Origin: Paratrimastix pyriformis
Lineage: Eukaryota; Preaxostyla; Paratrimastigidae
NCBI GenBank assembly: GCA_027972325.1
Contig: JAPMOS010000092.1
Span: forward strand, 92,503 to 156,502
Reading direction: 5' to 3'
DNA: 64,000 nucleotides
Position 1 is the stretch's first letter. Each line of letters starts with the position of its first letter. A program made the translations under genes and the position numbers. The notes beneath the pieces are model-generated. The model was not told the DNA's origin and made no database searches. It was given only the letters and a program-made list of their open reading frames with translations. Of this stretch, positions 1 through 64,000 are shown in pieces.

Positions 1-330
1 CATTCCGATTGTCCCCACCAGGTGCGAACGGAGGCTCGTGTGGTCGGTGCCCGCCTGCCGCAGAGACGAGCCCACCACTCCGAGCCCCCGCCCTGCATTA
101 TTTCCTTTCCCGGGGTTGCTGCTGTTGACCTCCAACCTCCCCGCCATCTCTTCGGCTGACCTCGAATATAACGCGGACCCGCGAAGCTCGGCCGACACCA
201 CAGGGGATTCCGGGGGACACCGCGTGGGGGCGGGGCGGGGCAGATGGCAGCAGGCTACCCCTGTGGCGTCGAGGGGAATGAAGGGCCGGTCCGTCCTGGG
301 ACGCAGCATGATGTAGTTTTGTCACGATGA
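1..330. repeat. Upstream block duplicated at 6640-7090
   Basis: This block precedes paralogue A and matches, with gaps, the sequence at about 6640-7090 upstream of paralogue C. Shared landmarks are ACCAGGTGCGAACGG, CCGCCCTGCAT, GCTGACCTCGAATATAACGC and GGCGTCGAGGGGAA. No credible gene is seen in it. It probably belongs to the segmental duplication that produced A and C and may include their 5' regulatory regions. Confidence 0.6.
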
Positions 331-389
331 TGGAAGACCATCATCACAAAAAGGGCCCGCCACGTGCCCCACCGTCAGACGGTCAGGGA

Positions 390-890
390 TGAAGCAGACG
401 GGGTGGGGGTGTGGGGGTGGGGTGGGTGTGGGGTGGGGGTGGGGGTGGGGTGGGGTGGGGGTGGGGGTGGGGGTGGGGTGGGGGAGGGGCTGGTGAAGCA
501 GACGGGGGTGATGTAGACTGGATTGAGAGGCAGGGGTGATGGGGGATGCAGGCAGGGTGATGCAGGCAGGGTGATGCAGGCAGGGTAATGAATGCAGACG
601 TGGGTGAGCAAGCGGGCGGGTCTCCATCATCAATTCAGATTCAAGGATGGACAGAAATTTTCCTTGATCCCATGTCAACGGTGAGGAATCTGTTTTGTTC
701 CCCCCCCCCCCCCCCCCCCCCACCACCACCACCACCCCACCACCACCCCACCACCACCCCACCACCACCCCACCACCACCACCACCACCCCACCACCCCC
801 ACCCCACCACCACCACCACCACCCCACTCTTGTCGGCTCCCCCCAGATCACCGCTTGGCTAACAAGCGAGCACGGTAACCCACGAGGGAA
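390..890. repeat. G/T-rich and poly-C/CCA simple repeats upstream of paralogue A
   Basis: Positions 400-490 hold a GTGGG-type repeat. Positions 540-595 hold TGATGCAGGCAGGG units, also present near 7460-7600 upstream of C. Positions 700-721 are a C run followed by CCA/CCCCACCA repeats to about 830. Reading frames here are low-complexity artefacts. Confidence 0.8.
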
Positions 891-975
891 TGTGAATGCT
901 GAGGCCTTGACAGAATTGACAGACACGCGAGTGGACAGCCCCCGCGCGGTGTCCATTCTGCAGGCGAACCGAAGG

Positions 976-3505
976 ATGGAAGTTGGGGGGCTCCCTGGCA
1001 ACAGCAACAGCAACGACACGCCGTGTTGTGGTGGCAAAAAGCGCTCCCCCTGTCGACCACGAAAACAGCTTGAATATGTCATCCCCACCGGAAGATGCGA
1101 CGATGCGACCTGGCGATGCCCGGCTGTCTGTTGGAAAGGAAATCTCGTTCTAGTGTCTCGCGCATTACGAGGATCCTATATGCTTGTGTTGCGGTCTGGC
1201 ACCCAATTGAGCGACTTTTTGATCGATCATTTCTTTGACTACCGCTAGGTGACACAGTTTGCCGGGCCTGTGCAGCAGCCGTTGGTGGTGTCTGTCCAAC
1301 CTGCAGCGAGAAGCTCGCCACGGACCAGTCTGTGTTCGCGATCACTGCCTCATCGGTTTCACGGCTTCGCGAGTCGTTCTTCGCCAGGTCCAACAAATGC
1401 AATGTCGCTGCCCCAACCGTGGGCTGGGCTGTGCGGCCCTGATTGGTGTGCTGGATGTGGAGCATCACCTGGGGGCGGAGTGCGAGTGGCGCGAGGAGGC
1501 GTGCGACCAGTGCCACCAGCAGGTCCGGCGGGCTGAGATGGCCCGCCACAAGGACACCACCTGCGCCCGCAAGCCGGTCCGTCACCACTCTCATCCATGA
1601 ATGTCCCCTGCAAATCTCATCCCCCCCCCCCCCCCCCCCCCGCCCCATGCTCCTCCCCGGTTACCTTCCCCCGCCCTTCCTCCGCGTTCCTCTGCCTCCG
1701 CGTCCTCACCCTTGTGTCTCTGTGTCTCTGTGTCTCTGTGTCTGTTCGCTTTTTTTGGCTCCTTCTGATCATTTTTTTTTTTTGTGCTTCCCGTCCCGCG
1801 TGCAGATGGGCTGCGGGTACGCGGATGTGGGCTGCCCGACCCGGTGCCCACAGGAAGACCTGGCCGCCCACGAGCGGGACGGGGTGGTCCACATGGGCCT
1901 CCTCAGGCAGCGCCTGGCCGACACCAGCGCCGACCTCACCCAGTGCAAGGCCGACCTCACCCAGACCAGACACGACCTCACCCAGACCCAGGCCCAGCTG
2001 GCCGAGAGCAGGGCCGCCCAGAGCGACACCGCGGCTGCGCTGAGCCAAACCCAACACGACCTGGCCCAGACCGAGGCCAAGCTGACCCGTTGCGAGTTCC
2101 AGCTGGCCCGGTGCCAGGCCGAGCTGGCCCAGACCAGGGAGCAGACCCAGCACGAGCTGGCTGCCGTCCGGTCGCAGATCGACCAGGTCCGCCACCCCGT
2201 CGGCATCCCACAAGGGCTCGCCTTCGGGGAGTGGGGGGGATGGGGGAGGGGCGGGCGAGTGGGAGTACTTTTATGCACAATATTGCCGCTGTTGTCTGGT
2301 CTGACCTCCTCTTCCCCCTCCCCGTCCCTCCCCCCACCTCCTCCTCCTCCCCTCCCTCCCCTCCCTCCCTCCTCCATCCCCCCACCCCCACCCCACCACC
2401 ACCACCACCACCACCACCACTACACTCGCCACACTCCCCCGCCAGCTGTTCGCTCCTCCGTCTGCCCCCGAGGGCCTGGCCCCACTGGGACGAGGCCACG
2501 AAGGAGGTTGCCCTCGAATGGCAGCCCGTGCCCTGTATGGCAGCGGCCGTCGCAGCCATGCCTCCGGGGCCCCCGGTCCGCTACCGGGTGCAGGCCACGC
2601 TCCTGGAGGATGGCGGTGATGCTGATCTCAACGGCTGCGGCAGTGCCGTCGTCTACACGGGCCCCGAGTGCCGCTGCCGGTACCGCTTGCCCGATGACAG
2701 GGCCGAGGCCCGCTTTGCAGTGGTGGCCATGCGGGGCCTGGCCGAGAGCGGCCCCTCCGCCCCCGCCACCTGCACCCGCCCCGGTCCGTCCCTTACGTGC
2801 TGCACCCGCTCGTCCCGTCTGCCTCCTCTCCATCCCTAAGCTCACATCCGTCCATTCTCTTCCACCCAACATCAACCCACCAACCCAGCACCATCTCCCC
2901 GGCCGCCTCCAGCGGTTGTGTTCCGCTACGACCACGACATGGACGATCGTGGCCTGTTCTACTACCTCGGCACCCAGGGCCGCACCCAGCCCTGGCAAAA
3001 CCCGGCCGAGGCGGGCTGGGTCACCGCCACCCGCTCATCCGAGTGCGGTGGCGGGGAGGCCTCCGATGCCCTGGGGCGTCAGCCATGCCACAGCTACACC
3101 AACAACCGGCCCACCCCCTCGTGGTGGCAGGTTGACCTGGGTGCGGGGCGCCTCTTCACGCCCACCCGCTACACCCTCCGCCACAGCAACAACCCAAGCC
3201 AGATGGAGCTGCGGCTGCAGTCGTGGCGGCTGGAGGGCTCGGTGGACGGGGCTGATGGCAGCTGGCGGACCCTGGACGAGCACACCAACGAGCCCAACGC
3301 CATCCCCGCCCGTGCCGATGCCATGGCCACCTTCGCCGTGGCCCCCGAACGGGCATTCCCGGCCCGCCACTTCCGGGTGCTGATGACCGTCACCTGGAGC
3401 TGTCGGGCCTGGAGATGTACGGCTCCCTCTACTCCGCCAGCATCAGTAACCAATCCTCTCTTCTTCCCACCCTTCCCACGGAAGATCTCTCTATCTGGGC
3501 TGTGA
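976..3505 (+). CDS. TRIM-like RING/TRAF-finger, coiled-coil, FN3, F5/8C protein, paralogue A (frame broken twice)
   Basis: Likely an E3 ubiquitin ligase-type protein. Exons: 976-1125, 1154-1193, 1249-1331, 1388-1576, 1806-2186, 2446-2783, 2913-about 3505. Exons 1-3 assemble a RING: CPAC, YEDPICLCCGD, VCRAC, GVCPTC. Exon 4 is a TRAF-type zinc finger (CRCPNRGLGC, CEWREEACDQCHQQ). Exon 5 adds CGYADVGCPTRC and a coiled coil of LTQTQ-like heptads. Exon 6 is FN3-like and exon 7 is an F5/8C domain of the HECTD1 type (YDHDMDDRGLFYYLGTQGR). Phases close through exon 5. Exon 6 is then one base out of register near 2483, giving a stop near 2619, and exon 7 has a 22-bp deletion relative to paralogue B at about 3390 that shifts the C-terminus. 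It is either a recent pseudogene or affected by sequence errors. The start was chosen by alignment with paralogue D. Confidence 0.72.
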
Positions 3506-4240
3506 CCCGGAGCGTAGGGGGAGGAGAAGGCGGGAAGCGTGCCTGCACGACCCATGTGGGTGCTCTGATCCGAGGGGGAAGACGAGTGTGGAAGGGAGTG
3601 CGCGCGTCTTCTACTCGACCCGTGGGGTGCACTCTGCTTGCCATCCCATGTGCCCACCGAGCCATCGTGTGTCCCTTTCGTGTCCAAGCCTTTTCACACG
3701 CACAGTGGCGGATCCATGCCGGCAAAACCACAAACCGCACACCCAAACAGCTATCACCGGACAGGGACCATCCAGAGGGGAGAGCCACCTCCTCCACTCC
3801 GGGGGGGGGGGGGGGGGGGGGGGGATGCGGCAGCTGGGGCTGCCCCGTTCTTTGGCACTCCATGTCTCCCCCCACCCCCTCCACCCCTCCACCCCTCCAC
3901 CCCCTCCACCCCTCCACCCCCCCTCCACCCCACCCCCGGTTCAGCACCAGGATTCGCATGATATTCGGAGCATGAAAAAGCGAGAGGTGAGGGGGAGAAG
4001 AAAGAGGTGAAGGGGGGGGAGGAGGGGAGGAGGGAGGAGGGAGGGGAGGGGAAACCGTGGTATCGGGCCATCTGGCGCAGCTGGTCGAAAACCGCAGGTA
4101 GATCAATGACTGGGAGCACTCACACGCAACGTCTGCGGTTCGCAAGCATGAAGAGCGTGAACCAGACGATCTGAAGTTCGTCCGGCAGTCTGCATTGCTC
4201 TCGGGGTGGAAGCTTCGGGCAAATTCGAAATTCGAGGAGG
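3506..4240. other. Intergenic region between paralogues A and B
   Basis: No gene seen. It contains a G run at 3800-3824, a CCACCCCT-rich stretch at 3870-3940 and GGAGG repeats at 4010-4050. Remnants resembling the 5' leaders of the family appear from about 4130. Confidence 0.6.
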
Positions 4241-6488
4241 ATGGAAGGCGTCAATGGCCTCACTCTTGGCAAAACAAGCCCCAGAAGCACAGGCTCGGGC
4301 ACGCCGCCACCGGAACCCGCGACGAGGACGTCAAGCGGCGAGATGGTCTGCGAGTGGGTGGACTATAATCGATTCGATTCTTCTTCTTCCAAATTAGACC
4401 GATCGTCGTTCAGCGACAGTTGGGATGGTCCAATCCCAATTGGGGCCCGGGGCAGTGCAAGAAGGCGGTGATGCCCGTGCCGAAGAACATCGCCAGGTCC
4501 GTTCGATCGCATTCACACACGAGCCCCCCCTCCGTTTCACATTCCCTCTGTCGTGGGTTCTTGATGCGGCCCTAAGACTGGGTGTCTGAGATGATCGCCT
4601 TGTTCACCCACCCTCTGCCATGGTCTCTGGTGGCTGGGCGCATCTGGATCAGGAGGCTTCTCTCGAGTTGGACGGATTGGTGGCGGCCCAGCTGGGCATC
4701 ATCGGACAGCGCCTGACCGCCGACATGGGCGCCTGCCTGACCCAGGCCATGTCCGCTGCCATCAGCCGCCAGCTGGCTAACTCGGAGGCCAAGCTGGCCC
4801 GCCTCGCCCAGACCCAGCACGACCTGACCCAGACCGTGACCCGGCTGACCCAGGAGCTGGCCCAGACCAAGGCCGACCTCACCCAGACCCAGCGCGAGCT
4901 GGCCGAGAGCAGGGCCGCCCAGAGCGACACCGCGGCGGCCCTGAGCCAGACCAAGGCCGAGCTGGCCCAGACCAAGGAGGAACTGGCCCAGACCCATCAC
5001 AGCCTCGGCCAGACCCAGGCCGAGCTGGCCCAGACCACGGCGGCCTTCCCGCAGACCCAGGCCCAGCTGACCCAGCAGCTGGCAAAGGCTGCGCTCGTCC
5101 AGAGCGAGACCGCGGCGGCCCTCGGCAAGACCCAGCACGACCTGGCCCAGGCCGTGGCCCAGCTGACCCAGGCCATGACCCAGCGCTCCGATGCCGAGGC
5201 CCAGCGGACCCAGACCGAGACCAAAACCGTGGCCGAGGCGCAGCTGACCCGGGCCACGGAGCAGACCCACCACGAACTGGGCGCCATTCGGACACAGATC
5301 GACCAGGTCCGCGAAGGGTGCTCGCCTGTTTTGGGGCGTGGGGCCCTATTATGCACAGCCCGTCCCCAGATCGGCTCCCGCCCCTCGATTTCTCATTCCG
5401 CCCCACGCGATTTGATTTGCTCCAGCTGTTCAACCCGCCGGCTGCCCCCGAGGGCCTGACGGCCCGCTGGGACGAGGCCACGCAGGAGGTTGCCCTCAAC
5501 TGGCTGGCCGTGCCTGACAGGAGCGTGGGCGGTCTTGCTCCTGCCTCCTGCGCCCTGGCCGCCGCCGCCCCGCCCCCCGTCCACTACCGGGTGCAGGCCA
5601 CCCTCCTGGCCGGCCATGGCGCCGGCTCCACCATCACCACCAGCAACCCTGTCGACGTCTACACGGGCCCCGAGTGCCACTGCCGGTATCGCTTCCCCGT
5701 TGACAGGGCCGAGGCCCGCTTTGTGGTGGTGGCCATGCGGGGCCTGGCCGAGAGCGGCCCCTCCGCCCCCGCCACCTGCACCCGCCCCGGTCCGTCCGTC
5801 GATCCCCCTGGGGACCATACCCTACCGTCGCCCGTCCCGACCCCCATGGCCTCCCTGCCCCCGGTATGTCATTCCCTCCTGCCCGCTGGGCACACACGCA
5901 CCCCCCCCCCCTTCCCCTTCCCATTCAGTTGTGTTTCTGTACGACCACGACATGGACGAGCGGGGCCTGTTCTTCTACATCGGCTCCCAGGGCCGCATAC
6001 AGCCCTGGCAAAACCCGGCCCTGGCGGGCTGGGTCATCGCCACCCGCTCCTCCGAGTGCGGTAAAGGGAGCGCCTCCGATATCATGGGCCGGGTGGCCTG
6101 CGAAAGCTCCACCGCCAACCAGCCCAACTCGTGGTGGCAGGTTGACCTGGGTGCGGAGCGCCTCTTCGCGCCCACCCGCTACACCCTGCGCCACGGCAAT
6201 TTCACCGACTGCCGTGAGCGGGATCGGCTGCAGTCGTGGCGGCTGGAGGGCTTTGTGGGCGGGGCTGATGGCAGCTGGCGGACCCTGGACGAGCACACCG
6301 AAGAGCGCTACGCCATCTCCTCCTACGGAGTTGTCATGACGGCCACCTTCGCCGTGGCCCCCGAACGGGCATTCCCGGCCCGCCGCTTCCGGGTGCTGAT
6401 GACCGGCCCCAACACCAAGGGTTCACACTTCCTGCAACTGGCGGGCCTGGAGATGTACGGCTCCCTCAGCCACTCTGCAGCCCATTAG
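4241..6488 (+). CDS. TRIM-like family member lacking the RING, paralogue B: coiled coil, FN3, F5/8C
   Basis: Exons 4241-4345, 4398-4496, 4653-5306, 5426-5789 and 5929-6488 give 593 aa with all phases closing, which supports an intact gene. The first two exons (68 aa) are low-complexity and occupy the place of the RING and TRAF exons. Exon 3 encodes a 218-aa coiled coil dominated by TQ-rich heptads. Exon 4 is FN3-like, starting LFNPPAAPEGL and ending near the RPGP hinge. Exon 5 is the HECTD1-type F5/8C domain (YDHDMDERGLFFYIGSQGR, SWWQVDLGAERLF, GLEMYGSL). Donors are GTCTGC, GTCCGT, GTCCGC and GTCCGT. It probably acts as a scaffold or as a dimerisation partner of ligase-type paralogues (inference). 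Confidence 0.82.
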
Positions 6489-7938
6489 CAGCAGCAGTCG
6501 CCCTGCTTTTTCCCCTGACGCCCCCAGCCTCGGCGAGCCCCTTCATCACCTCTTCCTCACTACTCGGGGATCCTTACCTCCGTTCGGGTGCGGCGAATCG
6601 GAGGCGACCGGGTGCGACCGTCCCGATTTCCACAAGCCATCGGCCCCACCAGCCCCTCTTCCCTCCCTGCTCGGGGACACCACCTCCGTTCGGGGCCATC
6701 CCGATTCCGCCATCGTCCCCCACCAGGTGCGAACGGGGGGTTCGTGTGGCCCGCCTGTCGCCCCACCACGAGCCACCGCCCTGCATGTTTCCCTTTCCCC
6801 CGGGCTGCTGCTGCTTACCTCCACCTCCCTGCCATCTGTGTGTATGTTGTTGTGGCCCCGCCCTGCATGTTTCCCATTCCCCCGGGGCTGCTGCTGCTGC
6901 TGCTGTTTACCTCCCCGCCTCCCCGCCATTTCTGTGCATGTTGTCGTCGCCTCTTCGGCTGACCTCGAATATAACGCGCACCCGCGAAGCCCAGCCGACA
7001 CCCACAGCGGGGGAGTACGGGGGACACGGCGTGGGGGGCGGGGCAGACGGCTCCACTGTGGCGTCGAGGGGAAGGGAACTGCAGCGACGGGAATTGGGGC
7101 AGCTGGAGGGTGGCCGGCTGCGCCGACGGAGGGGGTGTGGCTATGATGGTGGCAGCAGGCGTGGATGCTTGTGGTTGCGCCTGCTCTGGTGCCTGTGCTG
7201 GCAAAGGGGACGGTGCCCCAGGGGCAGCTTGCTGTGGGGTTGTGGGATTGGCCTGCCGTTGGCCGGTGACTCCCAATAAAATGGCTGCAATGGAACAAGA
7301 TGTTTTGAAAACAAGCTCCGCATCAATACTGGGCACCGCCGGGAGACGGGGAAGGGAAGACGGGGAAGGGGAAGGGGGGAAGGGGAGGGGGAGGAGGAGG
7401 AGGGAGGAGGAGGAGGAGGAGGAGGGAGGGAGGAGGAGGGAGGAGGGAGGGGAGGGGGGTTGCAGACGTGGGGTGATGCAGACTGGGTGATGCAGGGTGA
7501 TGAGGCGGGTTGATGCAGGGGGGTGACGCAGACTCAGACGGAGGGGGGGAGGGGGGGGGGAGGTTGATGCAGACGGGGTGAACGTCCCAAGCGGGTGGGT
7601 CCCATATCGACGATGGAATCTCGTTCGGGGATTCAAATTTCGGCTTTCCAACTGGGACATCATGCGCCAAGAATTGGTTGGATGGAGTGTCCATCTGCCC
7701 CCATCCATAAGTGGGCAATCAACTTGGGAATCTATGTATGAGGGCATTGCAACATCATATCGACATCCAGCCTGCCTGTCTTCGATCGAAGGCCGTCAGG
7801 GTTTTCTGCTCACAAGGAAATCTCGCGAACTCTGGTCGCTAGGCGTGTTGCAATTTCGGACTTCGATGTCAGCACCTGTCAAATGACGTCGGAACAGTCT
7901 GCATTCCTTGGAGGAGTGCGAACTTTGATTCAGCGGCG
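6489..7938. other. Intergenic region between paralogues B and C
   Basis: Positions 6640-7090 repeat the block at 1-330. Positions 7340-7460 are GGA/GGGA-rich. Positions 7460-7600 hold GATGCAGACTGGG-like units. The open frames on both strands have skewed composition and no recognisable domain, so I see no gene. Confidence 0.6.
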
Positions 7939-10640
7939 ATGGACGGCTCCGACGGTGGCAGCAGCATCGAGTGTGGCAAAACAGGCCCCGGAAGCAACTC
8001 GAATGTGTCATCCGCAACGGCGGCAGCGCGTGCGACGAGAGACGAGGTCTGCGATTCTTGGCTTCATCGAAAACATGAGCAAGTGTCCCTCGACGCGATT
8101 TTCATCGATTTGTTCGTTTTCCTGCGCTTAGCAGGCCACTGGGGCCCCCTTCGCCGATCGGAGCCAGACTACATCGACGATCTCTCCAGCCGCATCGCCG
8201 ATCTCTCCACCCACAACAGTGTTTCTGTCCCAACCGCTCCCTGGAATGGCGCCAGAAGGCTGTGTTGGTGTGTATCACCAGGTCTGTTCGGATTTTGCAC
8301 GTCTTCCTTCTTTTTCCCCCTTTCGGGAGCACCCATCGCCCGTGTTACCCGGCGTCTCATTCACCCAATACCTTTCTGCGGTGCGTGTGCGATCTGGGGA
8401 TCAGGAGGCCCGTGTGGCCCCCGAGTGGGACGGGGCGGCTGCCCAGGTAGGCCTCTTTGGAAAGCGCCTGACCTCCGACCTGGCCACCTTCCAGGCCCAG
8501 GCCATGTCCACCATCAACAGTCTTCAGGCCCAGCTGGTCCAGACCCGGCACAACCTCAACCATCAGACCCAGGAGCTGACCCAGGCCCAGCATATCATCA
8601 CTCTGAAGACCGAGGAGCTGGCCCAGACCCAGCACAACCTCAGCCAGAGGACTGAGGAGCTGACCGACATCCTCAAGCAGAAGACCGAGGAGCTGACCCA
8701 GACCCAGGGCGCCCTGGCCCAGGCCCAGCGCGAGCTGGATGAGAAAAGGGCCTCCCAGCGTGCTGCCGCGGAAACCATCAGCCAGACCCAGGCCAAGCTG
8801 GCAGAGACCCAGCGCGAGCTGGATGAGAAAAGGGCCGCCCACGCGGAAACCATCAGCCAGATCCAGGCCAAGCTGGCAGAGACCCAGGCCGCCCTGGCCG
8901 AGGCCCAGACCCGGTTGACCAGAGAGCAACTGGAACAGGAGCTGGCTCAGGCAAGGGGGCAACTGGCCCGGGAGGTCACCCAACTGATGGCCCAGGCAGC
9001 GCACGACCAGCAGCTGGCCCGGACCCAGACCGCCCTCGACCAGAAGGCCCAGGAGCTGGACCAGGTCAAGGACGCGCTTGGCCAGGAGCTGGCTAAGGTC
9101 AAGGACGCGCTCGGCCAGAAAGCCGAGGATCTGTCTGTGGCCCAGAGCGCACTGGCCCAGGCCCAGGCCGCACTCAATCAGAAGGCCCAGGATTGTTCCA
9201 TGGCCCAAAGCGAGCTGGTTCAGGCCAAGGCTGCGCTCGCACAGACCCAGGGCGAGCTCAAGGCAGTGCTCGAGCAGAAGGACCGCGATTGTTCCGTGGC
9301 CCAGAGCGAGCTGGCTCAGGCCAGGGCTGCGCTCGCACAGACCCAGGGCGAGCTCACCGGGACCAAGGCCGCACTGACCCAGTGGGCGGAGCTGCCACGG
9401 GCCACGGAGCATGCGAAGGAACTGGACGCAATCCGGATGGTCTGCTGATGGGTCCCTCGAATGAAACCGCTGTCCCATTCCACCTCTGCCCCCTCCCACT
9501 CCGAGGACTCATTCTGCCTCGATCCCTTTGGTCGGTCTTCGTCGCCAGCTGCTCACCCCGCCTGCTGTCCCCGAGGGCCTGACGCCCCGCTGGGACGAGG
9601 CCACGGGGGAGGTCATCCTCGACTGGCGGCCCGTCCCCGATCTTGCCGGCGCCCTCACTGCTGCCTGCGGCCCCGCCACCGCTACTGCCGTCGCCGCCGC
9701 CGCCATGTCATCGGAGGGCTCTGTCAGTTACCGGGTGCAGGCCACCCTCCTGACTGGCTATGGCGTTGGCTACACCACCACAAGCGGCATCAGCCACGAT
9801 GTTGTCGTCTACGCGGGCCCCGAGTGCCGCTGCCGGTACCGCTTCCCCGATGACAGGGCCGAGGCCCGCTTTACGGTGGTGGCTGTGCGGGGCCTGGCCG
9901 AGAGTGGCCCCTCCGTCACTGTCAATTTCACCCGTCCCGGTCCGCTTTCCTCCTCCTCCTCCTCCTCCTCCTCCTCCTCCTCCTCCTCCTCATCCCCGCG
10001 GCCTCTCTCCCATCCGGCAAGTCATTCCCCTACCTGTCTGCTCACGTGCACCCGCCTACCATTTCTCTGCCCCATGCTGTTTTCAGTTGTGTTCACCCAT
10101 CGCCAGGACATGGACGATCAGGGACTCTTTCATTATATCGGCACCCAGGGCCGCACCCAGCCCTGGCGCAACCCGGCCGAGGCGGGCTGGGTCACCGCCA
10201 CCCGCTCGTCTGAGTACGACGGCTCTGACCGTGGGAAGCCTTCCGATGCTCTGGGGTGCCAGGCATGCACCAGCTACACCAACAGCATCCCTCGGCCCTC
10301 GTGGTGGCGTGTTGACCTGGGTGCGGGGCGCCTCTTCACGCCCACCCGCTACACCCTCCGCCACAGCAACAACTCAAGTTATGTGCAGTATCGACTGAAG
10401 TCGTGGCGGCTGGAGGGCTCGGTGGACAAGGACGGTGCTGAAGGCACCTGGCAGACCCTGGACGAGCGTACCAACCAACCCCTCCCCGGCTATTCCGATG
10501 CCATGGCCACCTTCGACGTGGCCCCCCGCGGACAAGCATTCCGCCACTTTCGGGTGCTGATGACCGGCCCCAACGTGTACGGAGACTACTACCTCTATTT
10601 GTCGGGCCTGGAGATGTACGGCTCCCTCAGCCTTCCCACC

Positions 10641-10671
<31 letters not shown>

Positions 10672-10721
10672 CGCAGCAACCGCAACAGCAACAGCAACCG
10701 CAGCAGCAGCAACAGCAATAG
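7939..10721 (+). CDS. TRIM-like family member lacking the RING, paralogue C: coiled coil, FN3, F5/8C, polyQ tail
   Basis: Exons 7939-8046, 8135-8281, 8405-9439, 9549-9939 and 10087-10721 close in phase and give 771 aa. As in B, the first two exons (85 aa) lack zinc ligands. Read in another frame, exon 1 (QLECVIRNGG) and exon 2 (CFCPNRSLEW) still resemble the RING leader and TRAF finger of A, so the zinc-binding exons appear to have been frameshifted and kept as new coding sequence. The 345-aa coiled coil is the longest in the family. FN3 starts LLTPPAVPEGL. The F5/8C domain runs from FTHRQDMDDQGLFHYIG to LSGLEMYGSL and is followed by a Gln/Pro tail encoded by CAG/CAA repeats. Donors: GTCTGC, GTCTGT, GTCTGC, GTCCGC. 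Confidence 0.82.
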
Positions 10722-11552
10722 ACGTCGTTGCCCCGACCACCCCGTGCTGGCCCACCACCCCAAACACTCCATTCTCCGCAACATGGCACGAGTAACTTTC
10801 TACTTGTCTGAGGAAAAAAAAACAGTACATACGAGGTGGTTACCGCACAGAGAGGCATGCTGTGTATTTCAAAGGAGAAGGGTGGATGGGCAGGATGAGG
10901 CAGTACCCCACCGCTGTCCATCCTGGACCTGCTTTGAAGATGCTGTGTCTTTGAGGTAGAGTTGCACGAAAGTTGTAAAAAAGGCTGAAGAAGTGGAGAA
11001 CGAAACAAGAAAGGGATAAAAAAGTCATTTTTGTCGTTGCGTTGGTGCACGAGGAGCAGGCTGGGACTCGAGTTGGGCGGTCGTCTTGGGTCGAGAAAAA
11101 GAAGAAGAAAGAAAGCCGAGAAAGAAAAAAGAAGAAACCCGCTTTTTTCGCGCACCTCTGATGGCCCTGGGTCCAGCGATCGTCCTGTCATCGATCCAAT
11201 CTCGCGCTCCGTCTCCACCCCACCAGCCGCAGCTCGCTTGTTGTCTCCTTGTTTCGTTTTCGGGCCTGTGCTTCCACTCCCCCTCTTCAGACCTCCCCGT
11301 CCCTACCTCTGGCAGAAGGGCAGCGGGGGGGGGTGGACGAGCACGCCAACGAGCCCAACGCCATCTCCTCCTCCTCCGGAGATCCAGTGAGAATGAAAAC
11401 AGTCATTTGTTTTGTCGTTGCGTTCGTGCACGCGGAGCAGCCTGTGGGACTTGAGCGACAAAAGTGGAGAAAGAAAAACAAGGGGGGGATGGGGGGGGGG
11501 GGGGGGGGGGGGGGGCAGGATCCCACCTCATGTTTGGTGGCGGGTGTGGTGG
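10722..11552. pseudogene. Intergenic region with a fragment of the F5/8C exon
   Basis: Positions 11330-11390 encode DEHANEPNAISSSS, matching the DEHTNEPNAI segment of the family F5/8C domain, with nothing credible on either side. A second repeat pair occurs at 11025-11110 and 11400-11480 (TTGTCGTTGCGTT, then GAGCAG, then GGGACT, then an AAAGAAAAA tract). A G run lies at 11488-11514. It is probably a relic of another family copy. Confidence 0.5.
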
Positions 11553-14945
<3,393 letters not shown>

Positions 14946-15488
14946 GGTCGTGTCAAAACAAATGGAAAAACGGGTGGACCCCACGGAGGAAGAAGCAGAA
15001 TCCGGAGAAAAGGAAGAAAGATCGGGGATCTCGGGGCATGGAAGAGATCTTGCGGCGGTTTCCTTTCGAGAGAGAATCCCCGAAAGGCTCCATTCTTCAT
15101 ATTTTGTTTGAGAATCGGGATGACACTTGTCATCACCCCATCTGGGTGGTCCTCGGAGCTGGTGTCCTGAGAGATCATCTTTACAGGAGCTGGGACTCGA
15201 CCCGGCCGATGATCAGGGTCCTCATTCCTGGAGCCGGCCGAGTACGAGACATGAAAGAGCAGCGGCCGATGACAGGAGCCGACCGAGTCCGATCCCAGGA
15301 ACAAGAGCTGGTACTCGACCCGGAGGAAGCGGCGTCCACGAGCCAGTACAAGACGAAGGGTTCATCGCCCATTAAAAAGAGCTGGTATTACTCCCCGGCA
15401 AATCCGGGAGCTGTTCTTCATCCGAGAGAGTGTTTGCGAGGGCGCAGGCGACACGTTCAAGCAAAAAAGATTACTGGCGCCATACACT

Positions 15489-15519
<31 letters not shown>

Positions 15520-15804
15520 AGTTGGTGGCTCCTCCCGGCCGGGGGTCCGCTTGGTCGGCGGGACCGTCCGGTGGTGGGTGGCACTCAGTGGCGTGCCATT
15601 GAGCATGCAATGGCAGTTACAGGAGCTGGCCCTCGACCTGGACAATGAACCGGCGGCACGAGCCGGCCGAGGATGAGACGAAGGGTCCTCATCACGTCCT
15701 CAGCACCCATTTCCTGATTCCTGGAGCCGACCGGCACACATTAAGACAGTTACAGCAGTTGATCCTCGACCCGGCCGAGACAGAACAAGACGAGGCACCC
15801 GATT
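14946..15804. repeat. Degenerate copies of the last exon of gene F, and oxidoreductase 5' flank
   Basis: Positions 14946-15170 are the upstream flank of the oxidoreductase gene, with no gene seen. Between about 15178 and 15800 the plus strand repeatedly shows variants of GAGCTGGTACTCGACCCGGC, then GATGA, then GAGCCGGCCGAGTACGAGAC and AAGGG, near 15187, 15230, 15307, 15620 and 15755. These match the 3' end of the last exon of gene F plus its trailer. A G run occupies 15489-15516. Confidence 0.7.
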
Positions 15805-18111
15805 TTACAGGAGCTGGTACTCGACCCGGCCGATGAAGCGGCGACACGAGCCGCCCGAGTACGAGACGAAGGGCTCCTGGCTGCCCGTCCAGCTGCCCAC
15901 GCTGGTGCGCAGATGCTCATTCTCCAGGTCCGTCTTGCCCGCCTGGCGAGAGGGTGAGGTGGGGTGGATGTGGGTGGGGGTGAAGAGGGTTGTGTGGGAA
16001 ATGTTCGTACCTCCAGGTCCGTCTTACCCGCCTGGTGAGAAGGGGTGGGGTGGCGGGTGGGCGGGCGAGGGTGAAGATGGTCGTGAAGGATGGTGGGTGG
16101 GGGGGTGCTCGTTATCCAGGTACGTCTTGCCCGCCTGGTGAGAGGGGGGGGGGGGGGGGGGGGGGAGGGAGGGGGGAGGGGGGATGATGAGATGGATGAT
16201 GGGGGTGATGCAGGCGGGGGTGTTGCGGCGAATATGATAGGATGATGACCGGATGCTGCTGCTGATTGGAGGATGATGACTGATTGATTGGAGGATGATG
16301 ATGATTGGATGATGATGATGATTGGATAATGATGATGATTGGATGATGATGATTGGATGATAATGATAATGATGACTGATGCTGATAATGATGATGATTG
16401 GGATGGAGGCGGGTGACGGACAGCACAATCCTCGGAGCCGAAGGCGATCCCGCAATTGTCTGTGGTGTGGATGAGCAGCGCCCCCGATTGGCCGGCCTGC
16501 AGCACCAGCGGGGCCGCCAGGGGAACCTCCGTCAGCCGTTCCGGCCCTGTGCATTTTGGGGGCGGGAAGGTGTAGGCATGATGTGTGTGCGTGTGTGGAG
16601 AAAAGAGGGAAAGTAGTGACGGAAAACAAAAACCAGAGAGGTAGAAGAGACAAGTGTGTGCGTGTGTGTGTGTCTGTGTGTGTGGGAAAGAAGAAACGGG
16701 AAAACAAAAACCAGAGAGGTATCGTGTGAAACCAAACCACCACGGGGCATCGGCGCAGCGGTGTGTGTGTGAGGCTGTTGCTGTCGGTTGATCGTGTCAA
16801 CATCTTCCAATATAACACGTCACACGGACTGATTGGACATGGACACGATCATGCGAGCTGTGGTGTGTCCGGACCCGGTCAGGTCCTAATGGTGCAGGGC
16901 CGAGTGGACTTGGGCATGGGTATGAGAATGTGTATGGGTATGGGCATGGACATGGACATGGGGGGCATGGGGGTGCTGGTGTGTACGGATCGGTCAGGTC
17001 CTCGTAACGGTGCAGGGCCGAGTGCACTTGGGCATGGGTATGGACATGGGCATGGGGGGCAAGGAGTGGCTGGTGTGTACGGACCGGTGAGGTCCTCGTA
17101 ACGGTGCAGGGCCGAGTGCACTTGGGTCCACTCGCCCCGCGGCGGCAGGGCGGCCGACCCGTCGGGCACCCGGGTGGAGCGGCTGGGTGTGTGTGTGTGT
17201 GTGTGTGTGTGTGGATGGGACAGACAGAAAGATGATGGTCAACAAGGAGGCTGGTCGGGGCGGGCGGGCGGGCGATGGTGGCGGGCGGTGGTGGCGGGCG
17301 ATGGTGGCGGGCGATGGTGGCGGGCGATGGTGGCGGGCGATGGTGGCGGGCGGGCGGTGGCGGGCGGGCGGGCGGTGGTGGGTGGTGGGCGGGGCAGGCA
17401 TGTGTGCGATGGGGCAGGCAGGGCAAGAGGAACGTGCAATGCATCGGGTGGAATAATGATCATGTGGATGTTTGGGGGCCGGAGGCGGACGTGAACACCT
17501 GGATGTTGCCCTCGGTTCGGCTGCCCGTCCGGCCGATGAAGAGCGCCGTCTGCAAAGGTTGATGAGGGAGGGGAGGGAGAGTGGGGTGTGCGGAGGTGAG
17601 GCGTGCGGAGGTGAGGTGGTGAGGCATGCGGCCGATGAAGAGCGATGGCTGCAAAGGCGATGAGCGGAGGGAGGAGAACGGGGATGTGCGAGAGGTGAGG
17701 CGGGGACGATAAACGGCGCCGTCTGCAAAAGGTGAATGGGGAGGGAGGGAGGTGCGGAGGTCTTCACTCTCTTCTCTCATCACATCCTCGCGCGACCTCT
17801 CATCACCTTTGCAGCCATCGCTCTTCATCGGCCTGAATGCCTCCCGCCTCACCTCCGCACATCCCCGCTCTCCCTCCCCTCGCTCGCTCATCCCCTTTGC
17901 AGATATCGCTCTTCATCGGCCGCATTGAGGGAAGAGGTTGAAGGGTGGAGGGAAGAGTGAAGAGGGTGAAGGTGTGCATGACCAGTCGAACGGGGAGCAG
18001 ACAGAACGGAGATGATGGTGGAAGACTCTGTGGGCGTGGCGATGGGAGGAGGAGGAGGAGGAGGAGGAGGAGGAGGAGGAGGAGGAGGAGGAGGAGGAGG
18101 AGGAGGAGGAG

Positions 18112-18207
<96 letters not shown>

Positions 18208-18305
18208 CGGACGATGGCCAGGGGGAACTTGGCCGTGACGTTGAAGCAGAAGCCGTGTTGGCTGTGGCCCTGGCTGGTCAGGGTGGGGCTCGACAGACGG
18301 AAGGC
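15805..18305 (-). CDS. Gene F: beta-sandwich-type protein of unknown function (N-terminus not found)
   Basis: Visible exons in transcript order are 18305-18213, 17549-17491, 17182-17085, 16546-16422 and 15942-15805, giving 170 aa with all phases closing and donors GTCCGC, GTCCGC, GTCCGT and GTCCGT. The pattern starts with HGFCFNVTAKFPLAITALF, then GNIQVFT, GEWTQVHSAL, VLQAGQSGALLIHT, GIAFGSEDC, LENEHLRTSVG and FIGRVEYQLL. This resembles a compact domain seen in algal and protist extracellular or membrane proteins (hydrophobic strands, a W-V pair, a YxT/IHT strand, a closing F-x-G-x-I/V-x-Y). I recognise the pattern but have no functional name for it. The first exon, with the start codon, lies upstream of 18305 and could not be identified. 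The introns are enlarged by repeats. Confidence 0.6.
16010..16420 (-). repeat. Copies of the gene F last-exon acceptor and ATG/GAT-rich microsatellites
   Basis: The acceptor edge at 15930-15950 (plus core TCCAGGTCCGTCTTGCCCGC) is repeated at about 16012-16040 and 16114-16143. A G run follows at 16146-16165, and ATTGGATGATGATG units run from 16240 to 16405. All lie inside an intron. Confidence 0.8.
16868..17130 (-). repeat. Three copies of the exon 3' edge of gene F with its donor
   Basis: The true edge at 17080-17130 (plus core GGTGCAGGGCCGAGTGCACT) recurs near 16985-17030 and 16868-16915, separated by ATGGGTATGGGCATGG repeats. The two extra donors have mutated bases around GTCCG. Confidence 0.85.
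17190..17940 (-). repeat. GT, GGC/GGGC repeats and copies of the gene F second visible exon edge
   Basis: (GT)n lies at 17188-17213, and GATGGTGGCGGGC units at 17272-17390. The acceptor edge of the exon at 17549 (plus core GCCGATGAAGAGCG, then TGCAAAGG) is repeated near 17630, and more weakly near 17705. Inverted copies (CGCTCTTCATCGGCC) occur near 17820 and 17907. Confidence 0.75.
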
Positions 18306-18313
18306 CTGCAGTG

Positions 18314-18348
<35 letters not shown>

Positions 18349-18350
18349 TG
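18040..18350. repeat. (GGA)n, (GGCA)n and (GAT)n arrays around gene F exon 18213-18305
   Basis: GGA triplets run 18046-18113 and about 24 GGCA tetranucleotides run 18114-18208, ending at the exon donor. GAT triplets run 18316-18348 on the acceptor side. The exon is thus flanked on both sides by microsatellites. Confidence 0.9.
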
Positions 18351-18419
18351 TGAAGCAAAGGACTGATCAATCGGACAGGAAGGGTCTCAAATGACGCACA
18401 GCTTGAGCGAACTTGGGGT

Positions 18420-18950
18420 CGGTGGCGAACAAGAATCACAAAATTATGACTCGCAAAAATCAAACACAGACACGCACAGGGAGGCATGCAAGTGAGTCAA
18501 GGCGTTCACATCCGGGATCAAGGTCGGAGGGGGAGAGCGTGGCACGATATCTGCGGATCATGCCAAGGGTTGTGGAGGCAGGGCTTCAAACGGACCTTTT
18601 ATGCGCATTGGCACCATGCGTCAGGATCGTGACATGGGGGCACACAGGCAGGTCCGATGTCGATCCAGCGGCGGTTCCCCCGTGTTAAGGCACAACGTGC
18701 CGGGCAGTTCCGCATGTCAACCCCATGCATGGGAGAAATGACATTCATGGTAAGGTCCTCACCCAAGAATCAAGCCTCCGTGTCTCCCTCATCATGTGAT
18801 CTCAGTGAACGCATGCAAGGAGGGTGTGAGCGGGAGAGAAGGGGTCAAGATGGGGAGGGGTGAATCAAAATAAGGCACTCGAACCTGCGGAGAGTAGGGA
18901 GTGAAAGGGTGTTGATGGGGAAGAGAAAGAGGGGAGGACTCAAGGTGTTT
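18420..18950. other. Unassigned stretch upstream of gene F
   Basis: No convincing gene. The first exon of gene F should lie here or further upstream, but I could not place it. Base composition is more balanced than in the flanks. Confidence 0.4.
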
Positions 18951-18953
18951 ACA

Positions 18954-20412
18954 TTAGTTCTCGCAGCAGTTTTGGGAGTCGGTTTTTGTTGCTTTACCGC
19001 ACCCAGTCCGTCGTTGGTGCATGCTCATCCCATGAGCGGTGTCGAACTGCCTGCGACAAACGGGACAGATCGTTGGGTCAATGGGAGTCTCTGGAGAAGC
19101 CTCAGGCTCAGCGTGTTCAGTCTGGCGGAGCGCTTCATCACAGAGGGCAACGAGCCGCGAGGCATCCTTGACCTGGCTGAGTCTGTCCTGGGAGACATCC
19201 TCCGCCGGGCCGAGTCTCTCCTCGCTGGGTGGCTTGGGAGGGGACCTGTGTCTTCCGCTCCGTATGGAACACGTGCTTCCGACCTCTGTGCGACGAGCCA
19301 CCGACAGAGGCAACGGAACCAGCCTCTGAGCTTCCCGGCCCCGAGTTGGTTTGCTTCCCAGCGACAGCGAATGAACGTGTTCCAGGCTCGTGCCATGAGC
19401 CGAATGGAATGCCCTCTCTCGACCATGCGTGTGGTGAGCTTTGTGTGGCCTCTTTGAAGTCGTGGAAGTTGTTGCAAATTGTCACGTATCGCACCAGCTG
19501 GCTTGTGAATACTCCCCGGTTTGGTGCTGTGGAATGTTTGAACAGGCAGACGGATATCGCATCACTTGGAAGGGGAAGGTGTCTCGTTTGTCAGCAACAG
19601 ACAGGCGCAAAGATCCCGAAAGGGTCAGCTCAACATTCATCCCAAGGAAGGTACACTTTCGTGGGTCCGCACTGGTTGGCGCGTACTGGAGTCCGTATTG
19701 GTCTGGTGTCGGCAACTGGGCTGGGTCAAAGGTGAGGATGTCGTCGATGAAACGGTACGTGAATTCATGACGGACTTCCGGACCTGCTCCATCCATGAAC
19801 AACGATTCAATTGCGTAACAGTAGAGGTTCGCCAGTTCAGGCGCACAGTTGGTCCCCATGGGCAAACCAACGTGTTGGTGCAGCACCCTGCCTCCGTTGC
19901 AAATGAACGTGTTCTCGACCACAAATTGGACTCTGGCCATGACTTGGTCAAGTGTCAGGCCAAAAAAAGCGTTCCGGTGTGATCCCACTCCAGTCCGTAA
20001 GTCGCAGGGAATGAGACTGCCGAGTTCTCGGTTGGGTTTCTTGCTCTGCCTCAAAGGACCACGCTTCCTCGACGGCTTTGCGCACGTTCTCCAAGAGCCG
20101 GTCGTGCGGCAACTGCGTGTACATGGTGGCGAAGTCGATTGTGTACGGCGGGCGACGGATCAGAGCACTCTTCACCTTCAGGTCCAACGCAACTTCTTCA
20201 ATTGTTTGAATCATCCAGAAGCGCCGTCTCCCCGTACGCCGGAAAAGAGCCTCGTCTTTTTTCCGGAGCGTGGAGATAATTTGCTCAAGCATCCGAGCAA
20301 CTTGCCTGGACATCCCAGTTGTCGAACATTGGCCACGAGAGTCTTTTTGGTTTGATGTCTGGTCTCCTTTTCCCGTGGGTTTTGGTCCCCTGACTCCGGC
20401 GATGAAGCGCAT
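18954..20412 (-). pseudogene. Penelope-like reverse transcriptase, frameshifted
   Basis: Read on the minus strand from 20412. An N-terminal RT region contains YTIDFATMYTQLPHDRLLEN (palm A-like). Then follow LHQHVGLPMGTNCAPELANL (motif B of the GxPMGTN-CAP class), FTYRFIDDILTFD (catalytic FIDD) and FLGMNVEL. Up to 19482 the frame is almost continuous. Homology then continues through a frame change (TICNNFHDFKEATQ, then KLTTRMVERGHS and ARAWNTFIRCRW), typical of this RT family's C-terminal part. A zinc-finger-like C-terminus ends near 18954 (CPVCRRQFDTAHGMSMH). No GIY-YIG endonuclease was seen. At least two frameshifts mark it as decayed. The class assignment is from motif style, without a search. 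Confidence 0.7.
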
Positions 20413-20420
20413 CGATGGCG

Positions 20421-20422
20421 GC

Positions 20423-20500
<78 letters not shown>

Positions 20501-21050
20501 GGTGGTGGTGGTGGTGGTGGTGGTGGTGGTGGTGGTGGTGGTGGTGGTGGTGGTGGTGGTGGTGGTGGTGGTGGTGGTGGTGGTGGTGGTGGTGGTGGTG
20601 GTGGTGGTGGTGGTGGTGGTGGTGGTGGTGGTGGTGGTGGTGGTGGTGGTGGTGGTGGTGGTGGTGGTGGTGGTGGTGGTGGTGGTGGTGGTGGTGGTGA
20701 TGGTGATGATGGTGATGATGGTGATGATGGTGATGATGCTGATGCTGATGATGCTGATGCTGATGATGCTGATGATGCTGATGATGATGATGATGCTGAT
20801 ACTGATGCTGAAGGTGGTGGTGGCGGTGGTGGCGATGACTGGATGATGCTGATGCTGATGATGCTGATGCTGATGATGCTGATGCTGATGCTGATGATGC
20901 TGATGACGATGATGACGATGATGATGACGACGACGACGGTGGTGATGATGATGATTGGACGATGATGATGGATGGATGATGATGAATGGATGATGATGAA
21001 TGGATGATGATGAATGGATGATGATGATGATGTTTGATGGGGTGGATAAA
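20421..21050. repeat. Long GAT/GGT/GCTGAT triplet arrays
   Basis: GAT triplets run 20424-20484 and about 71 GGT triplets run 20484-20698. GATGCT/GATGAC mixed repeats continue to about 20950, then GGATGATGATGAAT units to 21035. All frames give homopolymeric His, Thr, Asp, Gly or Val runs, which I take as non-coding. Confidence 0.92.
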
Positions 21051-21077
21051 ATCATCACCCACAGCACACTTGTCAGC

Positions 21078-21205
21078 CCCCCCCCCCCCCCCCCCCCACG
21101 CACGCCCACGCCCACGCCCACGCCCACGCCCACGCCCACGCCCGCCCGCCCACGCCCGCCCACGCCCACGCCCACGCCCACGCCCACGCCCACGCCCACT
21201 ATCAT
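21078..21205. repeat. C run and (CCCACG)n hexanucleotide array
   Basis: A C run (about 21078-21098) is followed by about 15 CCCACG/CCCGCC hexamers to about 21199, immediately downstream in transcript sense of the last recognised exon of gene G. Confidence 0.9.
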
Positions 21206-21223
21206 CACTCCTCCCCAACAGAC

Positions 21224-23745
21224 CGGCCCGTGTCTTGCCGGCGTCCCGCTCGCCCTGCCATCGCCCGGCATATCAGCCGCAGCAGCCGCAGCCGCAGCCG
21301 CAGCCGCAGCCGCAGCAGCAGCCCCACCCCGGGCACTAGCAGCAGCGGCGGCCTCGAGGGCAGCCAGGCGCTGGTTGGTGGCGGCCAGCTGTGTGTTGGT
21401 GTCGGCCAGATCGCGTTCGGTGGCCGTCAGGCGGGTCATCAGGGCAACCAGGTGCGGGTAGGCCTGCTCGCTGCAGTGGGCCGCCAGGGCACGGCGGGCA
21501 AGCTGGGTGGTGTAGTGGTGTGGGGTGTGTCAAAATGAGCAGGGGTGTGGGTAGGCCCTGCTCACTGCACGGCGGGCAAGCTGGGTGGTATGGTCGTGTG
21601 TGCGCGTGGTGGCGGAGAGGTGGGTCATGAAGGGCCACCAGGTGCGGGTCGGCCTGCTCGCTGCAGTGGGCCGCCAGGGCACGGCGGGCAAGCTGGGGTG
21701 GTGGGATGGGTGTGGGGTGGCGGAGAGGGTCATGAAGGGACCCCAGGTGCGCTCGATGCAATTGGCCGCCAGGGCACGGCGGGGAAGCTGGTGGTGGTAG
21801 TGGTGGGATGGGGTCTGTGAAAGTGAGCAGGTGTGGGTAGGCCTGGTCGCTGCAATGGACCGCCAGGGCACGGCGGGGAAGCTGGTGGCGGGAAGTGTGT
21901 GGTCTGTGGTGTGTGAAAGTGAGCAGGTGTTTGCTGCTCGTGTGCCGGGATGGGAGCTGGTGGTGTGGTGGGATGGGTGGTGGCGGTCAGGCGGGTCATG
22001 AGGGCCGCCACAGATGCGGGTCGGGCCAGGATGCGACGGGGGAAGCTGGTGGAGGGATGGGCGAAGTGTGGTGTGTGGTCTGTGGTGTGTATGTCTGCAG
22101 TGTGATGCCAGGGCGCTGGGCGGGGGAAGTTGGTGATGGGTGATGAGATGTGGTGTGGTGTGGTGTGGTTCAAGGAATTGATGCGGCGAGAAGGGATGAT
22201 CCGCCCGCCCCGACGCCCCGCCCCGACGCGCCCCCCAGGAGGTGAGGGAGGTCCTGATGAGGGAAGGCAGGGAATGCAAATCTGGGGACCTTGGCGCCGC
22301 ACCCGGGGACGATGCAATCCACGATGGCGGCCGGGCAGGCGGCCAGGTGGGCCGCCAGGCCCTCGCGGGGCATCCGCTCGCCACAGCCATGGCCGTCGGC
22401 CCCCGAATTGCATGCGACGACAACCTTGGGGCACTCGGCCAGGTGCGGCTGGTGCCCCAGCAGGGGGGGTGGCGGGGGGAGGATGTGGATGATGTTACCG
22501 GGGTGAGTGAAACGGAAGGTGGCGGCGGATGGGTGGATGTTACCGGGGGGGAGTGAATCGGACAGGTGTGGCTGGGGGAGGATGTGGATGTTACCGGGGT
22601 GAAGTGAATCGGGCTGGTGCCCAGCAGGGGGGGGGGGGCGACGATGGGTGGATGTTAGGATGGTGCCGTGAATCGGACGGGTGGCTGGTGCCCCAGCAGG
22701 GGGGGGGGGGATGTGTGGATGTTACCGGGGTGAGGTGAATCGGGCTGGCAGGGGGGAGGATATGGATGATGGAGCTGACCGCCGGTGATGTTACCGGTTG
22801 GTGAGTGGGATGTTGGTTGGCGAGTGGCTGTTACCGGTTGGTGAGTGGATGTTCCCGGTTGGTGTGTGGATGTTACCGGTTGGTGAGTGGATGTTCCCGG
22901 TTGGTGAGTGGGATGTTCCCGGTGAGTGGATGTTACCGGGGGTAGGGTGTGGGCTCATCAGGTGGGACAGCATCGGGGGAATGCAAGCGTAATCGTCTGA
23001 TGCTTGCCCTGCGTACTGCGACGGACCTCAAGCGGCCCGAGGATGTTGGCGTGGCAGTTTGGGCACACCTGGGGCTTGTGCGGGCAGCCGGCCATGTGAC
23101 GTTCCAGGTCCCGGGCGGGGCACTGGTGGCTACAACCGGGGTGCGGACAGCTCACCACACGCCAGGGGCAGTCGCGCGTAGCGTGTGGTTCCAACTGCTC
23201 CAATCTGATGGGTGTGTGTGTGGAACCCATGGGGTGAGCACGCCAAAGTGATCGATCGATGCAGACTTGCCCTTCCACGGGCATCCATCGTCCTTGTGGT
23301 GGCAAAATACCATCATTAGCCCAATCATGTTGGTCAGTGGGACATCACGAGTTGGCGCGGTGGCCGGAACGGTGGCCCGGCATTCTCTGTGGTGGCGAAA
23401 ATGGACAATGAGCAGAAAAAGGCGGAAGGCAAAAGACGGACGGGCAGGTACGCGACTTGGTAAACCAGGTAGTGCAACACGCTTCACACATCCGATGGTT
23501 CGATGGGCACCCAACGTTGACGGGTCTCTTCATGACACACTGGCAACCAAACAAATGAGATCAATCGATTGGTCTTTTCGGGAACAAACCTGACATGACG
23601 AACAGATCAGTTGCCTCACCAAATCCGGATCCACAAAAAGTTCGGACGGGTAGCCCTCCTCCATGACGCAAGATGAACAAAAAGAGCTCGGGGTCATCGA
23701 AGCCAGCTGCCGGAACTGAGGTGGGGTGGCTGAGAGATGCCGCAA
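21224..23745 (-). CDS. Gene G: RING and TRAF-type zinc-finger protein with coiled coil (C-terminus open)
   Basis: Exons in transcript order are 23745-23590, 23539-23442, 23386-23267, 23204-23027, 22448-22290 and 21502-21224; all junction phases close. A canonical C3HC4 RING is split over exons 1-3: ICSSC, GCPSNHRMCEAC, TCPEC. TRAF-type fingers follow: DGCPWKGKLEQLEPHATRDC, SCPHPGCSHQCPARDLERHM, VCPNCHANIL, GCGERMPREGLAAHL, CIVPGCGAKLARRAL. Exon 6 then gives a short coiled coil (LADTNTQLAATNQRLAALE) and an Ala run. No TRAF-C/MATH domain was found; later exons may lie beyond 21224 or have been lost near the repeats and the RT insertion. It is probably a ubiquitin ligase. Either ATG, 23745 or 23697, could start it. 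Confidence 0.8.
21540..22130 (-). repeat. About seven degenerate copies of gene G exon 6 acceptor edge
   Basis: The true edge (21430-21515, plus core GCCGCCAGGGCACGGCGGG, then AAGCTGG) recurs at about 21570, 21665, 21765, 21865, 21950, 22030 and 22110 in the intron upstream, with period 80-110 bp. Several copies keep the coding-like GCACGGCGGG and the CAG acceptor. Confidence 0.85.
22450..22960 (-). repeat. Copies of gene G exon 5 acceptor and a TTACCGGTTGGTGAGTGGATG minisatellite
   Basis: The acceptor side of exon 5 (plus core GGCTGGTGCCCCAGCAG) is repeated near 22612 and 22685, with GATGTTACCGGGG linkers. Positions 22790-22945 hold about seven 20-23 bp units alternating GTTACCGG and GTTCCCGG with TTGGTGAGTGGAT. 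Confidence 0.85.
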
Positions 23746-24290
23746 AATTCTATCTCGGGCGATTGAACCTCGGAATTTTTCAATGACGCTGCATAAAGCC
23801 GAAGAGCGCTCGTCGAACGCATACCCTCCTCAGCACTTGTATCCGGCACCATCGAACCAGATGGTGTACGATTTTAGGACTTTCTCCGGTCAGTCAGTCT
23901 CGGGTTAATGCAGCCTCGTGTGAGGCTACTCAGGAACCATGAGATAGGTGGAGATGTCTGGGGGATGAGGGTGGATGTTAGATGCAGGTCCCCAATCGGG
24001 TGAAACTACTCGGCCCAACCCAACGGTGGTCGAACCCACACCGTCCCACACGCCTTGGTATGCTTTTCTGGCCACTGCTGCTTGCCGATCTCTCGTCCTT
24101 GGCGTGCTTCCCATCCCGCCCTGCGGGCATTCTCATCCCCGTCTCGCCCCCCGCTCCTCTCTCGTCCTTGTGCTCTCTCCTGCGAAACAAGAAGCGGTGG
24201 TTTTACATGCTCTCGATGGGCGGGTCGGGAGATAGACGTGTTGGGGGGTCGGGAGATAGACGTTGGGGGGGGGGGGGGGGGGGCCAGGTG
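23746..24290. repeat. Intergenic region with one of two direct repeats flanking paralogue D
   Basis: Positions 23889-23943 contain GTCAGTCTCGGGTTAATGCA, then GCCTCGTGTGAGGCTA and GGAACCATGAGA. A close copy lies at 27414-27470, so paralogue D sits between direct repeats about 3.5 kb apart. A G run lies at 24266-24284. No gene seen. Confidence 0.6.
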
Positions 24291-24291
24291 C

Positions 24292-27200
24292 CTACGGCAG
24301 CTGGGCGGGGTGGCGAAGGGTGCCGTACATCTCCAGGCCCGACAGCATCAGGAGATAGTTCCCGTTGGGGCTGGGGCCGGTCATCAGCACCCGAAAGTAA
24401 CGGGACGGGAATGCCCGCTCCACGGCGAAGGTGGCCATGGCATCAGCCTTGGCGGGGATGGCGTTGGGCTCGTTGGTGTGCTCGTCCAGGGGCCGCCAGC
24501 TGGCACCGTCCACCGAGCCCTCCAGCCGCCACGACTGCAGCCGAAACGGCACAAAGTCTGGGTTGTTGTTGTGGCGTATGGTGTAGCGGGTGGGAGTGAA
24601 GAGGCGCTCCGCACCCAGGTCAACCTGCCACCACGAGGGGATGAGCTGGTTGCCGGTGTAGCTGTAGCAAGCCTTCATACCCAGGGCATCAGAGGCTTTC
24701 TGGTTGCCCTCGGATGAGCGGGTGACGGTGACCCAGCCCGCCTCGGCCGGGTTGCGCCAGGGCTGGGTGCGGCCCTTGCTCCCGATGTAGTAGAACAGGC
24801 CCTGCTCGTCCATGTCGTGGTCGTAGCTCAGGATAACCGCTGGTGGTGAAAGAAGGCCATTGGTGGTGGTGGCATGAGAGAATGGAGCGAAATGGGATGT
24901 GAGTCGGGTGTTGTCCCCTCCTGCTCCTGCTCCGGCTCCTGCTCCTCCTCCTCCACCACCACCACCCGCACGCACGCACGCGTGGACCAGCACAATTACA
25001 CGCAGAGAGGCACATACCGACACACAACCACACCCGCGCACTGATCATCCTCCGATCGGCCGAAGCACACACCGTGCAGGCAGCAGTAACAGAAACGGAG
25101 GGGGAGGCAGCGGACCGGGGATGGTGCAGGCAGCAGTGGCGGAGGGGTCGCTCTCGGCCAGGCCCCGCATGGCCACCACCACAAAGCGGGCCTCGGCACT
25201 GCCAAGGGCGGCACCCGGCGGGAAGCGGTACCGGCAGCGGCACTCGGGGCCCGTGTAGATGACGATCACACCTGGGCTGCTGCCGCTGGGGTTGTCAACA
25301 CCGCCACCGTCCTTGCCACTCTCCACAAGGGTGGCCTGCACACGGTAGCGGACGGGAAGCCCCGGTGGCACGGCGGTGGCGGTAGCCGGGGCGCTGATGG
25401 GCACGGGCCGCCATTCGATGGCAACCTCCTTCGTGGCCTCGTCCCAGCGGGCCACCAGACCCTCGGGGGCAGCCGGCGGGGTGAACAGCTGGGGTGTATT
25501 GATGAACATGAGGCGAAAAATCGAGGGGTGCGAGTGCTGGTGAACATGACAAGTGACAAGTGATGGTTGTTGCGAGGGCGAGGGTGTGAGGGCGAGGACA
25601 GAGGAGGAGGATGTCTCTTCGGCCAAACGGGCACACACGTAAATGAGGGAGGACGGGATTGAACCCGCGACCCCAAGGGCAGCAGGGTTGCGCTCTGACC
25701 ACCGCTGCTCCCGCAGATGTCTCTTCGGCCAAACGGGGACAGACCTGGTCGATCTGCGACCGGACGGCAGCCATGTCGTGCTGGGTCTGCTCCTTGGTCT
25801 GGGCCAGCTCCGCCTGGCACCGGGTCAGGGCGGCTTCGGTTCTGCCCAGGGCGGCCCTGCTCTCGGCCAGGTCGGCCTTGGTCTGGGCCAGGTCGGCCTT
25901 GGTCTGGGCCAGCTGGTCCTGGGTCTGCCCGAGTGCCGCCGCGGTGGCGCGCTGGGCGGCTGTGGTCTCGGCCAGTTGGGCCTGGGCGGCTGTCAGCTCG
26001 TGGGTCAGCGCGGCCTTAGTCTGGGCCATGCTCTCCTGGGTCTGGGTGAGGTCGTCTTTGGTCCGGGTCAGGTCCTGCTGCGCTTGGGTCAGCTGGGCCT
26101 GGGTCTGTGCCTGCGCGGTTTGGGTCCGGGTCAGGTCGGCGCTGGTTTGGGTCAGCTGGGCCTGGGTCTGGCCGAGTGCCGTGGCCAGATCGCGCTGGGT
26201 TTGGGTCAGCTGGGCCGTGGTCTGGCAGAGGGCAGCGTCGGCCTGGGTCAGCTCGGCCTTGGCCTGGGTGAGGTCGGCCTGGGTCTGGCCGAGTGCCGCC
26301 GCGGTGCTGCTCTGGGCGGCTGTGGTCTGGGCCAGCTGGGCCTGGGTCAGGCCGAGGGCACCGCAGGTCTGGGCCAGCTCCTCCGTGTTCTGGCCGAGGT
26401 CTGCCCGGGTCTGGGCCAGCACGCCCTGGGTCTGGCCAAGGGCGGCGCTGGTGTCGGCCAGGCGCTGCCTGAGGAGGCCCATGTGGGCCGCCACCCCGTC
26501 CCGCTCGTGATCAGGCAGGTCTTCCTGCGCGCACCGGGTCGGGCAGCCCACATCCGCGTACCCGCAGGCCATCTGCACAGCGGGACACAACACCAACCGA
26601 ACCAGACTGAGGACAGGAACGCCGACAGGGGAACCCCCGACAGGGGGTCATCGCCGCCCAGGCAGCAGGCACAGCAACCCAAAGGTGGGAGGGGTGGCGA
26701 GGCTGACGGGACCGGCTTGCGGGCGCAGAGGAGCTGCTTGTGGGTGTCCATGTGGGTCCGCGGCACCTGCTGGTGGCACTGGTCGCACTCCTCCTCGCGC
26801 CACTCGCAAACCGACCGCAGGTGCTGCTCCACATCCAGAGCTTTCATAACCCTCTCGCACCCCAGGGCATGGTTGGGGCAGTGGCACTGCACCTTGTCCG
26901 CCACGGCATTCTGGGCCTGCCGCGAAGGAAACAGTCTGAGGGCAAGCAAAAGGAATGCTCGCCAGCAGAGAATGCTGAAATTCATTCAGACTGTTTCTCG
27001 TTGAACTTATCGTTGCATTTCGGACATATTCCTCCAATCACGGCCGCACAGGCCCGACAGAACGTGTCACCTTTCGGCACAAATAGTCGTACATGAAGAT
27101 CAACCCTCAGACCACAACTCAAGCACACTGGATCCTCATAATAAGCATGACACTAGAAAAAATATTGCCGGTCAAACCAACCAAAGCTCGCGCGCCCGCG

Positions 27201-27339
27201 CCCAACAACAACAGACCGCCGGACATCGCCAATCATCCTCGCGCGTTCCAGCGGGAATGACATATTCGAAGTGCTTTCGGGGGCGACATGCGGATGCTGA
27301 CTGATTGCCGTTGTCGTTGCCATCAGTGGCGGCTTCCAT
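24292..27339 (-). CDS. TRIM-like RING/TRAF-finger, coiled-coil, FN3, F5/8C protein, paralogue D
   Basis: Exons in transcript order: 27339-27217, 27152-27113, 27070-26988, 26916-26713, 26572-25745, 25488-25116 and 24839-24292; phases close and give about 732 aa. The RING is assembled from WRCPAC, YYEDPVCLSCGD, FCRAC and GICPKC, with Asp where the usual ring His would be. The TRAF-type finger has CHCPNHALGC and CEWREEECDQCHQQ, followed by CGYADVGCPTRC. A 276-aa coiled coil of TQA/LTQ heptads precedes FN3 (LFTPPAAPEGL) and the HECTD1-type F5/8C domain (YDHDMDEQGLFYYIGSKGR, LSGLEMYGTL). It is a predicted E3 ligase of unknown substrate. The exon 3 donor reads TCT/GAATG where A and E have GTG, so that junction is less certain. 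Confidence 0.83.
25647..25712 (-). tRNA. tRNA-like sequence, probable tRNA pseudogene, in intron 5 of paralogue D
   Basis: In the minus sense it begins GGGAGCA and ends TCCTCCC; six of seven acceptor positions pair. The B-box-like CGGGTTCAATCCCG lacks one T-loop base relative to the usual GGTTCGAATCC. An anticodon-like loop CTGCCCT, in a stem CCCTG/TGGGG, would read GCC (Gly). It is 66 nt long, short for a tRNA, so a pseudogene or tRNA-derived repeat is more likely than a functional gene. Confidence 0.4.
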
Positions 27340-27772
27340 GATGACAGACAGGACACGAACAACGCACCACTCAGCCGACCTGACCCGACGGGATGCAGAC
27401 CGACGCCGGCACCAGTCAGTCAGTCTCGTGTTAATGCAGCCTCGTGTGAGGCTAACTAAGGAGCCATGAGAAAGAAATCACAAAAGGTTTTATCCCCCAA
27501 TTCCCCCGTCACCTCATCACCTCCGATAGGCTTCGGCTCAAAGTGCATCGCATCTCATCACCCCCACCTCCTTCACTGGTGAGCCTCGGCCTCGTGGTTG
27601 CGCTTGGTCGGTATGCCACCATCCTAGGTCGCCCCGAAAGCAAGCCAGGGAGAGAAAATGGATGGAAGAGCGACGACCTAAGACTTCCCCCCGCAGGTTT
27701 TGAGGACGAGCCCACCCGGCGAGCCTGACGCTGCCGTCGTCCACCCGCAAAGGAGAGGGGTTCGGTCGATTG
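27340..27772. other. Divergent flank of paralogue D and 3' trailer of the first LINE
   Basis: Positions 27414-27470 are the second direct repeat flanking paralogue D. Positions 27480-27772 probably form the 3' untranslated part of the minus-strand LINE. No poly(A)-type tail is visible at a definable end. Confidence 0.45.
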
Positions 27773-28250
27773 CTATGTAGTGGAGGCCTCGTTTCGGTGG
27801 CCGCTAGTCTGCTGGATGGGCACAGCAGGTAGCCTTCCTTGGCTCAGCCCCGGTGGTGTCGTCTCCCGCCGGGCCCTCCGATCGCCGGCCGTCCGCGGTG
27901 GCTCGGCTCGTCGCACCTTGAGCAGTTGCAGCCGGCGCGCATGGGCCTGGGCCAAGAAGTCTCCCGCAATCCGGTTGACGGCCTCACGAGTCGGGCGCCC
28001 CCAACCAGCGGCCGGCCTCCCGATCATGACCTGCCACTTGTCCGCGCCCAGGGCCTCGAGATGGGCCCAGTCCGGGGCCCCCAGGACCGCATGGAGGCGG
28101 TCCCAGGCCTTCTTGCGGAGCTCCTCGTAGGCGGGGCACTGCTGGATGATGTGTTGGGCGTCCTCGAGTGGTCCCGCGTCGTTGCAGCAGATGCAGGCTC
28201 CCCGCGCTTCGCCTCAGGCCTGTTCTTCCAGGTGCGCATGAACTCACCGT
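27773..28250 (-). pseudogene. LINE-1st C-terminal CCHC finger region
   Basis: A frame offset from the upstream RT frame reads ACICCNDAGPLEDAQHIIQQ, then CPAYEELRKK: a C-x2-C, H, C finger typical of LINE C-termini. It continues to a stop at 27773. A frameshift near 28200 separates it from the RT-proximal ORF. Confidence 0.7.
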
Positions 28251-30120
28251 TCAGGTACATCCCTGCGCGCAGTTGGGTTGCTATGCGGCGCCCCGCCGGG
28301 CTCATGTCGTCCAGGTAGGCCTCGCTGTGGCCAAAGTCCTGCTTGACCTGCCGCAGGAGTGCCAGCCTTGGGTGCGAGTGGGCGTCCTCCATCTTCGCGC
28401 GCCACTTGGCCTCCACATGTGCGCACTCGCTTCCGGACCAAGTCCTTCCAGGCCCCGATGCCGATGGTCCGGATGGCCTCGTCCACCGGGCGCACCCCGT
28501 GCCAAGGCCATAGTCCGCCATGACCGCCTCAGCAGCCCCGGCCCATTCGCCGATGCACTGGTGTCCTGTCCTCACCTCTGGGAGCTTCTCACCCAGCTCC
28601 ACCAGTTCGCGGACCAGGCGGCCCTGCGGCAGCAGCTTGATGCGGCCCCATTCGAACATAATCTCCTGGGCCCGCAAGGCCGCCACCGGTATCAGGCCCA
28701 GATCGGCCTCGACCGCTGCGGATGATGCTTGCCCCATACACTGGAGGGCATAGCAGGCGAAGACGCGTTGAACCGAGTCCATTGCTCGCTCGGCCTTTTG
28801 GTCGCGCAGGTCAGGGAAGGCCGCCGCCGCCCAGAGCAACTTCGGCAGGGCAAAGGTGCGCCACAATGCACAGAGCAGCCTCGGAGGGACGGCCCCAACA
28901 CGGCCTAGCAGCCGGCTGATGGAGCCCCTCATCGCACAGGCCGCCCGGATCCGTCCGCTCGTGTGGGCCTTTGTACGTGCATCGCATTCGAGTTCCGCGC
29001 CCAGGAAGCGGAAGACTCTGGTCTGTTCCAACGTCTTGCCGCTGAGACGGACTGACCATGGTTCCGGCTTCGGCTTCGCAGCAGTGGGCTCCTTCTTGCG
29101 CTTCTCCTCGCGCTGGGCCGCCCAGTTTTCAAAGGCCATCGACCGACATTTGTCAGGCGCCCACTCGAAGCGCCTTTCTCGTGCCACCACGTCGCATTCG
29201 TCGAGAGCTTGCTGCAGGGCTTCGGGGTCTCGCCAAGGACAGAGACGTCGTCCGCGAATAGCAGACCCGGGATGCGCTCCCTCCTGCCGGGCACCAGAAC
29301 GCCGTGGCCTCGCGCCCGCAGCCTCCGCACGAGGCCGTCAATGAAGAACAGATACAGGCCCGGGATGCCGGGCACCCCTGTCGCAGGCCACGGTGAATCT
29401 CAAAGATGGGCCCCGTTCGCCTCGTACGACAACCGCCGCCTCGGTCTTCGCGTACATGGCCATCAGCAGGAGCAGGAGGCAGCCCCGGCAGCCACGCGCC
29501 TGCAGGATGGCCCACAAGATGTGTCGGTCGACGGTATCGTAGGCGGCACGGATGTCCAAGAAGGCTGCGTACGTGCTCAGCCTGGCCTTGCGGCGGAGGG
29601 CCACGATCTCCTGCAGGGCGATGACCTGCTGGACCGCCGAGTGCTCCCGGCGGAAGCCTCCCTGCTCCTCCGCCAGGCCCGGCTCCAGGGAGGACCGCAG
29701 CCTCCGGTCCAGGGCCAGGGCCAGCACCTTGGAGGCCACTGGGGCCAGGGCAATCGGGCGGTATGCGGTCGGGCTCTGGCCTCCCTTGCTCTTGTGGACC
29801 GGTACCAAGTGGGAGAGGCGCCACTGTTCCGGCCACAGGCCCCACCGCCAGGTGAGCTCAAAGAAGAGGCGGAGGGCTTCGGTGAACGTTGACCCTGCCC
29901 GCTTCAGGAACAGCGGGGATGCCGTCCGGTCCCGGCGCTCCGCCACTCCGCAGATCCCCAGGGCCAGCTCCACCTCCTCCCGAGTGAGTGGCCTGTCCAT
30001 GGTGGCTGCCATCCGGCCTGCTGACGACGGCTCAAACTCGAGGCTGGGTAGCGGCGGCGGTGGCCCGGGCAGCATCTCTCCAACCTTGCGGAAATGGGCC
30101 GTGAACTCCTCGAGGCCCAC
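28024..30120 (-). pseudogene. LINE-1st reverse transcriptase
   Basis: The frames from 30120 downwards contain the standard non-LTR RT blocks: LSHLVPVHKSKGG, SPTAYRPIALAPVASKVLAL, EEQGGFRREHSAVQQVIALQ, YAAFLDIRAAYDTVDRHILW (motif A), HRGLRQGCPAS (motif B) and GLLFADDVSVLGE (catalytic FADD). They continue with WAPDKCRSMAFENW and FRFLGAELEC (thumb-proximal). The frame changes near 29340 and 29190, so no intact enzyme is encoded. Confidence 0.88.
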
Positions 30121-30141
30121 CCCAGCTCCTGGTCGGCCTCT

Positions 30142-31320
30142 TCAGGGTGCTCCTCCCCAAGAGCCGTGTGAGGGACCACCAGGATCGCTCCCCGAGAGGC
30201 GGAACTCGGCCATCATGCCGCTCTTCGCCGCTCGGGCCTCCCGCCGAAAGGCGCTGCGGGCTGCCTTCACACCAGGGCCTCTCCTCTGGGCCATCTTGGC
30301 CCGCCACAGATCGGCGAGCCGAGGGGTCCACCATGCTCGGGAGGCCGCGGTGACCCGCTTCCTTCCAACCGCTTCCCTGCCAGCGCGGCGGAGAAGAGCC
30401 AGCAATTGGTCCCATCTCAACTTCAGCAGCTCTGGGGAGGCCAGACTCTTGGTGTCCGCCTCCAGGCGGGAGAGGAGGTCGGCAGCCCCGAGGGATGCCT
30501 CCTCCTCGAAGTGGGCCCAGTTGGCCTTGTCCAAGCACCAGGCCCACCGCGGCTTGGTGCGACCCTTGCGCCTGGGCGGGGGCGGGGCGACGCGGACTGT
30601 GCCTGAGAGGTGGACAGCGCGGTGCTCGCACGCTGAATCCGGGACCTCCTGGCCCATCGGGTCCAGCAGATTGCGGCTGGCCGCCCGCGGTGCCACCACT
30701 TCCCGCGGTTGCTGGAGGCCATCCAGCAGATAATAATCCACCTTGGTGGATACATGCCTTAAGCCCCCAGGGTCATAGCTTGGGAGCGGGGCGTCCCCAT
30801 CCTGGGCCGCGATGGTGAGCCCGGCTTGCTCAGCCAGCAGCTGCAGGAGTTCCCCTGCTCATTGCCGTTGTCCGAGGGGAGGGACATGCACATTAAAATC
30901 GCCGGCGATCACCACAGGGGCTGCAGGGGGCGCAGGGTGCGGATGCACTCGAAGAGTTCCCCAGCCGTATAGGCGCCGAAGCTCCGTGGCTTAAAGTAGC
31001 ATGCCCCAAAGAGAACGCCCCTTGATACGACCCATACCGTGCAGTCGTGCAGGTAGGGGGATAGACGGCGGGCTCCTTGGGCCCATGGCCCGGAGAGACC
31101 AAGGGCGACCCCGCCAGAGGGACGTTCGCCGGTCCAACTCGCGTGGCCTTCCACAAACCAGCGGAAACCCTGGATGCGGGGGGCCTCTTGGTCGGAGAGC
31201 CAGGTCTCAGTAAGAAAGACGGCCTGGACTCCGCGGGACAGATCGGCCACCGCACGGGCACGGTGCCGTGCGCGGATGCTGGACACATTCCAGCAGAGGG
31301 CCCGAAAGTTCTCGGGAGGT
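30142..31320 (-). pseudogene. LINE-1st AP-type endonuclease and linker
   Basis: Endonuclease blocks in the minus sense are LCWNVSSIRARH, VFLTETWLSD, GGVALGLSGPW, LFGACYFKP and VVIAGDFNVHVP (the GDFN catalytic motif near 30890). They are followed in the same frame by a TGA and then VDYYLLDG and HRAVHLSGTV near 30600. The upstream part belongs to the large frame ending at 30909. The stop and frame changes indicate decay. Confidence 0.83.
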
Positions 31321-31429
31321 GCTGGGGGAGAGCACCTCAGGTCCAAGGACGAGGGCTTGGCAGCAGGTGGGGGAGCCTCGGGCACGGGGCCCGGGGGCGG
31401 CTTGGGTCCGATCGGGCTCAGCCCAACCT

Positions 31430-34400
31430 CAGCGTTCCATTGCGCCGGCCGCTGTGGAAATTGCACCGGCAAGACGAGCGATCGGCCACCCGGCGAAGCG
31501 GCCCGATGCAGGAGAGACCGGGTGCCGGGAGCGCCACAAGGGCGCCACCCGGGGTCCGGCCAGCCAGACATGCGGAGCAGCAAAGGCGTCCACTGGACCA
31601 TCGGGAAACCGCACGGCGCGGAAGACCACGCAGGCTGCGGAAACAAAGGCCCAGAGACCGGCCAGGCCCGCGAAGGCGGACAGAGGCCAGGCAGTGCAGG
31701 CGGCGCAGGCGGCGCATGCGGCGCGGGCGGCATCAGCAGCAAGGGCCCCGAGGACAGCGGGGACCCGGGCGGGCCACTCGCTGCCCCGCAAACGACGGCC
31801 CCCGTGCGGCAAGCGCACCGACAAAGGCCCCGGAGGCATCGGGACGCGGCCACCCGCAAACGACGGCCACCCGGGTGGCAAGCGCACCGGCAAAGGCCAG
31901 GCGGCACCGGCACCCGGCCACCAGACGGTGCGGCGCAGGCAGGCAGGAGCCTGACCCCGGACGGCAGCAGATGCACCAGAGGCGGGGCGCAGGCAAGGCA
32001 GGCCCGGATAGGCCAGGCAGCATCGCATGCGGCGCAGCAGGCGGGGCCAAGAGCACAGGCAGCGGGGCCCCGGGACGGCGCCGACCCCGACGGGCCAGCC
32101 ACCGAACCCCAGACGCGGACCCGAGCGGCCCGGCCGACGGCACCGACAAGCGGTGGCCCCCGAGGCGCCAGCACCCGGCCGAGGGCCAGGCACCGGCGGA
32201 ACAGCGGCCAAGGCGGCACCCGGCAGCGGCGCAGCAGGCGGGGCCAAGAGCACAGGCAGCGGGGCCCCGGGGACGGCGCCGACCCCGACGGGCCAGCCAC
32301 CGAACCCCAGACGCGGACCCGAGCGGCCCAGCCGACGGCACCGACAAGCGGCGGCCCCGAGGCGCCAGCACCCGGCCGAGGGCCAGGCACCGGCGGAACA
32401 GCGGCCAAGGCGGCACCCGGCAGCGGCGCAGCAGGCGGGGCCAAGAGCACAGGCAGCGGGGCCCCGGGACGGCGCCGACCCCGACGGGCCAGCCACCGAA
32501 CCCCAGACGCGGACCCGAGCGGCCCGGCCGACGGCACCGACAAGCGGCGGCCCCGAGGCGCCAGCACCCGGCCGAGGGCCAGGCACCGGCGGAACAGCGG
32601 CCAAGGCGGCACCCGGCAGCGGCGCAGCAGGCGGGGCCAAGAGCACAGGCAGCGGGGGCCCCGGGGACGGCGCCGACCCCGACGGGCCAGCCACCGAACC
32701 CCAGACGCGGACCCGAGCGGCCCAGCCGACGGCACCGACAAGCGGCGGCCCCGAGGCGCCAGCACCCGGCCGAGGGCCAGGCACCGGCGGAACAGCGGCC
32801 AAGGCGGCACCCGGCAGCGGCGCAGCAGGCGGGGCCAAGAGCACAGGCAGCGGGGGCCCCGGGGACGGCGCCGACCCCGACGGGCCAGCCACCGAACCCC
32901 AGACGCGGACCCGAGCGGCCCAGCCGACGGCACCGACAAGCGGCGGCCCCGAGGCGCCAGCACCCGGCCGAGGGCCAGGCACCGGCGGAACAGCGGCCAA
33001 GGCGGCACCCGGCAGCGGCGCAGCAGGCGGGGCCAAGAGCACAGGCAGCGGGGGCCCCGGGGACGGCGCCGACCCCGACGGGCCAGCCACCGAACCCCAG
33101 ACGCGGACCCGAGCGGCCCGGCCGACGGCACCGACAAGCGGTGGCCCCCGAGGCGCCAGCACCCGGCCGAGGGCCAGGCACCGGCGGAACAGCGGCCAAG
33201 GCGGCACCCGGCAGCGGCGCAGCAGGCGGGGCCAAGAGCACAGGCAGCGGGGGCCCCGGGGACGGCGCCGACCCCGACGGGCCAGCCACCGAACCCCAGA
33301 CGCGGACCCGAGCGGCCCGGCCGACGGCACCGACAAGCGGCGGCCCCGAGGCGCCAGCACCCGGCCGAGGGCCAGGCACCGGCGGAACAGCGGCCAAGGC
33401 GGCACCCGGCAGCGGCGCAGCAGGCGGGGCCAAGAGCACAGGCAGCGGGGGCCCCGGGGACGGCGCCGACCCCGACGGGCCAGCCACCGAACCCCAGACG
33501 CGGACCCGAGCGGCCCGGCCGACGGCACCGACAAGCGGCGGCCCCGAGGCGCCAGCACCCGGCCGAGGGCCAGGCACCGGCGGAACAGCGGCCAAGGCGG
33601 CACCCGGCAGCGGCGCAGCAGGCGGGGCCAAGAGCACAGGCAGCGGGGGCCCGGGGACGGCGCCGACCCCGACGGGCCAGCCACCGAACCCCAGACGCGG
33701 ACCCGAGCGGCCCGGCCGACGGCACCGACAAGCGGCGGCCCCGAGGCGCCAGCACCCGGCCGAGGGCCAGGCACCGGCGGAACAGCGGCCAAGGCGGCAC
33801 CCGGCAGCGGCGCAGCAGGCGGGGCCAAGAGCACAGGCAGCGGGGGCCCCGGGGACGGCGCCGACCCCGACGGGCCAGCCACCGAACCCCAGACGCGGAC
33901 CCGAGCGGCCCGGCCGACGGCACCGACAAGCGGCGGCCCCGAGGCGCCAGCACCCGGCCGAGGGCCAGGCACCGGCGGAACAGCGGCCAAGGCGGCACCC
34001 GGCAGCGGCGCAGCAGGCGGGGCCAAGAGCACAGGCAGCGGGGCCCCGGGGACGGCGCCGACCCCGACGGGCCAGCCACCGAACCCCAGACGCGGACCCG
34101 AGCGGCCCGGCCGACGGCACCGACAAGCGGCGGCCCCGAGGCGCCAGCACCCGGCCGAGGGCCAGGCACCGGCGGAACAGCGGCCAAGGCGGCACCCGGC
34201 AGCGGCGCAGCAGGCGGGGCCAAGAGCACAGGCAGCGGGGCCCCGGGGACGGCGCCGACCCCGACGGGCCAGCCACCGAACCCCAGACGCGGACCCGAGC
34301 GGCCCGGCCGACGGCACCGACAAGCGGCGGCCCCGAGGCGCCAGCACCCGGCCGAGGGCCAGGCACCGGCGGAACAGCGGCCAAGGCGGCACCCGGCAGC

Positions 34401-36638
34401 GGCGCAGCAGGCGGGGCACAGGCAGCGGGGCCCCGGGACGGCGCCGACCCCGACGGGCCAGCCACCGAACCCCCAGACGCGGACCCGAGCGGCCCGGCCG
34501 ACGGCACCGACAAGCGGCGGCCCCGAGGCGCCAGCACCCGGCCGAGGGCCAGGCACCGGCGGAACAGCGGCCAAGGCGGCACCCGGCAGCGGCGCAGCAG
34601 GCGGGGCCAAGAGCACAGGCAGCGGGGCCCCGGGGACGGCGCCGACCCCGACGGGCCAGCCACCGAACCCCAGACGCGGACCCGAGCGGCCCGGCCGACG
34701 GCACCGACGAAGCGGTGGCCCCCGAGGCGCCAGCACCCGGCCGAGGGCCAGGCACCGGCGGAACAGCGGCCAAGGCGGCACCCGGCAGCGGCGCAGCAGG
34801 CGGGGCCAAGAGCACAGGCAGCGGGGCCCGGGGACGGCGCCGACCCCGACGGGCCAGCCACCGAACCCCAGACGCGGACCCGAGCGGCCCGGCCGACGGC
34901 ACCGACAAGCGGCGGCCCCCGAGGCGCCAGCACCCGGCCGAGGGCCAGGCACCGGCGGAACAGCGGCCAAGGCGGCACCCGGCAGCGGCGCAGCAGGCGG
35001 GGCCAAGAGCACAGGCAGCGGGGGCCCCGGGGACGGCGCCGACCCCGACGGGCCAGCCACCGAACCCCCAGACGCGGACCCGAGCGGCCCGGCCGACGGC
35101 ACCGACAAGCGGCGGCCCCGAGGCGCCAGCACCCGGCCGAGGGCCAGGCACCGGCGGAACAGCGGCCAAGGCGGCACCCGGCAGCGGCGCAGCAGGCGGG
35201 GCCAAGAGCACAGGCAGCGGGGGCCCCGGGGACGGCGCCGACCCCGACGGGCCAGCCACCGAACCCCAGACGCGGACCCGAGCGGCCCGGCCGACGGCAC
35301 CGACAAGCGGCGGCCCCCGAGGCGCCAGCACCCGGCCGAGGGCCAGGCACCGGCGGAACAGCGGCCAAGGCGGCACCCGGCAGCGGCGCAGCAGGCGGGG
35401 CCAAGAGCACAGGCAGCGGGGCCCCGGGGACGGCGCCGACCCCGACGGGCCAGCCACCGAACCCCAGACGCGGACCCGAGCGGCCCAGCCGACGGCACCG
35501 ACAAGCGGCGGCCCCCCGAGGCGCCAGCACCCGGCCGAGGGCCAGGCACCGGCGGAACAGCGGCCAAGGCGGCACCCGGCAGCGGCGCAGCAGGCGGGGC
35601 CAAGAGCACAGGCAGCGGGGGCCCCGGGGACGGCGCCGACCCCGACGGGCCAGCCACCGAACCCCCAGACGCGGACCCGAGCGGCCCGGCCGACGGCACC
35701 GACAAGCGGCGGCCCCCCGAGGCGCCAGCACCCGGCCGAGGGCCAGGCACCGGCGGAACAGCGGCCAAGGCGGCACCCGGCAGCGGCGCAGCAGGCGGGG
35801 CCAAGAGCACAGGCAGCGGGGGCCCCGGGGACGGCGCCGACCCCGACGGGCCAGCCACCGAACCCCCAGACGCGGACCCGAGCGGCCCGGCCGACGGCAC
35901 CGACAAGCGGCGGCCCCCCGAGGCGCCAGCACCCGGCCGAGGGCCAGGCACCGGCGGAACAGCGGCCAAGGCGGCACCCGGCAGCGGCGCAGCAGGCGGG
36001 GCCAAGAGCACAGGCAGCGGGGGCCCCGGGGACGGCGCCGACCCCGACGGGCCAGCCACCGAACCCCCAGACGCGGACCCGAGCGGCCCGGCCGACGGCA
36101 CCGACAAGCGGCGGCCCCCCGAGGCGCCAGCACCCGGCCGAGGGCCAGGCACCGGCGGAACAGCGGCCAAGGCGGCACCCGGCAGCGGCGCAGCAGGCGG
36201 GGCCAAGAGCACAGGCAGCGGGGGCCCCGGGGACGGCGCCGACCCCGACGGGCCAGCCACCGAACCCCCAGACGCGGACCCGAGCGGCCCAGCCGACGGC
36301 ACCGACAAGCGGCGGCCCCCCGAGGCGCCAGCACCCGGCCGAGGGCCAGGCACCGGCGGAACAGCGGCCAAGGCGGCACCCGGCAGCGGCGCAGCAGGCG
36401 GGGCCAAGAGCACAGGCGACAGCAAAGCAACAGCCAAGCCAGCACCAGAGAGCAGGCCCTCCGGCACCGGCTGGGGATACCGGTGTCCCATGCTTTCCTT
36501 CTCAAACTCCACACGAAGGAGTCGCATCGCCCGGGCCTGCGGTGGGCTTGAGAGGGACTTAGAAGAGGGGTCTTCCCCGGCCTCCCCGGCCTCGCCCACG
36601 ATGGCCTCGCCCACGATGGCCTCGGCCTTGAAAGGCAC
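31430..36638 (-). CDS. LINE-1st proline/alanine-rich ORF segment preceding the endonuclease
   Basis: A single minus-sense frame runs 36638-30909 (1909 codons) and ends in the endonuclease. Its N-terminal 70 residues (RAMRLLRVEFEKESMGHRYP) look like ordinary protein. The bulk is the repeat-encoded sequence PVLLAPPAAPLPGAALAAVP and its relatives. Unit lengths of 196-199 bp shift the frame repeatedly, so successive units are read in different registers; no stop intervenes in any register. Whether this is translated is uncertain. Confidence 0.45.
32030..36420. repeat. About 22 tandem copies of a 198-bp GC-rich unit
   Basis: The landmark GCGGGGCCAAGAGCACAGGC recurs at 32041, 32238, 32435, 32631, 32829, 33027 and onward to about 36400, with spacing 196-199 bp. 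One unit near 34417 is shortened. Units differ mainly by the length of short C or G runs (for example CGAGG against CCCGAGG) and by CGGCCGG/CAGCCGA variants. Both strands are nearly free of stop codons throughout. Confidence 0.97.
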
Positions 36639-36776
36639 GTCCCTTCTCTTGATCCAGCGTCACTGGCTCCACCCAGGCGAATCTTCCGTCTGGCAGCAGC
36701 TGGATGAGGCCTTGGGGCGCTTCATTCTGTAACCGGCGCCGGCGTCGCTCCCCGCCTTGCCTCTTCACAGGGGCAG

Positions 36777-37950
36777 TCACACCTGGGGCCGTCCCGGCTG
36801 GCTGCTTCCCCGTGCGCGCTGAGGCTTCCTCCTCTGGGCCGGCTCACCCGCTGGGGCCACCGGGGCCATCCCTCCATCGTCCTCATCATCCAGGACTACC
36901 GGCCCAGTCGCAATCACCACAGGGTCATCATCCACCGGGGCAGCCACCACGTTCTTCGTAGAGGCACCAGCATGTCCTCTCCCCGTCTCTGGCCGGCGGA
37001 CCTCTGAGAGCGGCTGAGCCTGGGCCTCCCCCCGTGTCTCGGCTTCAACCCTGCGCGGCCTGGCCCGATCGGCATGAAGTCCGGGCGGAGGATTCGCCAA
37101 CAGCCGCTTGCCGGCCTCATAGGAGAGGTCGACGAAACAAAACCGGCTTTCCAGGCCCTGCTGGCCATATCGGGTTTCCGACGGGGCCTCCGGCAGTTGG
37201 GCCAACGCCTCTTGCCAGAGGGTTTCCCCCCGACGGCGCAGGAACACGGTCATTTGCTTTTCGGCCGCCCTTCGCGGTGCCTCTTGCGCCGCCGGTCTCG
37301 AGGTCACAGCATGCACCGGGCCAGGAGGCACAGGGACCCCAACTGCACGGGCTGGGTTCACCACTGATTCCGCGGCCGTGAAGATCACAGGGCCAGCGGG
37401 TACCGGCGCAGGGCCACCGGGGGCTGGACCAGGAGAGGGCAAGCCCTCCCCAGCCCTGCCCATCGAGGTCCGTGCCCGCCCCTCCCGCCTGAGGATGCCT
37501 GCAGGTCTGGGGGTGCATCATGTTCTTCCTGCGCGCCCCCTCTCCGGCGCAGCCCCTTCCCCCAAGCGCGACCGAGGTGGGGCGGCTCCAACGGAAGCTG
37601 GAGCGCCTCGCCGGGGTGGAGCCCGCTCGGCCCTTCCTGGTCGCATTCCGGTCGACCCGCCCCACCGACCTCGACAACATGGGCCTGCAGGTCGCCTTTC
37701 CCCCGGCGTCTTCGCCCCCCGAGCTGTTTTTGGAACGGGTGGCACATGCTGACTGAGGCCACCCACTTGTTGCTCGTCCGCAGGTCAGCAAGCGGTTCGC
37801 CCTCCTCGAGTAGTTTCTCTCGAATGGTCACCATCGCGGTGCCCTTGTCGCTGTAAATCACCCTGGCGAACCCTGCCTCAGCTCTCTCCTGATGGCAGAG
37901 GGCGGGAGAGCGGGGGAGGGCCAAGAGGTGTGCAGGTGTGCCGGGGAGAA
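36777..37950 (-). pseudogene. LINE-1st ORF1-like region
   Basis: Two overlapping minus-sense frames have natural protein composition: one with FARVIYSDKGTAMVTIREKL and SNKWVASVSMCHPF (about 37890-37740), the next with KQMTVFLRRRGETLWQEALA and SRFCFVDLSYEAGKRLLANP (about 37260-37080), ending near 36777. No named ORF1 domain was recognised. Its position upstream of the large ORF fits ORF1. A frame change is needed between them. Confidence 0.45.
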
Positions 37951-38113
37951 TCGACGCTGGCGGTGCAGAGAGAGCAAGCAGTGGCTTTAGAGAGAACATG
38001 CTGTGTATTTGCGAGGGCGCAGGCGACAAGTTCAAGAAGAAAGACATGGATGGGTTGGATCAGGCGTGGTCGGGAGAATAGACGGAGGGGGGTCGTAGCG
38101 CGGCCAGGGGGGC

Positions 38114-40744
38114 CTACGGCAGCTGGGCGGGGTGGCGGAGGGTGCCGTACATCTCCAGGCCCGACAGCATCAGGAGATTGTCCCCGTTGGGGCTGGGGCC
38201 GGTCATCAGCACCCGAAAGTAGCGGGCCGGGAATGCCCGCTCCACGGCGAAGGTGGCCATGGCATCGGCCTTGGCGGGGATGGCGTTGGGCTCGTTGGTG
38301 TGCTCGTCCAGGGTCCGCCAGCTGTCACAGTCCGCCGAGCCCTCCAGCCGCCACGACTGAAGCCGAAATTTCACATGGACCGGGAGGTTGCTGTGGCGGA
38401 GGGTGTAGCGGGTGAGCGTGAAGAGGCGCTCCGCACCCAGGTCAACCTGCCACCATGCGGGCATGGGCTTGTCGTTGGTGTAGCTGATGCATGGTTGGCG
38501 CCCCGTGAGATCGGAGGCCGACCCACCGCCTGCCGCGGATGAGCGGCTGGTGGTGACCCAGCCCGCCTCGGCCGGGTTGCGCCAGGGCTGGGTGCGGCCC
38601 TGGGTGCCGATGAAGTAGAACAGGCCCCGATCGTCCATGTCGTGGTCGTAGCGGAACACAACAACTGGGGTGTGGATGTTCCGTAGAGATGAAGAAAGAA
38701 GAGGAACGTTGAGACATCTCCGAATGAGGTGCATTCGTGTGTATCAAGTACGTAATCTGTCTTTCCTGAACTTGTCACCTGCGCCCTCGCATAATCAATA
38801 CACTGCGTGTTTCTCTGGCGCGAAGAGGCAACTTTTTCTTCTTTGAACTTGACTTGTCACCTGCGCCCTCGCATATTCAATACACTGCATTTTTCTCTGG
38901 TGCGAAGGCGTAACTCATCTCTCCTTCTTGAACTTGTCACCTGCGCTCTCTGCAAATCTGACAGACGGCCAGTGGGAGGGGGGAGAATGGATGGGGGAGG
39001 GATGGGACACGGACCGGGGTGGGTACAGATGGCAGGGGCGGAGGGGCCGCTCTCGGCCAGGCCCCGCATGGCCACCACCACAAAGCGGGCCTCGGCCCTT
39101 CCAAGGGCGGCACCAGGGGGGAAGCGATACCGGCAGCGGCACTCGGGGCCCATGTAAATGACTGAACTGCTGCTGCCGCCGTGGTCACCGCCACCATCAC
39201 TGCCACCATCACCACCCATCTGGAGGGTGGCCTGCACCCGGTAGCGGACGGGGAGTGGGCCGATGGCTGAGGCGGCCCCTGCACTGACGGTCAGGGCCGG
39301 CCGCCAGTCGAGGGCAACGTCCTTCGTGGCCTCGTCCCAGCGGACCGCCAGGCCCTCGGGGGCGGCCGGCTGGACGAAGAGCTGGTGGATGATTGGGATC
39401 GGGGGGAGGGTCGGGATGTTGTGTTGGTTCGGGGCATGCAGAACGTGATATACTCGCCATCCCTCAATACATCCCCACCCAACCACACACGGGGGTGGCG
39501 GACCTGGTCGATCTGCGACCGGACGGCAGCCAGCTCGTGCCGGGTCTGCTCCCTGGTCTGGGCCAGCTCGGCCTGGCAGCAAATGAGGGCGGCCTCGGTT
39601 CGACTCTCGGTTCGGTCGGCCATGGTCTGGGTGAGGTCGGCCCTGGTTCGGGTCAGGTCGTGCTGTGTCTGGCTCAGGTGGGCCGCGGTGGCTTGCTGGA
39701 CAGCCGTGGTCTCGGTCAGCTGGGCCTCGGTCTGGTCGAGGTCGTGCCTGGTCTGGGCTAGGTCGGCCTTGCACTGGGCCAGGTCGGCCCTGCACTGGGT
39801 GAGGTCGGCTTGTGTGGCAGCCAGGCGCTGCCTAAGGAGGTCTGTGTGGGCTACCACCCCGTCCCGCTCGTGGGCGGCCAGGTCTTCCTGTGGGCACCGG
39901 GTCGGGCAGCCCACATCCGCGTACCCGCAGGCCATCTGCACGGAGACACAGGGCAACAACAAGCAAATTATTTGGTTTGTCACGACTGACAACACCAAGG
40001 CATCGATGCTCGGGGAAGTGGGGCACGGACGGACCGGCTTGCGGGCGCATGTGGTGTCCTTGTGGTGGGCCATCTCAGCCCGCCGGACCTGCTGGTGGCA
40101 CTGGTCGCACTCCTCCTCGCGCCACTCGCAGCCCGACCGCAGGTGATGCTCCACATCCAGCACTCCCACAACCGCCTCGCACCCCAGGGCATGGTTGGGG
40201 CAGTGACATTGGATCTCCTTCACCTTCCGCCCAACCATCAGCAAAGGGTTAAGCCTGGTTGCCAGAAGACAACAGTAAGGAATTGATCTGGTCCGCGGGT
40301 GATCACACAGACTGGTTCGGGTCGAACGCATTGTTGCATTTCTGGCAGATCCCTTTGGTCTCGATCGCGCATGCCCGACAGACAACGTCACCTTTTTTGC
40401 ACGAACCCACAAAACCGATTGGTCTTGTGCTGAAAAGAAGCTAACAGACCACAAGTCAAGGATACAGGATCCTCGTAGTGTTCATGGCACTATCCGGGCG
40501 TAACAGCGCAAAAAAATAAACGATCAAACCAACCCAGCCGACGTCTACGCGCCGCGTCACAACAGACCGCCGGACATCGCCACTCATCCTCGCTCCGTCC
40601 GGAGGGAATGACATATTCGAGGTGCCTCCGGTGGCGACAGGATGGCCGAATGGCCCATCCAAAGTCATTGTCAGGAGTGGCTTCCAGGACGCGGCGAGGC
40701 GATCTTGCCCGAAGCTGCTCCGCCCCGATTGGGAATGGTCTCAT
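38114..40744 (-). CDS. TRIM-like RING/TRAF-finger, coiled-coil, FN3, F5/8C protein, paralogue E
   Basis: Exons in transcript order: 40744-40568, 40489-40450, 40391-40309, 40223-40035, 39935-39504, 39381-39015 and 38664-38114; phases close and give about 612 aa. The RING pieces are WRCPAC, HYEDPVSLTCGD, VCRAC and GICQKC. The TRAF-type finger has CHCPNHALGC and CEWREEECDQCHQQ. The coiled coil is the second shortest in the family (about 144-residue exon, rich in TQ/LAQ heptads). FN3 starts LFVQPAAPEGL. The F5/8C domain reads YDHDMDDRGLFYFIGTQGR and ends LSGLEMYGTL. The start at 40744 is the nearest in-frame ATG and is uncertain. It lies head-to-head with the F-box/LRR-like gene. The intron before the last exon holds a short minisatellite. 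Confidence 0.82.
38765..38950. repeat. Three copies of a GAACTTGTCACCTGCGCCCTC unit, dispersed elsewhere
   Basis: Within the FN3 to F5/8C intron of paralogue E, GAACTTGTCACCTGCGCCCT followed by CGCAT and CAATACACTGC occurs three times. Inverted single copies lie at 37998-38035 and 15430-15460, and a shorter match (GCATGCTGTGTATTT) at 10856. It is a small dispersed element or minisatellite seed. Confidence 0.7.
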
Positions 40745-40804
40745 GTCAAGTCCTTGTATCAAAGGCTTTCCCACGAATCTGCGAACAGGCAGCGGCGGCA
40801 AGTG

Positions 40805-42215
40805 ATGGACCTCTTTGACCAGCTCCCCCAAGAGCTTTTGCCCCTGTTTGTTGAAAATTCTGGACCATATGATGCGTTTCCCACCTATTTGCATCTGATC
40901 GGGACGTGTCGTCTCATCCGGGAAAGATTGCGCCGCGCCCTTCGGTCTATTTCGATTTTCGACCCCAGGAACAATGCCGAACCCGAACGTGAACTCGAAC
41001 GCGATTTAAAATGGGCTCCAGACTTTTCCCTTCCGGCCGAAACTGTTGCACTCTTGCTGGGTCCCTGCAAGTCTCTTCAAGAAATCACTTTGGGGCTCGC
41101 CATCACCCGGAGTGGCCGTGAGGAGACCACCTACAGCCTCTGGATTGACGCGGCCTTCAGTCAGCACCCCACCGTCGGGTCCCTGCGGCTCACCAAAGAG
41201 TTCTGCCAGTCGTTGACGCCGGGGGCCCGACCGCATCTTTTCGCACATGGTCTGATTTTTTCCACCACATCACCCTGTCATTTCAGATGACAAACCATCG
41301 CCACCAGCCCCGTCTGGCTACACTCCACGTCCGCTCGTCTGCCCGCATACCCGACTGGGGTGAAGCCCTCTTTGACTCCCTGGCACGCCACTGCCCCGAG
41401 CTCCAAAATCTCGCTTACGAGAACGATTCCATGTTCAGCAATCCATGTGCCCTCCAGGCCTGCCGGGCCCTGCGCTCGCTGAGTCTCCAGTACCGCGATT
41501 ACAGTCGCGAGGATGAAATGGACGACTTGGGCGGGTGGACGGCCCCGAGCCTTCCGAGCGACCCCCAAATGGAGGAGGTGCTGTCTCAACTGCCCGAGTT
41601 GGAGTCCCTGTACACACCTGACCTGGGGGTTGCGCAGGCCCACCCGAACCTGGTCACCCGGCTCGACGTGACCAGCTGGCTGCAGCGTCGGAGCCACGGT
41701 CGTGATGCCCCTTCCCTGGTCTACCCGCACCTGACCCAGCTTCGCATACAGCGGTTCGGTCCGGGATGTCTGCCCCTCCTGGTGGCTGTGGCCCCCCATC
41801 TGCGCGTCTTCCGGGTCCGTTTACGGAGCCATATCGACGTGGGCCAGCTGCTGGCCGCCCTGCAATCGGCCCCGCACCTTTCGGAGGTGTTTCTGAGGAA
41901 CTACCCGGCGGCCACATTCTGGGGGCTCCCGGCACTGTGCACCCGTTTGGAGCATTTCACCTTGTACGGCAAGCGGCGCATGACTTCGCGCTCGGGAGTC
42001 CTCCGCATCCGCTCGGGCGCCTTGTCACGCTGCGGCTCGACACGGAGACCAATTTGAAGAGGATCACGGTCGAGTGCCCGTCCCTCGTTCGGCTGAGCCT
42101 CCCCTCCACCCCGGCCGTCGTCGAGCTGCGCTGCCCCTGCCTTCGGCTCCTCCAACCCGCTCATGCGCAGCAGCGCCTGGTGGCCCTGGAACCCATGCCT
42201 GCTCTGCGTTTCCCC
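40805..42215 (+). CDS. F-box/LRR-like protein, interrupted downstream by the second LINE
   Basis: The N-terminus MDLFDQLPQELLPLFVENSG followed by a helical segment with TCRLIRERLR resembles an F-box. The rest has leucine-rich spacing (SLQEITLGLAITRSG, LRSLSLQYRDY, LESLYTPDLGVAQAHPNLVT, LTQLRIQRFGPGCLP, LVTLRLDTETNLKRITVECP, LVRLSLPST). A probable intron 41250-41286 starts GTCTGA and ends TTCAG, but its phase is off by one; a miscounted base in the G run near 41221 would fix this. A second frame change is needed near 41970. The coding sequence runs directly into the LINE at 42216, so the gene is truncated or pseudogenised. It would act as a substrate adaptor of an SCF ligase (family knowledge). 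Confidence 0.6.
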
Positions 42216-42279
42216 CGGTCCTACCGACCTGGAAAGTGTTTGAATTTGGGATCTTCGCCTTTTCTATTGGCCAATTGAC

Positions 42280-43342
42280 GATGTCTTCTGAAACTCATTC
42301 TGTTGAAGATGCTGGTGCGGTTCCTCTGACGCTGGAAAGTGTTGAGGCTGAAGCCAATCGCCAAAGAATGGAGGCGGCTGGTAAAAAAAGAGTGGCCGAA
42401 AAGAGCCAGGCCGAGGAGCAGGGTGAAAAGAAGGAAAAAGTTATGGTCTGTGTTAATTGGATAGTGGCTTTCCTACCGAAAGTCCGCCTATCAAGGATGT
42501 TTGTTGGGCTCATCTTGGGTCTTTGTTTGTCAATTGCCTTTTGTGAATTACAGGCTGAGACAATGAGATTCGCTATTAAATTTGAGCCAAGTGCTGTGCA
42601 ATTTAGCTGGTACGAACTTGAATGCCAGCTTCGTGAGATCCTTGGCGAGGCCCGTGTTCAACAAGGCCTGGAAGAAGGAACTTTGGCGTGACGTGTCTGA
42701 GACCCGATGCCGCGGAGATTCTTGGAGCTTTTGCAAGTCGGAATCAGGCCGTCCTGACTGATCTGGGAAGTGAATGTGAGCGGCCGGCCTCAGCTGTGAC
42801 CTTTGTTACAATGAGGGCTCATCTGGGTGGTTTGCCCTGGAAGCTAAAGAAGAGGAGGTTCGCCAATGGTTGCGTGAAGCGAACCCGAGTGCGCAGTGTC
42901 TGTTCGCAATCGCTGACTTATTGATCGCCACCCCGGTAGTTTGGGTCAAGCCTGCTCGCCAGCCGGGTGCATGGCGTGTGTCTGTGACATGCTCGGTGGG
43001 ACAGCCCCACATCCCGGAGATCTTCCGGGGCAAGCGCATAGTACAGATCGCTCCGGGGAGGATCGGCCTCTCCGGGCGGACCATCGTTTGGCCTTTATTC
43101 GTGCGGCCGGTGTCGAGTGGCCGCAGCAGATGCAGGAGTACCTCAAGAACCACCACATTGTGGTAGAGGTCTCCGATATTTGGAGATCAGAAGTGGCGTG
43201 GTCAAGTGGGCGGTGGGACGGGACGTTTTGTGTCATGGCAACCCCGGAGCAGAGGGAGGCCATCGACGCTTTGAAGCGGGAGTCGCGTCCGCGTGTGGTG
43301 AAGGTGTCGGTGGGGGTGAATGCGGGGAAGAAGTTCAAGTAA
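42280..43342 (+). pseudogene. Second LINE copy 1, ORF1
   Basis: Starts MSSETHSVEDAG; a charged, Glu-rich helix (EAEANRQRMEAAGKKRVAEK) is followed by a hydrophobic membrane-like segment (RMFVGLILGLCLSIAFCEL). A C-terminal domain then ends with ATPEQREAIDALKR, VVKVSVGVNAGKKFK and TAA at 43340. One T is missing near 42683 relative to copy 2, shifting the frame; further small indels follow. No named domain was recognised. The hydrophobic segment is unusual for an ORF1 protein. Confidence 0.65.
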
Positions 43343-43369
43343 AGGTTGGGGGCTGTGTTTCTCTTCCAC

Positions 43370-44625
43370 CCTCTTACGCTCTTGCTCCTGGGACATGCGT
43401 GTGGAAAGAAACAGCCTTCTATTGGAATGGCGTGGGGAGGAGAGTGGTTGGCGGGGGAGCAATCGAATGAAGGAAAAAGAAGGTGGAGTGGGGGTAAAAT
43501 TGGAGAAGGTAGTGCAAAGACAGGAAGTGATATGTGTATGGTGCTTTTGGATGCAGACGGTGGTCGAAGAGAATTGGGTCCACGGTAGGGTAAATGGAAT
43601 TGGCCTTGTTGATCAAAAAGAGAGGGGCGAGAAGCGTGGTCGTATGGGTTGGATAAAGACTGGTAATGAGAACTGGGAATGCTGGTACGGAGAAGGGGAA
43701 GACCTCTGGAAGGGGCGAAGGGGCCGGTGGTGGACGGGAGAGAGATGGGATCAGGAGGGTTGGCGGGGTTGGGATGGCTGTTTTCTCCCGCGTTTTCTGG
43801 TGGGCTGAGCGCCCCTACTTTCCAACGGTGGTTGGATGGTGTGCCGGCTTGGTGTGGTGGCTGCATTGGGTGGCGGCTGCCCTCAGGTTGGTGTGGTATG
43901 TCTAGCCGATGTCTCGTTGGTCTGTGGATGGAGGAAGATGGGTGGAGAGTTTCTAATCATGCTTTGATCATAGTCTCCCGGCTGGACAGAGTGCTTTGCC
44001 TCGGAGGTGGGCCCTGTCTGGTGTCGGAAATATCTACCGGTTTGTTGGTTGTTGGGACGTCTGGCAGCGGCTCATCCTTAGAATTTCAGATATCTGGCCC
44101 CTGAGATGCCTGTCTGACCGTCTGGTCAGATGGAAGATCCTTCTCTGGGATGTTGCTGATGCGGCACGTTCTTTGGGAGAGAGTCTGTCTTTCCGGTATT
44201 CTTTTTGTCATCTTCAGAAACTTTTAGGAATGTGGCCGCTGATCTTGGTAGGGCTGGTCAAGGGCAGTCTGGTTATTGTTTTGAGCTTTCCTGGAATGGG
44301 GTTGGTCTGTGTGTACCTTTTTTCAGTCATCCAATTCCAATACTGGACTGAGCAGATGGGAGCTCCAATGCCTGCATCTGCACAAAACCTCCGAAGGAAT
44401 GGGCAACTTTGGACGATGTCTGAAGGTCTGTGTAAGTTTTCATTTATTACAGTTTACTCATTTTCTGAGATCGATGATCTCGGTAGGACTGGTGGTGACG
44501 CTAGGGCCGGTCAAGGGGTCAACGGTCAAACCAGGACCCCTTAACACCCGCAGCGGTTCCTGCGGGTGCTGGAGAGGAGGGGCCGCTGTGCTACGTCGGC
44601 GGGATGCCCTAGGGATCGTTACCCC
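43370..44625 (+). pseudogene. Second LINE copy 1, middle ORF
   Basis: This corresponds to the open frame 56134-57405 of copy 2, about 420 codons. It is rich in Trp, Gly and Cys and contains NENWECWYGEGEDLWKGRRG and LDRVLCLGGGPCLVSEI. In copy 1 it is split by small indels. Function unknown; it may be the N-terminal part of ORF2 or a separate product. Confidence 0.4.
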
Positions 44626-44689
44626 TGGGGTGGCCAGAGAGAGGGTCGAGGACAACCTGGCTAAAATGTGGCAGGCAAACCTCACCGAG

Positions 44690-45065
44690 TGGTACGAGGA
44701 AAACCCCGAAGGGGACAACCTCAAGAAGGAGGAAAACCCCGCCGTCGGGGACAACCTCAAGAAGGAGGAAAACCCGCCGTCGGGGACAACCTCAAGAAGG
44801 AGGAAAACCCCGCCGTCGGGGACAACCTCAAGGGGCAGCGCTGGGCGACATCGGCTGGGTGGGGTATGGACATGATGGAGGAAAACCCCAAGAAGGGGGA
44901 CAACCTCAAGAAGGAGGAAAACCCCGGCGTCGGGGACAACCTCAAGGGGCATCGCTGGGCGCCATCGGCTGGGTGGGGACGGACACGGAGGAGGAAAACC
45001 CCAAGGGGACAACCTCAAGAAGAAGAAGGAGGAAACCCCGCTGAAGGGGACAACCTCATGAGGGA
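44690..45065 (+). repeat. GDNLKKEENP-encoding tandem repeats
   Basis: Units of about 36-39 bp (GGGGACAACCTCAAGAAGGA, then GGAAAACCCC and GCCGTC) occur about seven times, interrupted by longer variants ending in GGCTGGGTGGGG. The coding sense gives GDNLKKEENPAV. Copy 2 has fewer units at 57480-57840. A hydrophobic stretch (FLLTVCANVFLVAVCLVD) follows at about 45200-45260. Confidence 0.85.
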
Positions 45066-45272
45066 AGGAGCAGAGGAGAACCCCGGCTTTGGGGAAAACC
45101 TTGATGGTAGGATGGAGGACCATGCCGGGGATGGGAATGCGTCACAGGCTGGCGACATCGGGGGCATACTACTTTGGCTCAGGTGGCTGGGGCTGGCTTC
45201 CTTTTTGCTTACGGTCTGTGCGAATGTTTTCCTTGTTGCCGTTTGCCTTGTAGACTCCTTTGAGTTTCGGCA

Positions 45273-48200
45273 GTGCTCTTGGGACAGGGAGGTTTGGAAA
45301 GGGAGACTGGCTCGGATATCATGGATGCGAGTGATAATGTACGCTTGGGGGACTTGGAAGGTTTAGCATGCCAGGCCAATTGGAATTTTATTGTTGACCG
45401 ATTAAAGAGATGGGTGGGGATGAAGGAGGGGTGGAAAAGGGGGTGGGCTGACATTGACTTGGCTGAATTTTTGAAAAAGCTGGTTGGGTTGGTTGAGTTT
45501 TATTGTAATGACGATGACATCGGTAAAAAGATTGGAGGCGGTGGGGAGCAGGATTGCTATGGAGGTGGAAATGGAGTGGGGGAAGGTGATGGAGAGCTGG
45601 AGGATGGTAATGGGGGCGGAATGTATAGAGGAATAGTTAATGTCACTGGCCACCGGTGCTGGATCAGCACGGCCCTCCAGGTGGTTGAGGCGGCTGGGGG
45701 GGTGGGTGAGTTGTACGAGATATTGCGGGGAGGTCATGGGACCCCGGAGTGGGAAGATGGGGTGTGGAGGGAGGGAACCAGGGGTTTGGACGAAGGGCAG
45801 GATGGGGAAGCGGAGGAGGCCCTCGTTGAATTGTTGCGGAGGTCTGGGATCGCGGCAAAGGTAACTGTGGAAGTAGAGGACACATGTCAGGAGTGTGAGC
45901 TTATGAGCAGCGGAACGGAGAGAGAGAGAAGCGATCTAACGGTGAGATTGGAGCGGGATTTCGAGAAAATGAGTGACGCTGTGGGAAGGGTGATCCTTTC
46001 AAATCAGAGGATACGAAAAAGGTGCCCTGGGTGTGGGGTGGATCGTTGGCATGCGAGGGAGGAGCGGGTGGTGGGAACAGAGGGTGTTATGGTCGTCCAA
46101 GTGACGCGGGGTAGGGAAGGGATGGTTGATAAGAGGCAATGGAGGGTCCAGCCGGATGTGGTGGAAATGGGCGGTAAGGTGTACCACATGGTAGCGGTGG
46201 CGGAGTTTTGTGGGAGAAGGGGGGGTGGGCGACACTGGGTGGCGGTCAAAAAGATTGGAGACCAATGGTGGAGGTTTAATGACAGCAGGGTCGGAGAAGT
46301 TGGGGAAGAGGAAGCAGGTCATGGAGATGTGTTCCTGTATGTGGAGGGGCAGGAAAAGGCTTCGAAGATGAGGAAGTCGGCCCTGGGTCCGGCGTTCGGA
46401 GGTGTGAAGATGCAGATGGGAGGTGGGAAGGCTGGGGAGCGGGGATGGGCCGGGGCGGAGCAGGGCATGGGGGTGGGTGTGGGAAGCCTATCTGCAGTGG
46501 GGGATAGTTACCCGGAAGTCAGGGTGCCTGCGGGGGAGGGGAAGGGAGTGAAGGCGCGGAGAAGGAAGGGGAAAAGGGATGCGCAGAGGAAGAAGAGGCA
46601 AAAAGCGAAAATGCTGGATATTGAGCGGGTGTATGATGAGAAGGCGGAGGCGGAAGAATTTTGTGGGGTGGAAAAGTGGTGCTGCGAAAAAAAGGAGGCT
46701 AACTTGAGGGCGGGGTTGCCGGGGAAAGAGGAGGATCGGGTGAGGGTGGTCGGATGGAATGTGCGGGGGCTGGGCTCGGAATGGAAAAAGAAAAATGTAG
46801 AAGATTTGCTAAAGGTGGGTCGAACGGACATAGCGCTCTTGCAGGAGACGAAAGGAACGAGGGACAACAAGGAGTTTTTGCAGGAAAAATGGATGAAGGG
46901 GTGGTGCTGGAGGAGCTCAGTGGCGGAGGAGTCTGTTAAGAGGCACCCGAGAGGGGGGGTGATGATTGGGTATAGAAAAACATTGCAAGTGGCAGTGCGA
47001 AAGATTACGGAGGTGATTCCTGGTTATCTCATGTTTATGGACTGGACGGAGGGGAAGAATCAGATGAGACTCATCAACATGTATTTTCCTACTGGAGACG
47101 GAGAGGCGAACGTGAGGGTAAGGAGTGTGATCTTGGAGCGGTTGGAGGAGTGTGTGGCGGGGGGGGCGTCGGATGGGAGAGGAGTCGTGGTGTACACAGA
47201 TGCGAACGGATGGGCTAAGGAAGGAGGGGAGCAAGAGAAACTGGGATTGTATGATGTGGCGAAGATGGTTGGGAAGGCGGGGGAGATAACTTTTATCCGG
47301 AGCCGGAAGGGTGGGACGGTGGCGAAAGAGGAAGAGCATGAAGGGAAGGGGAGGGCCCGGTTGGATTTGTGTCTGTCGACGCAGGGGACAATGGGGAGGG
47401 TGCTGGACAATTTGTTTGTTTGGCGGAATGATGAGATTCAGTGGCAGGCGGTCACGGATCACCACATGATTGTAACGGATCTCCGAAACATGGCGCCTTC
47501 TGCGGTGAAAATGGCTCGGAGGAAGGTGGCCATCTGCCCTTCCCGGACGGAGGTGGAGGCACTGTTGCGGGACAAGAAGAAGGAGGAGTATGATGTTATG
47601 GTTGGGAAAATGGAAAAGTACCGTGGGAAGGTTGCGCAAATGTTGCGAGAGGCAGCTGTGAAGGGGGAGGAGCCATCATTTGAACAGATGAGTGAGTTTC
47701 TTCGGGTAACAGCTGGCTGCGTTTTTGGCTATAGGGATGTGATGAATACGGATCGAGATTTTGAGCCTTTCAGGATAAAGAAATTGAGGAGGAGAGCGCT
47801 GGCGGAGGAGGACTTGAATAAGAGGAAGGAGATGTTGAAACAGTTGGCGAAGATGAGGTCGGTGCATTATGGTAAGAGAGATAGGGCATTGGAGGGAAAG
47901 CGCAAGCGTATCTATAAGGGTATCATGACGGATGGCGCGGCGCCAATTACAACCTACGTGACTCGAAATGCGGAGGGGAAGATGGACAGGGTGGTGTCGG
48001 ACCCGGCGGAGGTTAAGAGGGGATGGTGGGGATTCATGGCGGGGCTTGCAAAAAGGAAGCTGCCGGTGGGGGACGGGGGGCAAAGACTGAAGGAGGTAAC
48101 GGGAGGCGTGGGTGGAAGGGTAATTATGGCCCCTCTGACGACGCATGATATCCAGACAATACTGGGGGCGTTGCCGGACGGGAAAGCGGCTGGCCCGGAT

Positions 48201-48380
48201 GGAGTGACGGCGGAGATGGTCCATGCTTGTCAGGACGAAATTAAGGAGTGGTTGGGGAGGCGATACAACGAGATGTTGGAGAAGTCTGAGGTTCCTGAGG
48301 AGCTGAAACTCAGCTCGGTCTATATGGCAACCAAATCGCAGACGGAGCATCCGGGGATCCGGCCGGCAGAAGGCCTATAA
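45273..48380 (+). CDS. Second LINE copy 1 ORF2: USP-like deubiquitinase domain, AP-endonuclease, start of RT
   Basis: 1035 codons without a stop. Residues about 117-350 form a ubiquitin-specific-protease-like domain: Cys box GIVNVTGHRCWISTALQ (Cys129), a zinc-ribbon pattern CQEC (205/208) and RCPGCG (251/254), then YHMVAVAEFCG, GGGRHWVAVK (His321), WWRFNDSRV (Asn336/Asp337) and DVFLYVE. A basic linker follows (KARRRKGKRDAQRKKRQKAK). The AP-endonuclease begins near residue 490: VGWNVRGLGS, DIALLQETKG, RGGVMIGY, INMYFPTGDGEA, VVVYTDANGW, RLDLCLST, VTDHHMIVTDL. The RT starts near residue 950 (LPDGKAAGPDGVTAEMVHAC) and is cut by a frame change at about 48330. The protease probably processes the polyprotein or removes ubiquitin (inference). 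Confidence 0.85.
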   Translation: MLLGQGGLERETGSDIMDASDNVRLGDLEGLACQANWNFIVDRLKRWVGMKEGWKRGWADIDLAEFLKKLVGLVEFYCNDDDIGKKIGGGGEQDCYGGGNGVGEGDGELEDGNGGGMYRGIVNVTGHRCWISTALQVVEAAGGVGELYEILRGGHGTPEWEDGVWREGTRGLDEGQDGEAEEALVELLRRSGIAAKVTVEVEDTCQECELMSSGTERERSDLTVRLERDFEKMSDAVGRVILSNQRIRKRCPGCGVDRWHAREERVVGTEGVMVVQVTRGREGMVDKRQWRVQPDVVEMGGKVYHMVAVAEFCGRRGGGRHWVAVKKIGDQWWRFNDSRVGEVGEEEAGHGDVFLYVEGQEKASKMRKSALGPAFGGVKMQMGGGKAGERGWAGAEQGMGVGVGSLSAVGDSYPEVRVPAGEGKGVKARRRKGKRDAQRKKRQKAKMLDIERVYDEKAEAEEFCGVEKWCCEKKEANLRAGLPGKEEDRVRVVGWNVRGLGSEWKKKNVEDLLKVGRTDIALLQETKGTRDNKEFLQEKWMKGWCWRSSVAEESVKRHPRGGVMIGYRKTLQVAVRKITEVIPGYLMFMDWTEGKNQMRLINMYFPTGDGEANVRVRSVILERLEECVAGGASDGRGVVVYTDANGWAKEGGEQEKLGLYDVAKMVGKAGEITFIRSRKGGTVAKEEEHEGKGRARLDLCLSTQGTMGRVLDNLFVWRNDEIQWQAVTDHHMIVTDLRNMAPSAVKMARRKVAICPSRTEVEALLRDKKKEEYDVMVGKMEKYRGKVAQMLREAAVKGEEPSFEQMSEFLRVTAGCVFGYRDVMNTDRDFEPFRIKKLRRRALAEEDLNKRKEMLKQLAKMRSVHYGKRDRALEGKRKRIYKGIMTDGAAPITTYVTRNAEGKMDRVVSDPAEVKRGWWGFMAGLAKRKLPVGDGGQRLKEVTGGVGGRVIMAPLTTHDIQTILGALPDGKAAGPDGVTAEMVHACQDEIKEWLGRRYNEMLEKSEVPEELKLSSVYMATKSQTEHPGIRPAEGL

Positions 48381-48397
48381 CTTTAATACAGGTTTTT

Positions 48398-49596
48398 TTG
48401 AAAGGACTGCAGGTAGTGATTGCCTCGAGATTTCAAGACTGGTGCGTTGAAAAAGGGGTATTCGGGGCGGAGCAGTTTGGTTTCCTGAGGGATCGGAGGA
48501 TTGAGACGCCTATTGCCGAGATTTTGGGGGTGTTGACGGACTCGAAGATTATGGGAGGTAAGGAGTTCCACATGTGCGCGCTAGATATAAGAAAGGCCTA
48601 TGATACAGTTGACATGGAGGCGCTCAGGAGGGGTTGAGAAGGATGGGGGTGGAAGAGGAATTTGTCAGGTATGTGGACAGCTTGTATGAGGGGAGAAAGG
48701 CGCGGGTGATCACGGGGTACGGGTTGACGGATAGCTATGACATTGAGAGAGGAATTAGTCAAGGGGACCCGTTGTCCTGCCTGCTGTTTATCTCCTTCAT
48801 GGAGGGAGTCTTGGCGGAGGTGAGACGACAGGAGGGGGGCTATATTCTGGATAGCGGCAGGAAGGTAAAGGTGTTGGCATTTGCGGACGACATTATGTTG
48901 GTGACGAGAACAAGGGAACAGATGGTCCGTTTGGTGAATACGGTAAGGCGGAAAGTGGAAGAGGCTGGTATGGAGCTGTCGTGGAGCAAGTGTGACTACC
49001 TGTGTGGCGGGGTGAAGGGGAAGACGGACTTGGATCTGGGAGAGGGTCGAAAGATCAGAGTGCAGCAAAAGGGTGGAGCAATTCGGTATCTTGGGATATG
49101 GATAGATGAGGAGATGAACATGAAGGTCAACACGGAGAAGGTGATCCAGAAAATGTGTGGGCGACTGCACAGGCTCATGGACAAGAAGGTCCCTCCGAGG
49201 TTGATGGTGCAAATGATTAATGAGTGTGTCTCGACTTGCCTACAATACACGGCGAGGCAGTGCCCAATGCCGACAAGGGACTTGGAAACACTGAAGCAGA
49301 GATATGCGAGGGTGTTCAGGGAAATCGGAGGTTGTATTGGGAAATGCGACCCGGCAGAGGTGCTGTTCTTTCCGGAGGAGGAAGGGGGTATGGGGCTGAA
49401 GGACCCGATTGATGTCCATGATATGATGGTGATGACACAAATTCTGGGGAGGATGGCGGACGAGCAGGGGTGTGGAGTGGTGCTGAGGGAGGAGATCGTG
49501 CTGCTGCAGAAATTGTGGACGACGCGTGAGCCGCTGTTGGATGATGCAGGGAAGTGGGTGAAGATGCACGGGCAGGAGAAGATGCCGGGGTGGTGA
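48398..49596 (+). pseudogene. Second LINE copy 1, reverse transcriptase palm
   Basis: Continues ORF2 in two open frames (48398-48637 and 48634-49596). Blocks seen: AEQFGFLRDRRIETPIAEI, ALDIRKAYDTVDMEAL (motif A), GISQGDPLSCLLF (motif B), KVLAFADDIMLVTRT (catalytic FADD), GMELSWSKCDYL and IRYLGIWIDEEM. The two frames abut at 48634, consistent with one or two base indels. The following thumb and linker frames run to about 49810. Confidence 0.88.
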
Positions 49597-49599
49597 TTG

Positions 49600-50350
49600 G
49601 GGCGTTGCAGGTGATGCACAGGAGAGACATGGCGATCCTGAGGGACGGTGAGAAACTGAAGGAGAAGTGGTACGGCATGCCGACGACACTGGAAGAGATG
49701 GCGGAGCCCTGCAAGATAACAAAGAAGCACAGACAGACCCTCATGAAAAGGAAGATTCGGAGTGTGGCGGACCTCATCATAGGGGAAGATTTCATTGGAA
49801 AGGGGTGATGCCGCAGTATGTGGAGACGATCAAAAAGCGGGTGTGTCTGTATGGTAACAGGGTGAGTCCGGACTATCTGCAATTGGCGAGGCGGATTCGG
49901 GAGGAGGAGTCGGCGGAGGAGGGGCGGAAAAGGCGGAGAGTGGAGAAGGAAAAGGAGGAAGGCAATGCAGATAAGGGGAATGAAGGAAGGAGTGAGGGGA
50001 GTCGGGGGTTGGGGCGGTCGGGGGGAAGCGAAACCAAGAGTCAAGAGGCAAGCAAAGTTGCAGTGCGTCGGGGGAAGGTGGCAGGTGAAACGAGGAAACA
50101 TGGGAGGGAGGATGGGGTGGGAAAGGGGGAGAGTAAGAAGGGAAGGAGCGAGAAAGAAGATGGAGAGGGGGGTCGGATGCAGATTGAGGCGAGCGAGAAG
50201 AAGAGGAGGGCGGAAGGGCAGGTGGAGGGGGGGGAACAAGATGGGGAGGGCGAGGGCTGGTGAGTGGGACGAGGTATTGTGGAAAAGGCGGGAGGAGTTG
50301 ATGGCGGAGTGTGATGAGGTGGAAGTAAGAGGGAGCCAGAGGCGGAATGG
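49600..50350 (+). pseudogene. Second LINE copy 1, basic linker between RT and RNase H
   Basis: Frames 49554-49808 and about 49805-50263 encode MKRKIRSVADLIIGEDF and then a very Lys/Arg/Glu/Gly-rich tract (EEGRKRRRVEKEKEEGNADK). It is probably an unstructured linker of the ORF2 polyprotein; frame changes occur near 49590 and 49805. Confidence 0.6.
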
Positions 50351-51496
50351 AGGTTGTTTTATACTGATGGGAGTGCGACAAGAAGCCGGAAGGAAAGACG
50401 GGCGGCGTTCGCGGTGATTGAGAGATTAAAAATGGGGCGCTGGCGGTGAGAGCGGGGAGGAGGTGTTCGGGTCGGGGGCAGACTAACAATGAAGCGGAGT
50501 TGGAGGCTATTCTGGAGGCTATTCGGATTGGACAGGATGCGAATGTGGAAGTGAGAACGGACAGTAAAGTGGCAAAGGGGTGGGTTGAGGGACTGATAAA
50601 GGGTTGGTGGAAACCAACGGATCTGATAGAATCGAAGGCGGAGGGACTGCTGCGGAGGGGGCAGCGGATTGTGAAGGAGCATCGTGGAGAGATACGACTG
50701 GTCTGGGTTAAGGGACATCAGGAAACTAGTGCGTCGCTGGATGCGGAGGGGAACAGATTGGCAGACAAGATTGCGGGACGGAGCATAAAGATGGAGCCGA
50801 GCGTGGTGCCCGAAGAGAAAGGATGGGGATTCAAGCTGGTGCGGAGAAGTGACGGGAAGGAGGTGGAGACAGACTTCAGAGAGGTGATGAAGGAATGGGG
50901 GAGGAAAAGTCGCATGTGGAGGGCGGCTCGTAAAAAGAAAAACGAGATTGTGTTGATTAACGCAGAGAGTCGCAACGGAGGGATCAACGTGCAAACGATG
51001 AGGTGTGAGATGTCAGGGAAGCTGGCGATGATGGCAATCCTGCAGCGGTATATCACGGCCAACATCCGGTTCTACATCAACGGGGAGGGGGATGGGAAGT
51101 GTTGGTGTGGGTGAGGGACCACATGAACCACTTGGTGTTTGAGTGCCCAGGGATGGCGGGATGTGTGGGGGAGGGAAAGGGGCGGATTGAGTGAAGCTGG
51201 ACAAGGCGGAGGGAGCTGAAGACCCGGACCAGCTGCTCGAGGAGAAGTGGGTGAGCCGAAGGTAAGGGGAGGCAGATCACGAAGGTGAGGCTATGGCAAT
51301 TGATGGAGAGGTCCGGGGGAGATGGTTTCGGGCGAGAACATGGGACAGTTTTGGGAAAGGTTCTCGACAGAGGTGGCTGAGATGTGTGACCGATAGGAAG
51401 AAAAGACGAAGGAGGAGGGCGGACGCATATGAGACGCGACGAACACAGACTCCCACCTATATCTTCGTTGCTGAGAGGCGGGAAGCCTAACGGTGG
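50318..51496 (+). pseudogene. Second LINE copy 1, RNase H domain and C-terminal finger
   Basis: The RNase H blocks are spread over two frames: WRLFYTDGSATRSRK (first Asp, near 50365), then TNNEAELEAILEAI (Glu), VEVRTDSKVAKGWVEG (Asp) and RLVWVKGHQ with DAEGNRLADKIAGR (His and last Asp). A C-terminal finger has KCWCG and NHLVFECPGM near 51105-51150. The last residues are recognisable by comparison with copy 2 (DGFGREHGTV) and end near 51490. Confidence 0.82.
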
Positions 51497-52145
51497 ATGG
51501 GTTTCGCATGGAACGCGTTCTAAGGTTTGGAGAGATTTATGGGTACCGATTTAAGGAGAATGGGGTTTTGATTTATGCGAATCCGAGAATCGACTTGTTG
51601 TTCGGCGTTCCAAACCAAGATTGAAAGCCCGAAGTGGAGAAGGGGGTTAGATGCATTGTTTTACGGGGAAGGGAGCGTTTGGAATCCAGCGGGAAAGGCC
51701 GGTGCAGCTCGGGGTTCGCCGGCATTCTTGGCCAAGGGAGACATTCAGGGCTGAGTTTTCGGCATCCGGGGGTGGTGGTGGGGAGCCAGTTTGATGCGAC
51801 CTGTGTCCGAAGGCCCGTGGATTGATGGATTCTTGTTTGAGGTTGGGAATTTCCGGATGGACAGCCCCGTTGTGGGCTTTGGCCCCGGAAGGCGGCCTTT
51901 GCATTCAAATCCGAGGGCCGCCGAGAGATGGAAAGCGCTTCCAATGCGGTTTGATGGAGACGCGAATTGTGTGATGCATGCGGAAATTAAACGCAATGAT
52001 GACCGACTGCGCTTGTGAACCGACATCTCAAAAGCATGCGATAGGATCTGGACAGCGATTTCAGGCGTTCGCAAAAGATGCTTCCTGAGCTTGCGAAATT
52101 GTTTGGGTACATCACTGTTCACAAGCAGCGGGTCGTCTCAGAGCA

Positions 52146-53018
52146 TTGCTGAAGACGATCGTTGAAATGCTCGGCAGCCTCGAGCGAGAAATGCTCGTTT
52201 CGTCTATGACTGACTTCTTTTATCAAGTGCTTGGCTCTGTCACGTGGCATGCTGGACAATTGGACTTGGAGAGTATCTCATCGGAATCGTCCGAGGAGCT
52301 CCCAATGAGTATGCGTTTTTGTGGTCCCGCAGCCTCATCCAACCGCTCTTTGAAACCGTCTGATTCGTCACGTCACACAACCTCAATGAGTGGGTGTCGG
52401 CCGACATCATGTATCACCACCCCACCCCGTCAATTGGGTGGAGGTCCGCCACACCCTCGCAGCCCTCCTTCTCCGAAGTCGCTCTCGGGCTCCAAGAAAG
52501 GACGGGCTGCCAACCCCTTTGAGGTCACCACTGTGCACCCCCCTGCGGTCCCGGCCCCCTTCGGGAACCCGTTTGCACATCAACCGGCGGCGCCCACCGC
52601 CCCGTCCACCCCGGTTCCTGACCCAGTGGTCGCCAAGCCGCCTGCGAGCTCCCGCACCCCAGCCCCAGCCTCGGCGAAGGGGGGTGAGCCCGGAGGCAAG
52701 AAGTCGATCGCCCCTGCAGTGGGTGCCCCTGCCCCTGCTGTCCCTGTTGTTGTGCCCCCCTTGTCTGTGTCTGGCCCTGCCATGGCTGACACCAAGGCGC
52801 CTGATCCCGCTGCCGTGGCGCCAACTGCTTCCGCTGCTGTTCGCAAGATTGGTGCCGCCGACCTGGTCCCCAGCCGGGGGGATCATGATGTGGGGAAGGA
52901 GCCAGTGTGGGGACGGTGGATCAGGGGACCATCCAAGTTGAGCTACCGGTCATTCCGGTGCTGGTGGATGGGCAGTAGCCCCCCCTCAGGCTGGCGCGAG
53001 GAGTGCTTCTCGTATTAA
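52146..53018 (+). CDS. Proline/alanine-rich ORF of unknown function
   Basis: 290 codons. Residues about 110-240 have a Pro/Ala/Val-rich composition with ordinary protein features (GRAANPFEVTTVHPPAVPAP, KKSIAPAVGAPAPAVPVVVP). A natural-looking end in another frame (IQVELPVIPVLVDGQ, near 52930-52980) suggests a frame change near 52915. It could be a gag-like or ORF1-like protein of another element. No domain recognised. Confidence 0.35.
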   Translation: MLKTIVEMLGSLEREMLVSSMTDFFYQVLGSVTWHAGQLDLESISSESSEELPMSMRFCGPAASSNRSLKPSDSSRHTTSMSGCRPTSCITTPPRQLGGGPPHPRSPPSPKSLSGSKKGRAANPFEVTTVHPPAVPAPFGNPFAHQPAAPTAPSTPVPDPVVAKPPASSRTPAPASAKGGEPGGKKSIAPAVGAPAPAVPVVVPPLSVSGPAMADTKAPDPAAVAPTASAAVRKIGAADLVPSRGDHDVGKEPVWGRWIRGPSKLSYRSFRCWWMGSSPPSGWREECFSY

Positions 53019-53839
53019 CTTTCGTTTTCTTTTTTCTGTTCTTCGTTCCCCCCGCCCCCTCATTCTGTCATGTCCTCTTTGTTCCATTTTGTATGCGAGT
53101 TGATGTTTCCTTGCGAGTTTCCAGTCTCTCTCTTCCTCCCGATGCCCCCTGTGCACCTTCCCCTGGAGGGAGCGCTGGGGTGCATTTTACCCGCCGGCTT
53201 CGGCCGGACCAACGGTTTTCATTCACTATTTCTCAGTTCGATTATGTCGTGCTGTTTAGGTGATTGAATAGTATAACACACACACACACCTGTGGCCCAT
53301 GAAGACTATCCTCCCTGACCTATTTTCTCCACGCTGAACGCGACTGGCGCCCAGTTTCTCTCTCGCCACGGACCAAGGGCTCGTAGGCTTCGGAATGACT
53401 CGGAAAACTAGGAGGTTGCGCTGTTTTTCCGGGATGCCGCCAAGGTTCCGGCTCATTTCCCTTCGCCAGAGGCCCGCCTTCCCGAGTTTCTTTCCGGTTT
53501 CTCAATGCCCGGGCCATTTTATTTTGCCTACCGTGCCCCGATTTCGTTGCTTTGGCAACTCGTGAAAAATCGAATGTTCCCACTTCGTTTTGCTCGTCCT
53601 CCCCCTGGTCTTCTGTTGGTCTCTACTTCATATTTCGCAGGGCCACCCCAGCCCCTTGCGAGCCCTTGGTCACCAATCGGGTGAACCCCCGTTGTTCGGC
53701 ACTTCGGCATCTTTTTTTTTAAACAAACCCACCCCGGCAACCGAAATTACCGAGCAGGTGCAGGCTCCAATTGGCAGACCAGAGCTTAATGCTCCAGTCG
53801 CCCGGCGCTTGCCCGCCCTCTGGCGGGCCCAACGCCCTC

Positions 53840-54523
53840 TCAGCCCACACCCTCCCTCCCCCTTCCGGGGGGGGGTGGGTTCTGTCCCCCCTCAAGGGGG
53901 ATTGGTCTCATCTCTCGGGCAATCTGAAAAGTTTCTCCCCAGTTCTTCGCACTAATCATTGCCTTCTTCCATTCTCTTTCTGTCCAAACGTCCAGAATTC
54001 CCATCTCAGCCGCCAACTCGCATTCACCTTTGTGATAAGTTCTCGGGTTACAGAGACACTCGAGTCTCCTTGACACTTTCTTCCGAACTTCCCTTGCCAT
54101 CATAGCACAGCAATCTTCAGTTTTGCCCACGTTTCCAAAATGAACCCTCTGCACCCCTGCTTGTCTTGTCATCATTTCCTTCATTCTTGCGTAGGCCTCT
54201 CCATCCACCGGATACTTTTCTCAACAAGCGGCATTCTCCACCATGATAATTCCCACAGGCCAAGGGGCATTACCAGCACCTATAATTCCGTCCTTCCAGA
54301 AATTCGCCCGCCAGAATTGGAATGTCCCCGCTTCAAACACCGCAATCTCCCTAACCATTGCGTTGACCTTCTCCATCGTGATCGTCTTGCGGATAATATC
54401 CAACCCGCTCCCGATTCCATCTCTGTTCGGCATTCCAGGTCCGTACGGAATAACCATCACGCACCTCATGGCTCTCGGGTTCTTCATTCTTTCCGCGATT
54501 TTCCGAAAGAGCTGATCATATAA
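53840..54523 (-). pseudogene. Minus-strand ORF pair of unknown function
   Basis: Two adjacent minus frames have natural composition: 54487-54221 (RCVMVIPYGPGMPNRDGIGS, VENAAC) and 54208-53840 (MKEMMTRQAGVQRVHFGNVG, KTEDCCAMMAREVRKKVSRR). They would join with a frame change near 54215. I do not recognise the family. A transposon-derived protein is the simplest guess. Confidence 0.35.
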
Positions 54524-54743
54524 ACTTTCTTCCTTGTCACTCGTGCATCTGCAATGACACTAATAATGTTTGAAATCGGTGTTTCTATCGACCTTCCCCG
54601 TAGTGTTGTGAGATAGCCTTCTCCTCCCCGGTACCCAAGATATCCGAGTTCGACCCCGAACTACCACTTCCCCCTTTTCCCATCTCCCGACCGGTTCCTG
54701 CAACAGTAAATTTACTGCTCTTGTTTCCCTTCGATTATCCAAC

Positions 54744-54958
54744 ATGTCTTCACCTCTCAACCACTTTGGTTCACTCTTGCAAATGCTGTCTGGGGATTCC
54801 GCAACAACTTCAGGTTTCGACCCGTCTGCTCCGTCTTATCTTCCACCTGTGCCACAACAACAAGCCGAAATGCAACCTCAACAACAACCCGAAAAACAAC
54901 CTTCGTCTCAAGATCATTCTCAACCGCAACCTCCACTTGATCCTCCCCCCCGGTCCTA
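54744..54958 (+). CDS. Gln/Pro-rich ORF start truncated by LINE copy 2
   Basis: Starts MSSPLNHFGSLLQMLSGDSA, becomes Gln/Pro-rich and runs into the LINE after DPPPR. The remaining codons to 55013 belong to the LINE leader. It may be the 5' end of a host or element ORF interrupted by the insertion. Confidence 0.35.
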
Positions 54959-55015
54959 CCGACCTGGAAAGTGTTTGAATTTGGGATCTTCGCCTTTTCT
55001 ATTGGCCAATTGACG

Positions 55016-56130
55016 ATGTCTTCTGAAACTCATTCTGTTGAAGATGCTGGTGCGGTTCCTCTGACGCTGGAAAGTGTTGAGGCTGAAGCCAATCGCCAAA
55101 GAATGGAGGCGGCTGGTAAAAAAAGAGTGGCCGAAAAGAGCCAGGCCGAGGAGCAGGGTGAAAAGAAGGAAAAAGTTATGGTCTGTGTTAATTGGATAGT
55201 GGCTTTCCTACCGAAAGTCCGCCTATCAAGGATGTTTGTTGGGCTCATCTTGGGTCTTTGTTTGTCAATTGCCTTCTGTGAATTACAGGCTGAGACAATG
55301 AGATTCGCTATTAAATTTGAGCCAAGTGCTGTGCAATTTAGCTGGTACGAACTTGAATGCCAGCTTCGTGAGATCCTTGGCGAGGCCCGTGTTCAACAAG
55401 GCCTGGAAGAAGGAACTTTTGGCGTGACGTGTCTGAGACCCGATGCCGCGGAGATTCTTGGAGCTTTTGCAAGTCGGAATCAGGCCGTCCTGACTGATCT
55501 GGGAAGTGAATGTGAGCGGCCGGCCTCAGCTGTGACCTTTGTTACAATGAGGGCTCATCTGGGTGGTTTGCCCCTCAGCTGTGACCTTTGTTACAATGAG
55601 GGCTCATCTGGGTGGTTTGCCCCTGGAAGCTAAAGAAGAGGAGGTTCGCCAATGGTTGCGTCAAGCGAACCCGAGTGCGCAGTGTCTGTTCGCAATCGCT
55701 GACTTATTGATCGCCACCCCCGGTAGTTTGGGTCAAGCCTGCTCGCCAGCCGGGTGCATGGCGTGTGTCTGTGACATGCTCGGTGGGACAGCCCCACATC
55801 CCGGAGATCTTCCGGGGCAAGCGCATAGTACAGATCGCTCCGGGGGAGGATCGGCCTCTCCGGGCGGACCATCGTTTGGCCTTTATTCGTGCGGCCGGTG
55901 TCGAGTGGCCGCAGCAGATGCAGGAGTACCTCAAGAACCACCACATTGTGGTAGAGGTCTCCGATATTTGGAGATCAGAAGTGGCGTGGTCAAGTGGGCG
56001 GTGGGACGGGACGTTTTGTGTCATGGCAACCCCGGAGCAGAGGGAGGCCATCGACGCTTTGAAGCGGGAGTTGCGTCCGCGTGTGGTGAAGGTGTCGGTG
56101 GGGGTGAATGCGGGGAAGAAGTTCAAGTAA
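55016..56130 (+). pseudogene. Second LINE copy 2, ORF1
   Basis: The same protein as in copy 1, with the T run near 55418 intact. The frame is broken by an internal tandem duplication of about 46 bp (the stretch beginning CTCAGCTGTGACCTTTGTTA, present once in copy 1) at 55527-55622. The C-terminal part resumes as 55765-56130 with LKNHHIVVEVSDIW and ends VNAGKKFK. Confidence 0.7.
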
Positions 56131-56133
56131 AGG

Positions 56134-57405
56134 TTGGGGGGCTGTGTTTCTCTTCCACCCTCTTACGCTCTTGCTCCTGGGACATGCGTGTGGAAAGAAA
56201 CAGCCTTCTATTGGAATGGCGTGGGGAGGAGAGTGGTTGGCGGGGGGGAGCAATCGAATGAAGGAAAAGAAGGTGGAGTGGGGGTAAAACTGGAGAAGGT
56301 AGTGCAAAGACAGGAAGTGATATGTGTATGGTGCTTTTGGATGCAGACGGTGGTCGAAGAGAATTGGGTCCACGGTAGGGTAAATGGAATTGGCCTTGTT
56401 GATCAAAAAGAGAGGGGCGAGAAGCGTGGTCGTCTGGGTTGGATAAAGACTGGTAATGAGAACTGGGAATGCTGGTACGGAGAAGGGGAAGACCTCTGGA
56501 AGGGGCGAAGGGGCCGGTGGTGGACGGGAGAGATGGGATCAGGAGGGTTGGCGGGGTTGGGATGGCTGTTTTCTCCCGCGTTTTCTGGTGGGCTGAGCGC
56601 CCCTACTTTCCAACTGTGGTTGGATGGTGTGCCGGCTTGGTGTGGTGGCTGCATTGGGTGGCGGCTGCCCTCAGGTTGGTGTGGTATGTCTAGCCGATGT
56701 CTCGTTGGTCTGTGGATGGAGGAAGATGGATGGAGAGTTTCTAATCATGCTTTGATCATAGTCTCCCGGCTGGACAGAGTGCTTTGCCTCGGAGGTGGGC
56801 CCTGTCTGGTGTCGGAAATAACTACCGGTTTGTTGGTTGTTGGGACGTCTGGCAGCGGCTCATCCTTAGAATTTCAGATATCTGGCCCCCTGAGATGCCT
56901 GTCTGACCGTCTGGTCAGATGGAAGATCCTTCTCTGGGATGTTGCTGATGCGGCACGTTCTTTGGGAGAGAGTCTGTCTTTCCGGTATTCTTTTTCGTCA
57001 TCTTCAGAAACTTTTAGGAATGTGGCCGCTGATCTTGGTAGGGCTGGTCAAGGGCAGTCTGGTTATTGTTTTGAGCTTTCCTGGAATGGGGTTGGTCTGT
57101 GTGTACCTTTTTTTTCAGTCATCCAATTCCAATACTGGACTGAGCAGATGGGAGCTCCAATGCCTGCATCTGCACAAAACCTCCGAATGAATGGGCAACT
57201 TTGGACGACGTCTGAAGGTCTGTGTAAGTATTCATTTATTACAGTTTACTCATTTTCTGAGATCGATGATCTCGGTAGGACTGGTGGTGACGCTAGGGCC
57301 GGTCAAGGGGTCAACGGTCAAACCAGGACCCCCTTAACACCCGCAGCGGTTCCTGCGGGTGCTGGAGAGGAGGGGCCGCTGTGCTACGTCGGCGGGATGC
57401 CCTAG
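56134..57405 (+). CDS. Second LINE copy 2, middle ORF (open)
   Basis: 423 codons beginning four bases after the ORF1 stop, in the same frame as ORF1 (56130 and 56134 boundaries). It is Trp/Gly/Cys-rich, with a hydrophobic patch (VSEITTGLLVVGTSGSGSS) and ends CYVGGMP. No domain recognised. Its preservation in copy 2, where ORF2 is destroyed, reflects that this part of the copy has few deletions. Confidence 0.45.
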   Translation: MGGCVSLPPSYALAPGTCVWKETAFYWNGVGRRVVGGGEQSNEGKEGGVGVKLEKVVQRQEVICVWCFWMQTVVEENWVHGRVNGIGLVDQKERGEKRGRLGWIKTGNENWECWYGEGEDLWKGRRGRWWTGEMGSGGLAGLGWLFSPAFSGGLSAPTFQLWLDGVPAWCGGCIGWRLPSGWCGMSSRCLVGLWMEEDGWRVSNHALIIVSRLDRVLCLGGGPCLVSEITTGLLVVGTSGSGSSLEFQISGPLRCLSDRLVRWKILLWDVADAARSLGESLSFRYSFSSSSETFRNVAADLGRAGQGQSGYCFELSWNGVGLCVPFFSVIQFQYWTEQMGAPMPASAQNLRMNGQLWTTSEGLCKYSFITVYSFSEIDDLGRTGGDARAGQGVNGQTRTPLTPAAVPAGAGEEGPLCYVGGMP

Positions 57406-57460
57406 GGATCGTTACCCCTGGGGTGGCCAGAGAGAGGGTCGAGGACAACCTGGCTAAAAT

Positions 57461-60300
57461 GTGGCAGGCAAACCTCACCGAGTGGTACGAGGAAAACCCG
57501 ATGGGGACAACCTCAAGAAGGAGGAAACCCCCGCCGTAGGGGACAACCTCAAGAAGGAGGAAAACCCCGCCGTCGGGGACAACCTCAAGGGGCAGCGCTG
57601 GGCGACATCGGCTGGGTGGGGTATGGACACGATGGAGGAAAACCCCAAGAAGGGGACAACCTCAAGAAGGAGGAAAACCCGGCGTCGGGGACAACCTCAA
57701 GGGGCATCGCTGGGCGCCATCGGCTGGGTGGGGACGGACACGGAGGAGGAAAACCCCAAGGGGGACAACCTCAAGAAGGAGGAAAACCCCGCTGAAGGGG
57801 ACAACCTCATGAGGGAAGGAGCAGAGGAGAACCCCGACTTTGGGGAAAACCTCGATGGAGGGATGGAGGACCATGCCGGGGATGGGAATGCGTCACAGGC
57901 TGGCGACATCGGGGCATACTACTTTGGCTCAGGTGGCTGGGGCTGGCTTCCTTTGCTTACGGTCTGTGCGAATGTTTTCCTTGTTGCCGTTTGCCTTGTA
58001 GACTCCTCTGATTTTGGCAGTGCTCTTGGGACAGGGAGGTTTGGAAAGGAGACTGGCTCGGATATCATGGATGCGAGTGATAATGTACGCTTGGGGGACT
58101 TGGAAGGTCTAGCATGCCAGGCCAATTGGAATTTTATTGTTGACCGATTAAAGAGATGGGTGGGGATGAAGGAGGGGTGGAAAAGGGGGTGGGCTGACAT
58201 TGACTTGGCTGAATTTTGAAAAAGCTGGTTGGGTTGGTTGAGTTTTATTGTAATGACGATGACATCGGTAAAAAAGATTGGAGGCGGTGGGAGCAGGATT
58301 GCTATGGAGGTGGAAATGGAGTGGGGGAGGGTGATGGAGAGCTGGAGGATGGTAATGGGGCGGAATGTATAGAGGAATAGTTAATGTCACTGGCCACCGG
58401 TGCTGGATCAGCACGGCCCTCCAGGTGGTTGAGGCGGCTGGGGGTGGGGAGTTGTACGAGATATTGCGGGAGGTCATGGGACCCCGGGTGGGAAGATGGG
58501 GTGTGGAGGGAGGAACCAGGGGTTTGGACGAAGGGCAGGATGGGGAAGCGGAGGAGGCCCTCGTTGGTGTTGCGGAGGTCTGGGATAGCGGCAAAGGTAA
58601 CTGTGGAAGTAGAGGACACATGTCGGGAGTGTGAGCTTATGAGCAGCGGAACGGAGAGAAGCGATCTAACGGTGAGATTGGAGCGGGATTTCGAGAAAAT
58701 GAGTGACGCTGTGGGAAGGGTGATCCTTTCAAATCAGAGGATACGAAAAGGTGCCCTGGGTGTGGGGTGGATCGTTGGCATGCGAGGGAGGAGCGGGTGG
58801 TGGGAACAGAGGGTGTTATGGTCGTCCAAGTGACGCGGGGTAGGGAAGGGATGGTTGATAAGAGGCAATGGAGGTCCAGCCGGATGTGGTGGAAGTGGGC
58901 GGTAAGGTGTACCACATGGTAGCGGTGGCGGAGTTTTGTGGGAGAAGGGGGTGGGCGACACTGGGTGGCGGTCAAAAGATGGAGACCAATGGTGGAGGTT
59001 TAATGACAGCAGGGTCGGAGAAGTTGGGGAAGAGGAAGCAGGTCATGGAGATGTGTTCCTGTATGTGGAGGGGCAGGAAAAGGCTTCGAAGATGAGAAGT
59101 CGGCCCTGGGTCCGGCGTTCGGAGGTGTGAAGATGCAGATGGGAGGTGGGAAGGCTGGGGCGGGGATGGGCCGGGGCGGAGCAGTGCATGGGGGTGGGTG
59201 TGGGAAGCCTATCTGCAGTGGGGATAGTTACCGGAAGTCAGGGTGCCTGCGGGGAGGAAGGGAGTGAAGGCGCGGAGAAGGAAGGGGAAAGGGATGCAGG
59301 AAGAAGAGGCAAAAAGCGAAAATGCTGGATGAGCGGGTGTATGATGAAGGCGGAGGCGGAAGAATTTTGTGGGGTGGAAAAGTGGTGCCGAAAAAAGGAG
59401 GCTAACGAGGGCGGGGCTGCCGGGAAGAGGATCGGGTGAGGGTGGTCGGATGGAATGTGCGGGGCTGGGCTCGGAATGGAAAAGAAAATGTAGAAGATTT
59501 GCTAAAGGTGGGTCGAACGGACATAGCGCTCTTGCAGGAGACGAAAGGAACGAGGGACAACAAGGAGTTTTGCAGGAAAAATGGATGAAGGGTGGTGCTG
59601 GAGGAGCTCTGTGGCGGAGGAGTCTGTTAGAGGCACCCGAGGGGGTGATGATTGGGTATAGAAAAACATTGCAAGTGGCAGTGCGAAGATTACGGAGGTG
59701 ATTCCTGGTTATCTCATGTTTATGGACTGGACGGAGGAAGAATCAGATGAGACTCATCAACATGTATTTTCCTACTGGAGACGGAGGCGAACGTGAGGGT
59801 AAGGAGTGTGATCTTGGAGCGGTTGGAGAGTGTGTGGCGGGGGGGGCGTCGGATGGGAGAGGAGTCGTGGTGTACAGATGCGAACGGATGGGCTAAGGAA
59901 GGAGGGGAGCAAGAGAAACTGGGATTGTATGATGTGGCGAAGATGGTTGGGAAGGCGGGAGATAACATCCGGAGCCGGAAGGGTGGGACGGTGGCGAAGG
60001 AAGAGCATGAAGGGGAAGGGGAGGGCCCGGTTGGTTGTGTCTGTCGACGCAGGGGACAATGGGGAGGTGCTGGACAATTTGTTTGTTTGGCGGAATGATG
60101 AGATTCAGTGGCGAGGCGGTCACGGATCACCCATGATGGCGGTCTGCGGTGAAAATGGCTCGGAGGAAGGTGGCCATCTGCCCTTCCGGACGGAGGTGGA
60201 GGCACTGTTGCGGGACAAAGAAGGAGGAGTATGATGTTATGGTTGGGAAAATGGAAAAGTACCGTGGGAAGGTTGCGCAAATGTTGCGAGGCAGCTGTGA
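57461..60300 (+). pseudogene. Second LINE copy 2, degraded repeat region, USP-like domain and endonuclease
   Basis: The GDNLKKEENP repeats (57480-57840) and the start of ORF2 are readable to 58219. The USP Cys box lies near 58365-58450 (frame of MYRGIVNVTGHRCWISTALQ). The CPGCG and His/Asp-box regions survive as fragments between 58740 and 59060, and endonuclease pieces between 59450 and 60150. Numerous small deletions break all frames. Confidence 0.8.
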
Positions 60301-63300
60301 AGGGAGGAGCCATCATTTGAACAGATGAGTGAGTTTCTTCGGGTAACAGCTGGCTGCGTTTTCGGCTATAGGGATGTGATGAATACGGATCGAGATTTTG
60401 AGCCTTTCAGGATAAAGAAATTGAGGAGAGAGCGCTGGCGGAGGACAGTAAGAGGAAGGAGATGTTGAAACAGTTGGCGAAGATGAGGTCGGTGCATTAT
60501 GGTAAGAGATGGGGCATTGGAGGAAAGCGCAAGCGTATCTATAAGGGTATCATGACGGATGGCGCGGCATAGTACAACCTACGTGACTCGAAATGCGGAG
60601 GAAGATGGACAGGGTGGTGTCGGACCCGGCGGAGGTTAAGAGGATGGTGGGGATTCATGGCGGGGCTTGCAAAAGGAAGCTGCCGGTGGGGACGGGGGGC
60701 AAAGACTGAAGGAGGTAACGGGAGGCGTGGGTGGAAGGGTAATTATGGCCTCTGACGACGCATGATCCAGACAATACTGGGGCGTTGCCGGACAGGCAGC
60801 TAGCGGATGGAGTGACGGCGGAGATGGTCCATGCTTGTCAGGACGAAATTAAGGAGTGGTTGGGAGGCGATACAACGAGATGTTGGAGAAGTCTGAGGTT
60901 CCTGAGGAGCTGAAACTCAGCTCGGTCTATATGGCAACAAATCGCAGACGGAGCATCCGGGGATCCGGCCGGTAGAAGGCCTATAACAGGTTTTTTGGAA
61001 AGGACTGCAGGTAGTGATTGCCTCGAGATTTCAAGACTGGTGCGTTGAAAAATTTATTCGGGGCGGAGCAGTTTGGTTTCCTGAGGGATCGGAGGATTGA
61101 GACGCCGAGATTTTGGGGTGTTGACGGACTCGAAGATTATGGGAGGTAAGAGTTCCACATGTGCGCTAGATATAAGAAAGGCCTATGATACAGTTGACAT
61201 GGAGGCGCTCAGAAGGGGTTGAGGATGGGGGTGGAAGAGAATTTGTCAGGTATGTGGACAGCTTTGTGTGAGGGGAGAAAGGCGCGTGTGATCACGGGGT
61301 ACGGGTTGACGGATAGCTATGACATTGAGAGAGGAATTAGTCAAGGGGACCCGTTGTCCTGCCTGTTTATCTCCTTCATGGAGGAGTCTTGGCGGAGGTG
61401 AGACGACAGGAGGCTATATTCTGGATAGCGGCAGGAAGGTAAAGGTGTTGGCATTTGCGGACGATATGTTGGTGACGAGAACAAGGGAACAGATGGTCCG
61501 CTTGGGTGAATACGGTAAGGCGGAAAGTGGAAGAGGCTGGTATGGAGCTGTCGTGGAGCAAGTGTGCCTGTGGCGGGGTGAAGGGAAGACGGACTTGGAT
61601 CTGGGAGAGGTCGGAAGATCAGAGTGCAGCAAAGGGTGGAGCAATTCGGTATCTTGGGATATGGATAGATGAGGAGATGAACATGAAGGTCAACACGGAG
61701 AAGGTGATCCAGAAAATGTGTGGGCGACTGCACAGGCTCATGGACGAAGGTCCCTCCGAGGTTGATGGTGCAAATGATTAATGGTGTGTCGCGCACAATA
61801 CGGCGAGGCAGTGCAATGCCGACAAGGGACTTGGAAACACTGAAGCAGAGATATGCGAGGTGTTCAGGAAATCGGAGGTTCCGTATTGGAAATGCGACCC
61901 GGCAGAGGTGCTGTTCTTTCCGGAGGAAGGGGTATGGGGCTGAAGGACCGGTGGTATCCATGATATGATGGTGATGACACAAATTCTGGGGAGGATGGCG
62001 GACGAGCAGGGGTGTGGAGTGGTGCTGAGGAGAGATCGTGCTGGAAATTGTGACGCGCTGTTGGATGATGCAGGGAAGTGGGTGAAGATGCACGGCAGGA
62101 GAAGATGCCGGGGGTGGTGATTGGGGCGTTGCGGGTGATGCTGGGAGAACATGGCGATCCTGAGGGACGGTGAAAACTGAGGAGAGTGAAGTACGGCATG
62201 CCGACGACACTGGAAGAGATAGCGGAGCCCTGCAAGATAACAAAAGCACAGACAGACCCTCATGAAAGGAAGATTCGGAGTGTGGCGGACCTCATCATGG
62301 GGGGGAAGATTTCATTGGAAAGGGTGATGCCGCAGTGTGGAGACGATCAAAAGCAGGTGTGTCTGTATGGTAACAGGGTGAGTCCGGACTATCTGCAATT
62401 GGCGAGGCGGATTCGGGAGGAGAGTCGGCGGAGGAGGGCGGAAGGCGGAGGTGGGGAAGGAAGGAGGAAGGCAATGCAGATAAGGGGAATGAAGGAAAGT
62501 GAGGGGAGTCGGGGGTTGGGGCGGTCGGGGCGAGCAAGTCAGAGGCAAGCAAAGTTGCAGTGCGTCGGGAAGGTGGTGGTGAAACAGAGAAACATGGGAG
62601 GAGGATGGGGTGGGAAAGGGGAGAGTAAGAGGGAGCGAGAAGATGGGAGGAGGGGTCGGATGCAGATTGAGGCGAGCGAGGGCGGAGGGCGGGTGGAGGA
62701 ACAAGATGGGGAGGCGAGGGCTGGTGAGTGGGACGAGTATTGTGGAAAAGGCGGGAGGAGTTGATGGCAGTGTGATGAGGTGGAAGTAAGAGTGGTGGAG
62801 CCAGAGGCGGAATGGAGTTGTTTATACTGATGGGGTGCGACAAGCCGGAAGACGAACGTTCGCGGTGATTGAGAGATTAAAAAATGGGCGGTGAGAGCAG
62901 AGGAGGTGTTCGGGTCGGGGCAGACTAACAATGAAGCAGGTTGGAGGCTATTCTGGAGGCTATTCGGATTGGACAGGATGCGAATGTGGAAGTGAAACGG
63001 ACAGTAAAGTGGCAAAGGGGTGGGTTGAGGACTGATAAGGGTTGGTGAAACCAACGGATCTGATAGAATCGAAGGCGGAGGACTGCTGCGGAGGGGCAGC
63101 GGATTGTGAAGGATCGTGGAGAATACGACTGGTCTGGGTTAAGGACATCAGGAAACTGGTGCGTCGCTGGATGCGGAGGAACAGATTGGCAGACAAGATT
63201 GCGGGACGGAGCAAAAGATGGAGCCGAGCGTGGTGCCCGAAGGATGGGTTCAAGCTGGTGCGGAGAAGTGACGGGAAGGTGGAGACAGACTTCAGAGAGG

Positions 63301-63905
63301 TGATGAAGAATGGGAGAAAAGTCGCGAATGGAGGGCAGCTCGTAAAACGGGTGTGTTGATTAACGCAGAGTCGCAACGGAGGATCAACGTGCAAACGATG
63401 AGGTGTGAGATGTCAGGGAGCTGGCGATGATGGCAATCCTGCAGCGGTATATCACGGCCAACATCGGTTCTACATCAACGGGGAGGGATGGGAAGTGTTG
63501 GTGTGGGGTGAGGACCATGAACCACTTGGTGTTTGAGTGCCCAGGGATGGCGGGATGTGTGGGGAGAGATGGAAGATGCAGTGAAGCTAGTGAGTGGTTG
63601 GACAAGGCGGAGGGCTGAAGACGGACCAGCTGCTCGAGTGGGTGGAGCCGATGGGCGGTGTGTGAAGATAAGGGGCAGGCAGATCACGAAGGTGAGGCTA
63701 TGGCAATTGATGGAGGTCCCGGGAGATGGTTTCGGGCGAGAACATGGGACAGTTTGGGAAAGGTTCTCGACAGAGTGGCTGAGATGTGTGACCGATATGG
63801 GAGGGGCGACAGTAAAGGAGGGCGGACGCATATGGTACGCTGAGGAACCAATGGACGACTCCCACTATCTTCGTTGCTGAGGCGGGCGGGAAGCCTAACG
63901 GTGAT
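60300..63905 (+). pseudogene. Second LINE copy 2, degraded RT, linker, RNase H and C-terminus
   Basis: RT motif B (GISQGDPLSCL) is near 61330 and FADD-like sequence is near 61455, with one codon lost (FADDM instead of FADDIM). RNase H remnants (QTNNEA, VWVK) lie between 62920 and 63170. The C-terminal frame 63533-63880 preserves the tail better than copy 1 does (WYAEEPMDDSHYLRC). Confidence 0.8.
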
Positions 63906-64000
63906 GGCGTTTTCGCACAGGAATGCGGATCTCAGTTTCCCAGAGTATAGAACGCCGGTAAGGAAGACTGGTTCCTGGGAGGTTCGGTGGATGGGTACAG
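63906..64000. other. Right flank of LINE copy 2
   Basis: 95 bases after the last clear match to copy 1. No feature recognised. Confidence 0.4.

Follow-up and report, generated by a model that had tools for sequence, protein, structure and literature searches.

Two LINE copies in the window

The window, by which we mean the whole 64-kb stretch of DNA analysed, contains two LINE copies in the same orientation (+ strand). Copy 1 (∼9.3 kb) occupies 42212..51517, as delimited by direct repeats and by blastn against copy 2 and against LINE loci fetched from the same genome; its 5′ end is common to copy 2 and locus L048, and its 3′ similarity stops near 51508-51517. The 5′ region holds broken ORF1 candidates taken from the ORF list with low confidence (MSSETHSV... 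and a second piece; 42281..43342, +). Between this region and ORF2, Tandem Repeats Finder places an array of 36-bp units with a 114-bp higher unit (44696..45058, +), and arrays of the 36-bp unit (GGGGACAACCTCAAGAAGGAGGAAAACCCC...) precede ORF2 in both copies (44696-45058 and 57517-57809). The intact part of copy 1 ORF2 is a 1035-aa open frame (45273..48380, +) that begins at a GTG, the putative start, and encodes a domain resembling the ubiquitin-specific proteases (USPs), a linker, an AP-endonuclease (APE) and the start of the reverse transcriptase (RT). The APE (VVGWNVRGL ... TDHHMI; 46746..47471, +) matches Pfam Exo_endo_phos with an E value of 2.6e-5 and 24.5 bits, equal to the cut-off of 24.5. 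Further RT (48634..49593, +; RVT_1, E 2e-17) and RNase H (50446..51114, +; RNase_H, E 9.4e-14) sequences lie in separate open frames, and since these are not the frame of the USP and APE, copy 1 is broken.

Copy 2 (54947..63927, +) was delimited by blastn and direct repeats, and has its USP region at ∼58366-59064. The first-pass annotation stated that both copies carry the USP domain; the region is indeed found in both, but in copy 2 its reading frame is interrupted by many one-base deletions. Compared with copy 1, the deletions across 57940-59130 fall mainly in homopolymers. The deletions may reflect decay or, given that copy 2 sits at the end of the contig, errors of sequencing. Between the two LINEs, 51883-53285 is another dispersed repeat, 95% like L030:3275-4703. 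Rfam lists nothing in the 64-kb window.

A USP domain ahead of the endonuclease

Our analysis confirms that a USP-like domain stands ahead of the endonuclease in a LINE ORF2. The landmarks of peptidase family C19 that had been noticed in one frame upstream of the APE are present in codons 117-356 (45621..46340, +), the APE following from codon 492. In the Pfam scan the domain scores 24.1 bits against UCH (PF00443), for which the cut-off is 23.9, and in a profile search of the PDB its Cys and His boxes align to USP15 and its His part to the His box of Ubp8. The first-pass annotation had staked its reading on similarity to C19 peptidases, and both profile searches returned them. Pfam lists no match to Ulp1 for the ORFs of the window and of the fetched LINE loci.

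The structure prediction that the annotation had proposed points the same way. The AlphaFold2 model of the domain has the palm-thumb-finger fold with a zinc ribbon, and a structure search with this model returned solved structures that cover the entire domain, all 50 of the best listed being USPs, with USP46, USP12, USP15, USP2, USP30 and Ubp8 among the top matches. Identity to the solved chains is 14-22% among the matches listed. Neighbours in BFVD, a likeness of structure only, are headed by giant-virus ubiquitin hydrolases. Sequence, predicted structure and the selection described below all support the USP reading of the domain.

Catalytic and zinc-ribbon residues

We aligned the domain across six LINE families (A, B, C, D, F and G, A being the family of the window), of which D, F and G share no more than 25-31% identity with the domain of the window. 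The alignment has 18 invariant columns, including Cys129, Gln136, Cys205, Cys208, Cys251, His321 and Asp337. Seven of nine residues named from knowledge of USPs are invariant (hypergeometric P 1.2e-7, assuming 241 columns), a value that serves as a guide only, because the nine were named after families A-D had been viewed. The predicted catalytic cysteine is Cys129 (45657..45659, +) and the predicted catalytic histidine is His321 (46233..46235, +), which lines up with the His box of USP15 and with that of Ubp8. Asn336 and Asp337 (46278..46283, +) fall opposite FND in Ubp8 and FDD in USP15. Asp337 had been named as the catalytic aspartate; by USP convention we take Asn336 to be the third catalytic residue and Asp337 to be the conserved second Asp. 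At the third catalytic position the six families have N, D, N, D, N and S, the Ser of family G being as aligned and perhaps reflecting a one-residue shift. Two CxxC pairs had likewise been assigned to the zinc ribbon of the finger. Both cysteines of the first (Cys205 and Cys208; 45885..45896, +) and Cys251 of the second are invariant, but Cys254 (second pair at 46023..46034, +) is G in family G as aligned.

The same residues are retained in the better-preserved copies, where their loss would have told against a protease. Among distinct stop-free matches in the fetched loci covering at least 150 query residues (repeats and matches below 40% for family A or below 50% for family D were dropped), Cys is kept in 32/32 of those covering the position, Gln in 32/33, Asn or Asp in 32/32 (N in 17, D in 15) and the second Asp in 32/32. 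His is kept in 29/33, and the four matches without it, as read, all have one locally shifted stretch. In broken copies Cys is kept in 8/8 and His in 11/16. All these copies, stop-free and broken, are kin rather than independent samples.

Diverged families across the genome

In the genome searched (56 Mb, 495 contigs) the USP domain matches at least 164 places, a number that counts some copies more than once because they are in pieces, with 150 of 500 candidates scored. Many TTAGGG arrays in this genome, and the lack of any match to the light-harvesting family PF00504, indicate no more than a eukaryote, perhaps one without photosynthesis. Family B is represented by L021, in which UCH, APE, RT and RNase H lie in a single 2365-aa frame; this frame matches RVT_1 (E 1.3e-31) and RNase_H (E 4.3e-18), with Exo_endo_phos at 20.3 bits and UCH at 17.2 bits, both below their cut-offs (24.5 and 23.9). 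Since a single ORF of L021 encodes APE, RT and RNase H, it is an APE-type non-LTR retrotransposon. In family C (L033, L029) USP and APE are in different frames and the UCH score of L033, 16.1 bits, is below the cut-off. USP, APE and RT were all found in family D (L042, L043, L050), with UCH scores of 34.3 and 32.6 bits. Family E (L046) is broken, family F (L052) has an APE (E 5.5e-11) and no Pfam match to UCH, and family G (L055) shows the first APE motif only, Pfam listing nothing. The USP domain precedes the APE in six families, and in one copy USP, APE, RT and RNase H share one frame. The weak Pfam scores of single copies count against an explanation by a USP deubiquitinase.

The group probably extends beyond these families. 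An RT search with family D revealed additional ones, and contigs C190 and C478 contain other, diverged USP-like places that are matched by the F and G domains and lie within open frames of 1057-1940 aa. Among the matches listed, at least 15 of the RT places that make up the best 25 have a USP match 1.5-4.5 kb upstream of RT. In the other 10, the place on C333 (L044) holds a broken USP stretch and the fetched piece of C118 (L045) contains none. L053 and L054 likewise show none; truncation and true lack are indistinguishable in such cases. RT places without a listed upstream USP are likely truncated copies. L045 also contains, on the reverse complement (L045:2-649), a 216-aa frame resembling a retroelement integrase by its motifs.

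A search of the PDB with the LINE RT lists mainly R2 and LINE-1 proteins. Searches elsewhere with USP alignment A1 gave 40 pattern matches in viral contigs (RT, 3) and 33 in prokaryote genome contigs; none was confirmed by tblastn, which is no evidence of absence because those collections contain little eukaryote DNA.

Purifying selection and rate of change

Purifying selection on the domain, which the first-pass annotation had suggested looking for, is evident from NG86 estimates. The dN/dS ratio is 0.28 for window-L011, 0.19 for window-L004, 0.45 for L011-L004, 0.14-0.17 for three B pairs and 0.18-0.19 for three B-C pairs; in 9/9 pairs there are fewer nonsynonymous changes than expected under neutrality, with P from 0.025 (L011-L004) to 8e-16. 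Against family D the ratios are 0.28-0.51 or not computable and, with synonymous change saturated, barely informative.

The domain nevertheless changes faster than its neighbours. Between families A and B it is ∼58-60% identical, compared with 75% for the APE and 88% for the RT; the segment that precedes the RNase H changes even more quickly (40-45%). All along ORF2, the USP domain included, A and B show 0.51-0.89 synonymous differences per 60-codon stretch, and from these high values we conclude that the domain travelled with the element. Because they are about equally high over the whole ORF2, we rejected the idea that a swapped module explains why the USP domain has such low A-B identity. 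The A-B dN/dS is ≤0.35 in all 19 of the 27 stretches for which it is computable, and positive selection is therefore without support. The faster change is consistent with host conflict or with a constraint that is weaker beyond the active site; it could also mean a looser function, which would count against a USP deubiquitinase.

Comparison with known proteases and mobile elements

The LINE domain, at ∼240 aa, is shorter than the matched chains of cellular USPs (USP46/USP12, USP15/USP4 and yeast Ubp8; 281-482 aa), and unlike them sits within a LINE ORF2. RandI and Dualen LINEs are described as carrying an OTU protease rather than a USP. The first-pass annotation had drawn on this OTU domain as a precedent; the available portion of PMC4640811 does not bear it out, but does describe Ulp1 in the NeSL and Utopia LINEs. 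These resemble the present elements as non-LTR elements with a ubiquitin/SUMO-type cysteine protease N-terminal to the RT, and differ in combining Ulp1 with a C-terminal restriction-like endonuclease where we find USP with APE. According to the same portion, RandI/Dualen share RNase H and APE with our elements but have a restriction-like endonuclease (RLE) as well. Beyond LINEs, excerpts of PMC2836005 report Ulp1 or OTU in Ginger, Mutator and Helitron elements, and a Trichomonas vaginalis protein with transposase_11 and Peptidase C19 domains; the latter is likewise a C19 domain fused to a mobile-element enzyme, but the enzyme is a DNA transposase and a single protein, no LINE, is named. Helitrons and Helentrons also encode deubiquitinase-family domains (VTD, OTU), but these are rolling-circle DNA transposons and the VTD active site is Asp-x-His, in contrast to a USP in a retrotransposon (PMC9741609, in the part available). 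Among matches listed in the open-licence PMC literature we found no LINE with a USP, and the available portions of PMC3747384 and PMC10318531 name none. Several classes of mobile element carry ubiquitin/SUMO proteases. In the LINEs described here the USP has stayed in the same chain as the endonuclease and RT although the families have diverged, and the genome has long open frames, so a role in transposition becomes testable.

Possible function of the USP domain

Its conserved residues and modelled fold indicate that the domain is probably a genuine, active deubiquitinase. We give a probability of about 0.55 to the joint reading that it is an active USP and an old module of these LINEs, acting in cis on ubiquitin of the ORF2 protein, its RNP or host factors. 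The ORF2 protein would act in cis, its USP domain stripping ubiquitin, or a tag resembling it, from the protein itself, its RNP or nearby host factors; the RNP could thereby evade turnover or restriction that depends on ubiquitin, and target-primed reverse transcription would then be completed. This suggests that the elements disarm ubiquitin-based host control. Against this reading stand the weak Pfam scores of single copies, the four of 33 stop-free matches without His as read, and the 10 of the 25 best RT places for which no upstream USP match is listed. Three roles had been offered at the outset, namely removal of ubiquitin from the RNP, its protection from host ligases and processing of the polyprotein, and of these we infer that protection of the RNP is the most likely. 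LINE-1 is inhibited by TRIM5alpha, more strongly so when the RING domain of this protein is changed (PMC10169663, in the part available).

More tentatively, the N-terminal USP may define a group of LINEs in an arms race with ubiquitin-based restriction of retroelements by the host, since the remainder of the domain outpaces APE and RT around a catalytic frame that has stayed fixed. If the arms-race reading is true, these would be the first LINEs known with a USP-class deubiquitinase, and ubiquitin control of retrotransposons would extend beyond animals.

Ubp8 in SAGA removes histone ubiquitin. Its place among the best structural and sequence matches, and the position of the USP domain next to the endonuclease, raise the prospect that the substrate is chromatin at the insertion site (H2A/H2B ubiquitin) or a DNA-repair factor, giving an accessible nick or steered repair. 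A repair role has been proposed for transposon Ulp1/OTU domains in the Ginger paper (PMC2836005, in the part available). We consider such a target unlikely: USP46, USP12, USP15, USP2 and USP30 match equally well or better than Ubp8, so the substrate cannot be read from structure matches, and Pfam scans of the ORFs list no chromatin-binding domain. It is more doubtful still that the domain is inactive, a pseudo-enzyme whose sole role is to bind ubiquitin or some other partner. Inactive USP-fold proteins such as PAN2 do exist and the third catalytic position varies between N and D (Ser in family G as aligned), yet Cys, His and Asp337 are invariant over six families despite the divergence of D, F and G.

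Processing of the long LINE polyprotein is very improbable. The ORF is very long, and viral deubiquitinases often process polyproteins as well (PMC9741609, in the part available), but USPs cut after the ubiquitin C-terminus and Pfam lists no ubiquitin-like domain in the scanned ORFs, which leaves the third of the initial ideas without support. To our knowledge, moreover, LINE ORF2 proteins function unprocessed. Finally, a functionless domain, whether one LINE recently captured it from a USP gene of the host or the likeness is due to chance, might have been suspected from the two copies seen initially and from single-copy Pfam scores close to the cut-off, but is contradicted by the six diverged families, the A-B synonymous differences, the structure match over the whole domain and the finding that 0 of 28 (D), 19 (G) and 19 (F) genome matches fall at the 31 best UCH places, all of which outrank the first LINE copy.

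Other features of the window

Two ORFs at 5490-6488 and 9528-10721 have F5/8 type C (discoidin-like) matches, the second above the cut-off of one family. At 32029-36417 a 198-bp unit is repeated 22 times, its copies 98% matching and ∼81% G+C. T is nearly absent from the + strand of this array (AT skew 0.97-0.995), and ORFs of up to 1909 aa run over it on both strands.
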